Source: Hyphomicrobiales bacterium
GTDB lineage: Bacteria > Pseudomonadota > Alphaproteobacteria > Rhizobiales > Phreatobacteraceae
Direction of reading: 5' to 3'
Assembly (NCBI GenBank): GCA_017304475.1
Contig: JAFKKV010000024.1
Span: forward strand, 62,001-126,000
Length of the DNA: 64,000 bases
A program made the translations under genes and the position numbers. The notes beneath the pieces are model-generated. The model was given only the letters and a program-made list of their open reading frames with translations, did no database searches and was not told where the DNA came from. This document shows, in pieces, positions 1-64,000 of this stretch (position 1 is the stretch's first letter; each line of letters opens with the position of its first letter).

Positions 1-298
1 CGGCGATGATCGGCTTGCGCCGCTGGCCGATGCGGTCCCAGGTGGTGATGAAGTCGTCCAGATAGGTTTCCGGATAGCTCTTGGCCTTCATCTCCATGAT
101 GTCGGCGCCGGCCGCGAAGGCCTTTTCCGAACCGGTGATGACGATGGCGCCGATGCCGGCATCCTTCTCGAAGCCGTCGAGCACCGTGTTGATCTCGGCG
201 ATGACCTGGCTGTTCAGCGCATTCATCGCCTTCGGACGGTTCAGCGTGATCAGGCCGACCTTGCCGCGGGTTTCGACGATGATGGTCTCATAGGACAT
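1..298 (-). CDS. Enoyl-CoA hydratase, 5' part only
   Basis: This is the N-terminal 99 residues of a crotonase-family protein; the rest lies beyond the left edge. The family hydrates 2-enoyl-CoA esters in fatty-acid or phenylacetyl-CoA oxidation in the cytoplasm. The sequence shows the family's early motif (LNRPKAMNALN) and the oxyanion-hole segment AFAAGADIMEM. The start is the ATG whose complement is at 296-298, and no alternative in-frame start is better placed. It lies downstream of coaA on the same strand with a gap of about 110 bases, so co-transcription is possible but not shown. Substrate chain length cannot be judged from this part. Confidence 0.9.
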   Translation of the reverse strand, partial: MSYETIIVETRGKVGLITLNRPKAMNALNSQVIAEINTVLDGFEKDAGIGAIVITGSEKAFAAGADIMEMKAKSYPETYLDDFITTWDRIGQRRKPIIA

Positions 299-406
299 GA
301 GCGTTTCCTCAAGGCTGCGGAATGGCCGCGACAGCTAGCCGAGAGCCGGCCCGCTGTCATCCTGTCCGATGGGATGGCCTTGCCCGATCCGGCCGGCCAG
401 TCCGCG

Positions 407-1399
407 TCAGACCCGGCGCAGGTTGACGCTCTCGATCCGGTGGTTCCGGTCCTTTTTCAGGATCAGCTTGGCGCGCTGGCGGGTCGGCAGGATATTGTCG
501 CGCAGATTGACCAGGTTGATGCCGTACCAGAGCGCCAGCGCCGTCTTCATCGCCTCGAATTCGGTCTTCTCGGCATAGCGGCGGAAATAGCTCTGCGGAT
601 CGCGGAAGGCGGTCTCCCGCAGGCGCATGAAGCGTTCCAGATACCATTGCTCCAGCACCTCCTCCTCGGCGTCGATGAACACCGAGAAGTCGAAATAGTC
701 GGAGACATAGGGAATGGCCTTGCCGTCGCGCGGCGGCCGGCCGGTCTGCAGCACGTTCAGGCCCTCGACGATCAGGATGTCGGGACGGTCGACCTCGACG
801 CTGCCGCCGGGCACCACGTCATAGACCAGGTGCGAATAGACCGGCGCCTTGACATGGCGCTTGCCCGCCTTGACGTCGGCCAGGAAGCGCAGCAGCGACT
901 TGGTGTCGTAGCTTTCCGGAAAGCCCTTCTTCTTCATCAGGTCTTCGCGTTCCAGATAGGCGTTCGGGAACAGGAAGCCGTCGGTGGTGACGAGGTCGAC
1001 CTTCGGCGTGTTCGACCAGCGCGACAGCAGCGCCTGCAGGACGCGCGAGGTGGTCGATTTGCCGACCGCCACCGAGCCGGCGACGCCGATGACGAAGGGG
1101 ATCTTGACGTCGGTCGCGCCGAGGAAGGACTGGCTGGCGCGCGACAGCTTCTGCTGTGCCGCGACGTAAAAGGACAGCAGGCGCGAGATCGGCAGGTAGA
1201 TCGCCTCGACCTCGTCGATCGACAGCTGGTCGGTGAACGACTTGAGCCTGGTCACCTCGTCCGGCGTCAGCGTCATCGGCGTGTCGGCGCGCTTGGCGGC
1301 CCATTCGGCGCGGGTGAACACGCGATAGGGCGAGGGCGCGTCGACATCCGGCAGCATGGCGGCTCCGATCATCTCCTCGGGCAGCGGACCTTCGTTCAT
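407..1399 (-). CDS. coaA: Type I pantothenate kinase
   Basis: This 330-residue protein phosphorylates pantothenate with ATP, the first and regulated step of coenzyme A synthesis. The P-loop [12 protein letters not shown] is at residues 105-116, and the protein has the family's usual length and the motifs DGFLFPN and PVYSHL. The frame stays open upstream, but the ATG at 1397-1399 is chosen because it gives a 4-base ATGA overlap with the hisE stop and begins at the conserved N-terminus. The his-gene/coaA arrangement is common in alphaproteobacteria. The overlap implies translational coupling with hisE. Confidence 0.95.
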
Positions 1400-1737
1400 C
1401 GGCCGGCCTCGCCAAGCTTGGCGCCGCGCGAGGCCTTTTCCGCGTGGCCCGATTGCTGGGTGCGGCGGGCGAGCTCGGTCATCACGGCATCGAGGCCGAT
1501 GCCGCGGCTCTTCCACACGACCAGGAGATGAAACAGGAGATCGGCGCTCTCAGCGATGAGCGCGGTCGGCTCGCCTTCGGTGGCGGCAATGACCGTCTCG
1601 ACCGCCTCCTCGCCGAATTTCTTGGCGCAGTGCACCGGACCTTTGGCGATCAACGCGGCGGTATAGCTCTGCTCGGGCGAAGCGGTGGCACGGGCCGCCA
1701 CGACGGTCTCGAGATCGGCGAGCGTGAAGGAACTCAT
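1396..1737 (-). CDS. hisE: Phosphoribosyl-ATP pyrophosphatase
   Basis: This 113-residue protein hydrolyses phosphoribosyl-ATP to phosphoribosyl-AMP, the second step of histidine synthesis. It has the MazG-like helical signature [13 protein letters not shown] near residues 40-52, followed by [13 protein letters not shown]. The ATG at 1737 ([10 protein letters not shown]) is chosen over the longer open frame because the family begins there. Its stop overlaps the coaA start by four bases. No other his genes are in the window upstream, so this is either the last gene of a distant his cluster or a stand-alone copy. Confidence 0.93.
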
Positions 1738-1876
1738 CGGCACATCGCTCTGCGCGGCCCGGTTCCCGAGAGGAACAGGGTCCAAGATCGCGGCATCTTG
1801 CAGAAAACGCGGCAAATGTCACGGGTGGCGGAACGGGGGATGGCGCCGCGGCGGGGCCGGCGGGTCGCCCGAGCGC

Positions 1877-2038
1877 TCAGAAGCGCAGGATGGCGGCAAC
1901 CGCCAGCGCCAGCAGCACGCCCGCGCCATTGGCCAGAAAGACCAGCGCCAGGCCGTGGCGGCGGTTCTCGCCGCAGAGCGGCTTGTCGGTCGGATAGTGG
2001 GTCGCAAGACCCTTGCTGGTCAGGTCCTTGGTGGTCAT
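1877..2038 (-). CDS. Small single-pass membrane protein (53 aa)
   Basis: A 53-residue frame runs from the ATG complement at 2036-2038 to the TGA complement at 1877-1879. The first 28 residues are polar (MTTKDLTSKGLATHYPTDK) and include one cysteine. The last 24 form one clear hydrophobic helix (LALVFLANGAGVLLALAVAAIL) ending in RF, so it is likely a tail-anchored or single-pass inner-membrane protein. It lies 11 bases beyond the stop of the next upstream gene on the same strand, which also ends in a membrane helix. The function is unknown; a coding role is supported by composition and spacing only. Confidence 0.6.
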   Translation of the reverse strand: MTTKDLTSKGLATHYPTDKPLCGENRRHGLALVFLANGAGVLLALAVAAILRF

Positions 2039-2049
2039 GGCAGTTGCAT

Positions 2050-2514
2050 TCACAACGGGTTGATGGCGGCGAGCAGGCCGGCCGCCATGATGATCACCGC
2101 CATGCTGGCGGCAACGAAGCCCGGCAGGCCGAAACCCGGCCGGACGCCCTGTCTGTCGGTCCTGCCGAACCAGACGGGGATGGTGGAGGCGCCGGCGTGG
2201 GCGCCATCACGAATTGCTGGCCGGGGCGAGCCCGCGCCGTGGCGGCCCCCGATCCGTGCGGTCCCCGCCGGCGCGCAGGCCAGATCGGGCCGCGGGCGAA
2301 AATCCAGTTCGACGGGGCCGGCGGCGAACACGATGTCCACGGGTTCGCCGTCATTTTCGGTCATGGCCTCGTCCAACGCCGCGTCGCGCGACGTGAACAG
2401 CGAGCCATAGCCGCCGTCCATGCTTTGCAGCACCCAGAGGCCAGCGGAATTGCGGCCACAGATGAGGCGAAGCGGCTCGAATGCCGATCGAGAAAGGGCG
2501 GAAGCTGAAGACAT
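2050..2514 (-). CDS. Hypothetical protein with C-terminal membrane helix
   Basis: This 154-residue protein is not recognised. The start at 2514 (MSSASALSRSAF) follows an AGGGAG ribosome-binding site, so the much longer open frame upstream is not used. The first 80 residues are a compact region with VLQSMDGGYGSLFTSRDAALDEAM, which looks like a small globular domain containing predicted strands and a helix. A low-complexity Gly/Ala/Pro linker follows, then a C-terminal hydrophobic helix GFVAASMAVIIMAAGLLAAI. It is probably inner-membrane anchored. It precedes the 53-residue membrane protein and may be co-transcribed with it. Confidence 0.6.
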   Translation of the reverse strand: MSSASALSRSAFEPLRLICGRNSAGLWVLQSMDGGYGSLFTSRDAALDEAMTENDGEPVDIVFAAGPVELDFRPRPDLACAPAGTARIGGRHGAGSPRPAIRDGAHAGASTIPVWFGRTDRQGVRPGFGLPGFVAASMAVIIMAAGLLAAINPL

Positions 2515-2814
2515 GACTGTCTCCCTCGGCACTGCGGATCGAGGCTGTGATAGGCCCGAACGCCGTAAGGGCGCGATGGGAATTGCGGCCGGCCGCGATA
2601 AGGATTCCGTAAGGATTGAGGCAGGGAGTGGCGATTGGTGATGATGGTCCTTCGACCGGATGGCCGCGGCGAAGCGCTGCGGATGCATTTCGGTAGCGAA
2701 TGTCCAATTGGCCCGGATGCAGGCGCCGTTGCACGGACGGGCTCAGACGGAATTTGCCAATTGCGGCCAGGCGAGCTTCGAATGGACCATTCTCGGTGAG
2801 CAATCGGGCGGAAT

Positions 2815-2933
2815 TCGTGGATGCCCGGGACAAGTCCGGGCAAGACGAAGTGGCGTGAGCATGAGGGAGTTGGGCCAAGCCACGGTTGCCCTGCCCTGTC
2901 CGTCTTGCCCGGGCTTGTCCCGGGCATCCACGA
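2815..2933. repeat. Intergenic inverted repeat, 33-bp arms
   Basis: The left arm (2815-2847) and right arm (2901-2933) are inverted copies that differ at a single base. Each contains GATGCCCGGGACAAG, and they are separated by 53 bases. Each arm is itself partly palindromic around CCCGGG. This is the style of a dispersed palindromic intergenic repeat of GC-rich Rhizobiales. It lies in a 465-base gap (2515-2979) in which no gene was seen, between the convergent-free minus genes. It may act as an RNA hairpin after the GNAT gene. Confidence 0.7.
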
Positions 2934-2979
2934 CTTGTTTCCACCGAAATCAACCAGTCCTGACGACCGTGCGGCAGTC

Positions 2980-3507
2980 TTACGCTTGGATTGCCCGGAC
3001 CATCAGGCGGGCATCGGCGTCATAGCTGGCGAGCTTGTCGGTCAGCGCCGGATCGGCATGGACCGAGAAGCCGTGACGGTGCCAGAAGCCCTGCGAGCCG
3101 TTGACCGCCACCAGCGACAGGTTGGGCAGGGCTCGATCGGCGGCATGGACGACCAGGATTGCGACGATGGCCGATGCCGCGCCACTGCCGCGCGCTTCGG
3201 GCAGCAGCGCGACATCATGGATGTAATAGGTCGACGGCGCGTCCGGCAGATGCCTCAGCAATGCGTTCAGTGCGGGCAGGTGCCCGAACCGCCAGGGATG
3301 GCTGAGGATATAGCCGGCCGGCCGGCCGCCGACCTCCAGCATGAAGCAGCCGGCCGGATAGAGCGCCAGCCGCTCGGCGAAGACCGCGTCGTCTTCCGGA
3401 AAATCGGGATGGACGCGCGCGGCAATGGCCGAGACCAGGCTGAGATCGCCCTGCCGCATCGGCCGCCAGCGGCCGGTTGTGCCGGCCATGAGATCAGGTT
3501 CCGCCAT
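2980..3507 (-). CDS. GNAT-family N-acetyltransferase
   Basis: This 175-residue protein has the GNAT fold order: an N-terminal region, a central strand YYIHDVALLPEARGSGAASAIVAIL (residues about 93-117) holding the acetyl-CoA loop in a slightly altered form (R-G-S-G-A), and a C-terminal LVAVNGSQGFWHRHGF segment typical of the last motif. It should transfer an acetyl group from acetyl-CoA to an unknown amine. The start at 3507 lies just downstream of the CHAD gene's stop (3516) on the same strand, a gap of 8 bases, so the two are probably one operon with msrA. Confidence 0.85.
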   Translation of the reverse strand: MAEPDLMAGTTGRWRPMRQGDLSLVSAIAARVHPDFPEDDAVFAERLALYPAGCFMLEVGGRPAGYILSHPWRFGHLPALNALLRHLPDAPSTYYIHDVALLPEARGSGAASAIVAILVVHAADRALPNLSLVAVNGSQGFWHRHGFSVHADPALTDKLASYDADARLMVRAIQA

Positions 3508-3515
3508 GGCGATGG

Positions 3516-4289
3516 TCAGGCATGTTTCCAGGCCTGCCGCACCGCCTTGGGCGTGGCGGCGAAGGCCTTGGCGCCGGCCCGGGTCACCGCCCGCTCCAGC
3601 CGGATGTGGCGCGCGGCGATGCGGGCGAGCTTGTGTTCCGGCGCGGCCTCGCGCCCGAGCCGCTGGGCCAGCAGGTCGAGGTCGCGGATCGAACCCATCA
3701 ATTCGCCCAGCTGATCGAGCTTGCCGGCCTTGGGCCGGGCGCCTTTCGGCCTGACCTCGTCCAGGGCTTCGATGAGATGCAGGCAGTCCTTGATGCGCTT
3801 GCGCGCTTCGTGCAGCGGCTCGGCCAGGTGGCCGGCCTCATAGGTCTGGAACGCATTCTGCGCCCGCCGGTAGGCGCGCTGCATGGCCCGCGCCAGGAAC
3901 TGTCGGGGCGCACGGTCGAGCGGCAGGCGGGCGATCGTCTTGGCCTGGCGCTGCAGAGCGCGTCCGAGGGCCTCGAGATCCAGGCTGCTGCCCTGGGTCA
4001 CGCCGCCGCCGCTGGCGCCGACCGCCCGGGCCGCCTCGTCCAGGGCGTGGGCGTCGCGCAACGGCGCCAGCGCATGGGCGAAGGCGCGCAGCAGCGCGTT
4101 TTCGCGTGTCACGGCCTCAATGGCCAGGGGTTTCAGCGCGCGCAGGAGGCTGCGCGCGCGCTTGATGTGGCGCCGGGCGAGATGCACGGCCTTGACGTGG
4201 TCCGGTTCCGAGACGATCAGCCGGCCGGCCGCGCGGGTATGGCCCGCGGCGGCGGCGGCGAGATCCCTTGCCTCGGCGGCCGGCTTCAC
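3516..4289 (-). CDS. CHAD domain protein
   Basis: This 257-residue all-alpha protein has the conserved histidine-containing helices of the CHAD family ([17 protein letters not shown] and [18 protein letters not shown]), which bind polyphosphate. Arg, Lys and His dominate the helices, giving a basic surface. A GTG start at 4287-4289 is preferred because it overlaps the msrA stop as GTGA; the frame upstream of it lies inside msrA. Many alphaproteobacteria fuse CHAD to CYTH or place it near exopolyphosphatase genes. Here it is coupled to msrA instead. The role is probably binding of polyphosphate, but this is inferred from family knowledge. Confidence 0.85.
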
Positions 4290-4936
4290 GCGGCCACTCC
4301 CGTGCCGATCGGGCAGGAGACGCCGGTGCCGCCGAGCCCGCAATAACCGCGCGGGTTCTTGGCCAGGTATTGCTGGTGGTAGTCCTCGGCGAAATAGAAG
4401 GCGGGGGCGTCGAGGATCTCGGTGGTGATCGCGCCGTAACCCTGGCCGCCGAGCGCCTTGGCATAGGCCTGCTTCGAGGCTTCCGCCGCGGCGCGCTGGG
4501 CCGGGCTGGTGACATAGAGGCCGGAGCGATATTGCGTGCCGACATCATTGCCCTGGCGCATGCCCTGGGTCGGGTCGTGGCTCTCCCAGAAGGTCTTCAG
4601 CACCGTGTCGGTCGAGACCTGGGCGGGATCATAAACCACCAGCACCACCTCGTTATGGCCGGTGAGCCCGGAGCAGACCTCTTCATAGGTCGGGTTCGGC
4701 GTCAGTCCGGCGGCATAACCGACCGCGGTCACCCAGACGCCCGGCAATTGCCAGAACTTGCGCTCGGCGCCCCAGAAGCAGCCGAGGCCGACGATGATCG
4801 TCTCGTGGCCTTCCGGATAGGGGCCCTTCAGCGGCCGGCCGTTGACGAAATGGCGCTCGGCCGTCGGGATGGCGGTGGCCCGGCCGGGCAGGGCTTCACG
4901 GGCGGTCGGGACTGCGGGCTTCTTGAACGAGAACAT
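4286..4936 (-). CDS. msrA: Peptide-methionine (S)-S-oxide reductase
   Basis: This 216-residue protein repairs oxidised methionine (S-sulfoxide) in proteins using thioredoxin. The catalytic motif GCFWG is at residues 52-56 with Cys53. Downstream are [22 protein letters not shown] and the resolving-cysteine tail [12 protein letters not shown] near residues 197-208. The N-terminal 45 residues form the extension seen in longer MsrA proteins. The start at 4936 follows AGGAGGTTTTC upstream in the mRNA. It is the first gene of a probable msrA-CHAD-GNAT operon. The family assignment is secure. Confidence 0.97.
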
Positions 4937-5113
4937 GAAAACCTCCTTGAAGGTCCTGGGGTCCGTATTCGAGAGGGTCAGGATAACCCCCTATTCGGCC
5001 GGCAGCCGTCAAACGTTACCCGAGCCCGGCGCGGGAGTGAACCAGCCCGCATGAACCTGCATGGCGGGCCTGCGCGCCAAGGACCGACATGTCTCGGATC
5101 AACGCAGCTCGGA

Positions 5114-5437
5114 TCAACGCCGGCCGATGACGCCGACGCGTGGTTCATGTTTGCGCCCGGCCATCATCAGCAGTGCGCCGAGGCCGAGGCCGGCCAGCGC
5201 GGTCGGCAGGATCAGCACGGTCAGCATGACCGGGTCCCACAGCCAGGCCAGTCCGTGCCGTTCGAGCGCCGGTTGCACCGCCTGCAGGCTGTCGAGATGC
5301 AGCGTCCGCCAGGTCTCGCCGATGACCGTATAGATCAACCTGCCACCGGCGATCGACTTGGTGCCGTCGATGACCAGCGCAATGAAGCCCAGGGCGATCA
5401 GAACAAACCCGATGAGGCGCAAGACGAAGCGGATCAT
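5114..5437 (-). CDS. Small two-helix membrane protein
   Basis: This 107-residue protein has a first membrane helix at residues 4-24 (FVLRLIGFVLIALGFIALVI), a periplasmic-type middle with Trp and His residues, and a second helix near residues 70-90 (PVMLTVLILPTALAGLGLGALLMMAG). A short Lys/Arg tail follows. Such proteins are widespread uncharacterised inner-membrane proteins in Rhizobiales. The ATG at 5437 is chosen; the open frame extends three codons further to a TTG. It stands alone between msrA and the antiporter gene. No function is assigned. Confidence 0.75.
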   Translation of the reverse strand: MIRFVLRLIGFVLIALGFIALVIDGTKSIAGGRLIYTVIGETWRTLHLDSLQAVQPALERHGLAWLWDPVMLTVLILPTALAGLGLGALLMMAGRKHEPRVGVIGRR

Positions 5438-5538
5438 GGCAAGCAAGGCATCCTGTCCTCACGCCAGATAACCATGCCGCGCGGCCGCCGCAAGCCGGGT
5501 GAATCACGGCCGCCGCCGCGCCGCCTGCCCGCCGCCGG

Positions 5539-6990
5539 TCACCAGCCGGCGAGAGGCGCGGCCGGCATGAAGAACAGCACGGTGACCACGACGAAGATCG
5601 GGATCAGGATCGCCGTCGACCAGGCCATGTAGCCGAAGAAGGACGGCATCTTCACACCCTTGTCCTTGGCGATGGCATAGACCATGAAATTCGGGGCATT
5701 GCCGATATAGCTGTTGGCGCCCATGAACACCGCGCCGGTGGAAAGCGCGGCGAGCGTGGTGGCGAGCGGCCCCATCAGCCTGGCCGGGTCGCCGCCCGCG
5801 AGTTCGAAGAACACCAGATAGGTCGGGGCATTGTCGAGAAACGACGACAGGAGCCCGGTCAGCCAGAAATACATGACCGGGTCGGGCGTGCCGTCGGCCC
5901 TCGACACCAGCGCGACCAGCGGTGCCGCCGCCCCGCCGCGGCCGGCGGCCAGGATCGCCAGAACCGGCACGATGCAGACGAAGATGGCGGCGAACAGCTT
6001 GGCGACCTCGGCGACCGGGCCCCAGTTGAAGCCGTTCTGCAGGCGGTGCTCCGGCCTGGCGAGCCGGAGCGAGGCGAGCCCGGCCGCCAGCATGGCGAGG
6101 TTCGACACCAGGTCCTGGAGCGGGAAATCGAGGCCGAGCGCATGGAAGGAGAAGCCGGGCCGCCAGGATCCGCGCAGCAGGATGGCGCCAATCACCACGG
6201 CGATCAGGCCGAGCATGCCGAGGCCTTCGACGCGCACCCGCGAATCCGGCGTCGGATCGGGCTTGGTGCGGCCTTCGCGGGCATAAAGAAAGGCGTCGAT
6301 CGCGCAGAACAGCGCGATGAGCAGGCCGACCACCGTAATCGTCTCGGCCAGCAGGAACCGGGTGGTCCAGAAGAAGTCGACGCCCTTCAGGAAGCCGACG
6401 AACAGCGGCGGGTCGCCGAGCGGCGTCAGCGCGCCGCCGCAATTCGACACGATGAAGATGAAGAACACCACGACATGGACATTGTGGACGCGGTCGTCAT
6501 TGGCGCGGATGATCGGCCGGATCAGGATCATCGAGGCCCCGGTGGTGCCGACCAGGCTCGCGAGCACTGCCCCGATCGCCAGGATAGCGCCATTGGTCGC
6601 CGGCGAACCGTGCAGGTTGCCGGTGACGACGATGCCGCCGGCAATGGCGTAAAGCGCGAAGATCAGGATGATGAAGGGCAGATATTCGACGAGCAGGGCA
6701 TGGCCGAGGCCGCCGAGCGCCTGCCCTGATGGCACCAGCAGGAACAGCGGCACCACCACGAGCGCCGCCCAGAGGCCGGCGATCTTGCCGTAATGATGCT
6801 CCCAGACATGGGGATAGAAGACCGGGCCGGTGGCGATCGACAGGAGCAGGCCAATGAAGGGCAGGCCCCACCAGAGGCTCAGGCCGCGCCCGTCCAGGGC
6901 CTCCGCTGCCGCGGCCGGCCCGATCAGAGCCAGCGTGGCGGCGACGACCGCGGCGACAAGGCCGGCGATCCGGATCGACGGATGCAGCAA
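5539..6990 (-). CDS. Sodium:proton antiporter-like transporter (ArsB/NhaD/CitMHS superfamily)
   Basis: This 483-residue protein has an N-terminal hydrophobic signal-like helix and about eleven further membrane helices. The segment LVGTTGASMILIRPIIRAND and the later SSFLDNAPTYLVFF (near residue 395) are the paired ion-transporter signatures; the second contains the conserved DNAPT core. Members are annotated as Na+/H+ antiporters or citrate-type transporters, and the substrate is not evident here. The start is a TTG at 6988-6990, preceded by a G-rich ribosome-binding site; no suitable ATG is nearby. It is the last chromosomal protein gene before the tRNA used by the mobile element. Confidence 0.85.
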   Translation of the reverse strand: MLHPSIRIAGLVAAVVAATLALIGPAAAAEALDGRGLSLWWGLPFIGLLLSIATGPVFYPHVWEHHYGKIAGLWAALVVVPLFLLVPSGQALGGLGHALLVEYLPFIILIFALYAIAGGIVVTGNLHGSPATNGAILAIGAVLASLVGTTGASMILIRPIIRANDDRVHNVHVVVFFIFIVSNCGGALTPLGDPPLFVGFLKGVDFFWTTRFLLAETITVVGLLIALFCAIDAFLYAREGRTKPDPTPDSRVRVEGLGMLGLIAVVIGAILLRGSWRPGFSFHALGLDFPLQDLVSNLAMLAAGLASLRLARPEHRLQNGFNWGPVAEVAKLFAAIFVCIVPVLAILAAGRGGAAAPLVALVSRADGTPDPVMYFWLTGLLSSFLDNAPTYLVFFELAGGDPARLMGPLATTLAALSTGAVFMGANSYIGNAPNFMVYAIAKDKGVKMPSFFGYMAWSTAILIPIFVVVTVLFFMPAAPLAGW

Positions 6991-7155
6991 GACACAGCCC
7001 CCCGAGCTTTCGCGCCCGGCAGCGCGCCCCGCCCGGGCCGCTCCGTCCTATCCGCAACGCATCGTGTCGACAACGCAAGACCTGTCGCAACGGCGATTGC
7101 CGTGGCCCCGACGATCCGCTAAAGACGTGACACCGACGCGTTGCGTCGCCGGCTT

Positions 7156-7232
7156 GCACCCATAGCTCAGCTGGATAGAGCGTTGCCCTCCGAAGGCAAA
7201 GGTCTCAGGTTCGAATCCTGATGGGTGCGCCA
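7156..7232 (+). tRNA. tRNA-Arg (anticodon CCG)
   Basis: A 77-nt cloverleaf with CCA encoded. The acceptor stem pairs GCACCCA with TGGGTGC, and the discriminator and CCA follow (GCCA). The D arm contains AGCTCAGCTGGATAGAGC. The anticodon stem TTGCC/GGCAA encloses CTCCGAA with anticodon CCG. The T arm contains GGTTCGAATCC. The gene stays intact after integration because the element's core (7227-7235) regenerates its 3' end. The T-rich tract expected just behind the gene is absent here and is instead found behind the right core at 46728. Confidence 0.97.
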
Positions 7233-8861
7233 TTTCAGTACAGAACTGCGAACGCCAAAAGCCGCCGATTTTACGCTCGAAGCGGCAACGAGGGTTCTCA
7301 GCAGCTCCGACTTCGATCCCGTGATGCGAACCTCGGTGTCTGCGACCTCAACGCGCTGCGCGAAGGCGCGCAGATGATCCCGCCGATAACCGCCGCCTTC
7401 GAGGCGCAGCCCGGCGCGGGCGGCGCTGGAGAAGGTCTCGATCATGTCCGGGGTGATCGCCTGATTGCCTGCGCTGTCGAGCGTTGCCTGAATGCGTTCG
7501 GCGTCGGCCGTGGCCTGATCCCGAAGCGCCTTGAGGCCGGCGATGCGCTCTTTCAGCGCTGAATCGTCCAGAGCGGCTACGCCGGATTCGATGGCGTCAT
7601 AGAGCCGGTTGAGCCGCTGGTCGGTCTCGGTGATTCGCCGGTTGAGTTCAGCGAGGTGTTCACGGCGGCGCTCGGCGCGTTCCTGTCGGCGGTCGAGGAG
7701 GCTGAAGAGGATAGTTTCCAGACGTTCCGGCTGGAGCAGCCGTTCTTCCAGGTGGCTCGCGATCAGATCGTCAAGTTTGTCCATCGGGATCGATCGTCCC
7801 TCGCAGCCAGTCTTGCCCTGACGCGCCTTGGTTGAGCAGGTGTAGTAGCGATACATGCCGCCCGCGCTGCCCTTGCCGGTGCGCAGCGTCATTGCGCCCT
7901 CGCATTTGGCGCAGAAGCAGATACCGGTAAGGAGGGTGGGACCGCTCGTGACGCGAGCCGGCACCAGCATGGGGTTGCGGGATTTCAGCTTCGCCTGAAC
8001 CGCATCGAAGGTCTCGCGGTCGATCAGCGGCGGCACCGCCATGACTGCGACCTCGCTCTCGGGCTTTTTCTCGCGGTTCTTATGCGAGCGGGTGTTGAAT
8101 CGGTGCTCACCGATATAGGTCGTGCGGGTCAGGATCGAGTGGATTTGTGCGAGGCCCCAGCGTCCACCGTCGCGGGTGAAGATGCGCCGCTCGTTGAGAT
8201 GGCAGGTGATGGCTTTGACGCCCAACGGACCGGAATTGCCATCGCCTTCGAGGAACAGCCGATAGATCAGCCGCACTGTATCGGCGTGCAGCGGGTCGAT
8301 CTCCAGTTTCTTCTTGGTCTTCGATCCGCGCTGCTCGGCTGCGATGATGCGATAGCCGATCGGCGGCAGCGCGCCATTCCAGAAGCCTTGCCGCGCATTC
8401 TCGTTCATGGCGCGCAGGACGTGCTTGGCGTTCTCCTTGGACTGATACTCGTCGAACAGCGCCATGATCTGGCGCATCATGACGTGCATGGGATCGTCGC
8501 CCATCTCCTGCGTGATGGAGACGAGCTTGACGCCATTCTTCGCCAGCTTGCGGACGTAGAACTCAAGCTCGAAGTGGTCGCGGAAGAAACGGCTGAAGGA
8601 ATGCACCACGACGACATCGAAGGGTGCGGGCTTCGATGTGCCCGCTTCGATCATACGCTGGAATTCGGGGCGGCGGTCGTTGGTGGCGGAGGCGCCGGCT
8701 TCCACGAAGGTTTCGATGAGCCGATAGCCGCGCGATGCGCAATAGGCTTCGCCCTGTTTGCGCTGATCGGGGATCGATACGTCGTGTTCGGCCTGCCGCG
8801 TGGTGGAGACGCGCAGGTAGAGGGCGGCGCGCTGGGCGACATCGGGACTGTGCATATTCAT
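7167..8861 (-). CDS. Large serine recombinase (integrase) whose 3' end runs into the tRNA
   Basis: This 564-residue site-specific recombinase should integrate and excise the element. The resolvase domain is at residues 11-150 with the catalytic serine in LRVSTTRQ (Ser19). The recombinase domain is at about 165-290. A zinc ribbon has cysteines at 315, 317, 320, 342 and 353, and a coiled coil lies at about 385-465. The start at 8861 overlaps the stop of the upstream HTH gene by four bases. From residue 543 on, the frame enters the attachment core. The last 19 residues ([19 protein letters not shown]) are antisense tRNA-Arg sequence. In the circle the tail would instead be AAPGDDENYFYAITL, making a 560-residue protein. 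Confidence 0.93.
7227..7235 (+). other. attL core (9 bp)
   Basis: GCGCCATTT overlaps the last six bases of tRNA-Arg and continues three bases into the element. It matches the right core exactly, and the flanking bases extend the match to 11 of 12 (GG then T or C before the core). Read on the minus strand it is AAA TGG CGC, three in-frame codons (K-W-R, residues 543-545) of the recombinase gene. The exact crossover dinucleotide cannot be fixed from sequence. Confidence 0.82.
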
Positions 8862-9247
8862 CGCCTGCCTCCCTTCATTTTGCGGCGCTCGATCAACGGC
8901 AACTCCAGGGTCACGCGGTCATACAGCACCGTGGGCACAACTTTCTGACCTTCGCCGGGGTCCATTCGGACAAGGCCATAGTTCGCCATCGTTTTGAGTG
9001 TTCGAGACAGACTGGACTTGGCTCGCCCAGTAATTCTTGACAGATCCTCCAGCGATCCGGGCGATTGTTCGTCGATAACGCGCAGCAACTCGCGGTTTCC
9101 GCTGGAGAGAATTTGCGCGAAGGATTCGGTGGAGGTGAACCACACCTTCGGATCGTCCGGCGCGGGCTTTTCGTCGCCGCGTGCGATCCGCATGGTGCGA
9201 GCCTTTATTTCTTCATAGTCGGCGATTCCGACCTGCAGCGTCTTCAT
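8858..9247 (-). CDS. HVO_A0114-type winged-helix DNA-binding protein
   Basis: This 129-residue protein has an N-terminal region (TLQVGIADYEEIKARTMRIARG) followed by KVWFTSTESFAQILSSGNRELLRVI. A helix-turn-helix (LEDLSRITGRAKSSLSRTLKTMANYGLVRM, residues about 67-96) and a beta wing follow. This order matches the HVO_A0114/MarR-like family, often found as the antitoxin-like partner of TumE-type genes. No TumE gene is seen here; a damaged tiny frame lies upstream instead. Four-base overlaps link it to both the upstream frame and the recombinase, so it is probably co-translated with the recombinase. It may control it or act as an accessory factor, which is inference. Confidence 0.8.
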   Translation of the reverse strand: MKTLQVGIADYEEIKARTMRIARGDEKPAPDDPKVWFTSTESFAQILSSGNRELLRVIDEQSPGSLEDLSRITGRAKSSLSRTLKTMANYGLVRMDPGEGQKVVPTVLYDRVTLELPLIERRKMKGGRR

Positions 9248-9338
9248 AAAATGTCTCGCTCCTTCAACACCACATCCACCGCCTGCCCGAAGGCGGCTCG
9301 AAGAGCGTGTCGAGGGTCGGGTCGTGATCCTCGCTCAC
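9244..9338 (-). pseudogene. Tiny frameshifted ORF between two overlapping genes
   Basis: A GTG at 9336-9338 overlaps the stop of the upstream 104-aa gene as GTGA. The frame begins SEDHDPTLDTLFE. A second frame ends AAFGQAVDVVLKERDIL with a TGA that overlaps the next gene's ATG. The 95-base span is two bases longer than 31 codons, so one frameshift near 9290-9300 is needed to join the two parts. Both ends have operon-type four-base overlaps, which argues for an originally intact gene of about 31 codons. The function is unknown; it may be a decayed or trimmed partner protein. Confidence 0.4.
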
Positions 9339-9649
9339 GACCTATCGTTAACATCAGATGTTAATGGTGGCAAGTCCGCGTTCGGGGACGTGTTCTCGAT
9401 GGGGCCGAACAGTCGGTCGAGCACATCGCCGAAGTAGCGCTCGAAGATGTCAACCTCGACCTCTGTGACCGGCACACGCTCGGGCCAGTCGTCGTCGACG
9501 CGCCAGGTTCTGGTCGTGTTTCTGGTCGGCGAGTCGCGATGCGCCGCCGGCGCATCACTGTAATAGTCATAGAGATCGTCAGGCAGCGTGCCGGGAACGG
9601 GATGCTGGGGACGGCCTTTATGACGACGGACGCGCGATCGGTTCATCAT
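9335..9649 (-). CDS. Hypothetical acidic protein (104 aa)
   Basis: This 104-residue protein is not recognised. The N-terminus is very basic (MMNRSRVRRHKGRPQHP). The middle is rich in Asp and Tyr (DDLYDYYSD), and a helical acidic segment follows (VTEVEVDIFERYFGDVLDRLFG). It has no signal peptide or membrane segment. It is the first gene of a tightly overlapping group ending in the recombinase, so it may be part of the integration module. The start may be the first or second ATG (9649 or 9646). Confidence 0.6.
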   Translation of the reverse strand: MMNRSRVRRHKGRPQHPVPGTLPDDLYDYYSDAPAAHRDSPTRNTTRTWRVDDDWPERVPVTEVEVDIFERYFGDVLDRLFGPIENTSPNADLPPLTSDVNDRS

Positions 9650-9783
9650 GGCAATATCGCGCGAAGCAAGAATCCAAAGAACAACCCATTTCTACGCCAG
9701 ACACGGAACTCATCGAGTTTCTGAAGAATGCTGCGTTGAGTTTCAAGGCCATTGTCGCGCCAAACTGCAATTAACGTGCAAGA

Positions 9784-9872
9784 TTTTTGTCATCTCTCCT
9801 CGTTTTCGAGGAGAGACATGCAGTCCTAAACTCGCGATTTTCGTTTGTGATTTTCGCGGATTTGATTCTTTG
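9784..9872 (-). repeat. Dispersed hairpin repeat, copy 1
   Basis: Read on the minus strand this copy has the order AATCAAATCC, AAAATCGCGA, then CTCTCCTCG-AAAA-CGAGGAGAG (hairpin at 9794-9815), then CAAAAAT. The same order recurs at 44055-44140 and 45150-45240. The surrounding stretch 9650-10324 contains no gene I can support; it is AT-richer than its surroundings near the repeat and serves as the upstream region of the LysR gene. Confidence 0.6.
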
Positions 9873-10324
9873 GAGCGTGCATGCTGGTGAAGACGGGGCT
9901 GAACAAAGACTGGAGCGGCCGATCGCTAAAGAGCGGACTGAGAACAGTGAAGACAATATCGGTCTTCCATGATCGCAACCGATCGTTCCAGACTGCAGGA
10001 CCGTCTCATCGAACCGTCCCTGCACCGCGCGCTTGCCTTGCTCGTTAGCTCGGCGCCAGCCTGCGCTACCGGTTCTGACGGAGATCACGCCATCGATTTT
10101 ATCCGTTGCTCGGTGACCGTAGCCGCCGGTGTGAGTCCGACAAGAGGTGCTGATGACGCAGCGCAGGCCGTCCACGGCCGCCGGCATCGTCGGATGTCCG
10201 CCGCTGGCGACGCGACGGCTGGTGCTGCCCTGCCTGCTCGACGGGCGCTGGGACGGACCGAACCTTGCCCGCGGCGCCAACGATGCCGACGCCATTGTGA
10301 CCGCACTGCCGCATTGGGAGCACG

Positions 10325-11290
10325 ATGGTGAGGCGTCGCCCCTGCAAGTGGTCGGAGGAAGCCGACGCCCTGCACTGCCGGCAGTGCCGCCTTCTGGGCA
10401 CACGCATCCCGCTCGCCTCGTTGATCCAGGCTGTCGCCGTCGGCGAGCATTTGAACTTCCGGCATGCGGCCACCGCGCTCGGCGTCAGCCAGTCGTCGGT
10501 GAGCGAGCGCATCCGTGCATTGGAAGAGACGCTCGGCGTCCGTCTGTTCGAGCGACGGCATCGTGGCGTCCAGCCGACCGAAGCTGGACGCTTCTTTCTG
10601 GCGCAGGTCGCCGATGGAATAGACCAGCTTGCCTATGCGGTGAAGACAGCCGGGATGATTGGCACCGGCGAACTCGGCCGCGTGCGGCTCGCCGTGCCGA
10701 CGACGATCGCCGCCGGATTCCTGGCCGATCTTCTCCATTGTTACCGTCAGCAGTGGCCGGGCGTTGAACTGGAGCTATTCGACGGACGTGCCAAGGACGC
10801 GATCCTGCGGGTGCGCGAAGGCAGCCTGGACGTTGCATTCGTCGCTGCGATCACCGACGTCCCGGATTGCCACTGCCGGGCGCTTTGGACGGAACCCCTG
10901 TTCATCGCGGTGTCGACACGCGATCTCCGCGCCAGCGGCGACGCGCTGCATTGGTGCGACCTGAAGGATGATTTATTTCTGGTGCGCTACAACGGAACCG
11001 GACCACAGGTGCATGATCATGTCTTGCGCCGCTTTGAAGAACGTGGCCTGCAACCGCGCGTGCAACGCTGCAACGTCGACCGCTGCTTGCTCCTCTCGAT
11101 GGTGGCGGGCGATTACGGAATAACCCTTTGCAGCGAAGCAACAGCGCAAGCCGCCTTTCCTGGCGTCACTTTCTTGCCGCTGCGCGACGAACCGGAGCCG
11201 CTAAGGTTCAGCGCCATTTGGTCGCCGCACAATTCCAGCAAAGCGCTTCGCGGCCTACTGGATCTCGCCCGGAGTCGGGCCACGATCTAG
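10325..11290 (+). CDS. LysR-family transcriptional regulator
   Basis: This 321-residue regulator has a winged HTH (HLNFRHAATALGVSQSSVSERIRALEETLGVRLFER, residues about 42-77) and a periplasmic-binding-like effector domain to the C-terminus. An N-terminal extension of some 28 residues with two Cys-x2-Cys-like cysteines (LHCRQCRLL) precedes the usual LysR start and is unusual. It is one of only two plus-strand genes inside the element and converges on the trb operon, overlapping the DUF2274 stop by four bases. A role in controlling transfer is suggested by position only. The start at 10325 is the best ATG, but an earlier one in another frame was considered. Confidence 0.85.
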   Translation: MVRRRPCKWSEEADALHCRQCRLLGTRIPLASLIQAVAVGEHLNFRHAATALGVSQSSVSERIRALEETLGVRLFERRHRGVQPTEAGRFFLAQVADGIDQLAYAVKTAGMIGTGELGRVRLAVPTTIAAGFLADLLHCYRQQWPGVELELFDGRAKDAILRVREGSLDVAFVAAITDVPDCHCRALWTEPLFIAVSTRDLRASGDALHWCDLKDDLFLVRYNGTGPQVHDHVLRRFEERGLQPRVQRCNVDRCLLLSMVAGDYGITLCSEATAQAAFPGVTFLPLRDEPEPLRFSAIWSPHNSSKALRGLLDLARSRATI

Positions 11291-11508
11291 CGCGAAGCGC
11301 GGCGCGCCTTTGCAAATCCCCGGTCGGACGTGATGAATCGCTCCAGCATCGGCACGATCAGCTTCATGGGGTCTGTGACAGGCTGGCCAGTCTCACGGGC
11401 GAGTGCTTCCGCATAGGCCGTGAGATCCCGATGAAGAGAAGCAGGCAGTTCCACCGCCGCCTTTACAGGTTTCTCATCCACGATCGGCCCAAGCTTCAAT
11501 TTTGCCAT
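11287..11508 (-). CDS. DUF2274 protein, end of trb operon
   Basis: This 73-residue protein matches DUF2274: KLKLGPIVDEKPVKAAVELPASLHRDLTAYAEALA followed by a short helical tail. The N-terminal half has a ribbon-helix-helix flavour (KAAVELPASLHRDLTAYAEA). It is regularly the last gene of trb operons in alphaproteobacterial integrative elements, directly after trbI. Here the gap to trbI is one base. Its role is unknown; DNA binding and feedback control are possible. Confidence 0.85.
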   Translation of the reverse strand: MAKLKLGPIVDEKPVKAAVELPASLHRDLTAYAEALARETGQPVTDPMKLIVPMLERFITSDRGFAKARRASR

Positions 11509-11509
11509 G

Positions 11510-12769
11510 TCAGCCTCCGTAGGATTCGAGAACGAGATCGCGCGTGACGATGACGCGGACCGGGAAGCCCGGCCGGATGGTCAGGGTCGGCGCGATGTTG
11601 AGCTGGCGCTGAACGATCTGCTGACCCGTCTGGTTGATGCTGTCCGAAGCCCCGCGTCGTAGAGCGCGAACGATGTCGCTCTCCTGGCCCGATGAACCGG
11701 CCTGCGCGCCGACGCTCAAGATGGTGGAGAGCGCGGCGGCCTTGAACAGTTCGCCCCAATGATAATCGACACCATCCTCGAGGCCGGCGTATCCCTCGCC
11801 GTCGGCGCCAGGCTGACGCTCCAGAACGATGGAGCGGCCATTGGGGAAGATCAGCCGGTTCCAGACGAGGAGTATGCGCCGCTGACCGAAGCCGACGCCG
11901 CTGTCATATTGACCGATGACGCGCGTGCCCTGGGGCACAAGCAATATCTTGCCCGTCGGACTGTCATAGACGTTTTCCGTCACCTGCGCGGTGATCTGGC
12001 CGGGAAGATCGGAGCGGATGCCGGTGATGAGCGCGGCGGCGATGACGGCGCCGGCCTGCAGGACGTTCTTCGACGCCGGCGCGGCCACCCGATCCGGCGC
12101 GACAGTGCGCTTGTCGGGCGCCTGGTTGAGGAAGGCGAGCTGGCGATCCTGCGCGGATGGCGTCGCTGGCTGCGGCGCGAGGCCGAGGCTGGCGAGATCG
12201 GCCGGCGGCGTGGCGGTCGCGGTGGGCTGTGCCGAGGCCCCAGCACTGGCGGGCCGAGTCTCGGTCGAGGCGAACAACCGTGCGGTCCGCGCCGCCTCCA
12301 GCTCCTGCGCCCGGCGCTGCTCCTCGGGGGTCGGTCCCACCGGGCCTGATGCTGGCGCGCTGATCGGCGGGACTGTAGCGCCATTCTGCGCATTCAGGAT
12401 CGGGCGGCCGAGATCGCCGGGGAGCGGCGGGCCGAGCTTTGGGACGCCGGAATAATCCTTCGGCAAGCCAGCGAGCCCGTCCGGGGTCGAGCGATTGTCG
12501 GTCGAATACAGTTCCTGTCCCTGGCCCTGGTGACGGGTCTGAAGCGCATAGATCAGCGCGCCGCCAACACCGAGGCTGGCAGCGAGACCGAGACCGGCCA
12601 GCACCTTGCGGGACAGGCGGGTCACACGCGGCGGCTCGGCGCGCAGGCGCATCGTCACAGCCGGCTCGCCGGTGAGCGGCCGGGTGTCATCATCGTCGGC
12701 CGGCTGAGGCTGGGGCGTCGAACCCGGCGCCCGACCTTCTTCCTTTTCGGGATCGCGTTCGTCGCTCAC
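11510..12769 (-). CDS. trbI: Conjugal transfer protein TrbI (VirB10-like)
   Basis: This 419-residue component links the inner and outer membranes in the type IV secretion channel. It has a cytoplasmic acidic N-terminus (about 50 residues), one membrane helix at about 58-76 (KVLAGLGLAASLGVGGALIYAL), a Pro/Ala-rich periplasmic linker, and the C-terminal VirB10 beta domain (KILLVPQGTRVIGQYDSGVGFGQRRILLVWNRLIFPNG). A GTG start at 12767-12769 overlaps the trbG stop. It fits the expected length. Confidence 0.95.
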   Translation of the reverse strand: MSDERDPEKEEGRAPGSTPQPQPADDDDTRPLTGEPAVTMRLRAEPPRVTRLSRKVLAGLGLAASLGVGGALIYALQTRHQGQGQELYSTDNRSTPDGLAGLPKDYSGVPKLGPPLPGDLGRPILNAQNGATVPPISAPASGPVGPTPEEQRRAQELEAARTARLFASTETRPASAGASAQPTATATPPADLASLGLAPQPATPSAQDRQLAFLNQAPDKRTVAPDRVAAPASKNVLQAGAVIAAALITGIRSDLPGQITAQVTENVYDSPTGKILLVPQGTRVIGQYDSGVGFGQRRILLVWNRLIFPNGRSIVLERQPGADGEGYAGLEDGVDYHWGELFKAAALSTILSVGAQAGSSGQESDIVRALRRGASDSINQTGQQIVQRQLNIAPTLTIRPGFPVRVIVTRDLVLESYGG

Positions 12770-13833
12770 GATGCCGGCCTCCCGTCGGTGCGGGAGATGC
12801 GGACGCGCTTCTGGTCTTTGCCCGCACCGAACCGCAGCTCGGCGGCGGCGAACAGCCGGTCGACGATCATGTAGTTTCCGCGTACCCGGTAGTTCACCAG
12901 TTCGGATGTGTCGCCCTCCGGCCCGACAACGAACAGCGGTGGCATCTCGCCCTGACCGATGCCGCGCGGAAATTCGATGAACACTTGGCGACCGTCATCG
13001 AAGGCGCGTAGCGGTCGCCATGGCGCACGATCGCCTGTCACTTCGTAGCGGAAATTGACACGGGCGAGATCAATGCCGCCCGACACCGGCTGCGCGGCCT
13101 CCGCCTGCTGGTTCTGGCGGCGCAGCGCGATGAGCTGGTCCTGTGGATATTGCCAGGACACCGACGCCATGTAGGTCGCGGGCGTCGCGCGCAGCTCCAT
13201 GTGATAGGTGCGCCTGTCGGTGTTGATGACGAGATTGGTCATCAGCTCGGCGCGGGTTGGCTTCACGAGGATATGGATCTGCTTGGCGGTGCCCACGCCG
13301 CTCTCGGTGTCGCCGATGATCCAGCGCACGGTGTCGCCGGCGGCGACGGGACCGGAGCCGACGAGCTGCTCGCCGGGCTGAAGCGCGATGTCGGTGATCT
13401 GCCCCGGCGAGGCATAGACCTGATAGAGCGCGCCATCGACGAAGGGATAGACCTGCATCGAGTTGATGAAGCCGTTGCGGACGGGTTGGACGCGTGCGGC
13501 GGCGTTGGCCTGATTGACGCGCGCGGCGGGATCGACCGGCTCCGGCTCGGGCTTCCCGTCCTTGCCGACTGGCTTCAACTGACCGGGCAGCGGGAGCGGT
13601 TTCGGCAACTCTACGACCTGCACGGGTTTCGGCGGATCGGCGGCGATGACGGCGGGCGCGGCATCGTCATAGGAAATTTCGGGCGGTGGCGTATGGGTGG
13701 CGCAGCCGGCGAGCGCCGATGTGCAAAGTAGGAGAAGCGGCAAGCCGGATTTACGGAAACCCGGCATGGCGCGGCTGAGGAAAGCCGGACGCCCCGCACT
13801 CCAGGGGGCGGCTTTGCGGAGTGCTGGTGTCAT
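12766..13833 (-). CDS. trbG: Conjugal transfer protein TrbG (VirB9-like)
   Basis: This 355-residue outer-membrane-associated protein forms the T4SS core complex with TrbI and the lipoprotein TrbK/TrbH type subunits. A hydrophobic segment ends in LLLLCTSALAGCATH near residue 45, a lipobox-like site. The CagX/VirB9 domain follows (PGQITDIALQPGEQLVGSGPVAAGDTVRWIIGD and, later, ITGDRAPWRPLRAFDDGRQVFIEFP-type strands). The ATG at 13833 overlaps the trbF stop by four bases and is preferred to the long open frame upstream. The lipobox after a long N-terminus may mean that the true start is further in. Confidence 0.95.
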   Translation of the reverse strand: MTPALRKAAPWSAGRPAFLSRAMPGFRKSGLPLLLLCTSALAGCATHTPPPEISYDDAAPAVIAADPPKPVQVVELPKPLPLPGQLKPVGKDGKPEPEPVDPAARVNQANAAARVQPVRNGFINSMQVYPFVDGALYQVYASPGQITDIALQPGEQLVGSGPVAAGDTVRWIIGDTESGVGTAKQIHILVKPTRAELMTNLVINTDRRTYHMELRATPATYMASVSWQYPQDQLIALRRQNQQAEAAQPVSGGIDLARVNFRYEVTGDRAPWRPLRAFDDGRQVFIEFPRGIGQGEMPPLFVVGPEGDTSELVNYRVRGNYMIVDRLFAAAELRFGAGKDQKRVRISRTDGRPAS

Positions 13834-14513
13834 TGTCCAAGCTCCTTCGACCAGTTGATGGCGTTGATGTAGATTCCGAGGGGATTCTTCCGCAGCGTGT
13901 CGGCATCGCGCGGGGGCTGCACAACGACGGTGAGGATGGCGGACCAGCGCTCGGTGGAAGCCAGCGAGCCGTCCTGATAGCGGCGCTCGATCCAAGCGAT
14001 GCGGAAGCTCGACGGCGAGGCGCGGATGACCGACGATACCTCGATCGCGATTTGCTGCTTGCCGACCTTGGTGAAGGGGTCGTTGGCGCGCGCATAGTCA
14101 TTGAGCGCCAGCGCGCCGCCCTGGGTCGTGAAGTCGTAGGCGCGCAGCCAGTTCTGCCGCACGATGATGGCGTCGGACGGGATCGAGCGGACCTGCTCGA
14201 TGAAGCGCGCGAGATAGAAGGCGATCTGCGGATCGTTCGGCTGATAGTCGGCGGTCGCCGGCGCGACGGCCTGCGCCTGGCCGAGCCGATCGACCTGCAC
14301 CACCCAGGGCACAATCGAGCCATTGGCGGACTGCCAGACCAGCGCCGCCGAAAGACCGGCCGCGAGTACCAATGAGCCGAAGGCCATGTAGCGCCAGTTG
14401 CGAGCCTGGACGCGGGCTGAGCCGATCCGGTCGTCCCAGACCTGCGCGGCGCGCTGATAAGGCGTCTCGGGCTGAGGGGATTTGCCGTAGTGGGTGGATG
14501 GTCGTTTGAACAT
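13830..14513 (-). CDS. trbF: Conjugal transfer protein TrbF (VirB8-like)
   Basis: This 227-residue inner-membrane protein has a short cytoplasmic N-terminus (MFKRPSTHYGKSPQPETPYQ), one membrane helix at about 42-60 (YMAFGSLVLAAGLSAALVW), and a periplasmic NTF2-like VirB8 domain. It nucleates T4SS assembly and contacts TrbG/TrbI. The start at 14513 is the ATG at the conserved N-terminus, although the frame stays open far upstream inside trbL because of GC bias. Four-base overlap with trbG. Confidence 0.95.
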   Translation of the reverse strand: MFKRPSTHYGKSPQPETPYQRAAQVWDDRIGSARVQARNWRYMAFGSLVLAAGLSAALVWQSANGSIVPWVVQVDRLGQAQAVAPATADYQPNDPQIAFYLARFIEQVRSIPSDAIIVRQNWLRAYDFTTQGGALALNDYARANDPFTKVGKQQIAIEVSSVIRASPSSFRIAWIERRYQDGSLASTERWSAILTVVVQPPRDADTLRKNPLGIYINAINWSKELGQ

Positions 14514-14515
14514 TG

Positions 14516-15871
14516 TCAGTCGCTTTCGGAGAGGTTGACGGAGGAGCCGCCGCCATGGCTGTCGCCGCTGCGCACGGCGTGGGCGGCCGCGGAGGCGCCG
14601 TGGGACATTTGCTGGGAGCGTTTCATGCGCTTCGCCCAGGCTGGCGGGCCGTCGCTGGTGGAAGATGCGGCTCCCGGAGATGCGGTCTCTGCAGCGGTTG
14701 CCGTCGTTGCCCCGGGTGCGCCCGTGGCGATCTCCGTCGCGGCCTGGCCACCGGCCTGATAGCTCTGCTTCAGGCTGTCGGCGGCGCGGCCGGCCGCGCG
14801 CTTCAACGGTGAGACGGCCGCCCTCGCGCCGGTGCTCGCAACATTGCCCAGGCCAGAGGCGACGCCCGATGCGCCCGATTGTCCGGCCGCGCCGAGGCTG
14901 TAGGCGGTGGAGGCGCCGCCCGCGAGGGCTGCGCCTCCACGAGCCGCGGCGGCAGCACCGCCAGCTAGCGCAGCGCCACCCGAGGCGACTGCGCCGGCGG
15001 CGGCCGCACCTGCGGCGACCATGCCGCCGGCGGCAAGACCAGTGCCAATGGCCGCGCCGGCGCCGAGCTGCGGACCACCCGAAATCAGGCCGTTGGCGAT
15101 GCCGGGGCCGAAAATGCCGAGACCGAGCAGCGAAAGCGCGGCGAGCACGATCGCCATGGCGTCGTCGATTGATGGCGTGTTGCCTCCGAACCCGGAGGTA
15201 AATTCGGAAAAGAGCGTCGATCCGATGCCGATGATGACAGCGAGCACCAGCACCTTGATGCCGGAGGAGATGACGTTGCCCAGCACGCGCTCGGCCATGA
15301 AGGCGGATTTGCCGAACAGGCCGAAGGGAATGAGGACGAAGCCGGCCAGCGTCGTCAGCTTGAACTCGATCAGGGTGACAAAGAGCTGGATCGCGAGGAT
15401 GAAGAACGCCAGCAGCACCAGCGCCCATGCGAAAAACATGCAGGCGATCTGGATGAAGTTCTCGAAGAACGACCAGTAGCCCATCAGGTTGGAGATGGAG
15501 TCGAGCAGCGGGCGGCCGGCATCGAGGCCGGTCTGTGCCACCTTGCCCGGGCGCATGAGATCGCTGACGGCAAAGCCGGTGCCCGACGCTTTCAGGCCGA
15601 GACCCGCGAAGCTCTCGAAGATGATACGGGCGAGATTGTTCCAGTTGGAGATCAGGTAGGCGAAGACGCCGACGAAGAGGGTCTTCTTGACGAGGCGCGC
15701 CATGATGTCGTCGTCGGCGCCCCACGACCAGAAGAGCGCGGCGAGCGTCACGTCGATGACGATGAGCGTGGTGGCGATGAAGCCCACCTCGCCGCCGAGC
15801 AGCCCGAATCCGCCGTCGATGTAGCGTGTGAAGACCTCGAGGAAATGGTCGATGACGCCGGTGCCGCCCAT
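14516..15871 (-). CDS. trbL: Conjugal transfer protein TrbL (VirB6-like)
   Basis: This 451-residue polytopic inner-membrane channel protein of the T4SS has about six helices in the first 270 residues (FIATTLIVIDVTLAALFWSW, FFAWALVLLAFFILAIQLFVTLIEF, and others). A long low-complexity tail rich in Ala and Gly then repeats motifs such as GGAALAGG and AAAARGG, with charged residues only at the very end. The start at 15871 is one base before the trbK stop (15873). Tail length is typically variable in the family. Confidence 0.93.
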   Translation of the reverse strand: MGGTGVIDHFLEVFTRYIDGGFGLLGGEVGFIATTLIVIDVTLAALFWSWGADDDIMARLVKKTLFVGVFAYLISNWNNLARIIFESFAGLGLKASGTGFAVSDLMRPGKVAQTGLDAGRPLLDSISNLMGYWSFFENFIQIACMFFAWALVLLAFFILAIQLFVTLIEFKLTTLAGFVLIPFGLFGKSAFMAERVLGNVISSGIKVLVLAVIIGIGSTLFSEFTSGFGGNTPSIDDAMAIVLAALSLLGLGIFGPGIANGLISGGPQLGAGAAIGTGLAAGGMVAAGAAAAGAVASGGAALAGGAAAAARGGAALAGGASTAYSLGAAGQSGASGVASGLGNVASTGARAAVSPLKRAAGRAADSLKQSYQAGGQAATEIATGAPGATTATAAETASPGAASSTSDGPPAWAKRMKRSQQMSHGASAAAHAVRSGDSHGGGSSVNLSESD

Positions 15872-15872
15872 G

Positions 15873-16220
15873 TCAGCGGATCTCCGGCCGGGCGGGATCA
15901 GCCAGATCCGCCGGCGCACTCCGAAACAACGTCGTCGGCGCAACCGGTGTCGGTAAGGATGTCTGGGCTGGTTGCCCGAGGAAGCGGCGACGGTTCTCGG
16001 CCCATGCTTTCAGGCAGCCGGGATCGCTCGTGCCAGCCTCGCCGATCTCGGAACAGCGAAGCAATTCGGCGGCGAGAGGATCTTGTGCGGCGACGGGACG
16101 GCCCTGCGTCGCGAGGGCGTCCGGCGAAACGTCCTTGCGGTTCATCTCGATCGCGGTCGCCGTGATGGCGACCGCGACGAAGACGATGGCGCCGACGCGC
16201 GCGAGGGTCTTGCCGTCCAT
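15873..16220 (-). CDS. Entry-exclusion-type protein TrbK-alt
   Basis: This 115-residue protein has an N-terminal hydrophobic helix (LARVGAIVFVAVAITATAIEM) and a periplasmic part with two cysteines (LLRCSEIGEAGTSDPGCLKAWAENRRRFLG). The length, the cysteine pair and the position between trbJ and trbL match the alternative TrbK family, proposed to prevent a donor from receiving a second copy. It lacks the lipobox of classical TrbK. The ATG at 16220 (MDGKTLARV) is chosen over an upstream start. Confidence 0.85.
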   Translation of the reverse strand: MDGKTLARVGAIVFVAVAITATAIEMNRKDVSPDALATQGRPVAAQDPLAAELLRCSEIGEAGTSDPGCLKAWAENRRRFLGQPAQTSLPTPVAPTTLFRSAPADLADPARPEIR

Positions 16221-16230
16221 CACGCCAGCC

Positions 16231-16992
16231 TCAGTTGCCGCTGCTCGGGAACATGCGCGCATTGCCGGGCTGGTAGCCTGAGCCCGGCGTCAGGAAGCGT
16301 CGGCGTTGCTCGCGACCCTGTTCGGCAGCGGTGGCCTGCTCGGCCGACTGCAATGCCTGTGCCCGACCGTTGGCCGCGACGACGGCAGTGAGATCGGCGA
16401 GCTGCTGGGCCTGAAGCGCGAGAAGCTGGTTGCCGGCCTGCGTCGCCTGAAGCGCGCCGGTTGCGCCCTGGCTCTGGCCGACCAGCGCCGACATCTGGGC
16501 GCGGTTGGTGTCGATGTTGCCGACGACGCCGGCCTGCACGCGCATGGCATCCTGCAGGCCGCCGACCGTGTTCTGCCAGCGCGAGCGAGCATCGGTGATG
16601 AGCTGCTGATCCGTCGCCGACATCGAGACGTTGCCGTATTTCTGCTGGAACGCCCGGTCGATCTGCTGGACGTCATAGGCGATGTTCTGGGCCTGCTGGA
16701 GGAGCTGTTGCGTCCGCTGAACCGACTGCTGAAGCTGTTGGAGCGATGAGTACGGCAGGCTCGCAAGGTTGCGCGCCTGGTTGATCAGCATCTGCGCTTC
16801 GTTCTGAAGTGAGGTGATCTGGTTGGTGATCTGCTGGAGCGATCGCGCTGCCGTCAGCACATTTTGTGCATAGTTCGAGGGATCGAACACGATGATCGCG
16901 TGAGCTGGCGTCGCCAGCATCGGCGTGAGCGCGACGGGAGCGATCAGCAGCGCGGCAGCGAACCGCGCTGCGCGGGAATTGCGCAGTTTCAT
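16231..16992 (-). CDS. trbJ: Conjugal transfer protein TrbJ (VirB5-like)
   Basis: This 253-residue exported protein has a Sec signal peptide (RFAAALLIAPVALTPMLATPAHA, cleavage after about residue 32). A long helical region rich in Gln follows (SLQQLQQSVQRTQQLLQQAQNIAYDVQQIDRAFQQKYG, about 85-120), matching the VirB5/TrbJ minor pilin family. It is thought to sit at the pilus tip and aid recipient contact. It overlaps the trbE stop by four bases. Confidence 0.93.
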   Translation of the reverse strand: MKLRNSRAARFAAALLIAPVALTPMLATPAHAIIVFDPSNYAQNVLTAARSLQQITNQITSLQNEAQMLINQARNLASLPYSSLQQLQQSVQRTQQLLQQAQNIAYDVQQIDRAFQQKYGNVSMSATDQQLITDARSRWQNTVGGLQDAMRVQAGVVGNIDTNRAQMSALVGQSQGATGALQATQAGNQLLALQAQQLADLTAVVAANGRAQALQSAEQATAAEQGREQRRRFLTPGSGYQPGNARMFPSSGN

Positions 16993-19427
16993 TGGGACGT
17001 CTCCTTGTTGATGAGCGTGGGGATGAGGTCAGCCGCCCAGCCGACCTCACGGTGATCGAGCCAGGCGGCGAGGAAGCCGTCGCGTCCATGTTCGGCGACG
17101 ATGCGGGCGATGGCCGCCTGGTCGGTCTTCGACGACGCGGCGCAGAGCGCGAGCGCCACATCGGACAAGCCGAGTTCGAACAGCCGATTGCCGCGACGGG
17201 ACTGGCAGTAATAGTCGCGCTTCGGCATTGCCCGCGCGATGATCTCGATCTGGCGGTCATTGAGGCCGAAGCGCCGGTAGATCGCGGTGATCTGCGGCTC
17301 GATCGCGCGCTCATTCGGCAGCAGAAGCCGGGTCTGGCAGCTCTCGATGATGGCGGGCGCGATCGCCGAGCCGTCGATGTCCGACAGGCTTTGCGTGGCG
17401 AAGATGACGCTGGCGTTTTTCTTGCGCAGCGTCTTCAGCCACTCACGGAGCTGGCCGGCGAAGCCGTCATCGTCCAGCGCCAGCCAGCCCTCATCGATGA
17501 TGAGGAGGGTCGGCGAGCCGTCGAGCCGGTCTTCGATGCGATGGAAGAGATAGGAAAGGACCGCGGGCGCCGCGTCGGTGCCGATCAACCCTTCGGTCTC
17601 GAACGCCTGAACAAAGGCCGATCCGAGATGCTCGCGCTCGGCGTCGAGCAACCGGCCGTAGGGACCGCCGACGCAATAGGGCCGGAGCGCCTGCTTGAGA
17701 TCATTCGACTGGAGCAGCACGACCAGGCCGGTGATGGTACGTTCCTCTATGGGCGCCGACGCCAACGAGGTCAGCGCCGTCCAGATGTGCTCCTTCGCCT
17801 CGGGCGTGATCGCGACACCCTCGCGAGTCAGGATCGACACGATCCAGTCACCCGCCCAGGCGCGCTCGGGCACGTCGTGAATGCGGGCGAGCGGTTGAAG
17901 GCTGACGCTGTCGACGGCGCCATCGCTGAGATCGCCACCAAGATCGTGCCAGTCGCCGCCCATGCCGAGCGCCGCCGCCCGGATCGAGCCGCCGAAGTCG
18001 AAGGCGAAGACCTGGGCGCGGGCATAGCGTCGGAACTGGAGCGCCATCAGCGCCAGCAGCACGGACTTGCCTGCGCCGGTCGGGCCGACGATCAGCGTGT
18101 GGCCGACGTCGCCGACATGAAGCGAAAGCCGGAACGGGGTCGAGCCTTCGGTCTTGCCGAAGAGCAGTGGGGGCGCTGCAAAATGCTCGTCCCGCACCTC
18201 GCCCGCCCACACCGCAGACAGCGGGATCATGTGGGCGAGATTGAGCGTGGAGATCGGAGGTTGGCGGACGTTCGCATAGACGTGGCCGGGCAGTGATCCG
18301 AGCCAGGCGTCCACCGCGTTGATGGTCTCGGCCATCGCGGTGAAGTCGCGGCCCTGGATGACCTTCTCGACTAGCCGCAACTTCTCGTCGGCTATGCGCG
18401 GATCGTCATCACACACCGTCACCGTCGCGGTGATATAGGCCATGCCGGCATAGTCAGCGCCGAGTTCCTGGAGCGCGAGATCGGCATCAGCCGCCTTGTT
18501 CGCGGCATCGGTGTCCACGAGGACGGATGCCTCGTTGGTCATCACCTCCTTGAGGATCGCGGCGATCGACTTGCGCTTGGCGAACCATTGCCGCCGGATC
18601 TTGGTCAGCAGCTTGGTCGCGTCGGTCTTGTCGAGCAGGATCGCGCGCGTCGACCAGCGATACGGAAATGCGAGACGGTTCAGCTCGTCGAGCAGGCCTG
18701 GCGTCGTCGCCGTTGGAAAGCCTGTGACGGTGAGGATGCGCAGATGCGAGGCGCCAAGGCGCGGTTCGAGCCCGCCGGTCAGCGGCTGGTCGGCGAGAAG
18801 CGCGTCGAGATAGATCGGCGTCTCGGGCACGCGGACACGGTGCCGTTTGGTCGAGACGCAGCCGTGGAGATAGGTGAGCGTCTCCGCGTCATCGAGCCAG
18901 CGGCATTCCGGCATGAAGGCTTCGACCAAGCGCAGAATGCGATCGGTGCGATCGGCAAAGCCGGTGATCACCTCGTTGGGGTCGAGGCCCGACTTCTCCC
19001 GTCCCTCATAGAGCCAGGATTCGGCGCGCGCGGCGTCTTCCGCCGGCGGCAGATAGGTGAAGGTCAGGAAATAGCTCGACTCGAAATGCGCGCCGGCCTC
19101 CTCGAAATCCGCCCTGCGCTCGGCATCGACCAGCGCGGAGGCAGCGTCGGGAAAGCGGCTGTCGGGATAGAGGTTCGAAGGGTGGCGTTGGGCTTCGACG
19201 AAGATCGCCCAGCCGGAGCCGAGGCGACGGAAGGCGTTGTTGAGGCGGCCGGCGACGGCGACCAGCTCGGCCGGGACGGCGCTGTCGAGGTCGGGGCCGC
19301 GAAACCGCGCGGTGCGCTGAAAGCTGCCGTCCTTGTTGAGGACGATGCCGGCGCCAACCAGCGCGACCCAGGGCAGGAAGTCAGCGAGCCGGCTGTTGCG
19401 GTTACGATATTCGGCGAGGTTCATCAT
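16989..19427 (-). CDS. trbE: Conjugal transfer ATPase TrbE (VirB4-like)
   Basis: This 812-residue VirB4 ATPase powers pilus biogenesis and substrate transfer. The N-terminal CagE/TrbE domain spans roughly residues 1-420. Walker A VGPTGAGKSVLLA is near 450 and Walker B TLLIIDEGWLAL near 655, followed by FATQSLSDI. Two adjacent ATGs (19427 and 19424) follow GGGGAGCG in the mRNA. The length is typical. It overlaps trbJ by four bases and lies 14 bases after trbD. Confidence 0.97.
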   Translation of the reverse strand: MMNLAEYRNRNSRLADFLPWVALVGAGIVLNKDGSFQRTARFRGPDLDSAVPAELVAVAGRLNNAFRRLGSGWAIFVEAQRHPSNLYPDSRFPDAASALVDAERRADFEEAGAHFESSYFLTFTYLPPAEDAARAESWLYEGREKSGLDPNEVITGFADRTDRILRLVEAFMPECRWLDDAETLTYLHGCVSTKRHRVRVPETPIYLDALLADQPLTGGLEPRLGASHLRILTVTGFPTATTPGLLDELNRLAFPYRWSTRAILLDKTDATKLLTKIRRQWFAKRKSIAAILKEVMTNEASVLVDTDAANKAADADLALQELGADYAGMAYITATVTVCDDDPRIADEKLRLVEKVIQGRDFTAMAETINAVDAWLGSLPGHVYANVRQPPISTLNLAHMIPLSAVWAGEVRDEHFAAPPLLFGKTEGSTPFRLSLHVGDVGHTLIVGPTGAGKSVLLALMALQFRRYARAQVFAFDFGGSIRAAALGMGGDWHDLGGDLSDGAVDSVSLQPLARIHDVPERAWAGDWIVSILTREGVAITPEAKEHIWTALTSLASAPIEERTITGLVVLLQSNDLKQALRPYCVGGPYGRLLDAEREHLGSAFVQAFETEGLIGTDAAPAVLSYLFHRIEDRLDGSPTLLIIDEGWLALDDDGFAGQLREWLKTLRKKNASVIFATQSLSDIDGSAIAPAIIESCQTRLLLPNERAIEPQITAIYRRFGLNDRQIEIIARAMPKRDYYCQSRRGNRLFELGLSDVALALCAASSKTDQAAIARIVAEHGRDGFLAAWLDHREVGWAADLIPTLINKETSQ

Positions 19428-19441
19428 CGGCGCGCTCCCCG

Positions 19442-19723
19442 TCAGACCGAGAGGTGCGCGGGGACGCGCAGATGGCGGCGCACCACGTCGACGAAGAGCG
19501 GATCGCGCTTCGCGGCCCACACCGCCGCGACATGGCCGATCGCCCAGATGGCGATGCCGACCAACCAGAGGCGAAGGCCGAGGCCAACGGCGCCAGCGAG
19601 CGTCCCGTTCATGATGGCGATGGCGCGCGGCGCGCCGCCGAGCAGGATCGGCTCGGTCAGCGCCCGGTGAACGGGAGCCGTGTAGCCTGGGACATCGCCG
19701 CCCTGTTCGACACCGCCCGTCAT
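19442..19723 (-). CDS. trbD: Conjugal transfer protein TrbD (VirB3-like)
   Basis: This 93-residue inner-membrane protein of the T4SS has the family opening VPGYTAPVHRALTEPILLGGAPR, then two adjacent membrane helices (AIMNGTLAGAVGLGLRLWLVGIAIWAIGHVAAVWAA) and a basic tail. VirB3 proteins help to place the pilin and VirB4 in the membrane. The start at 19723 shares one base with the trbC stop. Confidence 0.93.
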   Translation of the reverse strand: MTGGVEQGGDVPGYTAPVHRALTEPILLGGAPRAIAIMNGTLAGAVGLGLRLWLVGIAIWAIGHVAAVWAAKRDPLFVDVVRRHLRVPAHLSV

Positions 19724-20070
19724 CAGACGAGCGCTCCGCCGCCGAACGAGAAGAACGACAGGAAGAAGCTCGACGCCGCGAAGGCGATCGACAGGCCGAA
19801 GACGATCTGGATCAGCCGGCGGAAGCCGCCTGATGTGTCGCCGAAGGCGAGCGTCAGGCCGGTGACGATAATGATGATCACCGCGATGATCTTGGCGACC
19901 GGGCCTTCGATCGACTGCAGGATCTGTTGCAGCGGCTGCTCCCACGGCATTGACGAGCCGGAGGCATGGGCGGGCGCGGCCATCATCACAGACAGCGTGG
20001 CGACGGACACGGTCATGGCGAGACGGCGGCGGACTTGAGTCCGGCACATTGAGCGCAGGCGTTGGATCAC
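19723..20070 (-). CDS. trbC: Conjugal pilin TrbC (VirB2-like)
   Basis: This 115-residue propilin has a signal peptide with a basic start ([15 protein letters not shown]), a hydrophobic stretch to APAHA (about residue 35), and a mature region with two membrane helices (AKIIAVIIIIVTGLTLAFG and LIQIVFGLSIAFAASSFFLSFF). This is the pattern of VirB2 pilins. The start is a GTG at 20068-20070 that overlaps the trbB stop as GTGA. Confidence 0.94.
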   Translation of the reverse strand: MIQRLRSMCRTQVRRRLAMTVSVATLSVMMAAPAHASGSSMPWEQPLQQILQSIEGPVAKIIAVIIIIVTGLTLAFGDTSGGFRRLIQIVFGLSIAFAASSFFLSFFSFGGGALV

Positions 20071-21083
20071 AGGCGTTCTCCTTCAGGGCTTGGGGTGAGC
20101 GAGGTCGGGCCGCCGGTGCCCTCGATGACGGCCGGCGCGACGCGGTAATCGCCATCGAGGCCGAGGCCCTTGACGCGTGCGAGCTCGGAGAGCCGGCGCG
20201 CCGAGCCGCGGCCGGAGAGGACGGCAACGATGTCGATCGTCTCGGCGATCAGCGCGCGCGGGACGGTGACGACGGCCTCCTGGATGAGCTGTTCCATTCG
20301 GCGCAGCGCACCGATCGCGCTGCCGGCATGGATCGTGCCGACGCCGCCGGGATGGCCGGTGCCCCAGGCCTTGAGCAGTTCCAGGGCTTCGGCGCCGCGC
20401 ACCTCGCCGATCGGAATACGATCGGGGCGAAGACGCAGCGAAGAGCGAACGAGATCGGAGAGAGAGGCGACGCCGTCTTTCGTGCGCATCGCCACGAGGT
20501 TCGGCGCGGCGCATTGCAGTTCGCGCGTATCTTCGATGATGACGACGCGATCGTCGGTCTTCGCGACCTCTGCGAGCAATGCGTTGGTCAGCGTGGTCTT
20601 GCCGGTGGACGTACCGCCGGCGACCAGAATGTTCGCGCGCGCAGCGACGCCTTCGCGTAACGTCTCGGCCTGCGCTGTCGACATGATGCCCGCTGCGACA
20701 TAGTCGTCGAGGGTGAACACTGCGACGGCGGGCTTGCGGATCGCGAAGGCTGGAGCCGCGACCACAGGCGGAAGAAGACCCTCGAACCTTTCCCCGGTCT
20801 CGGGGAGTTCGGCGGAGACACGCGGCGCGCCGGCATGGACTTCGGCACCGACGTGATGGGCGACCAGGCGGACGATGCGCTCGCCGTCGGCTGCCGGCAG
20901 CTTACGGCCGGTATCCTCAAGCCCGCTGGAGAGACGGTCGATCCAGAGCCGCCCGTCGGGATTCAGCATCACTTCGACAATGGACGGGTCTTCCAGGAAG
21001 CCAGCGATGGCAGGTCCGAACGCCGTGCGCAGCATGCGCGCGCCCCGCTGGATCGCCTCGGATTGCTGGTGCGTGGTCGTCAT
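20067..21083 (-). CDS. trbB: Conjugal transfer ATPase TrbB (VirB11-like)
   Basis: This 338-residue hexameric ATPase of the T4SS has an N-terminal domain (residues 1-130) and a RecA-like domain with Walker [17 protein letters not shown] near 145. An Asp box [13 protein letters not shown] and a His box [14 protein letters not shown] follow. It begins the trb block; the gap of about 140 bases upstream separates it from the CopG gene and may hold a promoter. The ATG at 21083 ([10 protein letters not shown]) is preferred over one ten codons upstream. Confidence 0.97.
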
Positions 21084-21225
21084 CTTGTCCCCGTGCTGGC
21101 GGGGACGCGGCATGCAGTCCCCTGACGGGGATGATTAAAAGAGCCGGAAATCGGGTCGGTTCAACAAGTATCTCGATGCGTGCGGCCATGGCGAAGAAAA
21201 GGCGGCAATCGGCGGAGTTGAATAT

Positions 21226-21693
21226 TCAGCCTGGATCGCCGTTTGTCTTGAAGAGCGCATGGTCTGCGCCGTCGCGCAGCGAGTCGACATCGCGCGAAAG
21301 CTCTTTCAGGAACCTGTCGCCGGTCGCCAATCGCCGACCGAGCGATTGCATGAAGCCTTCGAAGCGTTCCGTTCCTTTCGCGCGCGCCGAGGCTTGCGCG
21401 CTTTCGGGCAATGGCGGCGTGATAGTGAGCCAAAAGCGGATGAACAGCGAGACGGTCTCGCCCAGGATGGCGATATCCTCGTCGAGCCCATCGATCTGGC
21501 GGCCGAGCTTGTCCATGCGGCGTGCGAACACGGCCTCGAGCCGTTCGGAGGCGTCGGCCGAGAGGAAGGACGCGACGGCTGCTTCGATCACCGCGGATTT
21601 GGAGACATTGCGCCGGAGCGCCAGCGCCTCGACCTGCTTCAGTAGGCCGGGGTCGAAATAGACGTTCATGCGGGTCTTGGCCTGCACCGGCAT
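21226..21693 (-). CDS. CopG/ribbon-helix-helix regulator between traG and trbB
   Basis: This 155-residue protein has an N-terminal RHH motif (KTRMNVYFDPGLLKQVEALALRRNVSKSAVIEAAVASFL, residues 6-44) and a helical C-terminal half (RRMDKLGRQIDGLDEDIAILGETVSLFIRFWL). In related elements a CopG protein sits in exactly this place. It starts three bases after traG stops in the opposite reading sense of the operon order (traG upstream, then this gene, then trbB). It may autoregulate the transfer operon. Confidence 0.85.
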   Translation of the reverse strand: MPVQAKTRMNVYFDPGLLKQVEALALRRNVSKSAVIEAAVASFLSADASERLEAVFARRMDKLGRQIDGLDEDIAILGETVSLFIRFWLTITPPLPESAQASARAKGTERFEGFMQSLGRRLATGDRFLKELSRDVDSLRDGADHALFKTNGDPG

Positions 21694-21696
21694 CTC

Positions 21697-23685
21697 CTAC
21701 AATTCGATGCCGTCGGCCGGGTCCATCGTCGCCTGCCGGGCGACGATGCGAATACGCTGGCGCAGCGCTCGCGCCTTGGCGGCGTCCACGTCGGGCTCAT
21801 CGTCCAAAAGATCAAACTCCTGCTCGGGCGGCCGCGCGGCCGGGACGATCTCTTCATGCTCGGGCAATTCCGGCTCGCGGCGGATGCCGGCATTGGCCGG
21901 ATCGCCATCGGCGCCGTCGCTTGTTGTGGTTGCCGCCGCTGCGGCCGATGGCGCGATCACACGCGCCGACCATTCATCCGTCATCGTCGCTGCGGCTCGC
22001 GGCGCGATAAGATCGGGCGGCGGCAGGATGCGCTCCTTGAAGCGCGCATCCTCGAAATAGCGCGCCTTCTTCGCCCGGATCGGCGGCGTGCCCGCCACCA
22101 TGACGATCTCGTCGCTGGGCGGAAGCTGCATGATCTCGCCGGGCGTCAGGAGCGGCCGCGCCGTCTCCTGGCGCGACACCATGAGGTGCCCGAGCCACGG
22201 CGCCAGCCGATGGCCGGCATAGTTAGTGGAATCGCGCAGCTCCGTCGCGGTGCCGAGCGAATCCGACACACGCTTGGCGGTGCGCTCGTCATTGGCGGCG
22301 AAGGCGACGCGCACATGGCAATTGTCGAGGATCGAATTGTTCGACCCATAGGCGCGCTCGATCTGGTTGAGGCTCTGCGCGATCAGGAAACTCTTGAGAC
22401 CGTAGCCGGCCATGAAGGCCAAGGCGGACTCAAAAAAGTCCAATCGGCCGAGCGCGGGAAACTCGTCGAGCATGAGCAGCAGGCGATGGCGTTTGTTCGA
22501 CGCCTTCAATTCCTCGGTGAGCCGCCGGCCGATCTGGTTGAGGATCAGGCGGATCAGGGGCTTGGTGCGGTTGATGTCGGACGGCGGCACGACGAGGTAG
22601 AGGGTGACCGGCCGCCGGTCCCCGACCAGATCGGCGATGCGCCAGTCGCAGCGCGCCGTCACCTTCGCCACGACCGGATCGCGATAGAGGCCAAGGAAGC
22701 TCATGGCGGTCGACAGCACGCCGGATCGCTCGTTCTCTGATTTGTTGAGCAGCTCGCGCGCGGCGGAAGCAACGACGGGATGGACGCCCGCTTCGCCCAG
22801 ATGCGGCGCCGACATCATCGCGCGCAGCGTCGCTTCGACTGGCCGGCGCGGATCGGAGAGGAAGTTGGCGACGCCCGCCAGCGTCTTGTCGGGCTCGGCA
22901 TAGAGGACGTGCAGGATCGCGCCGACCAGCAGGCTGTGGCTTGTCTTCTCCCAATGGTTGCGCTTGTCGAGGCTGCCTTCGGGATCGACCAGGATGTCGG
23001 CGATGTTCTGGACGTCGCGCACCTCCCATTCGCCGCGCCGGACTTCCAGCAACGGATTGTAGGCGGACGATTGTGCATTGGTCGGATCGAACAGCAGCAC
23101 GCGGCCATGCTTGGCGCGGAAGCCGGCGGTCAGGGTCCAGTTCTCGCCCTTGATGTCGTGGACGATGCAGCTTCCCGGCCAGGTAAGCAGCGTCGGCACA
23201 ACGAGCCCGACACCCTTGCCACTCCGCGTCGGGGCGAAGCACAGCACATGTTCGGGGCCGTCATGGCGCAGATAATCCTGGATGTGCCGGCCGAGCACGA
23301 CGCCATCGGGACCAAGCAGGCCGACGGCGCGGATTTCCCGGTCGTCGGCCCAGCGGGCGGAGCCGTAGGTCGCCACATTGCGCGCCTCGCGCGCCCGGAT
23401 GAGCGACATGAAGATGGCGACGGCGATGGCGATGAAGCTGCCGGATACGGCGATCGCCGCTCCCTCCAGGAAGATGGATGGCGCATAGGCGTCGAACGAA
23501 AACCACCACCAGAAAAAAGCCGGTGGAGAATAGACCGGCCAGCCCGCCAGTTTGAACCATGGGGCGCCAAGCTGCGCCTGAAAGCCGAGCCGCCATGCGG
23601 TCCATTGCGTCGCCGCCCATGTCGTCAACAGCACAACGGTCAGGACAACGGCGATCTGACCCCAGAGTATTCGGCCTCCACGCAT
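21697..23685 (-). CDS. traG: Type IV coupling protein TraG (VirD4-like)
   Basis: This 662-residue ATPase brings the relaxosome to the secretion channel. It has two N-terminal membrane helices (QIAVVLTVVLLTTWAATQW and FLEGAAIAVSGSFIAIAVAIFMSL), Walker A APTRSGKGVGLVVPTLL near residue 150, and Walker B LLLMLDEFPALGRL near residue 400. The C-terminal tail is acidic and Ala/Pro-rich. The ATG at 23685 has GGAG seven bases upstream, so it is preferred to a TTG six codons earlier. Confidence 0.97.
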   Translation of the reverse strand: MRGGRILWGQIAVVLTVVLLTTWAATQWTAWRLGFQAQLGAPWFKLAGWPVYSPPAFFWWWFSFDAYAPSIFLEGAAIAVSGSFIAIAVAIFMSLIRAREARNVATYGSARWADDREIRAVGLLGPDGVVLGRHIQDYLRHDGPEHVLCFAPTRSGKGVGLVVPTLLTWPGSCIVHDIKGENWTLTAGFRAKHGRVLLFDPTNAQSSAYNPLLEVRRGEWEVRDVQNIADILVDPEGSLDKRNHWEKTSHSLLVGAILHVLYAEPDKTLAGVANFLSDPRRPVEATLRAMMSAPHLGEAGVHPVVASAARELLNKSENERSGVLSTAMSFLGLYRDPVVAKVTARCDWRIADLVGDRRPVTLYLVVPPSDINRTKPLIRLILNQIGRRLTEELKASNKRHRLLLMLDEFPALGRLDFFESALAFMAGYGLKSFLIAQSLNQIERAYGSNNSILDNCHVRVAFAANDERTAKRVSDSLGTATELRDSTNYAGHRLAPWLGHLMVSRQETARPLLTPGEIMQLPPSDEIVMVAGTPPIRAKKARYFEDARFKERILPPPDLIAPRAAATMTDEWSARVIAPSAAAAATTTSDGADGDPANAGIRREPELPEHEEIVPAARPPEQEFDLLDDEPDVDAAKARALRQRIRIVARQATMDPADGIEL

Positions 23686-23806
23686 ACAGGCTCCAATCGG
23701 CAAAAGAGATGGAGCCGATCAGAGAATAGGCGTTTTCGCGAGACTCAACAGAAAAGACATATCGGCGTGCCGCCGGATACCATGGCGTAGAAATCGGATG
23801 GTTCGC

Positions 23807-24121
23807 TTAGTGCCGTGTCTTGCCCTGAGCCTCTTGCGTCGCCTCCGCGACGGCCTGCTGGAGAATGCGGCGGTAGCCCTGCTTGGTCATCCATTGCGCG
23901 CGGGCGAGATGGCTTTCCCAGCAGGCCCTTGTGCGGTCTTCCTCGGCGACCGGATCGCGGTGCAGCACGATCCGCGCCACCTCGGACCAGTCCGCTCCGT
24001 CCGTCTGCGCATCCAGCAAACGCAGATAGGTCACATAATGCTCTTCGTCATAAGTCGTGATCTCGGGGCCGCTCGGGGCCTCGTCATCGACATCGGGATC
24101 AAGCTTGGGTCTGACGCGCAT
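23807..24121 (-). CDS. Short DUF2285-type protein
   Basis: This 104-residue protein contains EEHYVTYLRLLDAQTDGADWSEVARIVLHRDPVAEEDRTRACWESHLARAQWMTKQGYRRIL, which matches the DUF2285 domain that recurs as a regulator in alphaproteobacterial integrative elements. The N-terminal 30 residues are acidic. It is divergent from the XRE gene at 24229, with a large operator-like palindrome between them. A homologous but longer and broken gene lies at 32421-33207. Such DUF2285 proteins control excision and transfer genes in rhizobial elements, so a regulatory job is likely. Confidence 0.75.
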   Translation of the reverse strand: MRVRPKLDPDVDDEAPSGPEITTYDEEHYVTYLRLLDAQTDGADWSEVARIVLHRDPVAEEDRTRACWESHLARAQWMTKQGYRRILQQAVAEATQEAQGKTRH

Positions 24122-24155
24122 CGAACGCCCTCCCTTCAGGGCCAACAGCACCAAA

Positions 24156-24188
24156 AATCCTGAACTGGGATAATCCCATATCAGGATT
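24156..24188. promoter_or_regulatory. 33-bp nested palindrome, probable XRE operator
   Basis: The outer half-sites AATCCTGA (24156-24163) and TCAGGATT (24181-24188) and the inner palindrome TGGGATAATCCCA (24166-24178) share the same centre at 24172. The site lies between the divergent DUF2285-type and XRE genes, 40 bases before the XRE start. It is best read as an operator for the XRE protein that controls both promoters. Confidence 0.65.
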
Positions 24189-24228
24189 ACCGAAATGGCC
24201 TCCCTTCATCAATGGAGCGCCGTTCCGA

Positions 24229-24513
24229 ATGCAGAAGTCCTTGCGCACATCCCGACAGCAGCGTCTCCTGTCCCTGCTCGTCGAAGCACGCAAGGCGAAA
24301 GGTATGACCCAGGCCGAAATTGCCGCAGCGCTCGGCAGGCCGCAATCCTTTGTCGCCAAATATGAGAACGATGAGCGACGGATTGATGTCATCGAGTTCG
24401 TCGATATTGCTGCGGCGCTGGGCGTTTCGGCTGCCGAAATCCTGAAAGAGATCGAATCGACCGCAGAGGCCCCCAAACGAACCGGCGGGCGAAAATCCCA
24501 ACCCCTCCGCTAG
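24229..24513 (+). CDS. XRE-family transcriptional regulator
   Basis: This 94-residue protein consists of a single Cro/C1-type HTH: RLLSLLVEARKAKGMTQAEIAAALGRPQSFVAKYENDERRIDVIEFVDIAAALGVSAAEIL (about residues 12-72) and a short basic tail. It is one of only two plus-strand genes in the element. It faces the DUF2285 gene across a nested palindrome and converges with the GNAT toxin gene, overlapping its stop by four bases. It probably represses its own and the DUF2285 promoter, as a switch for the transfer state. Confidence 0.9.
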   Translation: MQKSLRTSRQQRLLSLLVEARKAKGMTQAEIAAALGRPQSFVAKYENDERRIDVIEFVDIAAALGVSAAEILKEIESTAEAPKRTGGRKSQPLR

Positions 24514-25007
24514 CGGCCGATCAGGGCGCGAACGTCCTTGAGGAGCACAAACAGGTGCATCGGATCGCTGGGCGACGCGATGAAATCGAAATGTTCGTAG
24601 AAGGCTCGCGCCTCCTCATCCTTGGCATGGACGGCAAAAGCGCGCAGGCCCGCGATTTCGGCGGCGGCGAGCGTGCGGCCGAGCGCATCCTTGAGCAGGC
24701 CGGAGCCGATCCCCTTGCCTGACCAGGCGCTGGCCACCGCGAGGCGTGCGAGGATCATCAGGGGAACCGGATGACGGGCGACGCCCTTCTGCAACCGCCC
24801 GGGCGCATCGTCATAGGCCACGTCGCCATAGGTCAGGGTGTAATAGCCGACCACCTCATCGTCCGAGAGGGCGAGATAGGTCTGCGCGCTGTTGGAAAGC
24901 TGGCTTTGCAGGGCGAAGCGGATCAGGAAGCGGTTGAGCGGCTCCTTGCCGCAATCGAACCCCTCGACGCGATGCTCGCGCCGCAGCTTCTCGATACGGA
25001 GCGCCAC
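24510..25007 (-). CDS. GNAT-type toxin of a toxin-antitoxin pair
   Basis: This 165-residue acetyltransferase belongs to the TacT/AtaT-like group. It has EGFDCGKEPLNRFLIRFA at the start, ARLAVASAWSGKGIGSGLLKDAL as the acetyl-CoA loop (about 88-110), and a final AFYEHFDFIASPSDP motif. Known relatives acetylate charged tRNAs and stop translation. Directly upstream, four bases away, lies its DUF1778 antitoxin. The start is a GTG at 25005-25007. The pair would stabilise the element in its host. Confidence 0.92.
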   Translation of the reverse strand: MALRIEKLRREHRVEGFDCGKEPLNRFLIRFALQSQLSNSAQTYLALSDDEVVGYYTLTYGDVAYDDAPGRLQKGVARHPVPLMILARLAVASAWSGKGIGSGLLKDALGRTLAAAEIAGLRAFAVHAKDEEARAFYEHFDFIASPSDPMHLFVLLKDVRALIGR

Positions 25008-25011
25008 GGGG

Positions 25012-25296
25012 CTATTCGCCGGGATGCTCGAACAGGCCGGGCTCGTTCAGGAGCCGCTTCAGCCTCGGCAACGGACGGGGCGGTGCATCGAGCGCGGCGA
25101 GGAAGGCTTGCCAGCGCTCCGCGTCCAGCCCGAAATGCTGGCGGTCCGGCAAGGTCTCTTGGGCACGGATGAGCGCGCTTTCCAGCACGAACTCGCTGAC
25201 CGACCGTCGCTCGGCTTGGGCCGCGGCGTTCAGCACGCGCTTGGCCTCCGGCGTCAGCCGCAGGTCGAGTTTCTCGGATCGGGTTGCATTGGCCAT
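25012..25296 (-). CDS. DUF1778 antitoxin
   Basis: This 94-residue ribbon-helix-helix antitoxin (MANATRSEKLDLRLTPEAKRVLNAAAQAERRSVSEFVLESAL) has a C-terminal toxin-binding tail (ERWQAFLAALDAPPRPLPRLKRLLNEP). It binds the GNAT toxin and represses the operon. The ATG at 25296 is preferred to one ten codons upstream. The 70 bases upstream (to the relaxase stop at 25369) are AT-rich around CTATATAGCATG and probably contain the operon's own promoter. Confidence 0.92.
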   Translation of the reverse strand: MANATRSEKLDLRLTPEAKRVLNAAAQAERRSVSEFVLESALIRAQETLPDRQHFGLDAERWQAFLAALDAPPRPLPRLKRLLNEPGLFEHPGE

Positions 25297-25368
25297 GGTG
25301 ACGCCTCCTGATCGACTATATAGCATGTTCGGCCTCCTTTGTCATGACATTGTCGGGCATTATGGCGG

Positions 25369-27417
25369 TCATAGCCCGAGTTCCCGCTGTTTCCCGAGCT
25401 GCCAGGATACCGATCCGCCCTGGACCACGCCGATAACCTCGCGGCCGCGCTGGCGCTCGATGACCGGCCGCCAGGGGACTAGGGTGAACTCATGGCTCTT
25501 CTCGACGATGGCAAATCTGCCGCTCGCGAGCTGGACGGTGCCGGTGAATGTGCCGCTCACGGTCTCGCCGTCTCCGGAGGCGCGGAACGGCATGGGCTTT
25601 GACACCGCCAGCTCGGCGCCGGCGCGCGCGACCTCACGCTCGCGCAGCGTGGCAAGCAGATTGCGGCGATAGAACACCCGGCCGGTCGGCTGGCGGGTGG
25701 CATCACCCTGGTCGATCAGATGTTCGCGGCGGCGGTCCATCGCCTGGGCGACGGCCTGTCCGAAGCCAGCCGGCGCCAGATCGGACGCCTCGCCTGCGAT
25801 CAGCCGGCGGTCGAGCCAGGTGGCGCCGTCCGCCCCGATCTGGCTTTCCAGATCGAAGGCCGAGAGGACGCGGATATTGACGCGGACACTGCGGCCGGCG
25901 TCATGGGCGGCTGCCCGGCTCTCGAAATCCTCGGGGATGCGCCAGCGGTCGGCGTCGATGCGCTCGACGATGCCGGCGCGGCGCAACGCCTCCAGCCGGC
26001 GGACATGGGCATCGACGAAGCCTTCGTAGTCGCCACCGGGCACGCGGCCGTCGAACCGGGCCTGCTCCAGATGGCGGCTCGGCTGATAGACGCCGTCCTT
26101 GGTCATAACGGCAATGGCGCGATCCGAAGGCCGGGCCGCCATATCGGCCGGACCGATCTCAACGATGCTGCCGATACGCGCATCCTCGACGCGACCCGCA
26201 TCGAAGCCGGAGACATGGTGCGCGCGGCCATCGATCCCGTCGACAACCAGGGTGATGTTCTCGCCCAGTTCGTCGGCGAGATGCTTGTCGATGACGCGGC
26301 CGACAATCGGCGCGCCTGCCGCGCCGTCATGAATCTGGAAGCTGGCCGGATCGCGCTCCTGTCCCTCCGCCCGAAGCACCTTCTGCATGGTGCGGATGAT
26401 GTCTCCGCGCTCGCCCAGCTCGCGCAGGGTGGGCTCAAGTCGGTCACTCAACTCCCAGACGCCCGGCGCATGCTCGGTGGCAAGCCCCATCTTTTCCAGC
26501 TTGCCAAGCCGGGCCAGACGAAGCGCCCGGCTGGCGATGCCGCGCGGATCGCCGGGCTCGGGACGAAGATCGACCAGGCCGTGGCGCGCCTCTGCGATCA
26601 TGGCGCGGTCGATGCGGGTGAAGCGGTCCTGACCGATTTCGGCGGAGAGCTTGCTCTGCTGCTCGATCTCGGTGACGGGACCGAGTTCGAGCGTCACGAG
26701 CGCGCTGGCGCGTTCGCGGACGCCGTGGGCGATATAGTCGCCGTTGATGACCAGATCCTCGCCCAGCTCGTCGCGGCCGTTGACGATAACATGGACATGG
26801 GGATGGCCGGTGTTGAGGTGATTGACCGCGATCCAATCGAGCTTCGTGCCGAGGTCGGCTTCGACCTGGCTCATCAGGTCGCGCGTGTAGCCGGTCAGGT
26901 CCGCAAGGTCGGCCGCATCCTCGGGCGAGACGATCAAGCGGAACTGGTGGCGGTCATCCTTGCCGCGATCGAGGAAGGCATCGCCGTCGGCGCGATCCGC
27001 GGTCGCCGAGTAGAGCTGGCCGCGCTCGCCGTCGCGCGAGGTTCCGTCGCGCTGAATGTAGCGCAGATGGGCGGCCGCGCGGCCGTTCTTGCCGGCGGCG
27101 CGGACGGAGCGCGATTTGACGATGACGCGGCGGCTGCCGGGCTGGCGATGGCTCCAGCCATCCGAGAGGTTGCGGGCGCGCACGAAGGCCGCGCCGCGGC
27201 CGCGCTTCACGCCCCGGCCGCTCGCCAATGCCGATCGTGATCCATCCTTGGCGGCGCGGCCCGTGGCAGCGGCACGCGCCCCGCGCGATGGCGATCCGCC
27301 ATGCTGGCGGGCGATCTTCTTGACCTTGGTGAAGAAGCTCTTGGTCTTGGCGCCGCCGCGCGCATCCGATCGAATGCGGCCTGGCCGTGGGCGGAAGTGG
27401 TTCTCGTCGTCGCTCAT
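25369..27417 (-). CDS. VirD2-like relaxase with DUF3363 domain
   Basis: This 682-residue DNA relaxase should nick the origin of transfer and pilot the strand. A basic N-terminus (residues 1-110) precedes the relaxase core, with AAAHLRYIQRDG near 114-125 and the metal-binding HPHVHVIVNG at 205-214. The DUF3363 domain fills the C-terminal half. This domain pair is the usual relaxase of trb-type alphaproteobacterial elements. The ATG at 27417 (MSDDENHF) is selected because upstream codons fall in the putative oriT. It is separated from the lytic transglycosylase gene by 292 non-coding bases. Confidence 0.95.
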   Translation of the reverse strand: MSDDENHFRPRPGRIRSDARGGAKTKSFFTKVKKIARQHGGSPSRGARAAATGRAAKDGSRSALASGRGVKRGRGAAFVRARNLSDGWSHRQPGSRRVIVKSRSVRAAGKNGRAAAHLRYIQRDGTSRDGERGQLYSATADRADGDAFLDRGKDDRHQFRLIVSPEDAADLADLTGYTRDLMSQVEADLGTKLDWIAVNHLNTGHPHVHVIVNGRDELGEDLVINGDYIAHGVRERASALVTLELGPVTEIEQQSKLSAEIGQDRFTRIDRAMIAEARHGLVDLRPEPGDPRGIASRALRLARLGKLEKMGLATEHAPGVWELSDRLEPTLRELGERGDIIRTMQKVLRAEGQERDPASFQIHDGAAGAPIVGRVIDKHLADELGENITLVVDGIDGRAHHVSGFDAGRVEDARIGSIVEIGPADMAARPSDRAIAVMTKDGVYQPSRHLEQARFDGRVPGGDYEGFVDAHVRRLEALRRAGIVERIDADRWRIPEDFESRAAAHDAGRSVRVNIRVLSAFDLESQIGADGATWLDRRLIAGEASDLAPAGFGQAVAQAMDRRREHLIDQGDATRQPTGRVFYRRNLLATLREREVARAGAELAVSKPMPFRASGDGETVSGTFTGTVQLASGRFAIVEKSHEFTLVPWRPVIERQRGREVIGVVQGGSVSWQLGKQRELGL

Positions 27418-27484
27418 CGGCGCGGATCCTGCCGATGAGTGGGATTTCCGGCTAGAGTGCCGCCGAGAGCCTTGCAAAGGCTGG

Positions 27485-27590
27485 CGTTCCGCCGGATGGC
27501 GGCACCATGCCCTCCATTCGAGGGTGCCACCCCCAACAGTGTGCAGACAAGGGCTTGCCCGGCAGATCGGCCCCATGGGGTGCCGTCCGC
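27485..27590. other. Candidate origin of transfer
   Basis: The stretch upstream of the relaxase holds three dyads in 85 bases: GGCA-CCATG-CCCTC-CATTC-GAGGG-TGCC (27501-27528), GGGC-TT-GCCC (27551-27560), and GGCA-GATCGG-CCCCATGGGG-TGCC (27561-27584). Two of them share the outer GGCA/TGCC pair. An oriT next to the relaxase gene and built from inverted repeats is usual, but no nick-site consensus was recognised. Confidence 0.35.
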
Positions 27591-27709
27591 TTTAATCTTG
27601 CCCTCCCGCCTCTCTGCCCGTTCTGCCCCTCCTGCCGATCTTCGGTCCTGACCCCACACTGCCGACCTGCACAATGGAACGACCACGTTCAGCCACTGGA
27701 CCTTGGTCC

Positions 27710-28633
27710 TCATCGCGGTTCTCCGGGGCTGACGCGGGAAACGAAAAGGCCGCCGGGTTGCGGCGTGATCGCAGAGACGTCGCGCACCGATGGTGCAGCC
27801 GAGATCTTGGCGACGTGCTCGCCGGGCGGCACAGGATCAGCGCTCGGCGTGCGCTCCGGTCGCGCCACGAACAGCGGCGCACGGCTCCAGGACTGCGGGT
27901 CGGCAGCAGCGACGACCACCGGAGCGGTGACTTCGCCGCCGCCGATCAGCGGCGCAAGCTGGGCGACATAGGCGCGGGTCTCGGCAGGCAATGGCCGGCC
28001 GGTCGTGCGATGGCCGTCGTAGCGGCCGGGACCGGCATTGTAGGCGGCGAGCATCGCGCTGACATCGCCGTAGCGGTCGAACATCTCGCGCAGATAGGCG
28101 GCGCCCGCGAGAATGTTGTCGCGCGGGTCATAGGGGTCATTGCCGAGGCGATAACGGAGGCGCAGCCTCGCCCAGGTGTCGGGCATGATCTGCATCAAGC
28201 CCATCGCGCCGGCCGAGGAGATCGCGCGCACATCGCCCGCGCTCTCGGCGCGCAGGACAGCCCTGATCCAGGCCGCCGGAATGCGGAAGCGCTGCGCCGC
28301 TTCCGCGATCGGAGCGGCATAGGCATCGGCCGTCGCCGGACGCTCGATCGGCCGCGCCTGGGCCGGCGCAGCGCCCGGCAAGGCGCCGACGGCCAGAACG
28401 CCGGCGAGCAGGAGAACGGCATAGCGCGAGACCGCGCTGTCTCCGCTTCGAGCCCAGCCTGCCAGCGTGCTCGCTGCGGTCAAGGGTGCGCGACAAGCGC
28501 CGGCCGTTGGCCGCCCTTGACCTTCGCTGCGCGCGCCGGCCGTCTGATCGTCGAGCGGGACGAAGGGATGAGAGGGCTTTTCCGCGAACCAAGGGATGGC
28601 GGCTTTGAACGCGATCCTGACGGGATGGCGCAT
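27710..28633 (-). CDS. Lytic transglycosylase (VirB1-like)
   Basis: This 307-residue enzyme cuts peptidoglycan to open a path for the secretion apparatus. A hydrophobic export segment is at about residues 72-92 (YAVLLLAGVLAVGALPGAAPAQA). The SLT domain follows with catalytic Glu in IPAAWIRAVLRAESAGD (Glu132 region), then GAMGLMQIMPDTWARL and AMLAAYNAGPGRYDG. The C-terminal 80 residues are a Pro-rich linker. The N-terminal 70 residues before the hydrophobic segment are unusual; the start at 28633 is supported by its five-base distance from the DUF736 stop. Confidence 0.93.
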   Translation of the reverse strand: MRHPVRIAFKAAIPWFAEKPSHPFVPLDDQTAGARSEGQGRPTAGACRAPLTAASTLAGWARSGDSAVSRYAVLLLAGVLAVGALPGAAPAQARPIERPATADAYAAPIAEAAQRFRIPAAWIRAVLRAESAGDVRAISSAGAMGLMQIMPDTWARLRLRYRLGNDPYDPRDNILAGAAYLREMFDRYGDVSAMLAAYNAGPGRYDGHRTTGRPLPAETRAYVAQLAPLIGGGEVTAPVVVAAADPQSWSRAPLFVARPERTPSADPVPPGEHVAKISAAPSVRDVSAITPQPGGLFVSRVSPGEPR

Positions 28634-28638
28634 CGTCT

Positions 28639-28974
28639 TCAGTCCCGCTCGGCGCGCTTAGCCGGGCGGTTCCAGTGCAGCGACCATGAGGATTCATCGT
28701 CGCCATTGCGGAACAGATTGGCGCGGATCGGCTGCGGCAAAGTGGGATCGTCGATGAGCAGCGAGACATAGCTGCCTGCCTTCTCGCCGGTGCGTTTCCA
28801 GCCCGCGCCGATCTCCGGTCCGTCTTCTGCGCCGTGATGGACGCGGTAGTCGGGCGCGTTCTCGGCCTCCGAAGGTTCGGCCGGAACGATGGTGAGGTCG
28901 CGGTAGAGCGTGAGCGTATGGACGCGCCCGACGAAGCCCGATTTTTCGGCGGTGAATTGACCAATCTGCGGCAT
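28639..28974 (-). CDS. DUF736 protein
   Basis: This 111-residue protein matches DUF736 (IGQFTAEKSGFVGRVHTLTLYRDLTIVPAE, then DYRVHHG and GAGWKRTGEKAGSYVSLLIDDP). These proteins are nearly universal companions of trb-type conjugative elements but have no proven role. It starts 36 bases after the TraF-like gene's stop and lies 5 bases upstream of the transglycosylase gene. A second, diverged copy is at 34621-34944, so the element holds two DUF736 paralogues. Confidence 0.9.
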   Translation of the reverse strand: MPQIGQFTAEKSGFVGRVHTLTLYRDLTIVPAEPSEAENAPDYRVHHGAEDGPEIGAGWKRTGEKAGSYVSLLIDDPTLPQPIRANLFRNGDDESSWSLHWNRPAKRAERD

Positions 28975-29010
28975 GGTAAGCCTCCTGCGGTTGGGGGTGG
29001 GAAAGCGAAG

Positions 29011-29556
29011 TCAGTGTGTCGGCGCGCGCCACATGAAGTGGCCGTCGCCGTCCTCGTCGGTCCACAGCGGGACCGCGCGACCGATGATATGGTCCGTGGA
29101 GGTCGGGCCGAAATAGCGACCGTCGAGGCTGTCGCGGACCTGCCAGTTCATGAGGAAGATCTCGCCGGTCGGGATGCGACGGCAGCCCTGCCAGACCGGC
29201 AGATCGCGGCCGGCGCGATCGCGTTCGAGCGCCGTTCCGACCTCGACGCGATCGACGGTGATGGTGAGGTTGGTCCGGCAAACCGTTTGTCCGGACACCG
29301 CCAGCACGCGCTTCATCAGCGGCACGCCTTTCGGCAGATAGCCGCGATCGGCGAGGAAGGTCGCGAGCGGTTCGGGAGCGTCGACGGCAACGAGATCGGT
29401 CACCTCGAACGGGCCGTCGAAGTCGATCGTGTAGAAGCCGATCGGCGCGCTCGCCGACGCGTTCCAGATCAGTTTGATCGGCATCGGCGTGAGGCCGGGA
29501 TAACCGACGCCCATGGTCGCGAGAGCCGTCGCGATGATGAGGCCGGCGCGCGTCAT
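29011..29556 (-). CDS. traF: TraF-like S26 signal peptidase
   Basis: This 181-residue inner-membrane peptidase is needed for maturing the TrbC pilin. It has an N-terminal membrane helix (MTRAGLIIATALATMGVGYPG) and the S26 signature SASAPIGFYTID with the catalytic Ser near residue 36. A Lys-bearing segment follows (GVPLMKRVLAVSGQTV, general base). The C-terminal box is GEIFLMNWQVRDSLDGRYFGP. The ATG at 29556 overlaps the DUF2840 stop by four bases. Family and context fit well. Confidence 0.92.
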   Translation of the reverse strand: MTRAGLIIATALATMGVGYPGLTPMPIKLIWNASASAPIGFYTIDFDGPFEVTDLVAVDAPEPLATFLADRGYLPKGVPLMKRVLAVSGQTVCRTNLTITVDRVEVGTALERDRAGRDLPVWQGCRRIPTGEIFLMNWQVRDSLDGRYFGPTSTDHIIGRAVPLWTDEDGDGHFMWRAPTH

Positions 29557-30071
29557 GGCACGATCCTGCGGCGGCGAAGCCAGGCCGCATGCTGCCCGGG
29601 CGTGTAGGTGCGCGGCGCCTCTCCGACGCTCAGCCGGTTGTGGACATGCCGCCAATGCTCCGGCGCAACGTCCGCCGGATCGAGGCCGAGCGCCTCCACC
29701 GCGTCGATCGCCTGCAGCACGCGCTCAACCCTGGGCCAGCCATCAAGGCGCAGCAGGATGTCGCCGCCGGGCCGCACGAAAGGCAGCGTCTGGAACGGCT
29801 CGCCGCGGCCGACCGCGCGCACGATGTCGATGCGCGAGATGATCGTGCCGAAATCGTTGGAGGCCCAGCGGACGAAGGCGAAGATGCTGTCGGGCGCGAA
29901 GCCGACGATGATGCGGCGACGGTCGAGAATCTGTTCGTAGCTCTTGCGGCCGAACCTGATCCAGTTCTCGATTTTCTTTTGGCTCCAGGTCAGCTCGACC
30001 AAGGTGGTGGAGGGCGCGGAACCGTCCGGCAGCGGACGGCCGCGCATGCGGCGGGCCGCATTGCCGGTCAT
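29553..30071 (-). CDS. DUF2840 protein
   Basis: This 172-residue protein matches DUF2840: TTLVELTWSQKKIENWIRFGRKSYEQILDRRRIIVGFAPDSIFAFVRWASNDFGT, and later RLDGWPRVERVLQAIDAVEALGLDPADVAPEHWRHVHNRL. The family appears between parA and traF in integrative elements. It is cytoplasmic with no membrane segment. It overlaps neighbours by four bases on both sides. The function is unknown. Confidence 0.88.
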   Translation of the reverse strand: MTGNAARRMRGRPLPDGSAPSTTLVELTWSQKKIENWIRFGRKSYEQILDRRRIIVGFAPDSIFAFVRWASNDFGTIISRIDIVRAVGRGEPFQTLPFVRPGGDILLRLDGWPRVERVLQAIDAVEALGLDPADVAPEHWRHVHNRLSVGEAPRTYTPGQHAAWLRRRRIVP

Positions 30072-30322
30072 GAGGTCTCTCCCTCGGTGGGTGGGAATTC
30101 GCGCGCGAGCAGCGCGCGCAGCATGTCGGTGACGGTCTCACCGCGCCGGAAGGCCGCGACCTTGATGCGGCCGCGCAGCTCCGGCGTGATGTCGATCGTC
30201 AGCCGCGCGGTGAAGGTGGCAGTGGCGTCCGCGCGCAGGGACTGCGCGTCGGGAGCCTTGATCCAGCTCTCGGCGTCGCCCGGGCGGGAGGCGAAGCCGC
30301 GCTTGCCGGCGCGCCCGGTCAT
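30068..30322 (-). CDS. Ribbon-helix-helix protein next to ParA
   Basis: This 84-residue protein has a disordered basic N-terminus (TGRAGKRGFASRPGDAESW) and a C-terminal RHH core (FTARLTIDITPELRGRIKVAAFRRGETVTDMLRALLAREF). The architecture matches ParG-type centromere-binding partners of ParA. It is encoded directly after parA with a four-base overlap. It probably binds a partition site and stimulates ParA. Confidence 0.82.
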   Translation of the reverse strand: MTGRAGKRGFASRPGDAESWIKAPDAQSLRADATATFTARLTIDITPELRGRIKVAAFRRGETVTDMLRALLAREFPPTEGETS

Positions 30323-30972
30323 GGCGCGGTCCTCGCGATTCGGAGCCGATCGATCTCGGCGGCAAGCGCGGCGATCTCGCGTGCGGCCGGACTGTCATCA
30401 TCGATCTCGGAAGCGAGCCGGCCGGACTGCGCAGCGTCGGCGAAGACGACACGCTGGCCGATGGTGCTGGCGAGCACGGGGGGATCGTGATCGGCCAGCG
30501 TCTCGGCCGTCTCGCGGGCGATGATGGTGCGCGCGCCGCAGCGGTTGAGCACGAAACGGGCTGCGAGCTGCGGCCGGTAGATGCGCGCTTCGCTGAGAAG
30601 CGCCAGCATCTCGGCCGAGGCCCAGCCGTCGAGCGGCGACGGCTGCACTGGGATCAGCACCAGGTCGACGGCGAGCAGCGCCGAGCGCATGAGGCCGGCG
30701 ATGCGCGGCGGACCGTCGATGACGACATGATCGGCGTCACGCGCCAGCTCGGGGGCTTCGCGATGCAGCGTGTCGCGCGCCAGGGCGACGACGCCGAACA
30801 GGCGCGGCAGGCCCTCGCGGCTCCGCTGCTGCGACCAGTCGAGCGCCGAGCCTTGCGGATCGGCGTCGATCAGGGTGACACGGTGTCCTCTGCTGGCCCA
30901 TGCACCGGCGAGATGCAGCGCGAGCGTCGTCTTGCCGACACCGCCTTTTTGGTTGAGGAGCGCGACGATCAT
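30319..30972 (-). CDS. parA: ParA-family partition ATPase
   Basis: This 217-residue Walker-type ATPase begins at once with LLNQKGGVGKTTLALHLAG (deviant Walker A, residues 5-23), followed by VTLIDADPQGSALDW and HVVIDGPPRIAGL. It is a short ParA lacking an N-terminal HTH, as on many mobilisable plasmids. It segregates the element's circular form or promotes its retention. It overlaps repA and the RHH gene by four bases each. Confidence 0.95.
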   Translation of the reverse strand: MIVALLNQKGGVGKTTLALHLAGAWASRGHRVTLIDADPQGSALDWSQQRSREGLPRLFGVVALARDTLHREAPELARDADHVVIDGPPRIAGLMRSALLAVDLVLIPVQPSPLDGWASAEMLALLSEARIYRPQLAARFVLNRCGARTIIARETAETLADHDPPVLASTIGQRVVFADAAQSGRLASEIDDDSPAAREIAALAAEIDRLRIARTAP

Positions 30973-31997
30973 GGCGCACCTCGGCGGGTGGCACCGGCAC
31001 CATGGATCGCGTGCGCGTGCGTCAAAGAAGAAGAGTTAGATTCTCTGTTAGATTCTTCTATAGAGTGCGCCGCGCGATTTGCGCCTGATGTACCGATAGT
31101 GCGTGCGCCTGATGTACCGATACCATTCACATGGTTTTCAACAGGCACTGTGGATTGTTTGTCGGGCCAGATGCGCAGCAGTTCGCGGTGGTCATCCCGT
31201 TCGATCTGAAGCCGGTAGCCGGGCAATGGCTGACGCGCCGCGATGCGGCGCAGGTCGAGCGCGAAATCGGAGACACGCGCGAGACTGCCGGACTTGGCGT
31301 GAAGATGCGCAATCTCGAACAGCCAGCCGTCGTGCTGGCGGCCGGCATGCTTGCGCGCGACGCGATACAGCCAGCGTTCGATGCCGCCGGTCAGCCGGAA
31401 ATAGGCCGGGTCGATGGCAAGCACCAGCGAGCGGTCGACGACGCCATTGTAGAACCATTCGGGCAGCACGAATTCCATGCCCTCAACGCGGCCGGCCTGC
31501 GTCGTCATCTCCTCCCATTCGTTGATCCAGGAGAATTGCCGGCGGCGCCAATGCGCGCCGTTGCGGATGGTTGTGGCGATGACGGTCGATTGCAGGCGCG
31601 CCAGCGCGGCCTTCAGCAACAGATATTGCCGGTTGCCGGTCGGGCGGCCGATACCGCGCAGGAGCTGGTAGGGTGTGAAGCGAAAGAAGCGCGAGGTCGC
31701 GAGCCCGCGGTTCGCGGCCTCGACGAGCTGCGAAGCGGCCCAGATCAGAACGTCGGCGTCCCAGATGGTGGCCATGCCATGCTCGGGCATGCCGAACACC
31801 CGCACCTCGACATCGGCGGCCTGGTAGAAGATCGGTCGGGTGCGCGGCGTCTTCGCCAGCGAAAAGAACGGCCGCTCCATCAGGTCGCGCTGGTCGCGGG
31901 GCGATGCGTCGCCGCCGATCACCACGAAAGGATCGAGGTTGGTCCGCTCGCTGGCTTTGCGCTGACGCTCGCGGCGATGGTCATCGTCGCGCGGCAT
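30969..31997 (-). CDS. repA: Replication initiator protein RepA
   Basis: This 342-residue protein matches the replication-initiator family of such elements, with LMERPFFSLAKTPRTRPIFYQ, then IWDADVLIWAASQLVEAANRG and a winged-helix pair around RFTPYQLLRGIGRPTGNRQYLLLKAALARLQST. Autonomous replication would help the excised circle survive. The last 60 residues are low-complexity and include a duplicated GTSGA segment encoded by an 18-bp direct repeat. The start immediately follows the stop of the HTH gene. Confidence 0.9.
   Translation of the reverse strand: MPRDDDHRRERQRKASERTNLDPFVVIGGDASPRDQRDLMERPFFSLAKTPRTRPIFYQAADVEVRVFGMPEHGMATIWDADVLIWAASQLVEAANRGLATSRFFRFTPYQLLRGIGRPTGNRQYLLLKAALARLQSTVIATTIRNGAHWRRRQFSWINEWEEMTTQAGRVEGMEFVLPEWFYNGVVDRSLVLAIDPAYFRLTGGIERWLYRVARKHAGRQHDGWLFEIAHLHAKSGSLARVSDFALDLRRIAARQPLPGYRLQIERDDHRELLRIWPDKQSTVPVENHVNGIGTSGARTIGTSGANRAAHSIEESNRESNSSSLTHAHAIHGAGATRRGAP
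31081..31122. repeat. 18-bp direct repeat inside repA
   Basis: GCGCCTGATGTACCGATA occurs at 31081-31098 and 31105-31122 with a 24-base period. It encodes the repeated GTSGA segment near the C-terminus of RepA. The period and position could be an iteron for RepA binding, or simply a short tandem duplication. Confidence 0.8.
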
Positions 31998-32267
31998 TCA
32001 GCGTTCGCCCCGCTCGGTCGGCGTCAGGCGACGCGCCGGAAACACGCGGCCGACATCCGTGTCGCGCGTCGATTTGCGAGCGCCGATCGCGGACCAGGCT
32101 TGCAGGTCTTCGATCGCATAGACGACGCGGCCGCCGATCTTGCGATAGACCGGACCGGTCCCGTATGTGCGATGCTTCTCCAGCGTGCGGAGCGAGATTC
32201 CAAGAAAGCGCGCGGCATCGGGCGTGCGCAACAGGCGCGGCGGCAGGTCCGCCTTCTGGTCGGCCAT
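31998..32267 (-). CDS. AlpA/MerR-type helix-turn-helix protein
   Basis: This 89-residue DNA-binding protein has RLLRTPDAARFLGISLRTLEKHRTYGTGPVYRKIGGRVVYAIEDLQAWSA, the HTH_17/AlpA fold used by excisionases and rep regulators. The C-terminal 30 residues are basic and flexible. It is the first gene of the repA-parA operon and abuts repA. It may act as the element's recombination directionality factor or as a rep regulator; both roles are known for the family. Confidence 0.88.
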   Translation of the reverse strand: MADQKADLPPRLLRTPDAARFLGISLRTLEKHRTYGTGPVYRKIGGRVVYAIEDLQAWSAIGARKSTRDTDVGRVFPARRLTPTERGER

Positions 32268-32420
32268 AAGATCACCTCTGGTTCGTCATGCGTGCGGCTG
32301 TCGGTGGCGACAGCGCGCGATGGCGAACCATGGCGAAGGATCGGCGGCGCGGAGCGTGCCGCATTTGCACCAAGGTGCTGGCGGCACCCCTTGCGGCGCG
32401 CGCTATTTGGCGGCGTTTGC

Positions 32421-33207
32421 CTACCGGCGACGCAGCTTGATCGGATAGTGCAACAGCAGGCGATAGCCGCCCTTCATCATGCTCAGTCCGTGGGCCACAA
32501 GGCGGCGGGCCTGGTTCTTGCGCGGGTCGTTTTCCCAATCCTCCTTCGTGCCGCGAAAGCCGAGGAGAACTTTGGCAATGGTGCGGTAGCTCTCGCCGCG
32601 CTGCCGCGCGTCGAGCGCCCGCAGCGAGAGGATATGGAACCGCCGAAGCTGCGCCGGCATCGCCCGGAAGTCCGGGCCTGGCGCACGGCCATTGAGCGCG
32701 CGCCAGAACCGTCGTGCAGCATGCACGCGCAGTTCGAGAAGCGCGTCCAACGGCAAGATGACGGCGTAGAACGTCGCCACCTCGGAAGGCGCATGGACGA
32801 GCCAGAACTGATGCGTGACACCATCGGCCTGCCAGACGCCGTGCCAGCCGTCATCGGACTGGCGCAGATCAAGGCCGTCGAGCTGCGTCAGAGCGATCGG
32901 CGTGACGGCGTCCGCGTCGATCGCCTGCGGCACTATAGTGAGACTAACGGCTTGTGGCTGCAGGCTTGGTATCCAGAACAGTGACTGCTGATCTGACGGC
33001 GTGTCGGGATCACACGGGAAATCGTAACCCCCAGCGTTTCGAAAATGCCGCCAGCGAACGCGCGGCCGGTTTCCTGAGACGCTCAATCTTCTGGAAGTCG
33101 CGATGATAATCATCATCGCGGCGGAGATATTCCCAGGCGAAGCCGGCGGCGGGAATGCCTTCGGCATGCTGATACGCTGCCGGCGAGCGCCAATCGATGC
33201 TGAGCAT
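32421..33207 (-). pseudogene. DUF6499-DUF2285 regulator broken by a frameshift
   Basis: The N-terminal part (from ATG at 33207: MLSIDWRSPAAYQHAEG, then WEYLRRDDDYHRDFQKIERL and AAFSKRWG) and the larger C-terminal part (DFPCDPDTPSDQQSLFWIP to the end) are in different frames. They meet at a run of five C at 33028-33032 (G on the coding strand). Removing one base gives a continuous protein of about 261 residues with the expected domain order: DUF6499-type N-terminus, then DUF2285 (FRAMPAQLRRFHILSLRALDARQRGESYRTIAKVLLG). Either the gene is inactivated or the run is a sequencing error. The 151 bases between it and the HTH gene hold nothing recognised. Confidence 0.8.
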
Positions 33208-33368
33208 AGCGTAACCTCTCATTCACCGGGTCATGCAAGCCAACACCCGGACAGAGAGTTTCATCGACAAGGGAGCGTGTTTGTAGCCGCCATAGGCGGA
33301 TATGTTGATCGTGCGTGGCGATCAATATTGGTTATTTTCTTCTTAACATTGTCTGCATGTTTTTGCGA

Positions 33369-33508
33369 GCCGGGCGAAGCCCGGCGAGCGGCGGCCGTGT
33401 TCCGGGCACGGCCGCGCGCCGATCCGCAAAGCCGGATCGGCACAAAAATGCCGGACACGGACATCCTGAAAGACGCGGAACCGTAGAGCCGGAGACCCGG
33501 CTCTACGG
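33369..33508. promoter_or_regulatory. Array of four perfect hairpins
   Basis: Four consecutive dyads lie in 140 bases: GCCGGGC-GAA-GCCCGGC (33369-33385), GCGGCCGTG-7-CACGGCCGC (33391-33415), GCCGATCCG-6-CGGATCGGC (33418-33441), and CCGTAGAGCCGG-4-CCGGCTCTACGG (33481-33508). The last one directly follows the DUF932 stop and is probably its terminator. The others fall in the leader of the broken DUF2285 gene. The stretch 33208-33368 has no gene. The motif ACACGGACATCCTGA (33455-33469) also recurs in the two leader repeats downstream. Confidence 0.75.
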
Positions 33509-33516
33509 CTTTGCAT

Positions 33517-34359
33517 TCATGCTGTCTTCAAGCGCTGCATTCCCTCAGCCAGCGTCCACAGCGCGCGGTTGAGGCTGACATTCTGGTCGATGCCATTGAT
33601 GGCGCGGGTCTGACTGCGGCGGATGCGCCCCTCGGCGTTGCGCTTGCGGCCATGCAATCCACCACGAATGACGTTTTCCTGAATGACGTTGAAGGTGGTC
33701 CAGAGGCTTTGCCCGACATCCTCGCGGCGGCGCGGCGCGATGATCTGGTCTGGACGGACGGGGCTTTCATCCTCGCCATAACGGGCAACAAGGCTCGCCT
33801 CAGCAAAGACGCGTTGCTCGTCCTGCGACAGGCGCGTTTCCTTCATCGTCTCGCTGGCGTCGATCAGGCGCGGGAAATCCTCGGCGACGGTGTAAACGCC
33901 TTCGATGATGTCATGCTGGATATTGCCCTTGTGCGGCACGCGGACTTCCTCGAACCGCTCGCCCGCAATCATGCTGTTGGCGCAGACGAATCTTAGTATG
34001 CCCGCGAACATCTGATAGGCGCTGGTCCCGTCATGGCTGTTGACGATGATGACTTCGGCGGCTTCTGGCTTGCCGATGCCGTCATCGCGGCGCAGGCGCA
34101 GCATGTGCTTGGCGTGGCCGTGCCGGCTCCCGTCGCGTGGCACGGACTGGACGGCGAAGAACGGAAACCATCCTTCGCGGCGCAATCCCTCCACGATGTC
34201 GATGGTGGGAACATAGATATAGCGTTCCGAACGGCTGTCATGCGCCTCGCGCGCGAAGATCGATGGGACGTGGCGGTAAAGCGCCTCGTTATCGAGCGGC
34301 TCGCGCCCGCTGATCTGGTGCGCGTTGCGGCCGAAACGGGTTGCAAGCTGGTGATACAT
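33517..34359 (-). CDS. DUF932 protein
   Basis: This 280-residue protein is of the DUF932 family found on plasmids, phages and integrative elements. Features include SRSERYIYVPTIDIVEGLRREGWFPFFAVQ, HAKHMLRLRRDDG, and a central EVIIVNSHDGTSAYQMFAGILRFVCANSM. The role is unknown. The start at 34359 follows AGGAGAAAG eight bases upstream. The mRNA begins in a long leader that is also found ahead of the ParB-like gene. A hairpin terminator follows the stop. Confidence 0.88.
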   Translation of the reverse strand: MYHQLATRFGRNAHQISGREPLDNEALYRHVPSIFAREAHDSRSERYIYVPTIDIVEGLRREGWFPFFAVQSVPRDGSRHGHAKHMLRLRRDDGIGKPEAAEVIIVNSHDGTSAYQMFAGILRFVCANSMIAGERFEEVRVPHKGNIQHDIIEGVYTVAEDFPRLIDASETMKETRLSQDEQRVFAEASLVARYGEDESPVRPDQIIAPRRREDVGQSLWTTFNVIQENVIRGGLHGRKRNAEGRIRRSQTRAINGIDQNVSLNRALWTLAEGMQRLKTA

Positions 34360-34557
34360 GGTCTTTCTCCTATGGGCTTGGGTTGGAGCGCAGCGACCGA
34401 AGCTGGGCGGAAGCTCACTCCGAAGTGCGCCGAGGGCTGGCCCTAAGCACGCGGCCTGGCGTGAGCGCCAGCGGGAGCCGGGCGAGAGACATCGATCAGG
34501 ATGTGCAAGCCTGAAAGCCGTGAACACGGACATCCTGATCACGGTATTTCCTGAAAG
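34360..34557 (-). repeat. Duplicated 5' leader, copy A
   Basis: About 195 bases directly upstream of the DUF932 start are nearly the same as the stretch upstream of the ParB-like gene (38907-39184). Shared parts are GGTCTTTCTCCTATGGGCTT (the ribosome-binding region), the block around CCGAAGCTGGGCGGAAG, and the distal motif. Copy A also contains an 11-bp stem, GATCAGGATGT (34494-34504) against ACATCCTGATC (34530-34540), enclosing CCGTG-TT-CACGG. Confidence 0.8.
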
Positions 34558-34578
34558 GCGTGCGGCCATGAGCATGAC

Positions 34579-34606
34579 GAAGCCCCGCTCGGGTGAGCGG
34601 GGCTTC
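34579..34606 (-). terminator. Terminator of the second DUF736 gene
   Basis: GAAGCCCCGCTC (34579-34590), loop GGGT, and GAGCGGGGCTTC (34595-34606) form a perfect 12-bp stem 14 bases beyond the DUF736 stop. There is no strong T-run on the minus strand, so it may be a factor-dependent terminator or simply an RNA 3' end hairpin. Confidence 0.7.
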
Positions 34607-34620
34607 TTGGGGTTCCGGCC

Positions 34621-34944
34621 TCAGTCGCCGCTGCGGCGGGACCAGATGAGGCTGTGGCCTTCGCCGTCCTCGGTCTCGACCAGGCTGGCGTAGATCGGCG
34701 CCGGGAAGCTCGGATCGTCCAGCTTGACCGAGAGATATTCGCGCTGCGTCTCGCGGGCAGTCTTCTTCCAGGCTGCGCCGAACTCGACGCTGTTGCCGGC
34801 GATGATGCGGAAGTCGGGGCCGCGCTCGCTCTCGCCCTCGGTGGGGACGAACTTGGCCTTGACGTTGAGGGTCAGGGTCTTGACCGAACCGGTGAAGCCG
34901 GCTGTGCCGTTGTCGTTCTTCGTGAAGGTGCCGATGGTCGCCAT
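34621..34944 (-). CDS. Second DUF736 protein
   Basis: This 107-residue DUF736 paralogue has [81 protein letters not shown]. It is closer to the commonly seen DUF736 form than the copy at 28639-28974. It is a single gene with its own hairpin terminator. The function is unknown; its high conservation in conjugative elements suggests a role in transfer or in the recipient. Confidence 0.9.
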
Positions 34945-35722
34945 TGTCGTGTTCCTTTTTCGATCGGGCCGCGCCTATCGCGTCCTCGATGCGGGTCGTG
35001 CGACCGGGGACGATCGGCCCTGCACCCGGAGGGCGGAACGAAGTGGAAGACGGCCGGAGACGGCTTTTTTGCCTGGCGATGCAAAGCGCGCTCACGCGCG
35101 GCGGAAAAAAGCTGGTGACGGCCGTTGCGGGAAGACGATCGAGGCGATGCTTCAGCGTCGCCGGTCCTCGGTCAGACCCAAACCAATCGAGGACGCCTTT
35201 AGGGGCGGCTGACAGGAAAATCGGGAAGAACACGGCAACGGCGACGCCGGTGCATGCCCCAGACACGGCGCGGCTGAATCGAGACGCGTCATCGTCACCC
35301 TGATCCTCGATGCCAATGCAAGGAGACGATCTCTGCCGAGGCGAGACCGCGCGCGCCCTTCCGATCTTCGCTCGCCGCCGGCGGCGCCATGATTGGCGAA
35401 TCTGGAAGGGAGCCACCCGCCTGATGCCGAGCGCTTCTGCTGTCTGCTGAATGATCCGACATTCCCATGCGGCTCAACCCGCATTGTCGAGTACGATGAG
35501 GAAACGGCCCAACGCATGAGCCCGTTGCACGGTGATGCAAAGGCGAAACGCGAGATGCGCCGCCCCTGCGGGGCTTCGGAGAAATGGCGTAGCGCCTCTT
35601 TGCGTTAGCGGTCGAAGCCGAATGGCGGAAACGCGCCATGGGCGTGGTTCCGGCGCAGCCAAGAACGCGGCCCGAAGGGCAACGTCATCCGAGACAAAGG
35701 GACTGTCGAAGGTTCTCGGCTA
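34945..35722. other. Non-coding stretch, 778 bp
   Basis: I see no gene that can be supported here. A minus-strand frame near 35050-35300 contains a hydrophobic run (GVAVAVFFPIFLSAAPKGVLDWFG), but it has no good start and the other frames are equally open. The stretch near 34960-35050 should hold the promoter of the DUF736 gene. Base composition is as high in GC as the genes around it. Confidence 0.5.
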
Positions 35723-36211
35723 TCAAGGGGTGTAGAGTTCTCGAATGATATTCGTGACGATCTCAAACGGGATCAGAAACAACGGTGGATTGAGAACGGT
35801 GTCGCTGCCATGGGCAAACATATTGCGCATTCGGCTCAGATGCTCGATCTTCGAAAGGATCAGGTTCTGTTCCTTGGCCACCCGCAGCAGTTCGTCGAGC
35901 ATCGCCGGACGCGGCTTTCCGCTCTTATCGACCCTGCCGGCAAATTGATGCCCGATGCGCTCTCGCAGGGCCAATTCCAAACAGGGAAATGTCTGGCTGG
36001 CTGCCAAGGTCAGAAGATCATAGGAGAAATAGGCGTAGACATAGACGTGTCGAACCGCATTGTGCGCCCGTCGCACGCTTTCGGGCACGGCCTCCGGAAG
36101 CTCGAACGCGCACATGTCCTTGTGCAGGTCCAGAAGCGTGCTCCCTACAAATCCTGCGGTTCCGGCAAAATAGGGATCGGGATCAGTCAGGTTGAGCGCA
36201 CTCTTGAACAC
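35723..36211 (-). CDS. HEPN-like protein (possible RNase)
   Basis: This 162-residue protein is predicted to be all helical. It carries RMRNMFAHGSD near the C-terminus, with Arg129-Asn130-x3-His134 matching the R-[N/D/H]-x3-H signature of HEPN ribonucleases. No partner nucleotidyltransferase (MNT) or other antitoxin gene adjoins it, and the frame is alone between non-coding DNA and a membrane-protein gene. Lower GC than its neighbours (codons such as AAA, ATT, TTT) suggests separate acquisition. It could be an anti-phage or abortive-infection protein, or a non-catalytic HEPN protein. Family assignment rests on the motif and helix pattern. Confidence 0.6.
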   Translation of the reverse strand: MFKSALNLTDPDPYFAGTAGFVGSTLLDLHKDMCAFELPEAVPESVRRAHNAVRHVYVYAYFSYDLLTLAASQTFPCLELALRERIGHQFAGRVDKSGKPRPAMLDELLRVAKEQNLILSKIEHLSRMRNMFAHGSDTVLNPPLFLIPFEIVTNIIRELYTP

Positions 36212-36277
36212 GGCATCTCTCTATGGATTTCGAAAATAGTTGGAGCGCGAAGACAATAGAGCCAGTTGCCATGCAGT

Positions 36278-36700
36278 TCACGCGCTTTGATCGATCGATT
36301 GCACAGTTCCGAGAAGCCGCACCAGCGCCGACACGCCAACGAAGCCGCCGCCAAGGATGCAGAAGATTTGCCGCCAGACCTCGGACGGCACGGCCTCGCG
36401 CGTGATGCCGTGGACCAGCGCATAGCCAGCGACGGCGGCGGGCGCGGCGACGACGAGCGCCACCGCAAGGCGCAGGATCGGCGGGCGCACCGTGATGAAC
36501 AGCACGACCAGCAGCCCATAGGCGGCGACAGCGGCCACAAGTCCGACCAGTCCCGCGCCGATCAGGCCGGAGCCGGAGGCGTAGGCCAGACGCGCCGCTT
36601 CCACCGTGAGCAGGAAGGGCAACGCATAGACGGCGAGCGTGTAGGCCAGAACACAGAGGCCGACGATCAGCACGACCGCCATCACCATAAGCGTGATCAT
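36278..36700 (-). CDS. Hypothetical four-helix membrane protein
   Basis: This 140-residue protein is almost wholly membrane embedded: helices at about 5-30 (MVMAVVLIVGLCVLAYTLAVYAL), 45-70 (GLIGAGLVGLVAAVAAYGLLVVLF), 78-95 (LAVALVVAAPAAVAGYAL) and 113-130 (IFCILGGGFVGVSALVRLL). There is no signal for a transporter family. It lies 127 bases downstream of the ParB-like gene on the same strand and may be co-transcribed with it. Not recognised beyond this. Confidence 0.7.
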   Translation of the reverse strand: MITLMVMAVVLIVGLCVLAYTLAVYALPFLLTVEAARLAYASGSGLIGAGLVGLVAAVAAYGLLVVLFITVRPPILRLAVALVVAAPAAVAGYALVHGITREAVPSEVWRQIFCILGGGFVGVSALVRLLGTVQSIDQSA

Positions 36701-36833
36701 CGCAACATCCTCCTGATGCCGATGGCCGGGCGGTCATCGGTCGGTCGCGCGGGGCAATCCCCGCGCGACCACATTTTTTTTGGAAGTCGAGAGGCAGGAA
36801 GGCCGGAACCGCTGACGCGATCCCGGCCGGTCG

Positions 36834-38906
36834 TCACTCCGCCGCAACGGCGAAGGCTTCGGGCTCGCTGGCTTCGTGAGCGTCCTCGGCGTCAGCGCGC
36901 GGCGCGTCCGGCTGCTCGTCCGTCAACCATGCGGGCTGCACGGTCCGCATCAGCGGCGGAAGCCAGCCCGTTGCGGCAAGGAGCTGCTCGGCAGCTTCCG
37001 CCATCGGCTGCTTCTTCATGGCGGCGATGCGGTCCGCCGCCTCGTTGCTGACCGCTTCGCGCACGGCGGCGAGGATATGCGCCTTGGTGACGCGACCGAG
37101 ATAGGTCCGCACCGTGGGCGTCCAATGCGCCGTCATGTCGAGGGCTACCGCCGTCGCCAGACTGTCCGCCGTCTCATGGGCGCATGGCTTGCGCTCCCAT
37201 GGCTGCTTCACCGCGTTGACGGTGAGTGCGGCGCAATGCGCGAACAGCGCCATGACGCTGGCATGGTCGAGCGAGGCAATGAAGCCCCACAACTCCGCCA
37301 CGTCGCGCGGCATATCCGCCGCCCATGCCGCATGACGATCCGCCAGCGCCTTGCCCGCTGCCGTATCCTCGATGCCGTCCGCGTGTCCGCCAAGATGCGC
37401 GGAGGTCGGGCGGATTTCGAGGCAGGTGGCGTCCACGCCGCGATAGAAGGTCTGCGCGGCGAGCGCATGGGTGACGGCGAGCAGGGCCATGTCCGGCTGC
37501 TCGCCAAGCGCGAGGCGAAGGCCAAGCGTCCGGTGAGCGGTGAGGTCGCGGATGAGCAGATCGGAGAGCGGCTTGCCGTCTTCCTCCGCTTCCTCGTCTT
37601 CCGGCTCAAGGTCGGAACCAAGGTTCCCGCCCTCGTCGTGTCCGCTGTCCTCGATGATCTCGCCATCGCCGCTGACGCGAACGCCGTCATTGACGGTTTC
37701 GCTGGTGTCGACTTCCTCCGGCTTCTCGTCCTCGGCACGGATGAAGCCGCGTTCGATGCGGGTTTCTCCGTCATGGGAGAGCACGACGAAGACGCCGCTG
37801 CGCGCGATCTCTTGCGCGTCATAGACATGGCGCAGGGCGTCGATGCGCTCGATCTCGGCCTCAAGCTCTCCGAACTTCTGATCGACATCGTCAGGAAGTT
37901 CTTCGGCGCTCTCATATTCCGACGACAGCCGATCATATTCCTTCTGTGCGCCGTCGTAGGCGGCAGCGTCATCCTCGGAAAGCTGCACCGGCTGCGGATA
38001 GGTGCGGCGCAGGCCGTGAGCGTGGGGATAATCGATATGGACCGAAACCCACTTCCAGCCTTCCGCCTCCTGCACCTGCGATGCGATCCGCTCCAGCTTG
38101 TCGATGACAAGCCGGTCCAGCAGCGCGGCGTCTTCGTAGAAGCCGCCGCGATCCTCGGTGAACAGGTCGCGGATGATGTTGCCGCCTGCCTCGGCATAGG
38201 CTTGCGCACCGACAAAAATCGCGCGCCGATCCGTTGCCGCGACGTTGGTCTTGGTGAGGTCGCGGCGGATGATCCACGGCTCGCGGTTATGGGACAGGTT
38301 CTCGTAAACCTGCTCCTGCCGTGCGTGATCCTCGGTAATCGCGAAGGCCATCAACTGGTCCAAGGTCAAATCGCCGTCGCGATAGACCTGCATCAGCTTG
38401 GGGCTGACCGCGCCGAGACGAAGCCGCTGCTTCACCACATGCGCCGTGACGCCGAAGCGCGCGGCGATTTCCTCCGCGCCCCATCCGCGATTGTCCGCAA
38501 GCTCGCGGAATCGTTCGAACTGATCCGCAGGCGAGAGGTCTTCACGCGACACGTTTTCGTCAAGGCTGATCTCGGCCGGATCGTTTACTGTGTCGATCAC
38601 GCAGCGGATTGGTTCGGTCTTCTTGATCTCCTTGCGCTTCACGCGCAGCAACTGCGCCAGCCTGCGGCCTTCACCGATGGTGACGAGATAGAAGCCGGTC
38701 GGCTCGCCCTCTGCGTCACGCTCGGGCTCCACCACCAGATTTTGCAGGATGCCCTTGGCGGCGATGCTCGCGGCCTTCGCCTCGATGGACGCTTCGCTAT
38801 GCGGGGTCTTGCGGGCGTTCTTCGGGTGCTTCTTGAGCTTGTTGAGTGGGATGAAAACCGTCGCGCCATTGTCGATGACGGGAGCGGTGTTTGCGTTGGT
38901 GGTCAT
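36834..38906 (-). CDS. Large ParB-like partition/regulatory protein
   Basis: This 690-residue protein begins with a ParB nuclease-like domain (FIPLNKLKKHPKNARKTPHSEASIEAKAASIAAKGILQNLVVEP, then GEGRRLAQLL, residues about 15-110). An HTH follows (WGAEEIAARFGVTAHVVKQRLRLGAVS, about 145-172). The remainder is a long C-terminal part rich in acidic residues (EDEEAEEDGK). It is about twice the size of chromosomal ParB; this size is typical of the plasmid/element type. It probably binds DNA sites near its own gene. The start at 38906 follows AGGAGAAAG in a leader shared with the DUF932 gene. Confidence 0.9.
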   Translation of the reverse strand: MTTNANTAPVIDNGATVFIPLNKLKKHPKNARKTPHSEASIEAKAASIAAKGILQNLVVEPERDAEGEPTGFYLVTIGEGRRLAQLLRVKRKEIKKTEPIRCVIDTVNDPAEISLDENVSREDLSPADQFERFRELADNRGWGAEEIAARFGVTAHVVKQRLRLGAVSPKLMQVYRDGDLTLDQLMAFAITEDHARQEQVYENLSHNREPWIIRRDLTKTNVAATDRRAIFVGAQAYAEAGGNIIRDLFTEDRGGFYEDAALLDRLVIDKLERIASQVQEAEGWKWVSVHIDYPHAHGLRRTYPQPVQLSEDDAAAYDGAQKEYDRLSSEYESAEELPDDVDQKFGELEAEIERIDALRHVYDAQEIARSGVFVVLSHDGETRIERGFIRAEDEKPEEVDTSETVNDGVRVSGDGEIIEDSGHDEGGNLGSDLEPEDEEAEEDGKPLSDLLIRDLTAHRTLGLRLALGEQPDMALLAVTHALAAQTFYRGVDATCLEIRPTSAHLGGHADGIEDTAAGKALADRHAAWAADMPRDVAELWGFIASLDHASVMALFAHCAALTVNAVKQPWERKPCAHETADSLATAVALDMTAHWTPTVRTYLGRVTKAHILAAVREAVSNEAADRIAAMKKQPMAEAAEQLLAATGWLPPLMRTVQPAWLTDEQPDAPRADAEDAHEASEPEAFAVAAE

Positions 38907-39184
38907 GGTCTTTCTCCTATGGGCTTGGGTTGGAGCGCAGCGCTGCGCTGCAACCCTGGCCGTCGCCGAGACCGGGTGTGCAAACGGAGGGGTGGCTTCG
39001 CGGGGAACCGGCTGCAGGGAGCGCAGCGACCGAAGCTGGGCGGAAGCCCACTCCGAAGTGCGCCGAGGGCTGGCCCTAAGCCCGCTGCCCGGCGTGAGCG
39101 CCAGCGGGAGCCGGGCGAGAGACATCGAGCAGGAAGTGCAAAGCCTGAAAGTCGTGAACACGGATGTCCTGATCACCGCATTTC
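38907..39184 (-). repeat. Duplicated 5' leader, copy B
   Basis: This stretch matches copy A (34360-34557) over about 195 bases but has an extra block of about 80 bases near 38943-39020. The block is flanked by the direct repeat GGAGCGCAGCG. The distal motif is ACACGGATGTCCTGA (39158-39172), in which the central two bases of copy A's ACACGGACATCCTGA are flipped to their complement. The ParB-like gene starts immediately after. Confidence 0.78.
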
Positions 39185-39230
39185 CAGATGCAGCAAGAAG
39201 CACCGCGACGGTTGCTGTTCCAGTCACAAG

Positions 39231-39935
39231 TTACGAAAGTCCCTCCAGCACCAGACGAGCGACGGTCTGCGCGCGCGTCCTGGCGCCGAACTTACGGCGG
39301 GCCTGATCGATATGGGTCCTCACCGTGGTCTGGGACACGCCGAGCAGATCGGCGATCTCCCAATCGGTCTTTCCAGCCGCCACCCATCGGATGCATTCCA
39401 ATTCGCGATGGGTGAGCGCAGCCCGCGGATTGATGACCGGCGCTAGTCTGGTCAAGGCGCGGCATCGCTCATGCGTGAGGAAGGCAAGCTGGTGCAATTC
39501 GCCGCGCAGGGCGGGCGGCATGGGTCGCTCCTTGCCCGCCATGGCGACGAGCCCGAAATAGCCGCCCGGTCCGTGGATCGGAACCGACAGCCCGTCCGTC
39601 CAGCCCCATTCGCCAGCGGTGTCCCAAATATCCTGTTCGGCGCGCGACAAGGTGCGCACGGCCTTCGCCTCTAGCCAGGTAAAGGGCGCGATGCGCCGTC
39701 TGGCTTCGGCTACGGTGTAATCGGCGGCGAGGAAATTGCGCCTAACATAGAGCTCGATCCAGTCAGGCGGCCAGTCCTGGAAGAAGAAATGCGTCTCCGG
39801 TCCCATATCAGTCGGCAGGAAGGCGCCGCAAGCGCTGGCAGTATAGCCATGGACAGCGATCCGCTGCTTGAACAACGCCTTGACCGCATCGATCGTCGCG
39901 CAGGCCGCAAGCGCGCCGGCGAATTCATCGTCCAT
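39231..39935 (-). CDS. LuxR-family regulator, solo A
   Basis: This 234-residue quorum-sensing-type regulator has an N-terminal autoinducer-binding domain and a C-terminal GerE HTH (LTHRELECIRWVAAGKTDWEIADLLGVSQTTVRTHIDQARRKFG). It keeps the ligand-pocket pattern Trp59-x3-Tyr63-x8-Asp72 of acyl-homoserine-lactone receptors. No luxI-like synthase is in the window, so it is a solo that could sense signals from the host or neighbours. A close paralogue is at 45262-45966. The ATG at 39935 is chosen because both paralogues share it. It may link conjugation or cargo expression to population density. Confidence 0.9.
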   Translation of the reverse strand: MDDEFAGALAACATIDAVKALFKQRIAVHGYTASACGAFLPTDMGPETHFFFQDWPPDWIELYVRRNFLAADYTVAEARRRIAPFTWLEAKAVRTLSRAEQDIWDTAGEWGWTDGLSVPIHGPGGYFGLVAMAGKERPMPPALRGELHQLAFLTHERCRALTRLAPVINPRAALTHRELECIRWVAAGKTDWEIADLLGVSQTTVRTHIDQARRKFGARTRAQTVARLVLEGLS

Positions 39936-40195
39936 CGCTGAACCTATTCCTTTGAACCGGAACGTTGCGATCGCTGCCGAAGCATCGCGCGCAGGCGCCT
40001 TCACAAATGCTGCGCCGCTCGATGCTCACCCGCTGCGAACGATGCGGATGGCGTCGCCGCGCTTCAAAATGCGATCCTGAGCCCGACCTATCGCGGCGGG
40101 ATTGGACGATGCGCTGGTGAACTGGCGACTTCGCTGTTTCTTGACGCAATCGATTGTGTTCCTCAAGGCCGCAATCGTCCTCGCTGTATGATCGG

Positions 40196-43100
40196 TCAGA
40201 ACCTCACGCTGAGATTGGCGCGAACCGATTGATCACTGGCGCTGGGGGCGAACTGGCCGCTGTAGGATATGCCGAGGGTCGCGGCGGGTGTAAGGTTGAG
40301 ATCAAGCCCAGTCTCGATGATTGCGGCATCTCTTGCGATCGGCACACCGGCGACCGTGAAGGGGTTGCCAGCGGAGAAGGCTTGCATTGACAGAGGCGTG
40401 GTGTCGCCGAAGGCGTGCCGCCAGCCGAGCGAGCCGCGCGCGGTCAGGTTGATGTCGGCGAGAGCAAAGCCAGTCGAGGCCCTGAGGCCAAGCGTGGTGA
40501 ACGTCGTATCCATGGTCTGGCCGTTGGCGCGGAGCCCCGCCACGCCGCCCTGTTCGGCAAAGCCGCCGTTGTTGAGGTTTACATAAGCCAGATTAGCGAA
40601 GGGTTCGAACGAAGCGACAGGCGTGTCGATGCGGTAGCCGAGATCGCCGAAGGCCTGGAAGGTGCCGGCATCGTATTTGCCCTTCAGGCTATCCGCGAAG
40701 CCGGGGAAGATGGCGGAGCGGCTGGTCGAGATATCGTGCCATGTGTAGGTAAGGCCGGTGCGCAAACCAAGAGCCCCCCATTGCGTGCCGCCATAAAGGC
40801 CAAGGTGATAGTTGTCGCTCGATCCGGAAGACTGGCGGTCCCGAACATTGAAGCTGGTGCGGCTATAGCCGGCGATGAGGCCGAGCCGCCAGGTCTCGAA
40901 CACCGGTGTGTCGGCGCCGATCAGGAAACCGCCGGTCGAGCGCTCGAGGCGTGCGGCATTGCCGTCGCTGCTGGTGTGGCCCCAGGAGCCAAAGCCCTGG
41001 CCCCAGACGGCCAGGCGGTCGCCGGTGGGGGCGACAGCCTGTGGGCCGCCGGGACCATAGGCCATCACCGGTAGAGAGGATGCGGCAACATCCGCGAAGG
41101 CCGAGCGGATGCGGTCGGTCGCGGCATCACGCACGAAGCGGCTGTCCTCGATCAGCGCCGTCTTGGCGCTGGCATAGATCTCGCCCGAAACCGCATCGAA
41201 GGCGCGGCGGGCGGTAGGCGCGTCGAGTTGCAGGACGGCCGCATAGATCGGATGGCCCCAACCCAGCGATTCTACCCCACCGCCCGCGGCACGCTGATTG
41301 CGCGTGCCGCCGATCGTGGCGAAGTCGGTGCTGTTGCGGTTCAACGTCAGATAAACATTGCTCGGATCGTAAGTGAGGACCGGCGTCAGGAAGGCGAAGT
41401 TCGAGGTGGCGCCGGCAAAGTTGCCATTGCGCCCACCAGTGGCGGTGAGGATGGTGTAGGTGGTCGCCGGCGCATAGTTTCCGGCGCTGGCCAGCACCTT
41501 GACTGTCCCGCCCTGGATCATTGCTGTGCCCGTGGCGAGGATCTTGTCCGCTTGACCTGCTGCGTTGGCTTCAACCTCGTAAATCGAGCCAGGCGCGAAT
41601 GTGACATTCCCGGTGACGTTGAGTGTGCCAATCGAGTTGCCCGGCGCGATCGTACCGCCGGCGTTCACCGTGGTCGAGCCGACGGTGCCGCTACCGGCAA
41701 GTATGCCGCCCGAACTGACCGTGGTCAGCGCCGAAGTGGCGATGGAGCCATCGACCACGAGAGTGCCAGCGTTGATCGTCGTAGCGCCAGTGTAAAGATT
41801 GGTCCCGGTCAGACGGAAAACGCCCGTCCCCACCTTGGTCATGCTGCCGGAGCCGCCGATGGTACCCGATAACGTGGTCGAGGCGTTATCGGCTCCTGTC
41901 GTCAGAGTGCCGGCGCCTAACGTGACATTGCCGGCGCCAGCGAGCGAACCGATGGCCTGGTTGAAATTATTGAGATCGAGCGTTGCAGCGCCATTCACCG
42001 TATGGGCAGAATTAGCCGAGAAGGCGTTCGCATTCGCGGCCTGCAACACGCCGGCGGAAACCAGCGTCGCGCCACTATAGTTGATCGTGGAACTGAAACC
42101 ACTCCCTGAGGTTTGTAGCGTCAGAGTCCCGCTCCCGGTCTTGGTCAGTCCGCCGGTCCCGATGATCGAACCGAAATAAGTGCCATTCTGGTTATCGCCG
42201 CCGATCGTGAGCGTACCTGCGCCGAGATCTATGGTCGGAAGCGCCCCAGGGAGGAATGCGAAGGACGTGAAACTGTCGAGCGAGGCGATCGTCTGGTTGA
42301 AGCCGTTGAGCTTCAACGTGGTGTCTCCATTCAGTGTAAAGCGCGAATTAGGCGACAGCACGTTGGCGGCGCCCGTCTGCAGCATGAGCGTGAATGAGGG
42401 CCCCCCTGATGCCCCAAGTAAGAAGGTACCCCCCGTATACGTCGTCGCCCCGCTGAGTGTTAGATTTTGGCCTCCACCGAACATTACAAAGTTGCCCGAC
42501 CCTGAGATCGTGCCGGCGAACGTTCGCGGCGCGCTATCGCCGCCAAAGAGAGTAAAAGACGTGGACGGATTAGCATGGTTCACGATAGTACCCGCACCCG
42601 ACAGATTCGCGACGCTCGCGCCTCCAGCCGCAATGTTGACGGTGGTGCCAGGATTGGTCACTAGCAACGACCTTGGCGCAACCAAGGGATCGCCCGAAAC
42701 GAGCCCGCCGAAATTCACTGTCCCTGACGTAACGGTCGTATTGCCGAGATAGTCTCCTATAACGTTGCTGAGCGTGACGGCGCCTGTCGTTGCGACACTG
42801 AGACCGAAATTTCCGCCAATCGCAATCCCGTCGAGAGCGCTGTTCTTCAGATTGATGGAGACTGGAACGACGATCGCAGGCAGGGGGCTTGCGAGCGCAA
42901 TATTCCCGATCAGACCCGCCTGAAGCACAATGGTATTGCTGCCGGGCGTTGCATTGCTGTCGATGATCGCCTGACGCAGCGATCCGGCGCCAGAGTCGTT
43001 TGTGTTCGTGATCGTAAAATTCGCTGCTCGCGCAGGGTCCGCGCCCAAAGCCGCGCCGCATAGTGCGGTACTGATCAAAAAGCCTCGACGGAACAAAGTG

Positions 43101-43219
43101 CTCGGCGCACAGCGAAAAATGCCGTTCAGAAGGGTGATCGAGAGCAGCCGCCCGCGCTCAATGGTCGCGACCAATAACCGTCGGATTGTCTCGAAAGAAA
43201 TATCTGCTGGAACCTTCAT
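40196..43219 (-). CDS. Autotransporter (type V secreted) protein
   Basis: This 1007-residue protein has an extended N-terminus with an internal hydrophobic signal (GFLISTALCGAALGADPARA, about residues 46-65). The passenger is built of Gly/Thr/Asn-rich beta-helix repeats, including several PATR-type units (LTKTGSGTLTL, MTKVGTGVFRLTGTNLYTGATTI). A C-terminal autotransporter barrel begins near residue 740 (DRLAVWGQGFGSWGHTSSDGN) and ends in Phe (NLSVRF). It should be displayed on or released from the cell surface, where it may aid adhesion or aggregation. The ATG at 43219 is preferred; the frame stays open upstream into a different gene. Its codon use includes more AT-rich codons than the transfer genes. 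Confidence 0.93.
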   Translation of the reverse strand: MKVPADISFETIRRLLVATIERGRLLSITLLNGIFRCAPSTLFRRGFLISTALCGAALGADPARAANFTITNTNDSGAGSLRQAIIDSNATPGSNTIVLQAGLIGNIALASPLPAIVVPVSINLKNSALDGIAIGGNFGLSVATTGAVTLSNVIGDYLGNTTVTSGTVNFGGLVSGDPLVAPRSLLVTNPGTTVNIAAGGASVANLSGAGTIVNHANPSTSFTLFGGDSAPRTFAGTISGSGNFVMFGGGQNLTLSGATTYTGGTFLLGASGGPSFTLMLQTGAANVLSPNSRFTLNGDTTLKLNGFNQTIASLDSFTSFAFLPGALPTIDLGAGTLTIGGDNQNGTYFGSIIGTGGLTKTGSGTLTLQTSGSGFSSTINYSGATLVSAGVLQAANANAFSANSAHTVNGAATLDLNNFNQAIGSLAGAGNVTLGAGTLTTGADNASTTLSGTIGGSGSMTKVGTGVFRLTGTNLYTGATTINAGTLVVDGSIATSALTTVSSGGILAGSGTVGSTTVNAGGTIAPGNSIGTLNVTGNVTFAPGSIYEVEANAAGQADKILATGTAMIQGGTVKVLASAGNYAPATTYTILTATGGRNGNFAGATSNFAFLTPVLTYDPSNVYLTLNRNSTDFATIGGTRNQRAAGGGVESLGWGHPIYAAVLQLDAPTARRAFDAVSGEIYASAKTALIEDSRFVRDAATDRIRSAFADVAASSLPVMAYGPGGPQAVAPTGDRLAVWGQGFGSWGHTSSDGNAARLERSTGGFLIGADTPVFETWRLGLIAGYSRTSFNVRDRQSSGSSDNYHLGLYGGTQWGALGLRTGLTYTWHDISTSRSAIFPGFADSLKGKYDAGTFQAFGDLGYRIDTPVASFEPFANLAYVNLNNGGFAEQGGVAGLRANGQTMDTTFTTLGLRASTGFALADINLTARGSLGWRHAFGDTTPLSMQAFSAGNPFTVAGVPIARDAAIIETGLDLNLTPAATLGISYSGQFAPSASDQSVRANLSVRF

Positions 43220-43538
43220 ATTCGTCCTGGTATTGAAATATGAGGCAGAGCGCTTCCTCAGCGTCCAAAGCTGCGATTCGCTCTCGGCAAATGCAAGCGA
43301 TCCCCACTGCCAAGAGCGGAAAATTCGGGGGACACTACCGACACTTGATACGTGACATGAGCCTTGGCTTACCCGTGTGATCGTGCAACCAGTTGTTCTC
43401 GCTAGATACCGGATCGAGCTTTGGAAGTTTGGCTGTTTCCGCCAACTCGTAGACAACCGTACGTTTTCTAGACGATGCACCAAGCGCGCGGCGATACTCC
43501 TGAAAATATTATCACCTCTACTTAAAGGCGGCGCGCTC

Positions 43539-43885
43539 TCAATCATTCCAGAACGCCTGCTTCCCCTTCGCGGGCCGGAGCGCCCGCGACCGTTTGCCCA
43601 CATCGCTTTGGAGCTTGTCGGCCATCCAGAGCAATCCGCCGAGGATGGTGGCGCGCTCAGCGCTAGCAAGGATGCGCCTGCCAGCATGGCGCCCGCCCGC
43701 GCAGGATCACAGGTTGCGCCCTTGGGGGCGACCGCGCGTTCTCCAGCGCGCATCACGCCGTTCGTGCAATGCTGGCATCGGCCATTGCCGCCGCATAGGT
43801 TGCACACACGCCCGTCGGCTTGAACCCCGGATCCGCTGCACCCGGCGCAGCGCGCGGAGCCATTACAATAATAACAGGTAGCCAT
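43539..43885 (-). pseudogene. Zinc-ribbon membrane protein interrupted by a frameshift
   Basis: The ATG at 43885 begins MATCYYCNGSARCAGCSGSG with four CxxC-type pairs in the first 42 residues, resembling the DnaJ zinc-finger repeats (CxxCxGxG). The frame then shows AMLAGASLLALSA. In another frame the sequence continues TILGGLLWMADKLQSDVGKRSRALRPAKGKQAFWND with a stop at 43539. Joining them by removing two bases in the GCGCGC run near 43660 creates a perfect membrane helix and a basic tail. The likely original product is about 115 residues: zinc ribbon, linker, one membrane helix. It lies upstream of the autotransporter, separated from it by 319 bases with no gene. Confidence 0.6.
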
Positions 43886-44054
43886 CGCCTCGCCCTTTGA
43901 TCATGAAACAACGCACGTCACCCAAGGCGACAGACGCGCAGTCGACTACGGTAACTAAGGGATGATGATGTGGTCGCGGTCGTCGGCGGTTCTTCAGCAA
44001 TCGGCATTTACGGCCGTTTACCCGCCCCCTCCTTGCCGACATTTACACCCCCTG

Positions 44055-44140
44055 GAATCAAATCCATAAAACGAGGATCAAAATCGCGATTTTCGAGAGG
44101 GATGTCTCTCCTCGAAAACGAGGAGGCGAGCGCAAAAATC
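44055..44140 (+). repeat. Dispersed hairpin repeat, copy 2
   Basis: The order AATCAAATCC, AAAATCGCGATTTTCGAG, CTCTCCTCG-AAAA-CGAGGAG (hairpin 44106-44125) and GCAAAAATCC matches copy 1 on the opposite strand. It lies just beyond the stop of the membrane-protein gene at 44208, in a 322-base gap (43886-44207) that has no other feature I can support. Confidence 0.62.
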
Positions 44141-44207
44141 CGTGCGTTGATCGACGTTTCGCCCCCTCGCGCGTCGCCTGCGCGCCTCAGCCATACAGGC
44201 GAACGGA

Positions 44208-44900
44208 TCAGGCGGCTTTCTTCCGGGTCAAGAGGGACGTCAGCACCGCCACCCAATCCCATTTGATCAAGGCCGTCGCAAGCGGCGCATAGGCCAGCGC
44301 GACGGCGGACATCGCGCCGGTGCTCTCCCAGAACGAACGCGCCAGGCGCGCATAGCCGGCGGGCCATTCCGGCTCGGTGTCGGGTAGGAAAAGCCAGCGC
44401 CAGAGAAGGGCGATGGCAACGCCGAGCGGCACGCCGGCCATGCTAATGCCAAAACCAAGGGCTTTTCCGACATGGCGTTCGGCCCTGCCGGCGACGATCT
44501 GCACCGCCAGAATAACGCCGATGATGATGGGCCAAAGTGCATGGGCGATCAGATAGCCGCCCCATGCGATACGCAATTCAGCGTTTAGCGAGAAAAACCA
44601 GAACGGTGCGGCGCAAGGCAAAATCAAGACGGCGAACATCGCGAAGCCCGCCAGCGGATACAGAATATCCTTGGTCCTGGCGCGCTCGTCGAGCCACGTG
44701 AACCAGCGGCGGGTGCTCTTCAGGGTTACTTCGAGTCGCGCATCACCGTCGGCGTCGACGACGATCGTCCACTTGGCGACGGTGAACTTGTCCGCAACGC
44801 CCGCGAGTTCAAGCGATGCGCCGACCTCGAAAGCCGAGGAAAAGCCGCTAGCATCCTGAGACCAGTCAGGCTTCTCCGCCTGCCTCAGAACGATGCGCAT
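44208..44900 (-). CDS. Hypothetical membrane protein
   Basis: This 230-residue protein has a soluble N-terminal domain (residues 1-75, MRIVLRQAEKPDWSQDASGFSSAFEVGASLELAGVADKF, ending in KSTRRWFTWLDERARTKD). Four membrane helices follow (LYPLAGFAMFAVLILPCAAPFWFF; AHALWPIIIGVILAVQIVAG; GFGISMAGVPLGVAIALLWRWLF; SAVALAYAPLATALI) and a basic C-terminus. The ATG at 44900 follows GGAGGGAG in the mRNA. It is not recognised. It belongs to the cargo block between the two LuxR genes. Confidence 0.75.
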   Translation of the reverse strand: MRIVLRQAEKPDWSQDASGFSSAFEVGASLELAGVADKFTVAKWTIVVDADGDARLEVTLKSTRRWFTWLDERARTKDILYPLAGFAMFAVLILPCAAPFWFFSLNAELRIAWGGYLIAHALWPIIIGVILAVQIVAGRAERHVGKALGFGISMAGVPLGVAIALLWRWLFLPDTEPEWPAGYARLARSFWESTGAMSAVALAYAPLATALIKWDWVAVLTSLLTRKKAA

Positions 44901-45149
44901 AATGTGCTCCCTCCTCAAAAAGCGATCCTGAGCCCGACTTGTCCGGCGTGGCTCGTCGAGGCGCCAAAGCGAGCGCGGCATGCTCTCGCGACCGAAGCCG
45001 CCAGCGGGTCAGCGAGCGCCGCCATCGAACAGAGCGCCGACGCTGCCAGCAGGACGGCGTCGGGCGCCCGCATGGCCCGAGCGTCTCTGCTTTCCCACTA
45101 GATCCGGACAGTCTTCGCCCTCCTCGATGTTTCGCAACGCACGCTCCCA

Positions 45150-45240
45150 AAAATCAAACTCGCAAACAATCTCGGCTCAAAGTCGCGGGTTTTCAGCGCC
45201 GCGTCTCTCCTCGAACACGAGGAGGAGTGACAAAAAACAT
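45150..45240 (+). repeat. Dispersed hairpin repeat, copy 3
   Basis: AAAAATCAAACTC, AAAGTCGCGGGTTTTCAG, then CTCTCCTCG-AACA-CGAGGAG (hairpin 45205-45224) and GACAAAAAACATCC follow the same order as copies 1 and 2 but with more differences. The copy ends 22 bases from the LuxR B stop. The 361-base gap 44901-45261 otherwise holds only a possible remnant of an outer-membrane protein gene near 44920. Confidence 0.55.
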
Positions 45241-45261
45241 CCCCGCCCGTTCCCTCGCGGA

Positions 45262-45966
45262 TTACGACAGTCCGCTTAGCACCAGGCGCGCGACCGCCTG
45301 CGAGCGCGTCCTAGCGCCCAGCTTGCGGCGGGCCTGATCGATATGAGTCCTCGCTGTGGTCTGCGATACGCCGAGCAGGCGGGCGATCTGCAAATCCGTT
45401 TTGCCGGCCGCCACCCAGCGCAGGCATTCCAGCTCCCGATGGGTGAGCGTCGCCTGCGGATCGGTCACTGGCGCAAGACCAGTCAAAGCGCGGCAGCGTT
45501 CATGCGTCAGGAAAGCAAGCTGTTGCAGTTTGCCGCGCAGCGCGGGCGGCATGGGTTGCTCCTTGCCAGCCATGGTGACGATCGCGAAATAACCGCCCGG
45601 GCCGTGGATCGGCACCGACAGCCCGTCCGTCCAGCCCCATTCGACGACCGTATCCCAAATGTCCTGTTCGGCGCGCGACAGGGTGCGCTCGGCTTTCGCT
45701 TCCCGCCAGGTGAATGGCGCGATGCGCCGTCGCGCCTCGGCGACCCCATAGTCGGCGGCGACGAAATTGCGGTTGACATAGAGTTCGAGCCAGTCCGGCG
45801 GCCAGTCCTGGAAGAAGAAATGCGGCTCCGGGCCCTTGTCGGCCGGGAGGAAAGCGCCGCATGCGCTGGCGGTATAGCCGTGGGCTGCGATGCGCCGCTT
45901 AAACAAGGCTTTGACCGCATCGATCGTCGCGCACGCCTCAAGCGCGGCGGCAAACTCATCCTCCAT
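45262..45966 (-). CDS. LuxR-family regulator, solo B
   Basis: This 234-residue paralogue of solo A has the same length and a very similar sequence throughout (FFFQDWPPDWLELYVNRNFVAADY and LTHRELECLRWVAAGKTDLQIARLLGVSQTTARTHIDQARRKLG). The Trp-x3-Tyr-x8-Asp pocket pattern is kept. Differences cluster in the ligand pocket neighbourhood (VNRNFVAADYGVA against VRRNFLAADYTVA) and the HTH (LQIARLLGVSQTTARTH against WEIADLLGVSQTTVRTH), so ligand or target site may have diverged. No synthase gene is nearby. Confidence 0.9.
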   Translation of the reverse strand: MEDEFAAALEACATIDAVKALFKRRIAAHGYTASACGAFLPADKGPEPHFFFQDWPPDWLELYVNRNFVAADYGVAEARRRIAPFTWREAKAERTLSRAEQDIWDTVVEWGWTDGLSVPIHGPGGYFAIVTMAGKEQPMPPALRGKLQQLAFLTHERCRALTGLAPVTDPQATLTHRELECLRWVAAGKTDLQIARLLGVSQTTARTHIDQARRKLGARTRSQAVARLVLSGLS

Positions 45967-46119
45967 TACCTAACCCCTACCTCCGCCGAATGGAGGAATG
46001 CGAAGATTACCAAAGCATGACGCGAGAACCGCCGGGACACCTCAAGCGCATTAACTCGCGCCCGACATCGAATCACGGGCCTGTCCCACGGTGTGCGAAA
46101 CTCCTATTGACTTGATGGT

Positions 46120-46500
46120 TTAACCTCTTTTGGCGTCGCTGAGAGCGGTCGGGGAAGGTTTGCGATCGTAGCTGACCGGCTTGCGAGCCTCCAATGCCTG
46201 ACGGACGTAGTCGCGGATCGCTGTCCCTGCTTCAGAGAGCGGAATGAAAGGTTCGTCGGCGTCTTCCCGCGACGGCGCGTCGATCGCCGTATCGGGGATC
46301 CGGTGTCGCACCCACCGGCCTTCGCCGTCCATGATTAGGCGATTCCGGGTGACGAGGTGTTTGAGGCGATATTGGAGAGTGCGCGGCGGGACGGGGGTTT
46401 CCAGAGCGCGCAGAATCTCCGGCGCCAACAGACCATTGGGGCTGCGCCGCATGGCGTCTTCGATTGCTGCCGGAGCTATCTCTGGGACATGGTTTGCCAA
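46120..46500 (-). pseudogene. N-terminal fragment of a Fic-type protein
   Basis: This 126-residue frame has a winged-helix part (EDAMRRSPNGLLAPEILRALETPVPPRTLQYRLKHLVTRNRLIMDGEGRW). It continues with FIPLSEAGTAIRDYVRQALEARKPVSYDRK, which normally leads directly into a Fic domain (the usual continuation is F-L-x-x-Y-x-P-N). Here it ends after KPSPTALSDAKRG, so the Fic catalytic core is missing. It is the last gene of the element before the right end. It may still act as a DNA-binding protein on its own. GC is lower than in the transfer genes. Confidence 0.6.
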
Positions 46501-46585
46501 AGCGGCCCTTCCTGCGCGTAGAATCTAGACGCAAGAATGACGTGGATGGGCCCAAGAATCAAGATTATGCGCAAGAGTGAGGCTA

Positions 46586-46605
46586 GGCGCAATCATAGTT
46601 GCGCC
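46586..46605. promoter_or_regulatory. Palindrome near the right end
   Basis: GGCGCAA (46586-46592), spacer TCATAG, and TTGCGCC (46599-46605) form a perfect dyad 86 bases upstream of the start of the truncated Fic gene. Nearby CGCAAGAAT and GCGCAAGAGT (46535-46577) resemble the half-site. It could be an operator for the HTH fragment or an arm-type site for recombination. The rest of 46501-46721 has no gene beyond the recombinase tail. Confidence 0.45.
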
Positions 46606-46721
46606 GAGCTAGGGCACCGATCCGCACGACGTCTTTATGCCCGGAGCCAGCGGTTACTACATTTAGGAGGGGGTTAGAGGGTTATTGCGTAGAAGTAGTT
46701 CTCATCATCACCCGGTGCGGC

Positions 46722-46730
46722 GCGCCATTT
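46722..46730 (+). other. attR core (9 bp) with alternative recombinase tail
   Basis: GCGCCATTT is identical to the left core. On the minus strand it reads K-W-R and continues in frame through AAPGDDENYFYAITL to a TAA at 46674-46676. This is the end of the recombinase gene as it would exist in the excised circle. On the other side, TTCCTCG at 46731 continues the T-run, as expected behind a tRNA gene. The chromosome resumes at 46731; 46731-46882 holds no gene. Confidence 0.82.
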
Positions 46731-46882
46731 TTCCTCGATACCTGAAAGCGCGCGAGCGTCGATTCTTGTCCTGCCCACGGGGGTGGTGCGATGAGGCGCG
46801 GGCTTCGGTCTCATGACGTGATTCCGGATGTCGCGATCGTCGTGATCCGCATGGGATAGGTGACACCGGCCGTTGGCGCCAT

Positions 46883-47482
46883 TTATCGCGCCGGTACGGT
46901 GGAAGCTTGCCGCAACAATGCGTCCAATTGGCGGATCAGCTCGCCGACCCGCCCGCCGCCATCCGGGGCAGCCGGGTAGCGCCTCAGGAGGTCCGCCACG
47001 ACCGGCGACGCTCGGTTTCGCGACCCCGCGATGTGATGGGATCCGACGGTCGCATCGCCTCCGGCCAAGAGCTCGAAGGCGCGTGCGGCATGGGCGGCCG
47101 ATCCGAGGATGTGTTTGACCTGGGTGGCCTGTGCCAGGGGGTGGAGGAATGCCGCTCCCGCCGCGCTGCCGGCTGCCCGTGCGGCATCGCTCGCCGCAAG
47201 CTGTCCGGCATCGCGGGCCTCCTGTGCCGCCCGGAAGGCGGCCCATGCGCCGTCGCGGAGCGCCTTGGTCCGCTCGGCCCCGTCCGCGAAGGTCTGGGCG
47301 GCGTCGATCGCAGCATGTGGGCGTGGATCGCCGGGCCGTTCCCGTTCGAAGATCGCCAATGCGGGCCGCGCGCAGGCCACCGCATAGGCGGCGACCTCCC
47401 GGAGATCGGCGCGGCCGAGTACGATCAGCGCGGGGGTATCCGCCACGGTGTCATCCTGTTTTGTCGGCGCGACCTCCGGCAC
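46883..47482 (-). CDS. Putative immunity-type protein
   Basis: This 199-residue helical Ala-rich protein matches the family often annotated as putative immunity protein: YAVACARPALAIFERERPGDPRPHAAIDAAQTFADGAERTKALRDGAWAAFRAAQEARDAGQLAASDAARAAGSAAGAAFLHPLAQATQVKHILGSAAHAARAFELL. The C-terminal part carries a conserved LPPLL-like pattern (ADLLRRYPAAP). No toxin gene is adjacent. Its true role is unknown; members occur as stand-alone genes. It is the first chromosomal gene to the right of the element. Confidence 0.75.
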   Translation of the reverse strand: MPEVAPTKQDDTVADTPALIVLGRADLREVAAYAVACARPALAIFERERPGDPRPHAAIDAAQTFADGAERTKALRDGAWAAFRAAQEARDAGQLAASDAARAAGSAAGAAFLHPLAQATQVKHILGSAAHAARAFELLAGGDATVGSHHIAGSRNRASPVVADLLRRYPAAPDGGGRVGELIRQLDALLRQASTVPAR

Positions 47483-47499
47483 CGACCCGCGCCGGCGGC

Positions 47500-47943
47500 C
47501 TACATGCGTTCACCGGGCAACCGGCTCGCCTGTTTCACCCAGCCGGCGAACTGCGCTTCGTCGAGCTCATCGCCCTCGTGAATGTGGAAATAGCGGGTGT
47601 CCTGGCTCTTGGATGCGCCGGCGGGAACGGGATCGAGCGATGTGCCGCGGAAGAAGGCCACCTTGATGTATTTCGTGAAGACGTGGATGCCGAGGAACCA
47701 GCTGTCGTCGGTGACACCATAGAGCGGCGAGTTCCATTTGACCGCCTTGCGAACGCCCGGGACGGTGCGCTCGATCAGCGCGTCGAGGCGGCGGCCGACC
47801 TCGCTTTTCCAGCCCGGCATGGCCGCGATATAAGCCTGCACCGGCGCGTCGCCATAACCCTTGGCGATCTGCGGATTACCGCCCGAGAGGAGTGTCGGCT
47901 TCACAGCCGCGCCCGGCGACCTGGTGGGCGTCTTGCCGGCCAT
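47500..47943 (-). CDS. DUF1801 protein
   Basis: This 147-residue protein has the DUF1801/YdhG fold: VQAYIAAMPGWKSEVGRRLDALIERTVPGVRKAVKWNSPLYGVTDDSWFLGIHVFTKYIKVAFFRGTSL, then KSQDTRYFHIHEGDELDEAQFAGWVKQAS. The family is related to frataxin-like folds and has been linked to iron or to stress, without a firm biochemical role. The ATG at 47943 (MAGKTPTRS) is chosen over a long GC-driven open frame. It lies 17 bases before the immunity-type gene, so they are probably co-transcribed. Confidence 0.85.
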   Translation of the reverse strand: MAGKTPTRSPGAAVKPTLLSGGNPQIAKGYGDAPVQAYIAAMPGWKSEVGRRLDALIERTVPGVRKAVKWNSPLYGVTDDSWFLGIHVFTKYIKVAFFRGTSLDPVPAGASKSQDTRYFHIHEGDELDEAQFAGWVKQASRLPGERM

Positions 47944-48235
47944 GACCTTCACTCCTGCTGGCTGATGGGTCTCCTGCCCTCCGGCCTGGCGGCGAGGGGC
48001 GGCGCGACCATGGACAAGCCTGTGCGCAGGGGCAAGGCGCGCGGACGGAGGTGCGGCATCATGGCAACCGCCGCGGCCCCGATCGGCCGTCGAGGCTCGA
48101 CCGGCCCCATTCCTCTGTTCCGAGCCATTGAGCGCTCCGGTGCGGCGCGCCGAGACCCGGTTTCGCCGATGCGGACAAATCCGATCATTGCGGCGCCGGG
48201 CGGCGAGGCCGACGCCCCGACCAGGCCAGCGGCGC

Positions 48236-48337
48236 AAAAAAAAAGGCCGCAGGACATGCCCGCGGCCAAGTCTGTTTTTCCAGAGGGGAACACCCCTCGA
48301 GTCGAGGGGCAGCGAAAAGGGAGGAAGCCAATCTCGC
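48236..48337 (-). ncRNA. Candidate small regulatory RNA
   Basis: On the minus strand, TTGATC (48368-48373) and TAATGT (48344-48349) are 18 bases apart and form a good sigma-70-type promoter, placing the 5' end near 48337. About 100 bases later GGCCGC (48262-48267), an 11-base loop, GCGGCC (48245-48250) and nine T (48236-48244) form a textbook intrinsic terminator. Between them are an unpaired GGCTTCCTCCCTTTTCGC, which can pair with ribosome-binding sites, and a hairpin CCCCTCGACTCGAGGGG (48293-48309). This is the anatomy of alphaproteobacterial trans-acting small RNAs. The family could not be named. Confidence 0.6.
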
Positions 48338-48504
48338 GATGCAACATTAGCCTTCGCAGTGCACAATGATCAAGAACTAAGCATCGTCTGCCGTGCAGGG
48401 CAGCATTTTCCGGGCTGCATGCCTCTGCCTTAATCAGGACAATCGGCTGAGTGCTCGGCGATTCGCCGGGCGCAACCGCGGCGAATCGGGCCCGTGAAGC
48501 GCGG

Positions 48505-49479
48505 TCAATGATCCGCCCGCTCCTGCATCATGCGCCGGTAGTCGGTCGGCGCCAGGCCTTCGACCTCGCGAAACGCCCGGTAGAAGGTCGCAAGGCTGTG
48601 GAAGCCGCAGGCAAAGCCGATATCGGCCACCTGCTGTTCCGGAGCCTCGCGCAGCAGCCGGCACGCCTCCTCGATGCGGATCGTGGCGAGCGAGCGCATG
48701 AACGACTTTCCCGAGGGCTCGAACAGCAGGTGAACCTGGCGCACCGAGATCGCCAGCGCGGCGGCGACGGTCTCGGGCGACAGGTTCATGCGATGCAGGT
48801 TGCGTTTCATGACCTGCCGGGCCGCCTCGACATAACCCGATCGCAAGGCGTTGCGGCTGCGCCATGAGCCCGGCCGCGCCAAGGCGCGGGAGAGCAGCAG
48901 CAATTGCGCGAGATCGCCGACGGCTTTTTTCGCCTCCGGTTCGGCGAGCCGTTCTCCCGTATCGAACAGGGCCGAAAAAGCGGCCGCGATCAGACGGAAA
49001 TACCGGTCCCCGCCCGGGTCCAGGGGGGCGATGGCGAGGTCGCGGGCGGAGCCGGAAAATTCCGTCTCGGCATCGGGCGGGATGCTCAGCGCCCGGAAGC
49101 GAAAATGCGAGACGGTGGCCGGCGTGCAGGCATAGGGCTGGTCGGAATGGCCCGCGATCAGTTCGCCGCCCGTCACGTGGAACGGATCGCCCCGGCCGGT
49201 GTCGCACCAGCCCGGGCCGGCGACCTGTTCGAAGATGACCAGGCTGTCGCTGGGCATCCGGCTGATATCGGTCGCGGTCCGGCTGACCTGGTAGGCGGAG
49301 GCATCCATGCGCGCCAGCGTCGCGCCACCCACCGCCGCCGCCGCGAACCGGCCGGTGAAATCGGCGCGTCGTTCGCGCTCCAGCTCGATCGTCACGCCGA
49401 ACAGTTTCTTTCCGCGCACCTCGCGCCAATGGTCGAAGCGCTCGTGGGGACGAAGCTCGTCCGTGGAAAAATTGATCAT
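48505..49479 (-). CDS. AraC-family transcriptional regulator
   Basis: This 324-residue regulator has an N-terminal AraC-binding-like domain (residues 1-190, FDHWREVRGKKLFGVTIELE start) and a C-terminal double HTH (LSPETVAAALAISVRQVHLLFEPSGKSFMRSLATIRIEEACRLLREAPEQQVADIGFACGFHSLATFYRAFREVEGLAPTDYRR). This domain pair is common in regulators of aromatic or amine catabolism. Its target is not evident; the monooxygenase operon nearby is a candidate. The ATG at 49479 (MINFSTDELRP) fits the family start. Confidence 0.92.
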   Translation of the reverse strand: MINFSTDELRPHERFDHWREVRGKKLFGVTIELERERRADFTGRFAAAAVGGATLARMDASAYQVSRTATDISRMPSDSLVIFEQVAGPGWCDTGRGDPFHVTGGELIAGHSDQPYACTPATVSHFRFRALSIPPDAETEFSGSARDLAIAPLDPGGDRYFRLIAAAFSALFDTGERLAEPEAKKAVGDLAQLLLLSRALARPGSWRSRNALRSGYVEAARQVMKRNLHRMNLSPETVAAALAISVRQVHLLFEPSGKSFMRSLATIRIEEACRLLREAPEQQVADIGFACGFHSLATFYRAFREVEGLAPTDYRRMMQERADH

Positions 49480-49640
49480 CGAAGGCCTCGGCAAACCGGC
49501 CGGCAGGAGGCGCCGTGCGATCCGGCCGGCGCCCCGCAACAGGCGCGCGCCGCCGTCATTATCCCGCCGCTCCCTGTCGGCCTGTCGTCGCAAATATCCG
49601 GCAGGTGACGCTCCTTGCCAAGAAAAAGTGAGTTCGGGTC

Positions 49641-50219
49641 TTACGCGAAATCGGTGCCGCGCCCCTCGGGCGCCAGGAATTCGAACAGATGCAGTGACCG
49701 GTCGGCGGTGTCGACCAGCCGGGTCATGATCTGCCGCAGCATGTCGAATTCCTCGGTGGTCAGGTCGGCGAACAGGGCGTCGTTGACCGGCGCCTGCACC
49801 GCGGTCAATTCGTCGAGCTGGGCGCGGGCCGTGGCGGTGATGGTGAGATTGACCCGGCGCCGGTCCTCGCGGCTGGTTTCCTTGGAGACCAGCTTCCGGG
49901 CGACCAGCTTGTTGACCTCGATGGTCACGAAGGCGCCGCTCAGATGGACATGCTCGGCCACCGCATTGATGCCGACGCCGGCCGGATTGGCGAGATGGGC
50001 GATGGTGATCAGGATCGTATATTGCGTGCTGGTCAGGCCGATCAACCCGCCCAGCCGGCCGCGCACCTCCTGGATCCGTGCCGCGAAGGCGAGCGTATCG
50101 TGCACGAAGTGGCGAAAGGCCCGGTCCGAGCCGTTCTTGAGCAATTCCGGCCTGGACACCGTCAGAGGCTGTCCGGCCTGAACCGCGGCGTCCTTCGTCG
50201 CTGGGAGCTTTCTCGCCAT
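49641..50219 (-). CDS. MarR-family regulator
   Basis: This 192-residue winged-helix regulator has LTSTQYTILITIAHLANPAGVGINAVAEHVHLSGAFVTIEVNKLVARKLVSKETSREDRRRVNLTITATAR as its DNA-binding core. The N-terminus has about 30 extra residues. It is divergent from the flavin reductase-monooxygenase operon. A 19-bp dyad, also found in the liv operon promoter, is the likely operator, and a ligand such as an aromatic acid would release it. The ATG at 50219 is chosen over one nine codons upstream. Confidence 0.92.
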   Translation of the reverse strand: MARKLPATKDAAVQAGQPLTVSRPELLKNGSDRAFRHFVHDTLAFAARIQEVRGRLGGLIGLTSTQYTILITIAHLANPAGVGINAVAEHVHLSGAFVTIEVNKLVARKLVSKETSREDRRRVNLTITATARAQLDELTAVQAPVNDALFADLTTEEFDMLRQIMTRLVDTADRSLHLFEFLAPEGRGTDFA

Positions 50220-50518
50220 ACCCGGCCGCCCGGCCGCCCTCCGCATGTCATCGCTGCAGTCTCGCTCGCCCAGGCCGCGCCGGATGCCGCGCTTCGGCGG
50301 GCGGCCGAGACATGATCGCGCACCTATAGCGCGTTTTCCGAGCGGTCAACACCGGCAAGGGCCCGGCTCGCGGGTTGCCGGCGCGCTTCGGCTCCGCGGG
50401 CCGGGCGGCTGGTGCCGCCACGACCTGCAGGCGGGCCGCGAAGCATCGGCAAAGTCACGCGCTTCCGGCGCTCCCGCCAGCGGCGCCAGGGTGCTTGACA
50501 GGGCGGCAGGTATCAAGA

Positions 50519-50537
50519 TAGCTTTCTTTACAAGCTA
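50519..50537. promoter_or_regulatory. Operator-like dyad in the monooxygenase promoter
   Basis: TAGCTTTCTTTACAAGCTA is a 6-7-6 dyad located 20 bases before the flavin reductase start. TTGACA at 50495-50500 lies 18 bases before TAGCTT, so the dyad overlaps the -10 region. Almost the same string, with flanking AGA on the left and ATT on the right, occurs at 59409-59427. The gap 50220-50518 has no gene. Confidence 0.75.
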
Positions 50538-50556
50538 ATTTAAAAAGATATCTGCG

Positions 50557-51129
50557 ATGACCGACAATCACGGATCAAGTCTGCCGGAGGTGGCCGAGGC
50601 TCCGGCCTTCGACGGCCGGGCGTTTCGCCGGGCGCTCGGGCAGTTCGCCACCGGTGTCGCCATCGTCACCGCCCATGGCGGTGCGGGCGAGGCCATCGGC
50701 CTCACCATGAGCTCGTTCAACTCGGTGTCGATCGATCCGCCGCTGATCCTGTTCAGCGCCGACCGCAAGGCCCTGAGCCTGCCGGCCATGCTCGCCGCCA
50801 AGGGTTATGCGGTGAACATCCTGAGCCGCGGCCAGGAACATCTGTCCAACCAGTTCGCCCGGGCGCAGGCCGACAAATGGGCGGCGGTCAGCCACCAGGC
50901 CGGCCATGCCGAGGCGCCGCTGCTGAAGGACGCGCTCGCCCATTTCGAATGCGAGCCCTACGCCCATTACGACGGTGGCGACCATGTCATCTTCGTCGGC
51001 AGGGTCGTGCGCTTTTCGACGCTGGAAGCATCGGAAACCCAGCCCTTGCTGTTCTTTCGCGGCAAATATCACGGGGTCGATGCTGAAGGCGAGCGCGCGC
51101 CGCTCTGGCCGCTGCCGATCCACTACTAG
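50557..51129 (+). CDS. Flavin reductase of a two-component monooxygenase
   Basis: This 190-residue protein reduces FMN or FAD with NAD(P)H and passes it to the monooxygenase encoded next. The HpaC-like fold shows RRALGQFATGVAIVTAHG, LTMSSFNSVSIDPPLILFSADR (flavin binding, residues about 48-70), FAVNILS-type segment YAVNILSRGQEHLSNQFA, and a C-terminal GKYHGV. It is the first gene of the operon, 53 bases before the oxygenase gene. The start ATG at 50557 has a weak purine-rich upstream site. Confidence 0.92.
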   Translation: MTDNHGSSLPEVAEAPAFDGRAFRRALGQFATGVAIVTAHGGAGEAIGLTMSSFNSVSIDPPLILFSADRKALSLPAMLAAKGYAVNILSRGQEHLSNQFARAQADKWAAVSHQAGHAEAPLLKDALAHFECEPYAHYDGGDHVIFVGRVVRFSTLEASETQPLLFFRGKYHGVDAEGERAPLWPLPIHY

Positions 51130-51182
51130 CCCGCCAGCAATCCGTAACGGCTGAACAATCACCGCTCCAGGGAGGTTCTCTC

Positions 51183-52670
51183 ATGATGAAGAACGGCAAG
51201 GACCATATCGCTTCGCTGCGCGACGGCCGCGAGGTCTATATCGACGGCAAGCGTGTCGGCGACGTCACCACCCATCCGGCCTATCGCAATGCCGTCCGCT
51301 CCACCGGCATGCTGTTCGATTTCCATTCGGCCGCCGCCAACCGGGACCTGATGACCTTTGTCGCGCCCGACAGCGGCGTGCGCGCCAACCGCATCTGGCA
51401 ATTGCCGACCTCCTATCAGGAGCTGGTCGAGCGGCGGCAGGCGCTGGAGGCCTGGACCGAGCTGCATGGCGGCTTCATGGGACGCGCGCCCGATCACGTC
51501 GCCTCCTGCATCGCCGGCATGTATATGGGCCTCGACGTGTTCGAGGCCTATGACCAAAAGCGCGCCGCGGCGCTCGCCGACTATTACCGCTATGCCCGCG
51601 ACAACGACCTCTACCTCACCTATGTCATCATCAATCCGCAGGCCGACCGCTCCAAGAGCGCGGCCCAGCAGAAGAGCGAGTTTCTCGCCGCCGGCGTCGT
51701 CGACCGTGATCGCGAGGGCATCACGGTGCGCGGCGCCAAGATGCTGGCGACCGGCGGCATCATGGCCAATGAGGTGCTGGTCACCATCATTCAGCCGCTG
51801 CAGCCGGGCGAGGAAAAATACGCCTATTCCTTCGCCATTCCGATGAACACCAAGGGCCTGAAGATCCTGTCGCGCAAATCCTACGAGGCCGGCGCGCCTT
51901 CGGTGTTCGACAATCCCCTGTCGAGCCGTTTCGACGAGAATGACGCGGTGCTCTATTTCGACGACGTGAAGGTGCCCTGGGAGCGGGTCTTCGTCGTCGA
52001 CAATGTCGAGATGTGCCAGAAGCAGTTCCACGCGACCCCGGCCCATGTCTATCAGAACTACCAGGCGATGATCCGCCTGTCGGTGAAGCTGCGCTTCCTC
52101 ATCGGCCTCGCCAAGCGCACCGCCGACATGAACGGCGTGGTGAATTTCCCGCAGGTGCGCGAGACGCTCGGCCAATTGGCGGCGGAGGTCGGCATGGTCG
52201 ACGCGCTGGTCGCTTGCATGGAGGTGCAGGGATCGCAGCGCGGCGCCTATTTCGTGCCGCATACCCATACGCTCTACGCCGCGCAGACCCTGACCCAGCA
52301 GCTCTATCCCAAGGTGATGACCACGCTGCGCGAACTGGCCGGCGGCGGCATGATCATGCTGCCGTCGTCGATCCACGACTTCGAGAATCCCGAGCTCGCC
52401 GGCCTGATCGAGAAGACCCAGCAATCGCCGGCGGCGAGCGCCGTCGACAAGGTGAAATTCTACAAGCTCGCCTGGGATGCGGTCGGTTCGGAATTCGCCT
52501 CGCGCCACACCCAGTACGAGATGTTTTATGCCGGCGCGACTTTCGTCACCAAGGGCCATTCCTATCGCAGCTACGACTGGGCGCGGGCCGACCGCGCGCT
52601 CAGGCTGATGCTCGACGGTTATGCGCTCGGCGACGAGGTGCCGGGGCTCGCCGCGGCGCCCGCCGCCTGA
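51183..52670 (+). CDS. HpaB-type FADH2-dependent monooxygenase
   Basis: This 495-residue oxygenase belongs to the 4-hydroxyphenylacetate 3-hydroxylase family, which hydroxylates phenolic rings with reduced flavin supplied by a partner. The N-terminal domain has SLRDGREVYIDGKRVGDVTTHPAYRN. The middle has FLAAGVVDRDREGITVRGAKMLATGGIMANEVLVTI (substrate and flavin site). The C-terminal domain has FLIGLAKRTADMNGVVNFPQVRETLGQL. The length is as usual. GGAGG lies eight bases before the ATG. The real substrate is unknown; no ring-cleavage genes are near. Confidence 0.93.
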   Translation: MMKNGKDHIASLRDGREVYIDGKRVGDVTTHPAYRNAVRSTGMLFDFHSAAANRDLMTFVAPDSGVRANRIWQLPTSYQELVERRQALEAWTELHGGFMGRAPDHVASCIAGMYMGLDVFEAYDQKRAAALADYYRYARDNDLYLTYVIINPQADRSKSAAQQKSEFLAAGVVDRDREGITVRGAKMLATGGIMANEVLVTIIQPLQPGEEKYAYSFAIPMNTKGLKILSRKSYEAGAPSVFDNPLSSRFDENDAVLYFDDVKVPWERVFVVDNVEMCQKQFHATPAHVYQNYQAMIRLSVKLRFLIGLAKRTADMNGVVNFPQVRETLGQLAAEVGMVDALVACMEVQGSQRGAYFVPHTHTLYAAQTLTQQLYPKVMTTLRELAGGGMIMLPSSIHDFENPELAGLIEKTQQSPAASAVDKVKFYKLAWDAVGSEFASRHTQYEMFYAGATFVTKGHSYRSYDWARADRALRLMLDGYALGDEVPGLAAAPAA

Positions 52671-52700
52671 TCAAGGACACGCATTTCCAGGGAGACAGGC

Positions 52701-53081
52701 ATGGCCATCAACAAGCTGCACGACGAATTCCATACCCTCGACATGGCGAACGGCTGGGCGGTGCCCGAGGGCTATCCGTCAGGCATCAAGCAGAAGATCC
52801 TGTCGGGCGCGCTTGACGAGCCGAACCGCCGGGGCAGCCGCACGCGGCTGTTGAAATTCGACGCCGGCACCTTCACCACCAAACCCTTCGTGCATGACTA
52901 TTGGGAAGAGGTGTTCCTGGTCTCGGGCGACCTGACCGTCGGCAATGACGATGCCGGTAAGGGCGGCACGCCGTTCCAGCCCTTCACCTATGCCTGCCGC
53001 CCGCCCGGCGCCTTCCACGGCCCGTTCAAGTCGGAGACCGGCTGCCTGCTGCTCGAGATCCACTATTTCGATCCGGCCTGA
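52701..53081 (+). CDS. Cupin-domain protein
   Basis: This 126-residue single-domain cupin has FTTKPFVHDYWEEVFLVSGDLTVGND and CRPPGAFHGPFKSETGCLLLEIHYF, the two cupin motifs with metal-binding His, Glu and His. Such proteins next to HpaB-type oxygenases may process or bind the oxygenated product. It lies 30 bases behind the oxygenase gene with GGAG just before the ATG, so it belongs to the same operon. An intrinsic terminator follows about 40 bases after the stop. Confidence 0.88.
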   Translation: MAINKLHDEFHTLDMANGWAVPEGYPSGIKQKILSGALDEPNRRGSRTRLLKFDAGTFTTKPFVHDYWEEVFLVSGDLTVGNDDAGKGGTPFQPFTYACRPPGAFHGPFKSETGCLLLEIHYFDPA

Positions 53082-53122
53082 ACGGGCGCTTCGAGCCTCT
53101 GTGACAACAGCCGTATTCGAAA

Positions 53123-53154
53123 GGCCCGCCATGGTTGCCGTGGCGGGTCTTTTG
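53123..53154 (+). terminator. Intrinsic terminator of the monooxygenase operon
   Basis: GGCCCGCCA (53123-53131), a 9-base loop and TGGCGGGTC (53141-53149) are followed by TTTTG. The stem includes one G-T pair. It ends the reductase-oxygenase-cupin transcript. Confidence 0.8.
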
Positions 53155-53237
53155 TCGTTTCGGCGACGGGATCCTTTCTTGCCCGGGCGTGTCGTTTCAA
53201 TAGAGCCTGACCTCTCGCGAGCCGAGGCAAGAGCACT

Positions 53238-53394
53238 ACGTCACCCCCGGGCGAGCGCAGCGAGCGGAAGGGGGTCCAGGGGTTGCAGGGCACGCTCCCC
53301 AAAGCTGTGAAATCACCGCGACGCATGCGCTGATGGCGCGGCTTGTTGGCTCCTGGACCCCCTTCCGCTCGCTGCGCTCGCCCGGGGGTGACGT
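53238..53394. repeat. Perfect 43-bp inverted repeat
   Basis: The left arm (53238-53280) and right arm (53352-53394) are exact inverted copies that begin ACGTCACCCCCGGGCGAGCG and are separated by 71 bases. Each arm contains GCGAGCGCAGCGAGC, itself a palindrome. The perfect identity suggests recent mobility or gene conversion. It lies in a 400-base gap between the converging monooxygenase and liv operons; no gene was seen in the gap. Confidence 0.85.
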
Positions 53395-53485
53395 CGTGCT
53401 TGGCTTGAAAGCGAATCGCAGGGAGCACGCCACGGAAGGGCAAGCAGCGCGCCACGCGGGAGCCTACTCCTCACTCCGAGGGGCC

Positions 53486-54169
53486 TCACAGCTGCCTGAC
53501 GATATGGCCGCGATAGCCCGCGATATGGGCGCGCATCGCCCGTTCGGCGGCGTCGGCATCGCGCGCCCGCAGCGCCGCGACGATGGCCCGGTGCTCCTCG
53601 ATGACGCGCCGGTGCTGCTCGGCGTCACGCAGCGACATGAACCAGACGCGCAGCGACCGGTCGTGCAGATGCGCCAGCACCTCCGCCAGGACCGGATTGC
53701 CGGCGCTGGTGGCGATCACCTGGTGGAACCGGCGGTCGAGCAGCATGAGCCGGGCGATGTCGCGCGAGCGCGCCGCCCGGCCGGCCTCATCGACATTGTC
53801 TTCGAGCTCGGTGATGTCCCGCGGGGCCGCGCGCTCGACCGCCAGGCGCACGCAATGGGCCTCGTTGACCAGGCGGACGCTGGCGATGTCGAGCACCTCG
53901 TCCAGGCTGATCGGCCGGACCAGGATGCCCTTGCGCGGCAGCACCTCGACCAGGCCGTCGCGGGCGAGGCGAATGAAGGCCTGGTGCACCGGGGTGCGGC
54001 CGAGGCCGAGCGCGGCGCTGACCACCGCTTCGCTCAGGCATTCGCCGGGACGGTAGGCGCAGGTGATCAGGCGGTGCTTCAGCGTCTCATAGGCGAGGTC
54101 GTTGCATGACAGCGCCGCCGGCAGGGATGCCGGCGGTTCTCTCGCCTCCTCATGCGGACCGTCGCTCAA
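53486..54169 (-). CDS. GntR-family (FCD) regulator
   Basis: This 227-residue regulator has an N-terminal winged HTH (LAYETLKHRLITCAYRPGECLSEAVVSAALGLGRTPVHQAFIRLARDGLVEVLPRKGILV, about 25-84) and an all-helical FCD ligand domain with metal-site histidines (DRRFHQVIATSAGN, IIEEHRAIVAALRARD-type segment). It is the last gene of the long liv operon, 15 bases behind the DUF2848 gene, so it may provide feedback by an imported substrate. Confidence 0.92.
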   Translation of the reverse strand: MSDGPHEEAREPPASLPAALSCNDLAYETLKHRLITCAYRPGECLSEAVVSAALGLGRTPVHQAFIRLARDGLVEVLPRKGILVRPISLDEVLDIASVRLVNEAHCVRLAVERAAPRDITELEDNVDEAGRAARSRDIARLMLLDRRFHQVIATSAGNPVLAEVLAHLHDRSLRVWFMSLRDAEQHRRVIEEHRAIVAALRARDADAAERAMRAHIAGYRGHIVRQL

Positions 54170-54184
54170 GGCGTCCGGCCGCGG

Positions 54185-54871
54185 TCAGGCGAGCGGCAGG
54201 ACGACGACGTCATAGCCGTGGCGGATATGCCGGCCGAGCACCGGATCCTCGATCTCGAAGTCGAACCGGTCGGCGGCGCGAATGCCGCCGCGTGCGGCCA
54301 ACGTGCCGCCGAACATGGCGGTGCCGTCAGGCAATGGCCCGCGCCCGGCATGGCCGCCGACGATCGCCTCCGGCGGCAGCATCGTGTCGACGGGGCCTTC
54401 CTGATAAAGCACGCGGCCGCCGCCGATGGTCGCCCAGGAGCGCAGGATCAGGCGGTCCCAATGGTCCTTGACGTCGTCGAGCAGCCACAGCTCCGGCGCT
54501 ACGGGCTTCTCGCACATCTGCTTCGACACCGTGACGTCATAGGTCTCGACCCGCCGGTCGGTATGATCCGAGCCGACGCCGACATAGGTCACGCCGGCCG
54601 CGGCGAGCAGCATGAACTCGACCTCGCCGCTCGACTCGCGCCCCGAAACCTCGATCCGGCCGGCGGTGGTGAGCCGGCTCGCGGCCACCCGGTAATAGAC
54701 CGGCGTGGTCGCCGGGCGCTTGACGCCGAGCTCTTCCAGCTCGGCGATGTGCTTTTCGCGCGCCACCGGGTCGCGGCCGGTCCAACCGGCGATCACGGCG
54801 TGGTCGATGGTGAAGGTCGCTGTGCCGGGCTGGCGTTCGCTCTGGACGGAAAGAAGCAGGGACGAGGTCAT
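54185..54871 (-). CDS. DUF2848 protein
   Basis: This 228-residue protein matches DUF2848, with DHAVIAGWTGRDPVAREKHIAELEELGVKRPATTPVYYRVAASRLTT, SGEVEFMLL, YVGVGSDHTDR, SKQMCEKPVAPELW, and a C-terminal LARGGIRAADRFDFEIEDPVLGRHIRHGYDV. The family is related to fumarylacetoacetate-hydrolase-like folds and regularly accompanies ABC importers and amidases. A hydrolase or lyase step on the imported compound is likely but unproved. It lies 52 bases behind the substrate-binding protein gene. Confidence 0.88.
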   Translation of the reverse strand: MTSSLLLSVQSERQPGTATFTIDHAVIAGWTGRDPVAREKHIAELEELGVKRPATTPVYYRVAASRLTTAGRIEVSGRESSGEVEFMLLAAAGVTYVGVGSDHTDRRVETYDVTVSKQMCEKPVAPELWLLDDVKDHWDRLILRSWATIGGGRVLYQEGPVDTMLPPEAIVGGHAGRGPLPDGTAMFGGTLAARGGIRAADRFDFEIEDPVLGRHIRHGYDVVVLPLA

Positions 54872-54923
54872 GGGTGGTTCCGCTGTTGGTGAAGGCGACG
54901 GGGCGGAGCCCCGCCGACGAGCG

Positions 54924-56102
54924 TCAGGAGGCCGTGCGCCGGTCGAGCAGGACCCATTTTCCGTTCTTCACCTCGATGACATAGACCGGCTTGATGGCGT
55001 CGCCGTCGGCATCGAAGCTGATCGGCCCTTCCAGCGCCGGATAGTTCTTCAGGGCGCGCAGGGCGTCGCGGATCTGAACCCGCTCCTCGGCCGCCTGGGC
55101 CGGATTGCCGGTGACCTTGGCGAGTTTCATCGCCTCGGCATAGAGGTAGACGATGTCATAGACGGAAGCGTCGAACTGGTTCGGCTCGGTGCGCGCCAGG
55201 CCCGCCGCCTTGGCCCGCTTGGCGAATTCCTCGGCGAAGGCCCTGGTGCGCTGGTCGACGTCGCGGAAGAAAGTCGTGCCGATGGTCATGGTCTCGCCAG
55301 CGCCGTCCATGCGGGCCGGCAGGTCGGGATCGGCAATGGTCGTGCCGCCGATGACGCGGGTCCTGACGCCCTGCCGCCGCAGCTCCTTGGCGAGATTGAT
55401 GGCGCCTTCCGGCGGCGCGCCGAGGCCGACAATGTCGGGTTTCATCTGGGCGAGCCGCGACACCTGCGGCGACAGGTCGAAGGCGTTCAGCTGAAAATCG
55501 ACCGAGCCGAGGATCGGCACGCCGTGTTTCGGGAACAGCGTCGGCAGCACGGTGATGCCGATCGATTTCGACACCGTGTCGTCGGAGGCAAAGGCAATCG
55601 CGCCGGAGCCAGCCGCCAGCCCCTTGGCCTTGATCGCGGCCAGCACCTGGTCGATGACCTGGCCTTCGTCGGTGGTGTTGCGGAAGGCGAAGCGGAAACC
55701 CTTGGCAAGGCTCGGGGCGGAGGAGGCCATCGACATCTGCGGAATGCCGGCGCGGTCGCCGGCCGGGAAGGCGACCCGCACCTCGCTCGACGAGAACGGC
55801 CCGATAATGGCCAGCGCCTTGTTGTCTTCGGCGAGCTGGCGCACCGCGAGCTGGGCCTGGCGCGGCTCGCCGCCGGTATCGAACTTGACCACTTTCAGAC
55901 GTTTGCCATTGATCCCGCCGGCGGCGTTGATCTCTTCCACCGCGAAATCGACCGCCACCTCATTGGCCGCCGCCAGGCTGACATAGGGGCCGGTCTTGGC
56001 CATGGAATAGCCGAGGATCAGCTCCTGCGGTTCGGCGGCCCTGGCCCCCGACATGAGGGCGAGGCCGGCGCCGGCGGCGAGAACTTGACGTCGTGTCTGC
56101 AT
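54924..56102 (-). CDS. Branched-chain-type ABC importer, substrate-binding protein
   Basis: This 392-residue periplasmic protein has a Tat-like signal (TRRQVLAAGAGLALMSGARA, residues 3-22) and a type I periplasmic-binding fold of the LivJ/Peripla_BP_6 group (ILGYSMAKTGPYVSLAAANEVAVDFAVEEINAAGGING). It captures the ligand for the LivHMGF permease encoded upstream. Ligands of this group include amino acids and aromatic acids; the nearby monooxygenase favours an aromatic compound. The start at 56102 follows GGAGGATCC. It is unusual in lying last among the transport genes. Confidence 0.93.
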   Translation of the reverse strand: MQTRRQVLAAGAGLALMSGARAAEPQELILGYSMAKTGPYVSLAAANEVAVDFAVEEINAAGGINGKRLKVVKFDTGGEPRQAQLAVRQLAEDNKALAIIGPFSSSEVRVAFPAGDRAGIPQMSMASSAPSLAKGFRFAFRNTTDEGQVIDQVLAAIKAKGLAAGSGAIAFASDDTVSKSIGITVLPTLFPKHGVPILGSVDFQLNAFDLSPQVSRLAQMKPDIVGLGAPPEGAINLAKELRRQGVRTRVIGGTTIADPDLPARMDGAGETMTIGTTFFRDVDQRTRAFAEEFAKRAKAAGLARTEPNQFDASVYDIVYLYAEAMKLAKVTGNPAQAAEERVQIRDALRALKNYPALEGPISFDADGDAIKPVYVIEVKNGKWVLLDRRTAS

Positions 56103-56143
56103 GGGTCGGATCCTCCAAAAGGGGGGCGAAGAAGGGTCGAAGT

Positions 56144-56887
56144 TCAGGGTGTCGTGACGGGGCTCGGGGCGGGTTTGGCGGTGCCGAGATAGGCGGCCTG
56201 CAAGGCCGGGTCGGCGGCGAGCTTTCGCGGATCGCCGGCCATCAGCACGCGGCCGAGCTCGAGCACCGTGGCGCTGTCGGCCGCCGCCAGCGCCTTGCCG
56301 GTGTTCTGTTCGACCAGGAGAATGGTCAGGCCGTCGCGGTTGAGTTCGCCCAGCAGGTCGAACAGGCGCTCGACGAACAATGGCGACAGGCCGAGCGAGG
56401 GCTCGTCCAGCATCATCAGGCGAGGTTTGGCCATCAGCGCCCGGCCGATCGCCAGCATCTGCTGCTCGCCGCCGGACAGGCACGAGGCCGCCATGGTCCG
56501 GCGCCCGGCGAGATTGGGAAAGCGCTCATAGATCATCTCGATCTCGCGCTGGATGGCCGCGCCGTCGCGGCGCAGATGCGCGCCGAGCCGGAGGTTTTCT
56601 TCGATGGTCAGCGAGATCAGGATACGCCGGCCCTCCGGCACCAGCACGATGCCCTGGGCGAGCCGCGCATGGGGCGGGGTGCGGGTGATCTCTGAGCCGG
56701 CAAAGCGAATGCCGCCCTGCGCGGCCCTGGCGGTGCCGATGACCGCGCGCAGCAGCGTGCTCTTGCCCGCGCCATTGGCGCCGAGCACGGTGGCGATCTC
56801 GCCCTCGCGCACGCTGAGCGAGACGCCCGAGAGCGCCCGGATGCGGCCATAGTCGACGGCGAGATCGGAGATTTCGAGGAGAGCCAT
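56144..56887 (-). CDS. livF: ABC importer ATPase, LivF type
   Basis: This 247-residue ATPase has Walker A GANGAGKSTLL at residues 35-45, signature LSGGEQQMLAIGRALMAKP, Walker B LMMLDEPSLGLSP and the H-loop region replaced by LLVEQN, typical of LivF. It powers import with LivG. It starts three bases after the livG stop. The symbol follows the family; the substrate need not be a branched-chain amino acid. Confidence 0.93.
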   Translation of the reverse strand: MALLEISDLAVDYGRIRALSGVSLSVREGEIATVLGANGAGKSTLLRAVIGTARAAQGGIRFAGSEITRTPPHARLAQGIVLVPEGRRILISLTIEENLRLGAHLRRDGAAIQREIEMIYERFPNLAGRRTMAASCLSGGEQQMLAIGRALMAKPRLMMLDEPSLGLSPLFVERLFDLLGELNRDGLTILLVEQNTGKALAAADSATVLELGRVLMAGDPRKLAADPALQAAYLGTAKPAPSPVTTP

Positions 56888-56890
56888 GGG

Positions 56891-57664
56891 TCAGATCCCT
56901 CCCGTCGTGCCGAGATAGGCTTCGCGCACCCGCGGGTCGCGCTGGATGTCGGCGAGCGCACCTTCGGCGATCTTCTCGCCGAAGTTCAGCACCACCACGT
57001 GTTCGCAGAGGCTGTCGACGAAATGCATGTCGTGCTCGACCACCAGCAGCGTCACGCCGCGCGCCTTGAGCGCCATGAGGTGCTGGCGCAGCGTCTCGGT
57101 CTCGCTCGGATTGAGGCCGGCGGCCGGCTCGTCGAGCAGCAGCAGGGTCGGCTTGGCGAGCGTCGCGCGCACCAGGTCGATCCGTTTGCGCACGCCGTAG
57201 GAGAGCGAAGCCACCGGCGCATCGGCAAAGCCTTCGAGGCCCCATTCCTCCAGCGCGGCGCGGGCCTCGCGCCGCCAGCGGTGATCGGCGAACAGGCGGA
57301 ACGGCGTGGCGAGGTCCCACAGTCCGCCGGTCTGGACATGCTGGCCGACCATGAGGTTCTCGATGACCGAGAGATGGGTCATCAGGCGGATGTTCTGGAA
57401 GCTGCGCGACAGGCCGAGCCGGATGCGCCGGCGCGACGGCACGGTCGTGACGTCATGGCCGTCGACGGTGATCCGGCCGCCGGTGACGCCATAGACGCCG
57501 CTGATCAGGTTGAACACGGTGGTCTTGCCGGCGCCGTTCGGCCCGATCAGCGCGGTGGCCTCGCTGCGCCGGACCTCGAAGCTCAGGTCGCGCACCACCT
57601 GCAGGGCGTTGAACGATTTCGACAGCTTGGCGACCGACAAAGCGGGATGGCAGGAGGTCGTCAT
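56891..57664 (-). CDS. livG: ABC importer ATPase, LivG type
   Basis: This 257-residue ATPase has Walker A GPNGAGKTTVFNLISG near residue 35, then RSFQNIRLMTHLSVIENLMVGQH, an ABC signature slightly changed to SLSYGVRKRIDLVRATLAKP, and Walker B LLLLDEPAAGLNPSE. The ATG at 57664 overlaps the livM stop as ATGA. The C-terminal HDMHFVDSLCEHVVVLNFGEKIAEG is typical of LivG. Confidence 0.93.
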   Translation of the reverse strand: MTTSCHPALSVAKLSKSFNALQVVRDLSFEVRRSEATALIGPNGAGKTTVFNLISGVYGVTGGRITVDGHDVTTVPSRRRIRLGLSRSFQNIRLMTHLSVIENLMVGQHVQTGGLWDLATPFRLFADHRWRREARAALEEWGLEGFADAPVASLSYGVRKRIDLVRATLAKPTLLLLDEPAAGLNPSETETLRQHLMALKARGVTLLVVEHDMHFVDSLCEHVVVLNFGEKIAEGALADIQRDPRVREAYLGTTGGI

Positions 57665-58500
57665 CGGGCGCCTCCCGCGCGGCGCTTGAAGCGGGCGAAC
57701 AGGTCGGTGGTGACGAGCCCCTGCGGCCGCGCCGCCATGATCAGGATGATGAGGGCGGCGAAGGCCGCGTAGCGCCATTGCGAACTGGTGCGCAGCAGTT
57801 CCGGCAGCAGCGTGAAGAAGGCGGCACCAACGAGCGGGCCCCAGACCGTCTGGGTGCCGCCGAGCAGCACATAGAGCGCGGTATAGACGCTCAGCAGCAC
57901 GCTGAAATGCTGCGCCTCGACGAAGCTGAAATGATGGGCGTAGAAGCCGCCGCCGATACCGGCAATGACCGCGCCGATGGTGAAGGCGGCGACCTGCAGG
58001 CCGCGGACATTGAGGCCGAGCAGGTCGGCCACCACCACGTCGCTTTTCACCGCGGTGAGATAGAGCGCGAAGCGCGTGCGCGAGATCAGGAAGACGGCGA
58101 GCACGAGCGCCACCGCCGCGCCGATCACCCAGGGCGCGCCGACAAAGGTTGCGACCGGGTAGCCGGCGGCCGCGCCGACCGCCTCGACATTGAGGAAGAT
58201 CGCCGCGATCAGCTGGCCGAGCGCAAAGGTGGCGAGCGCCAGGTAGATGCCGTGGGTGCGCAGCACCGGCACCGCGACGATGAGTGCGACGAGGCCGGCG
58301 AGCAATCCGCCGGCGGGGATCGCCAGGGCGACCGACCAGTCGAACTCGTTGGTCAGATAGGCCGCCGCATAGGCGCCGATCGCCATGAAGCCGGCAATGC
58401 CGAGATTGAGCTGGCCGGCGGCGAGCGGCAGGTAGACCGCATAGGCCGCGATGATGTTGAACGACAGGATGACGAGAATGCCGAGCTGGTAACTGGTCAT
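57661..58500 (-). CDS. livM: ABC importer permease, LivM type
   Basis: This 279-residue inner-membrane permease has about eight helices, with the family's LPLAAGQLNLGIAGFMAIGAYAAAYLT near the N-terminus and the EAA-like loop TAVKSDVVVADLLGLNVRGLQVAAFTIGAVIAGIGGGFYAH. It pairs with LivH. The start is the ATG at 58500, which shares one base with the livH stop; a GTG one codon upstream is also possible. Confidence 0.93.
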   Translation of the reverse strand: MTSYQLGILVILSFNIIAAYAVYLPLAAGQLNLGIAGFMAIGAYAAAYLTNEFDWSVALAIPAGGLLAGLVALIVAVPVLRTHGIYLALATFALGQLIAAIFLNVEAVGAAAGYPVATFVGAPWVIGAAVALVLAVFLISRTRFALYLTAVKSDVVVADLLGLNVRGLQVAAFTIGAVIAGIGGGFYAHHFSFVEAQHFSVLLSVYTALYVLLGGTQTVWGPLVGAAFFTLLPELLRTSSQWRYAAFAALIILIMAARPQGLVTTDLFARFKRRAGGAR

Positions 58501-59372
58501 CACAGCTTCTCCCGCGCGAGACCGGCGCCGAGCAGGCCTTGCGGCCGGATGATCAGGATGACCAGCAGCAGGCCGTAGACGGTGATGTTGACCATGTTGG
58601 CGCCGAGGAAATGGATCGACAGGACCTCGGCGAGGCCGATGATCATGCCGCCGAGAATGGCGCCCCAGATGCTGCCCATGCCGCCGATGATCATGGCGGC
58701 CACACCCTTGAAGCCGACCACTTCGCCCATGAAGGGCGAGGCCTGCTGGTAGTTCATGGCGAAGAGGATGCCGCCCATGGCGGTGAACACCGCCGAGAAC
58801 ACGAAGACCTGCGGGATCAGCCGGGAGACATTGATGCCGAGCAGCGTGGCGGTCTCGCGGCTCTCGGCGATGGCACGGATGCGCCGGCCGGCATTGGTCG
58901 CCTTCAGGAAGATCGACAGGCCGGTGACCAGGGCGAGCGCGACCACGAGGCTGATCAGCTGGGCGCTGCCGATCACCAGGCCCGCGACGCGAATGTTGAA
59001 ATCGGGGATCAGGGCCGGAAAGGACTGCTGGTCGGAGCCGAAGCGGATCAGCACCAGGTTTTCCAAGAGCACCAGGAAGCCGAGCGAGCTGACCAGCGGG
59101 ATCTCCGGATCGCCCTCGGCCATCAGGCGGTAGGACAGGCGCTCGACCAGGAGCGCGACCGCGGCCGCCGCGCAGAGCGCCGACAGGACCGCGACCGACC
59201 AGTGCCAGCCGGCGGCCAGCATGGCCCAGCTGACCATGCCGCCGACCATGAACAGGCCGGGGATCGAGAAATTCAGGAAATTGAGGATGCCGATGGCGAT
59301 GGTGAAAGCCACCGCGACGAGCACGTAGATGCTCCCCAGCATCGACCCGTTGACGATCTGCTGTGCCAGCAT
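58500..59372 (-). CDS. livH: ABC importer permease, LivH type
   Basis: This 290-residue permease opens MLAQQIVNGSMLGSIYVLVAVAFTIAIGILNFLNFSIPGLFMVGG and has the LivH EAA loop ATNAGRRIRAIAESRETATLLGINVSRLIPQVF. It is the first gene of the eight-gene operon (livH-livM-livG-livF-SBP-DUF2848-gntR). The ATG at 59372 follows GAGGAG. Its promoter contains the 19-bp dyad shared with the monooxygenase operon. Confidence 0.93.
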   Translation of the reverse strand: MLAQQIVNGSMLGSIYVLVAVAFTIAIGILNFLNFSIPGLFMVGGMVSWAMLAAGWHWSVAVLSALCAAAAVALLVERLSYRLMAEGDPEIPLVSSLGFLVLLENLVLIRFGSDQQSFPALIPDFNIRVAGLVIGSAQLISLVVALALVTGLSIFLKATNAGRRIRAIAESRETATLLGINVSRLIPQVFVFSAVFTAMGGILFAMNYQQASPFMGEVVGFKGVAAMIIGGMGSIWGAILGGMIIGLAEVLSIHFLGANMVNITVYGLLLVILIIRPQGLLGAGLAREKL

Positions 59373-59408
59373 GGGCACTCTCCTCAAATGAGAATTATCA
59401 TTCTTAAT

Positions 59409-59427
59409 TAGCTTTAGAAGAAAGCTA
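59409..59427. promoter_or_regulatory. Operator-like dyad in the liv promoter
   Basis: On the minus strand TAGCTTTCTTCTAAAGCTA is a perfect 7-5-7 dyad, with AGA before it and ATT after it, as at 50519-50537. A TTGACT lies 11 bases upstream. It is 37 bases before the livH start. The stretch 59428-59678 has no gene. Confidence 0.75.
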
Positions 59428-59678
59428 TCTAAAATCGAAGTCAAGCTGAAATTTCATACGCCGCGCAGCCGGCGTAGGCAGGGCGGCCGCCCGCGCCGGC
59501 AGCGTCGCGTCGAGATTTTGGGCAAAGGGCAGGGAGCGGATCGCCGGCGGCGTCGGCGACACGGGCCGTTGCCGGCCGCCACGCGGCCGCAAGCCGCGGC
59601 GCGCGGGCGTCAGCCGGTCATCGAGAGGTCAGGATGTCCGCGCGTCGGACGTGAAGCATGCGGGCCGGCGCCGCCGGC

Positions 59679-60656
59679 TCAGCGAAATTCCGGCGCGAGC
59701 GGCTGGGCGGCTTTCGCGTCGTCCGTTCGTTGCCGCGTTTCGGTGACCCCGTGCAGCGCGTCCCGGGAGGCGCGCTGAAGATGCTGCCGGAGCGCGGCCG
59801 AGGCGGCCGGCCGGTCGTCGGCCAGGAGCGCGTCGATGACCGCGATATGCTCGTTGCACCAGGCCATGACGCGCGAGGCCTCCTCGTAGATGCCGAGCTC
59901 CATCAGGCGGCGCAGCTCGATCTGCTGGCGCACGGCGGCGACCACGAAAGGGTTGCCGGAAAAGCTCGCCAGGCCGCCATGGAAATCGGCATCGAGCGCC
60001 ACCGCGCCGGTGCGCATCATCAACCTCTGCCTGATGATGCTGGCCGGCACGGCGGGGTCGCCGATCTCGGCGAGCAGCTCGACATGGCGCTCGCGCAGCG
60101 ACAGCAGCATGTCCGGACGCGCCTTGAACGGCCCGAGCATCAGCGCCGCGGGTTCGACCAGCAGGCGGAAGTCGTAACTCGCCCGCACGCTGTCGACATC
60201 GTTCATGGTCTCGGCGAAACGCCAGGCCCGCCCCGCGCCGCGGACCAGCAGGCCGTCATCTTCCAGGCGTCCGAGCACGTTTTCCAGGAGCGGCCTGGTC
60301 GCGTCGTAGCGCCCGGCCAGCATGGCCTGGGTGACCTCGGCCGGGATCACGTTGGCGATGCGCTCGCGGAGGATCAGGCCATAGAGAAGGTCCTCGGCCG
60401 ACGGCGGCGCCTCCAGGTGCAAGGCCTTCAGGCCCGCGCCGTCCTTGAGCAGGAAGAAGCCCTGGTTCGGACGTGCCTCGACCGCCCGCTCGGCCACCAG
60501 GATCTTCATGGCGGCGCGCACCGGCGTGCGCGAAATGCCCAGCTGCTTGGCAAGCTCGGTTTCGGTGACGTGGCGTCCTTGTCGCCAGCCGGCGCGCGCG
60601 GCGAGATCGGCGATCTCGCGGGCCAGCGCAATGGCTCTTGGCTTGGGAGGAGTCAT
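59679..60656 (-). CDS. GntR-family (FCD) regulator with extended ligand region
   Basis: This 325-residue protein is longer than typical FCD regulators. The N-terminal winged HTH (ALAREIADLAARAGWRQGRHVTETELAKQLGISRTPVRAAMKILVAERAVEARPNQGFFLL) is followed by an inserted second winged-helix-like segment (SAEDLLYGLILRERIANVIPAEVTQAMLAGRYDATRPLLENVLGRLEDDGLLVRGAGRAWRF, about 85-147) and then the FCD domain with metal-site residues (DADFHGGLASFSGNPFV). It is divergent from the amino-acid-type importer and probably controls it. Confidence 0.9.
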   Translation of the reverse strand: MTPPKPRAIALAREIADLAARAGWRQGRHVTETELAKQLGISRTPVRAAMKILVAERAVEARPNQGFFLLKDGAGLKALHLEAPPSAEDLLYGLILRERIANVIPAEVTQAMLAGRYDATRPLLENVLGRLEDDGLLVRGAGRAWRFAETMNDVDSVRASYDFRLLVEPAALMLGPFKARPDMLLSLRERHVELLAEIGDPAVPASIIRQRLMMRTGAVALDADFHGGLASFSGNPFVVAAVRQQIELRRLMELGIYEEASRVMAWCNEHIAVIDALLADDRPAASAALRQHLQRASRDALHGVTETRQRTDDAKAAQPLAPEFR

Positions 60657-60917
60657 GTCGGCGGCACGCGACTTGCTTTGTTCAGGGCGATCGTTAGGCT
60701 CCGTATTGTACTAACTGCAGCAGATAGGACAATGTGGAATTTCTCAGGGGGGCTTGGTTGAGCATGCACATGGCATCCGCCCAGAAAACAGGCAGTGCCC
60801 GGCGTCGCGGATCCTCCGGACGTGCCGGTCGAGCTTCGCGGGCCACGGTCCCGGCCAGAGCCTCGTCCTGGCCAGCCTCCGTCTTGGAATTGAAGCATCC
60901 AGCCTCCAGGAGTTCCC

Positions 60918-61769
60918 ATGTTGCTTGATCTATCGGCCCGCTTTCACCTGCCGGCGTCCCGGCTGCGCAAGACCCTGGCCGGCCTGTTCGCCGCGGCGGC
61001 CGTCATGCTCGCGGCGAGCCCGTCTCTCGCCCAGCCGCCGCTGAGCGGCCTGGTGACCGCAGGCAAGCTCACCTATGGCACCGCCGCGACCTTCGCGCCG
61101 TTCGAATACACAATCGACGGCAGGCTTACCGGTTTCGACATCGATTTCATCGAGGCGATCGCCAAGAAATTGTCGCTCGAACCCGTGCCTCTCAACCTCG
61201 AGTTCCGCGGCCTCATCCCGGCGCTCCAGGGCCGCCGGGTCGATATCATCAACTCGGCCATGTACATCAATCCGGCCCGCTCCGAGCAGGTCGATTTCGT
61301 GCCCTATATGAAGATCGGCCAGCAAATGGTGGTGCGGCGGGGCAATCCCCTGGGCATTCGCGGGCGCGACGATCTCTGCGGGCGCAAGGTCGCGGTGACG
61401 CTCGGCGGCATCCAGGAAACCTATGCGCGTCAGGACGCCGAGCGCTGCAAGACGGCCGGCCGCCCGGACCTGACCGTGATGACCTTTCCGACCGCGCAGG
61501 ATTCGGCGCTCTCGGTCCGCCAGGGCCGGGCCGATGCCTATTACGAAAGCACGGCCGGGGTCGCCAAGATCGTGCTCGAACGCGCGGATATCTTCGAAGC
61601 CGTCGGCCAGGTCTTCGAGTTCGGCACGCAGATCGGCATCGCCGTGCGCAAGGGCGACACGGCCACCGCCGAGACCATTGCCGCGGCGATCCGCCAGGTG
61701 GCGGCCGACGGCACCTACAAGCGCCTGATGGAAAAATACAATCTGCCGCCGGAAGGCAGCCTGTTCTGA
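60918..61769 (+). CDS. Polar amino-acid-type ABC importer, substrate-binding protein
   Basis: This 283-residue periplasmic protein has a signal peptide with a long basic start (LSARFHLPASRLRKTLAGLFAAAAVMLAASPSLAQ, cleavage near residue 39). The SBP_bac_3 domain follows (LTYGTAATFAPFEYTIDGRLTGFDIDFIEAIAKKL, ALQGRRVDIINSAMYINPARSEQVDFVPYM). It should bind an amino acid or a related compound. GGAG lies nine bases before the ATG. The 261-base gap 60657-60917 to the GntR gene holds the divergent promoters, including GTTAG and CTAAC arms around TATTGTA at 60694-60716. Confidence 0.92.
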   Translation: MLLDLSARFHLPASRLRKTLAGLFAAAAVMLAASPSLAQPPLSGLVTAGKLTYGTAATFAPFEYTIDGRLTGFDIDFIEAIAKKLSLEPVPLNLEFRGLIPALQGRRVDIINSAMYINPARSEQVDFVPYMKIGQQMVVRRGNPLGIRGRDDLCGRKVAVTLGGIQETYARQDAERCKTAGRPDLTVMTFPTAQDSALSVRQGRADAYYESTAGVAKIVLERADIFEAVGQVFEFGTQIGIAVRKGDTATAETIAAAIRQVAADGTYKRLMEKYNLPPEGSLF

Positions 61770-61850
61770 TCCCGTTCGCTGCCGGCCGCCGGTGCCCCGG
61801 GCATCGGCGGCCGGACGCATCGCCCCGACCCTCGCCCGCGCGGATACAGA

Positions 61851-62582
61851 ATGATCTTCGATGCGCCTGAACTGATCTGGTCCTATCTGACGAGCCCGCG
61901 CTTCTTCCAGGCGGCGATGATGACGCTTCTGATCAGCATCTGCTCGCTGATCGGCGGCATGGTCGTCGGCCTGGTGCTGGCCTTGCTGCAGGAGGCGCGG
62001 CTCGCCCCCTTGCGCGCCATCGCGGTCGGCTATCTCTGGCTGTTCCGCGGCACGCCGGTGCTGTTCCAACTGATCTTCGTCTTCAACGTGCTGCCGTCCT
62101 TCGGCTTCGTGCTGTCGGGATTTGCCTGCGCCATCCTGGCGCTGTCGCTGAACGAGGGCGCCTATATGGCCGAGATCATGCGCTCGGGCATCCTCACCGT
62201 CGGGCGTGGCCAGCGGAACGCCGCCCGTGCGCTCGGCATGCAGGACTGGCAGGTGATGCGCTGGGTCGTGCTGCCCCAGGCGCTCAGGATCATCATTCCG
62301 CCGATCGGCAATCAGTTCATCGGCATGCTGAAGCTCTCGGCGCTGGTCTCGGTCATCGCGGTCGAGGAATTGCTGCTGGTCGCCAACCAGACCGCCTCGT
62401 CGAACTTCCGCTATCTCGAAGCCCTGGCCGCGGCGGGCATCTATTACCTCGCCATGACCACCGTCTTCATGGTCCTGCAAAGCCTGATCGAGCGCACGCT
62501 GCGCCGTCGCGGCCGGCCGGCCAAGGGCGGTCTCACCCAGCGCATGCTGAGCGCCACGAGCGACCTCGGGAGGGTCAGATGA
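61851..62582 (+). CDS. Amino-acid-type ABC importer permease
   Basis: This 243-residue HisM/GlnP-type permease has about five helices, with [64 protein letters not shown] at the start. The EAA loop is [58 protein letters not shown]. Only one permease gene is present, so it probably forms a homodimer. Its stop overlaps the ATPase start by four bases. Confidence 0.93.
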
Positions 62583-63351
62583 GCCTTGCGGAACGCTCCG
62601 CCATCGACCGCGCGCCGATCATCGACGCGGCCGCCATTCACAAGAGCTATGGCGAACTTGCCGTCCTGCGCGGCGTCGGGCTGACCGTCGCCCGGGGCGA
62701 TTGCCTGTGCATCGTCGGCCCCTCGGGATCGGGCAAGTCGACCTTGCTGCGCTGCCTCAACCTGCTCGAGCCGATCGAGAGCGGCCGCATCCTGTTCGAG
62801 GGTGACGATATCGCCCAGGCGCCGAAGTCGCGGGCGCCCGCCATCCGCCAGCGGATCGGCATGGTGTTCCAGAATTTCGAGCTGTTCCAGCATCTCTCGG
62901 CCCGCGAAAACGTCGCGCTGGCACCGATCAAGGTGAAGGGCGAGAACCGGGCAGCGGCCCTCGAGCGCGCCCAGCAATTGCTCGCCAAGGTGCATTTGCC
63001 GGACAAGGGCGACGCCTTTCCCGACGAGCTCTCCGGCGGCCAGCAGCAGCGGGTCGCCATCGCCCGGGCGCTGGCGATGGAGCCGGCGCTGATGCTCTAT
63101 GACGAGCCGACCAGCGCGCTCGATCCGGAAACCGTCGGCGAAGTGCTGCAGGTGATGCAGGAACTGGCGGAAGAGGGCCGGACCAGCATCGTGGTGACCC
63201 ATGAAATGGGTTTCGCCCGGCGCGCCGCCGACCGCGTGATGTTCATGGATGGCGGGCTGGTGGTGCACGAGGCCCCGCCGGCGGATTTCTTCTCGCCCGA
63301 TGCCGCGGTGCCCGAGCGGCTCGCGCGGTTCCTCGGACGGCTCTCCCACTG

Positions 63352-63352
<1 letters not shown>
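62579..63352 (+). CDS. Amino-acid-type ABC importer ATPase
   Basis: This 257-residue ATPase has Walker [20 protein letters not shown] near residue 45, a Q-loop in [19 protein letters not shown], signature [19 protein letters not shown], Walker [15 protein letters not shown], and an H-loop VVTHEM. It energises the permease encoded before it. It overlaps both neighbours, with a one-base TGATG overlap to the peptidase gene, so the operon continues. Confidence 0.95.

Positions 63353-64000
<648 letters not shown>

Follow-up and report, generated by a model that had tools for sequence, protein, structure and literature searches.

A parked 3' tail of a large serine integrase gene marks the right end of a predicted trb-type ICE at a tRNA-Arg gene

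A 39.5-kb element at a tRNA-Arg gene

The window, i.e. the whole 64,000-nucleotide stretch of DNA analysed here, contains a 39.5-kb mobile element, made up of positions 7236-46721 and a 9-bp core, that is located at the 3' end of a tRNA-Arg (CCG) gene (Table 1). Because Pfam and NCBIfam models identified a Trb set, TraG, an RlxS-like relaxase, ParA and a RepA-type initiator, and because an integrase, a mating-pair apparatus, a coupling protein and a relaxase lie together in one bounded element, as is the case for an ICE, the element is classified by its gene content as a trb-type ICE that was inserted in tRNA-Arg by a large serine integrase, and its excision and conjugal transfer are predicted.

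Table 1. Features of the element and its flanks (positions in the window)
Feature	Position	Strand	Basis
tRNA-Arg (CCG), target gene, intact after insertion	7156..7232	+	ARAGORN
attL core GCGCCATTT, tRNA-Arg 3' end + TTT	7227..7235		exact repeat of 46722-46730
Large serine recombinase, integrated form	7167..8861	-	Pfam Resolvase, Recombinase, Zn_ribbon_recom; translation
30 nt of recombinase body beside the Trp codon, putative inner attP arm (P')	7233..7262	-	inferred from G146
HTH protein, candidate partner or regulator; gene overlaps recombinase start by 4 nt	8858..9247	-	Pfam HVO_A0114 / HTH
Conjugation module: TrbI, CagX (TrbG-like), TrbL, TrbE, T2SSE ATPase (TrbB-like), TraG	11510..23703	-	Pfam, NCBIfam
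Relaxase (RlxS-like, DUF3363)	25369..27576	-	below NCBIfam cut-off, above Pfam DUF3363 cut-off
ParA-like ATPase (30319-30972) and RepA-type initiator (30969-31997)	30319..31997	-	Pfam
Cargo: LuxR regulator, 1229-aa autotransporter, second LuxR regulator	39231..45966	-	Pfam
Parked recombinase tail, AAPGDDENYFYAITL + TAA; also putative outer attP arm (P)	46674..46721	-	frame, core repeat; matching tails at relatives' far ends and in genome contigs
attR core GCGCCATTT	46722..46730		exact repeat of 7227-7235
Chromosomal sequence originally after tRNA-Arg, pre-insertion (probable)	46731..46758	+	19/28 matches to G008 empty site

All three domains of the large serine integrase (PF00239, PF07508 and PF13408) scored above their cut-offs, and S19 within the YLRVST motif, which we take to be the catalytic serine near the N-terminus, is invariant across the 21 alignment rows of the recombinase. 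The gene runs into its own target: the CCA of tRNA-Arg, read antisense, is a Trp codon of the recombinase, and the residues past W544 (7167-7229) are antisense tRNA. At the other end of the element, the minus strand from 46730 to 46674 reads K W R A A P G D D E N Y F Y A I T L stop, which keeps to the reading frame of the recombinase. The circle form of the recombinase would end in ...KW-RAAPGDDENYFYAITL followed by a stop; of the predicted C-terminal peptides of the two forms, one reads ...KWRAAPGDDENYFYAITL. When the integrated form was modelled structurally (mean pLDDT, 75; pTM, 0.36), residues 530-564 had pLDDT values <50, and either ending would therefore be a flexible tail; beyond this predicted flexibility of the recombinase end, the model says no more. 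The putative inner attP arm was delimited with the aid of genome G146, in which the junction occurs a second time, there lacking a recombinase but retaining the CCA and exactly 30 identical nucleotides.

The identity between the two cores does not extend beyond 9 bp, and att-site identity is likewise very short in several relatives (6 bp or little more). Since the window holds five copies of the core 9-mer, counting both strands, against 1.15 expected, and one of them is at 46876-46884, about 150 bp to the right of attR, a 9-bp match is weak evidence on its own, and a blastn comparison of the left and right junctions returned chance words only. The call of the right end rises above chance because tails that match this one, oriented alike and read in the same frame, stand at the far ends of relatives. 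The copies of the 9-mer at 11211 and 46876 were considered as right ends and rejected; their in-frame continuations (WR-stop, and a frame of >50 residues) are not tail-like. An earlier note on this DNA had described 46674-46730 as the separated 3' end of the recombinase gene, lying 38 kb from the rest and defining the right boundary to the base. The separation holds for 48 bases (46674-46721), the other nine being the core found at both ends, and the measured distance is 39.5 kb. The tail does mark the right end, as relatives' matching tails indicate, but the boundary is resolved by sequence comparison to within the 9-bp core and not to a single base.

In a genome of the same genus (G008), no element is present at the tRNA-Arg locus, which reads tRNA-CCA-TTTTTCC, GGTGCGCCATTTTTCC. 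Identity between the two loci is 93% in the 169 bp up to and including the tRNA and TTT, and 83% in 1.46 kb of left flank beyond these. Beyond the right core, 46731 onward matches the G008 site at 19 of 28 bases, a score that was reached just once among 31,892 28-mers drawn for comparison from two G008 stretches, presumably at the site itself; when element sequence was substituted for the right flank, six matches were obtained. An empty site of tRNA-Arg followed by TTTTT, as had been predicted, was thus seen in G008. Past about 28 bases, no similarity is visible between the right flank of the window and G008, and the G008 relative of the Imm-5-like gene to the right of the junction is located elsewhere, so that a rearrangement right of the junction relative to G008 is likely. 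This gene, at 46883-47482 near the right junction, encodes an Imm-5-like immunity protein. At five other tRNA-Arg loci of the genus (G001, G005, G006, G007 and G010), the sequence following the CCA is unlike 46731 onward and contains no T5 directly after the CCA; the left flanks of these loci are more diverged (75-80% identity versus 83-93% for G008).

The further proposal that TTTTT is a natural tRNA terminator moved by the element was not borne out by these five loci or by terminator scans. T5 alone is no bacterial terminator. In the scan of the G008 locus, the plus strand yielded no terminator-like site and the minus strand yielded two. On the plus strand of the integrated right end, a single terminator-like match takes in the T5 (46714 onward); this number is at the level of shuffled sequences (mean 0.4, sd 0.6), and the terminator claim is not supported.

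Recombinase relatives and the position of their tails

A profile cut at the Trp codon (A1; E-value threshold, 1e-60; at most three candidates scored per genome) was searched against 397 genomes of the order and gave 47 matches in 41 of them, including the window's own; the group is common in the genomes sampled. As A1 ends at the Trp, the search favours copies that reach it, whereas the presence of an adjacent tRNA is not favoured thereby. In the 33 matches that were assembled (1.27 Mb in total, window included), the last profile codon is invariably a Trp derived from an opposite-strand CCA. ARAGORN placed a tRNA 3' end exactly at this Trp in 23 of 30 loci (window's included), the targets being tRNA-Arg (CCG, ACG), tRNA-Ser (CGA, GCT, TGA) and tRNA-Asn. 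The other seven loci comprise three that run off the contig at this point, two with an antisense-tRNA-like ending for which no tRNA was called, and two that are broken or partial. Among 37 IMG/VR loci of the recombinase, the DSN word of antisense tRNA occurs in 23 endings by our own count, and the remainder have a different ending or are cut.

The tail pattern was built from nine tails and constrains many bases; weight therefore rests on its free positions, the stop codon and controls. In its strict form, the pattern gave 11 matches in nine of the 33 assembled regions, all on the expected strand and none on the other, with the tail lying 3.9-55 kb away. No strict tail was found in the other 24 regions, in which some contigs are short and some enzymes diverged. 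A search for core repeats without the motif detected tails in the window and G086 and, with more distant enzymes, in G050, G127 and G146; that of G086 (WRTAPDEDDNYAYAIAL followed by a stop) has a 13-bp core and lies 15.7 kb away, and the last three have more diverged endings. The motif search added tails in G011, G131, G254, G241, G071 and G346, and the strict pattern added that of G215. Core length alone would miss most of the relatives' tails: G131 contains a 14-bp repeat at 5.5 kb without a tail-like frame, and its tail at 3.9 kb shares just 6 bp, and longer, non-tail repeats are present elsewhere in G215, G226 and G346.

Tail distances and recombinase distances are correlated (Mantel r = 0.59, p = 1e-4, 13 pairs, G050 excluded; r = 0.87 with G050 included), the nearer of two tails having been used for G241 and G346. 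In 29 of the 30 pairs for which one stretch holds both tail and tRNA, the tail core equals the 3' hexamer of the tRNA. Of the 30, four pairs (window, G086, G050 and G127) owe their discovery to the core and agree for that reason, and G346 and G241 are represented twice. At the base left free by the pattern, tail and tRNA agree in 27 of 27 cases (20 C/C and 7 G/G, with the window and G086 among them; p = 1.1e-6 given the margins, if the pairs are independent). Six other tRNAs (in L218, L273, L277 and L284) are in an unexpected place or orientation and were left unpaired. Two same-strand tails in a row were observed in the G241:C6 and G346:C1 regions, L217 and L242; these double tails are read as probable tandem insertions at one tRNA gene.

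Tails in genome contigs at large

A scan of genome contigs with the tail pattern identified at least 120 stretches with at least 122 matches, and two stretches were found in viral contigs. By our reading of the titles of 80 of the at least 120 stretches, the hosts are mostly Alphaproteobacteria, with exceptions that include Brenneria salicis (Gammaproteobacteria) and a gammaproteobacterial MAG. Recombinase coding was detected in the 600 nt upstream of none of the 122 tails listed (118 with at least 90 nt testable), as opposed to 33 of 33 in the positive control; this absence is what integrated elements would show. Likewise, neither the 122 tails listed nor the 37 IMG/VR loci, some of which are cut before the end, include a tail attached to an intact full-length recombinase. 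In one stretch (L320), recombinase residues about 1-389 are naturally fused in frame to a tail, which suggests that recombinase and tail were once neighbours.

The recombinase was found in 20 of 40 tail-bearing genomes tested (40 of the 120 loci) and in 41 of 397 genomes of the order sample (Fisher's exact test, 6.8e-9), a comparison that is rough because all candidates were scored in the former and at most three per genome in the latter. In the other 20 tail-bearing genomes, no recombinase was found at the cut-off used, and 14 of 20 tail-bounded segments examined contained no recombinase match; the tail therefore persists without the enzyme. Segments of 0.75-5.5 kb, extending from a tail to a tRNA or to another tail, were observed in L188, L206, L212, L217, L233, L234, L242, L255 and others, and several tail-bounded segments have a common alternative inner end like CCA followed by AACACCGCCGATTGCC. 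Those without a recombinase look like non-autonomous tRNA cassettes. In the cassette at L242:383-5331, Pfam models recognised a DNA methylase, a patatin-like phospholipase and an oligonucleotide cyclase, and PADLOC models for the effector and the cyclase matched as well; the set appears CBASS-like. A small 2.6-kb element at tRNA-Ser (L187:867-3444) includes about 1.6 kb of recombinase and has a far-end tail. In G040 (L004:1501-1554), tail-like DNA matching at 35 of 40 positions has a frame broken relative to TGGCGC and is read as a putative frame-broken relic of a tail; the preceding gene looks, by eye, like one for acetone carboxylase gamma.

Interpretation and relation to known systems

In the circular form of the element, the recombinase gene would run through the attP core, where Trp-Arg is the antisense of the GCGCCA end of the tRNA, and would continue for about 15 more tail residues before a stop. 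Recombination with the tRNA cuts the gene at the core; in the integrated state, the expressed integrase gains an antisense-tRNA ending and its original ending is parked at attR, from where excision would rejoin it to the gene. Comparison of sequences shows how these parts are laid out, that relatives share the layout, that the tail core matches the target tRNA and that the parked tail has an open frame whose stop is selected; translation of the tail in the circle, under selection at both the protein and the DNA level, is inferred from the features described below. We regard this anatomy with a translated and selected tail as highly probable.

Among the 122 tails listed, 68 have a stop at exactly codon 18, in three spellings (TGA, 37; TAA, 27; TAG, 4), and the frame ends within 21 residues in 112, against a stop-triplet background of 2.2%. 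In the first 82 tails, conservation drops to background right past codon 18, and the Thr at codon 8 is spelled in four ways (ACG, ACA, ACC and ACT). Some synonymous positions are fixed, Glu being written GAA at codon 7 and, in 91 of 92 cases, GAG at codon 9, and codon 15 being ATA (Ile) in 99 of the 122 tails listed; part of the conservation is therefore at the DNA level, and constraint at both levels is likely. In the window, the ATA codon lies at 46683-46685; codon 15 is often inside a GCTATAGC-like word.

A bolder reading is that the C-terminus of the integrase is self-edited: the circle enzyme would be integration-competent with its conserved acidic-aromatic tail, integration would swap in antisense tRNA, and this switch of state, beyond a separate factor, would set direction; the enzyme could also move small tail-bounded tRNA cassettes, at least one of which carries phage-defence genes, in trans. 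We assign this reading as a whole a probability of roughly one in three. As to function, we tentatively favour the view that the tail acts only in the circle, most likely by aiding attP x attB recombination or by setting stability, with the swap contributing to direction.

Serine integrases require specific attP arms, and the tail might be conserved only as DNA, as the outer attP arm bound by the integrase, so that its protein reading would be incidental and the swap without consequence. The fixed synonymous codons and the retention of the tail in segments without a recombinase fit this explanation, and the closed alternative frames of the tails (stops in 109 and 101 of the 122 tails listed) could stem from a conserved DNA motif. 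The stop at codon 18, the loss of conservation beyond it and the four spellings of Thr speak against it, as does, by eye, an ending of the same acidic-aromatic-hydrophobic type in the diverged G050 and G146, both of which were found by core repeat; we consider conservation as DNA alone unlikely. Still less likely is that the tail is a degradation tag, by which the circle-encoded integrase would be short-lived until integration removed the tag. Between the tail consensus, about DEDENYVYAIAL, and the host tmRNA tag ANDNYAPVAVAA there is a loose resemblance, and the low pLDDT of residues 530-564 in the integrated enzyme is as a tag would need; yet the resemblance is by eye, and the tail terminates in -AL or -TL rather than in -AA. 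A parallel would be the mycobacteriophage BPs repressor, which, in the available part of its description, has attP within its gene, is changed at its C-terminus by integration and loses an ssrA-like tag (PMC4557955). Chance association of a 9-bp repeat with an unrelated open frame, which the five occurrences of the 9-mer in the window would permit, can be set aside in view of the 11 to 0 strand distribution, the core matches in 29 of 30 pairs, the at least 122 tails in genome contigs and the empty site in G008.

Gene-splitting attP sites are known in other systems. In archaeal suicidal tyrosine integrases (SSV1, pTN3 and pT26-2), attP lies within the integrase gene and integration separates the gene ends, as far as described in the accessible text of PMC8371274. 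The window's integrase gene likewise contains attP; unlike the archaeal type, a tyrosine recombinase left as inactive halves, it encodes a bacterial serine integrase in which the three recognised Pfam domains all remain and about 15-20 C-terminal residues are exchanged, so that a C-terminal tail alone is separated, in contrast to the archaeal separation of the catalytic domain. The BPs repressor and ORF13 of phage RSS0, whose C-terminus is also changed by integration according to the part of PMC3816273 consulted, resemble the present case in that attP in a gene alters the end of its protein. In those phages, a repressor or regulator gene is cut; the present element cuts its integrase gene, which takes its new ending from antisense tRNA. 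The Ralstonia phages RSM encode a small serine recombinase acting at tRNA-Ser with a core, TGGCGGAGAGGGT, that is the reverse of the tRNA 3' end (PMC3816273 and PMC5608472, each in part). They share with the window a serine recombinase and a core from a tRNA 3' end, but the RSM recombinase is small (196 aa in Rs551) and its attP is intergenic and not across the recombinase 3' end; RSM-type phages were therefore rejected as the same system, their attP being outside the gene. Serine recombinases integrating in a tRNA gene, as does the window's enzyme, were called rare in 2011 in a report of Mycobacterium AICEs at tRNA-Leu, the available portion of which mentions no gene-straddling core or parked tail (PMC3218068). 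No description of a tail-exchanging bacterial serine integrase was found in the literature searched, which excludes most subscription journals. What is new is a bacterial serine integrase exchanging its own tail.

The tail signature gives precise ends for many elements, and the group offers candidate serine integrases to match conserved tRNA landing sites. With this group, experiments can ask directly whether an integrase protein carries a record of its integration state. In large serine integrases, a directionality factor controls the direction of the reaction, and the HTH gene at 8858-9247 is a possible lead to such a factor. An HTH gene also adjoins an 82%-identical recombinase on Brevundimonas, Enterobacter and Klebsiella plasmids. 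On plasmids of Enterobacter hormaechei and Klebsiella oxytoca (L075 and L076), this 82%-identical recombinase is accompanied by trb genes and has the unusual end KWRAIC-stop, with no tRNA called alongside. The endings of plasmid copies differ, being KWRAIC or KWRTTMASKPTAAR, each followed by a stop.
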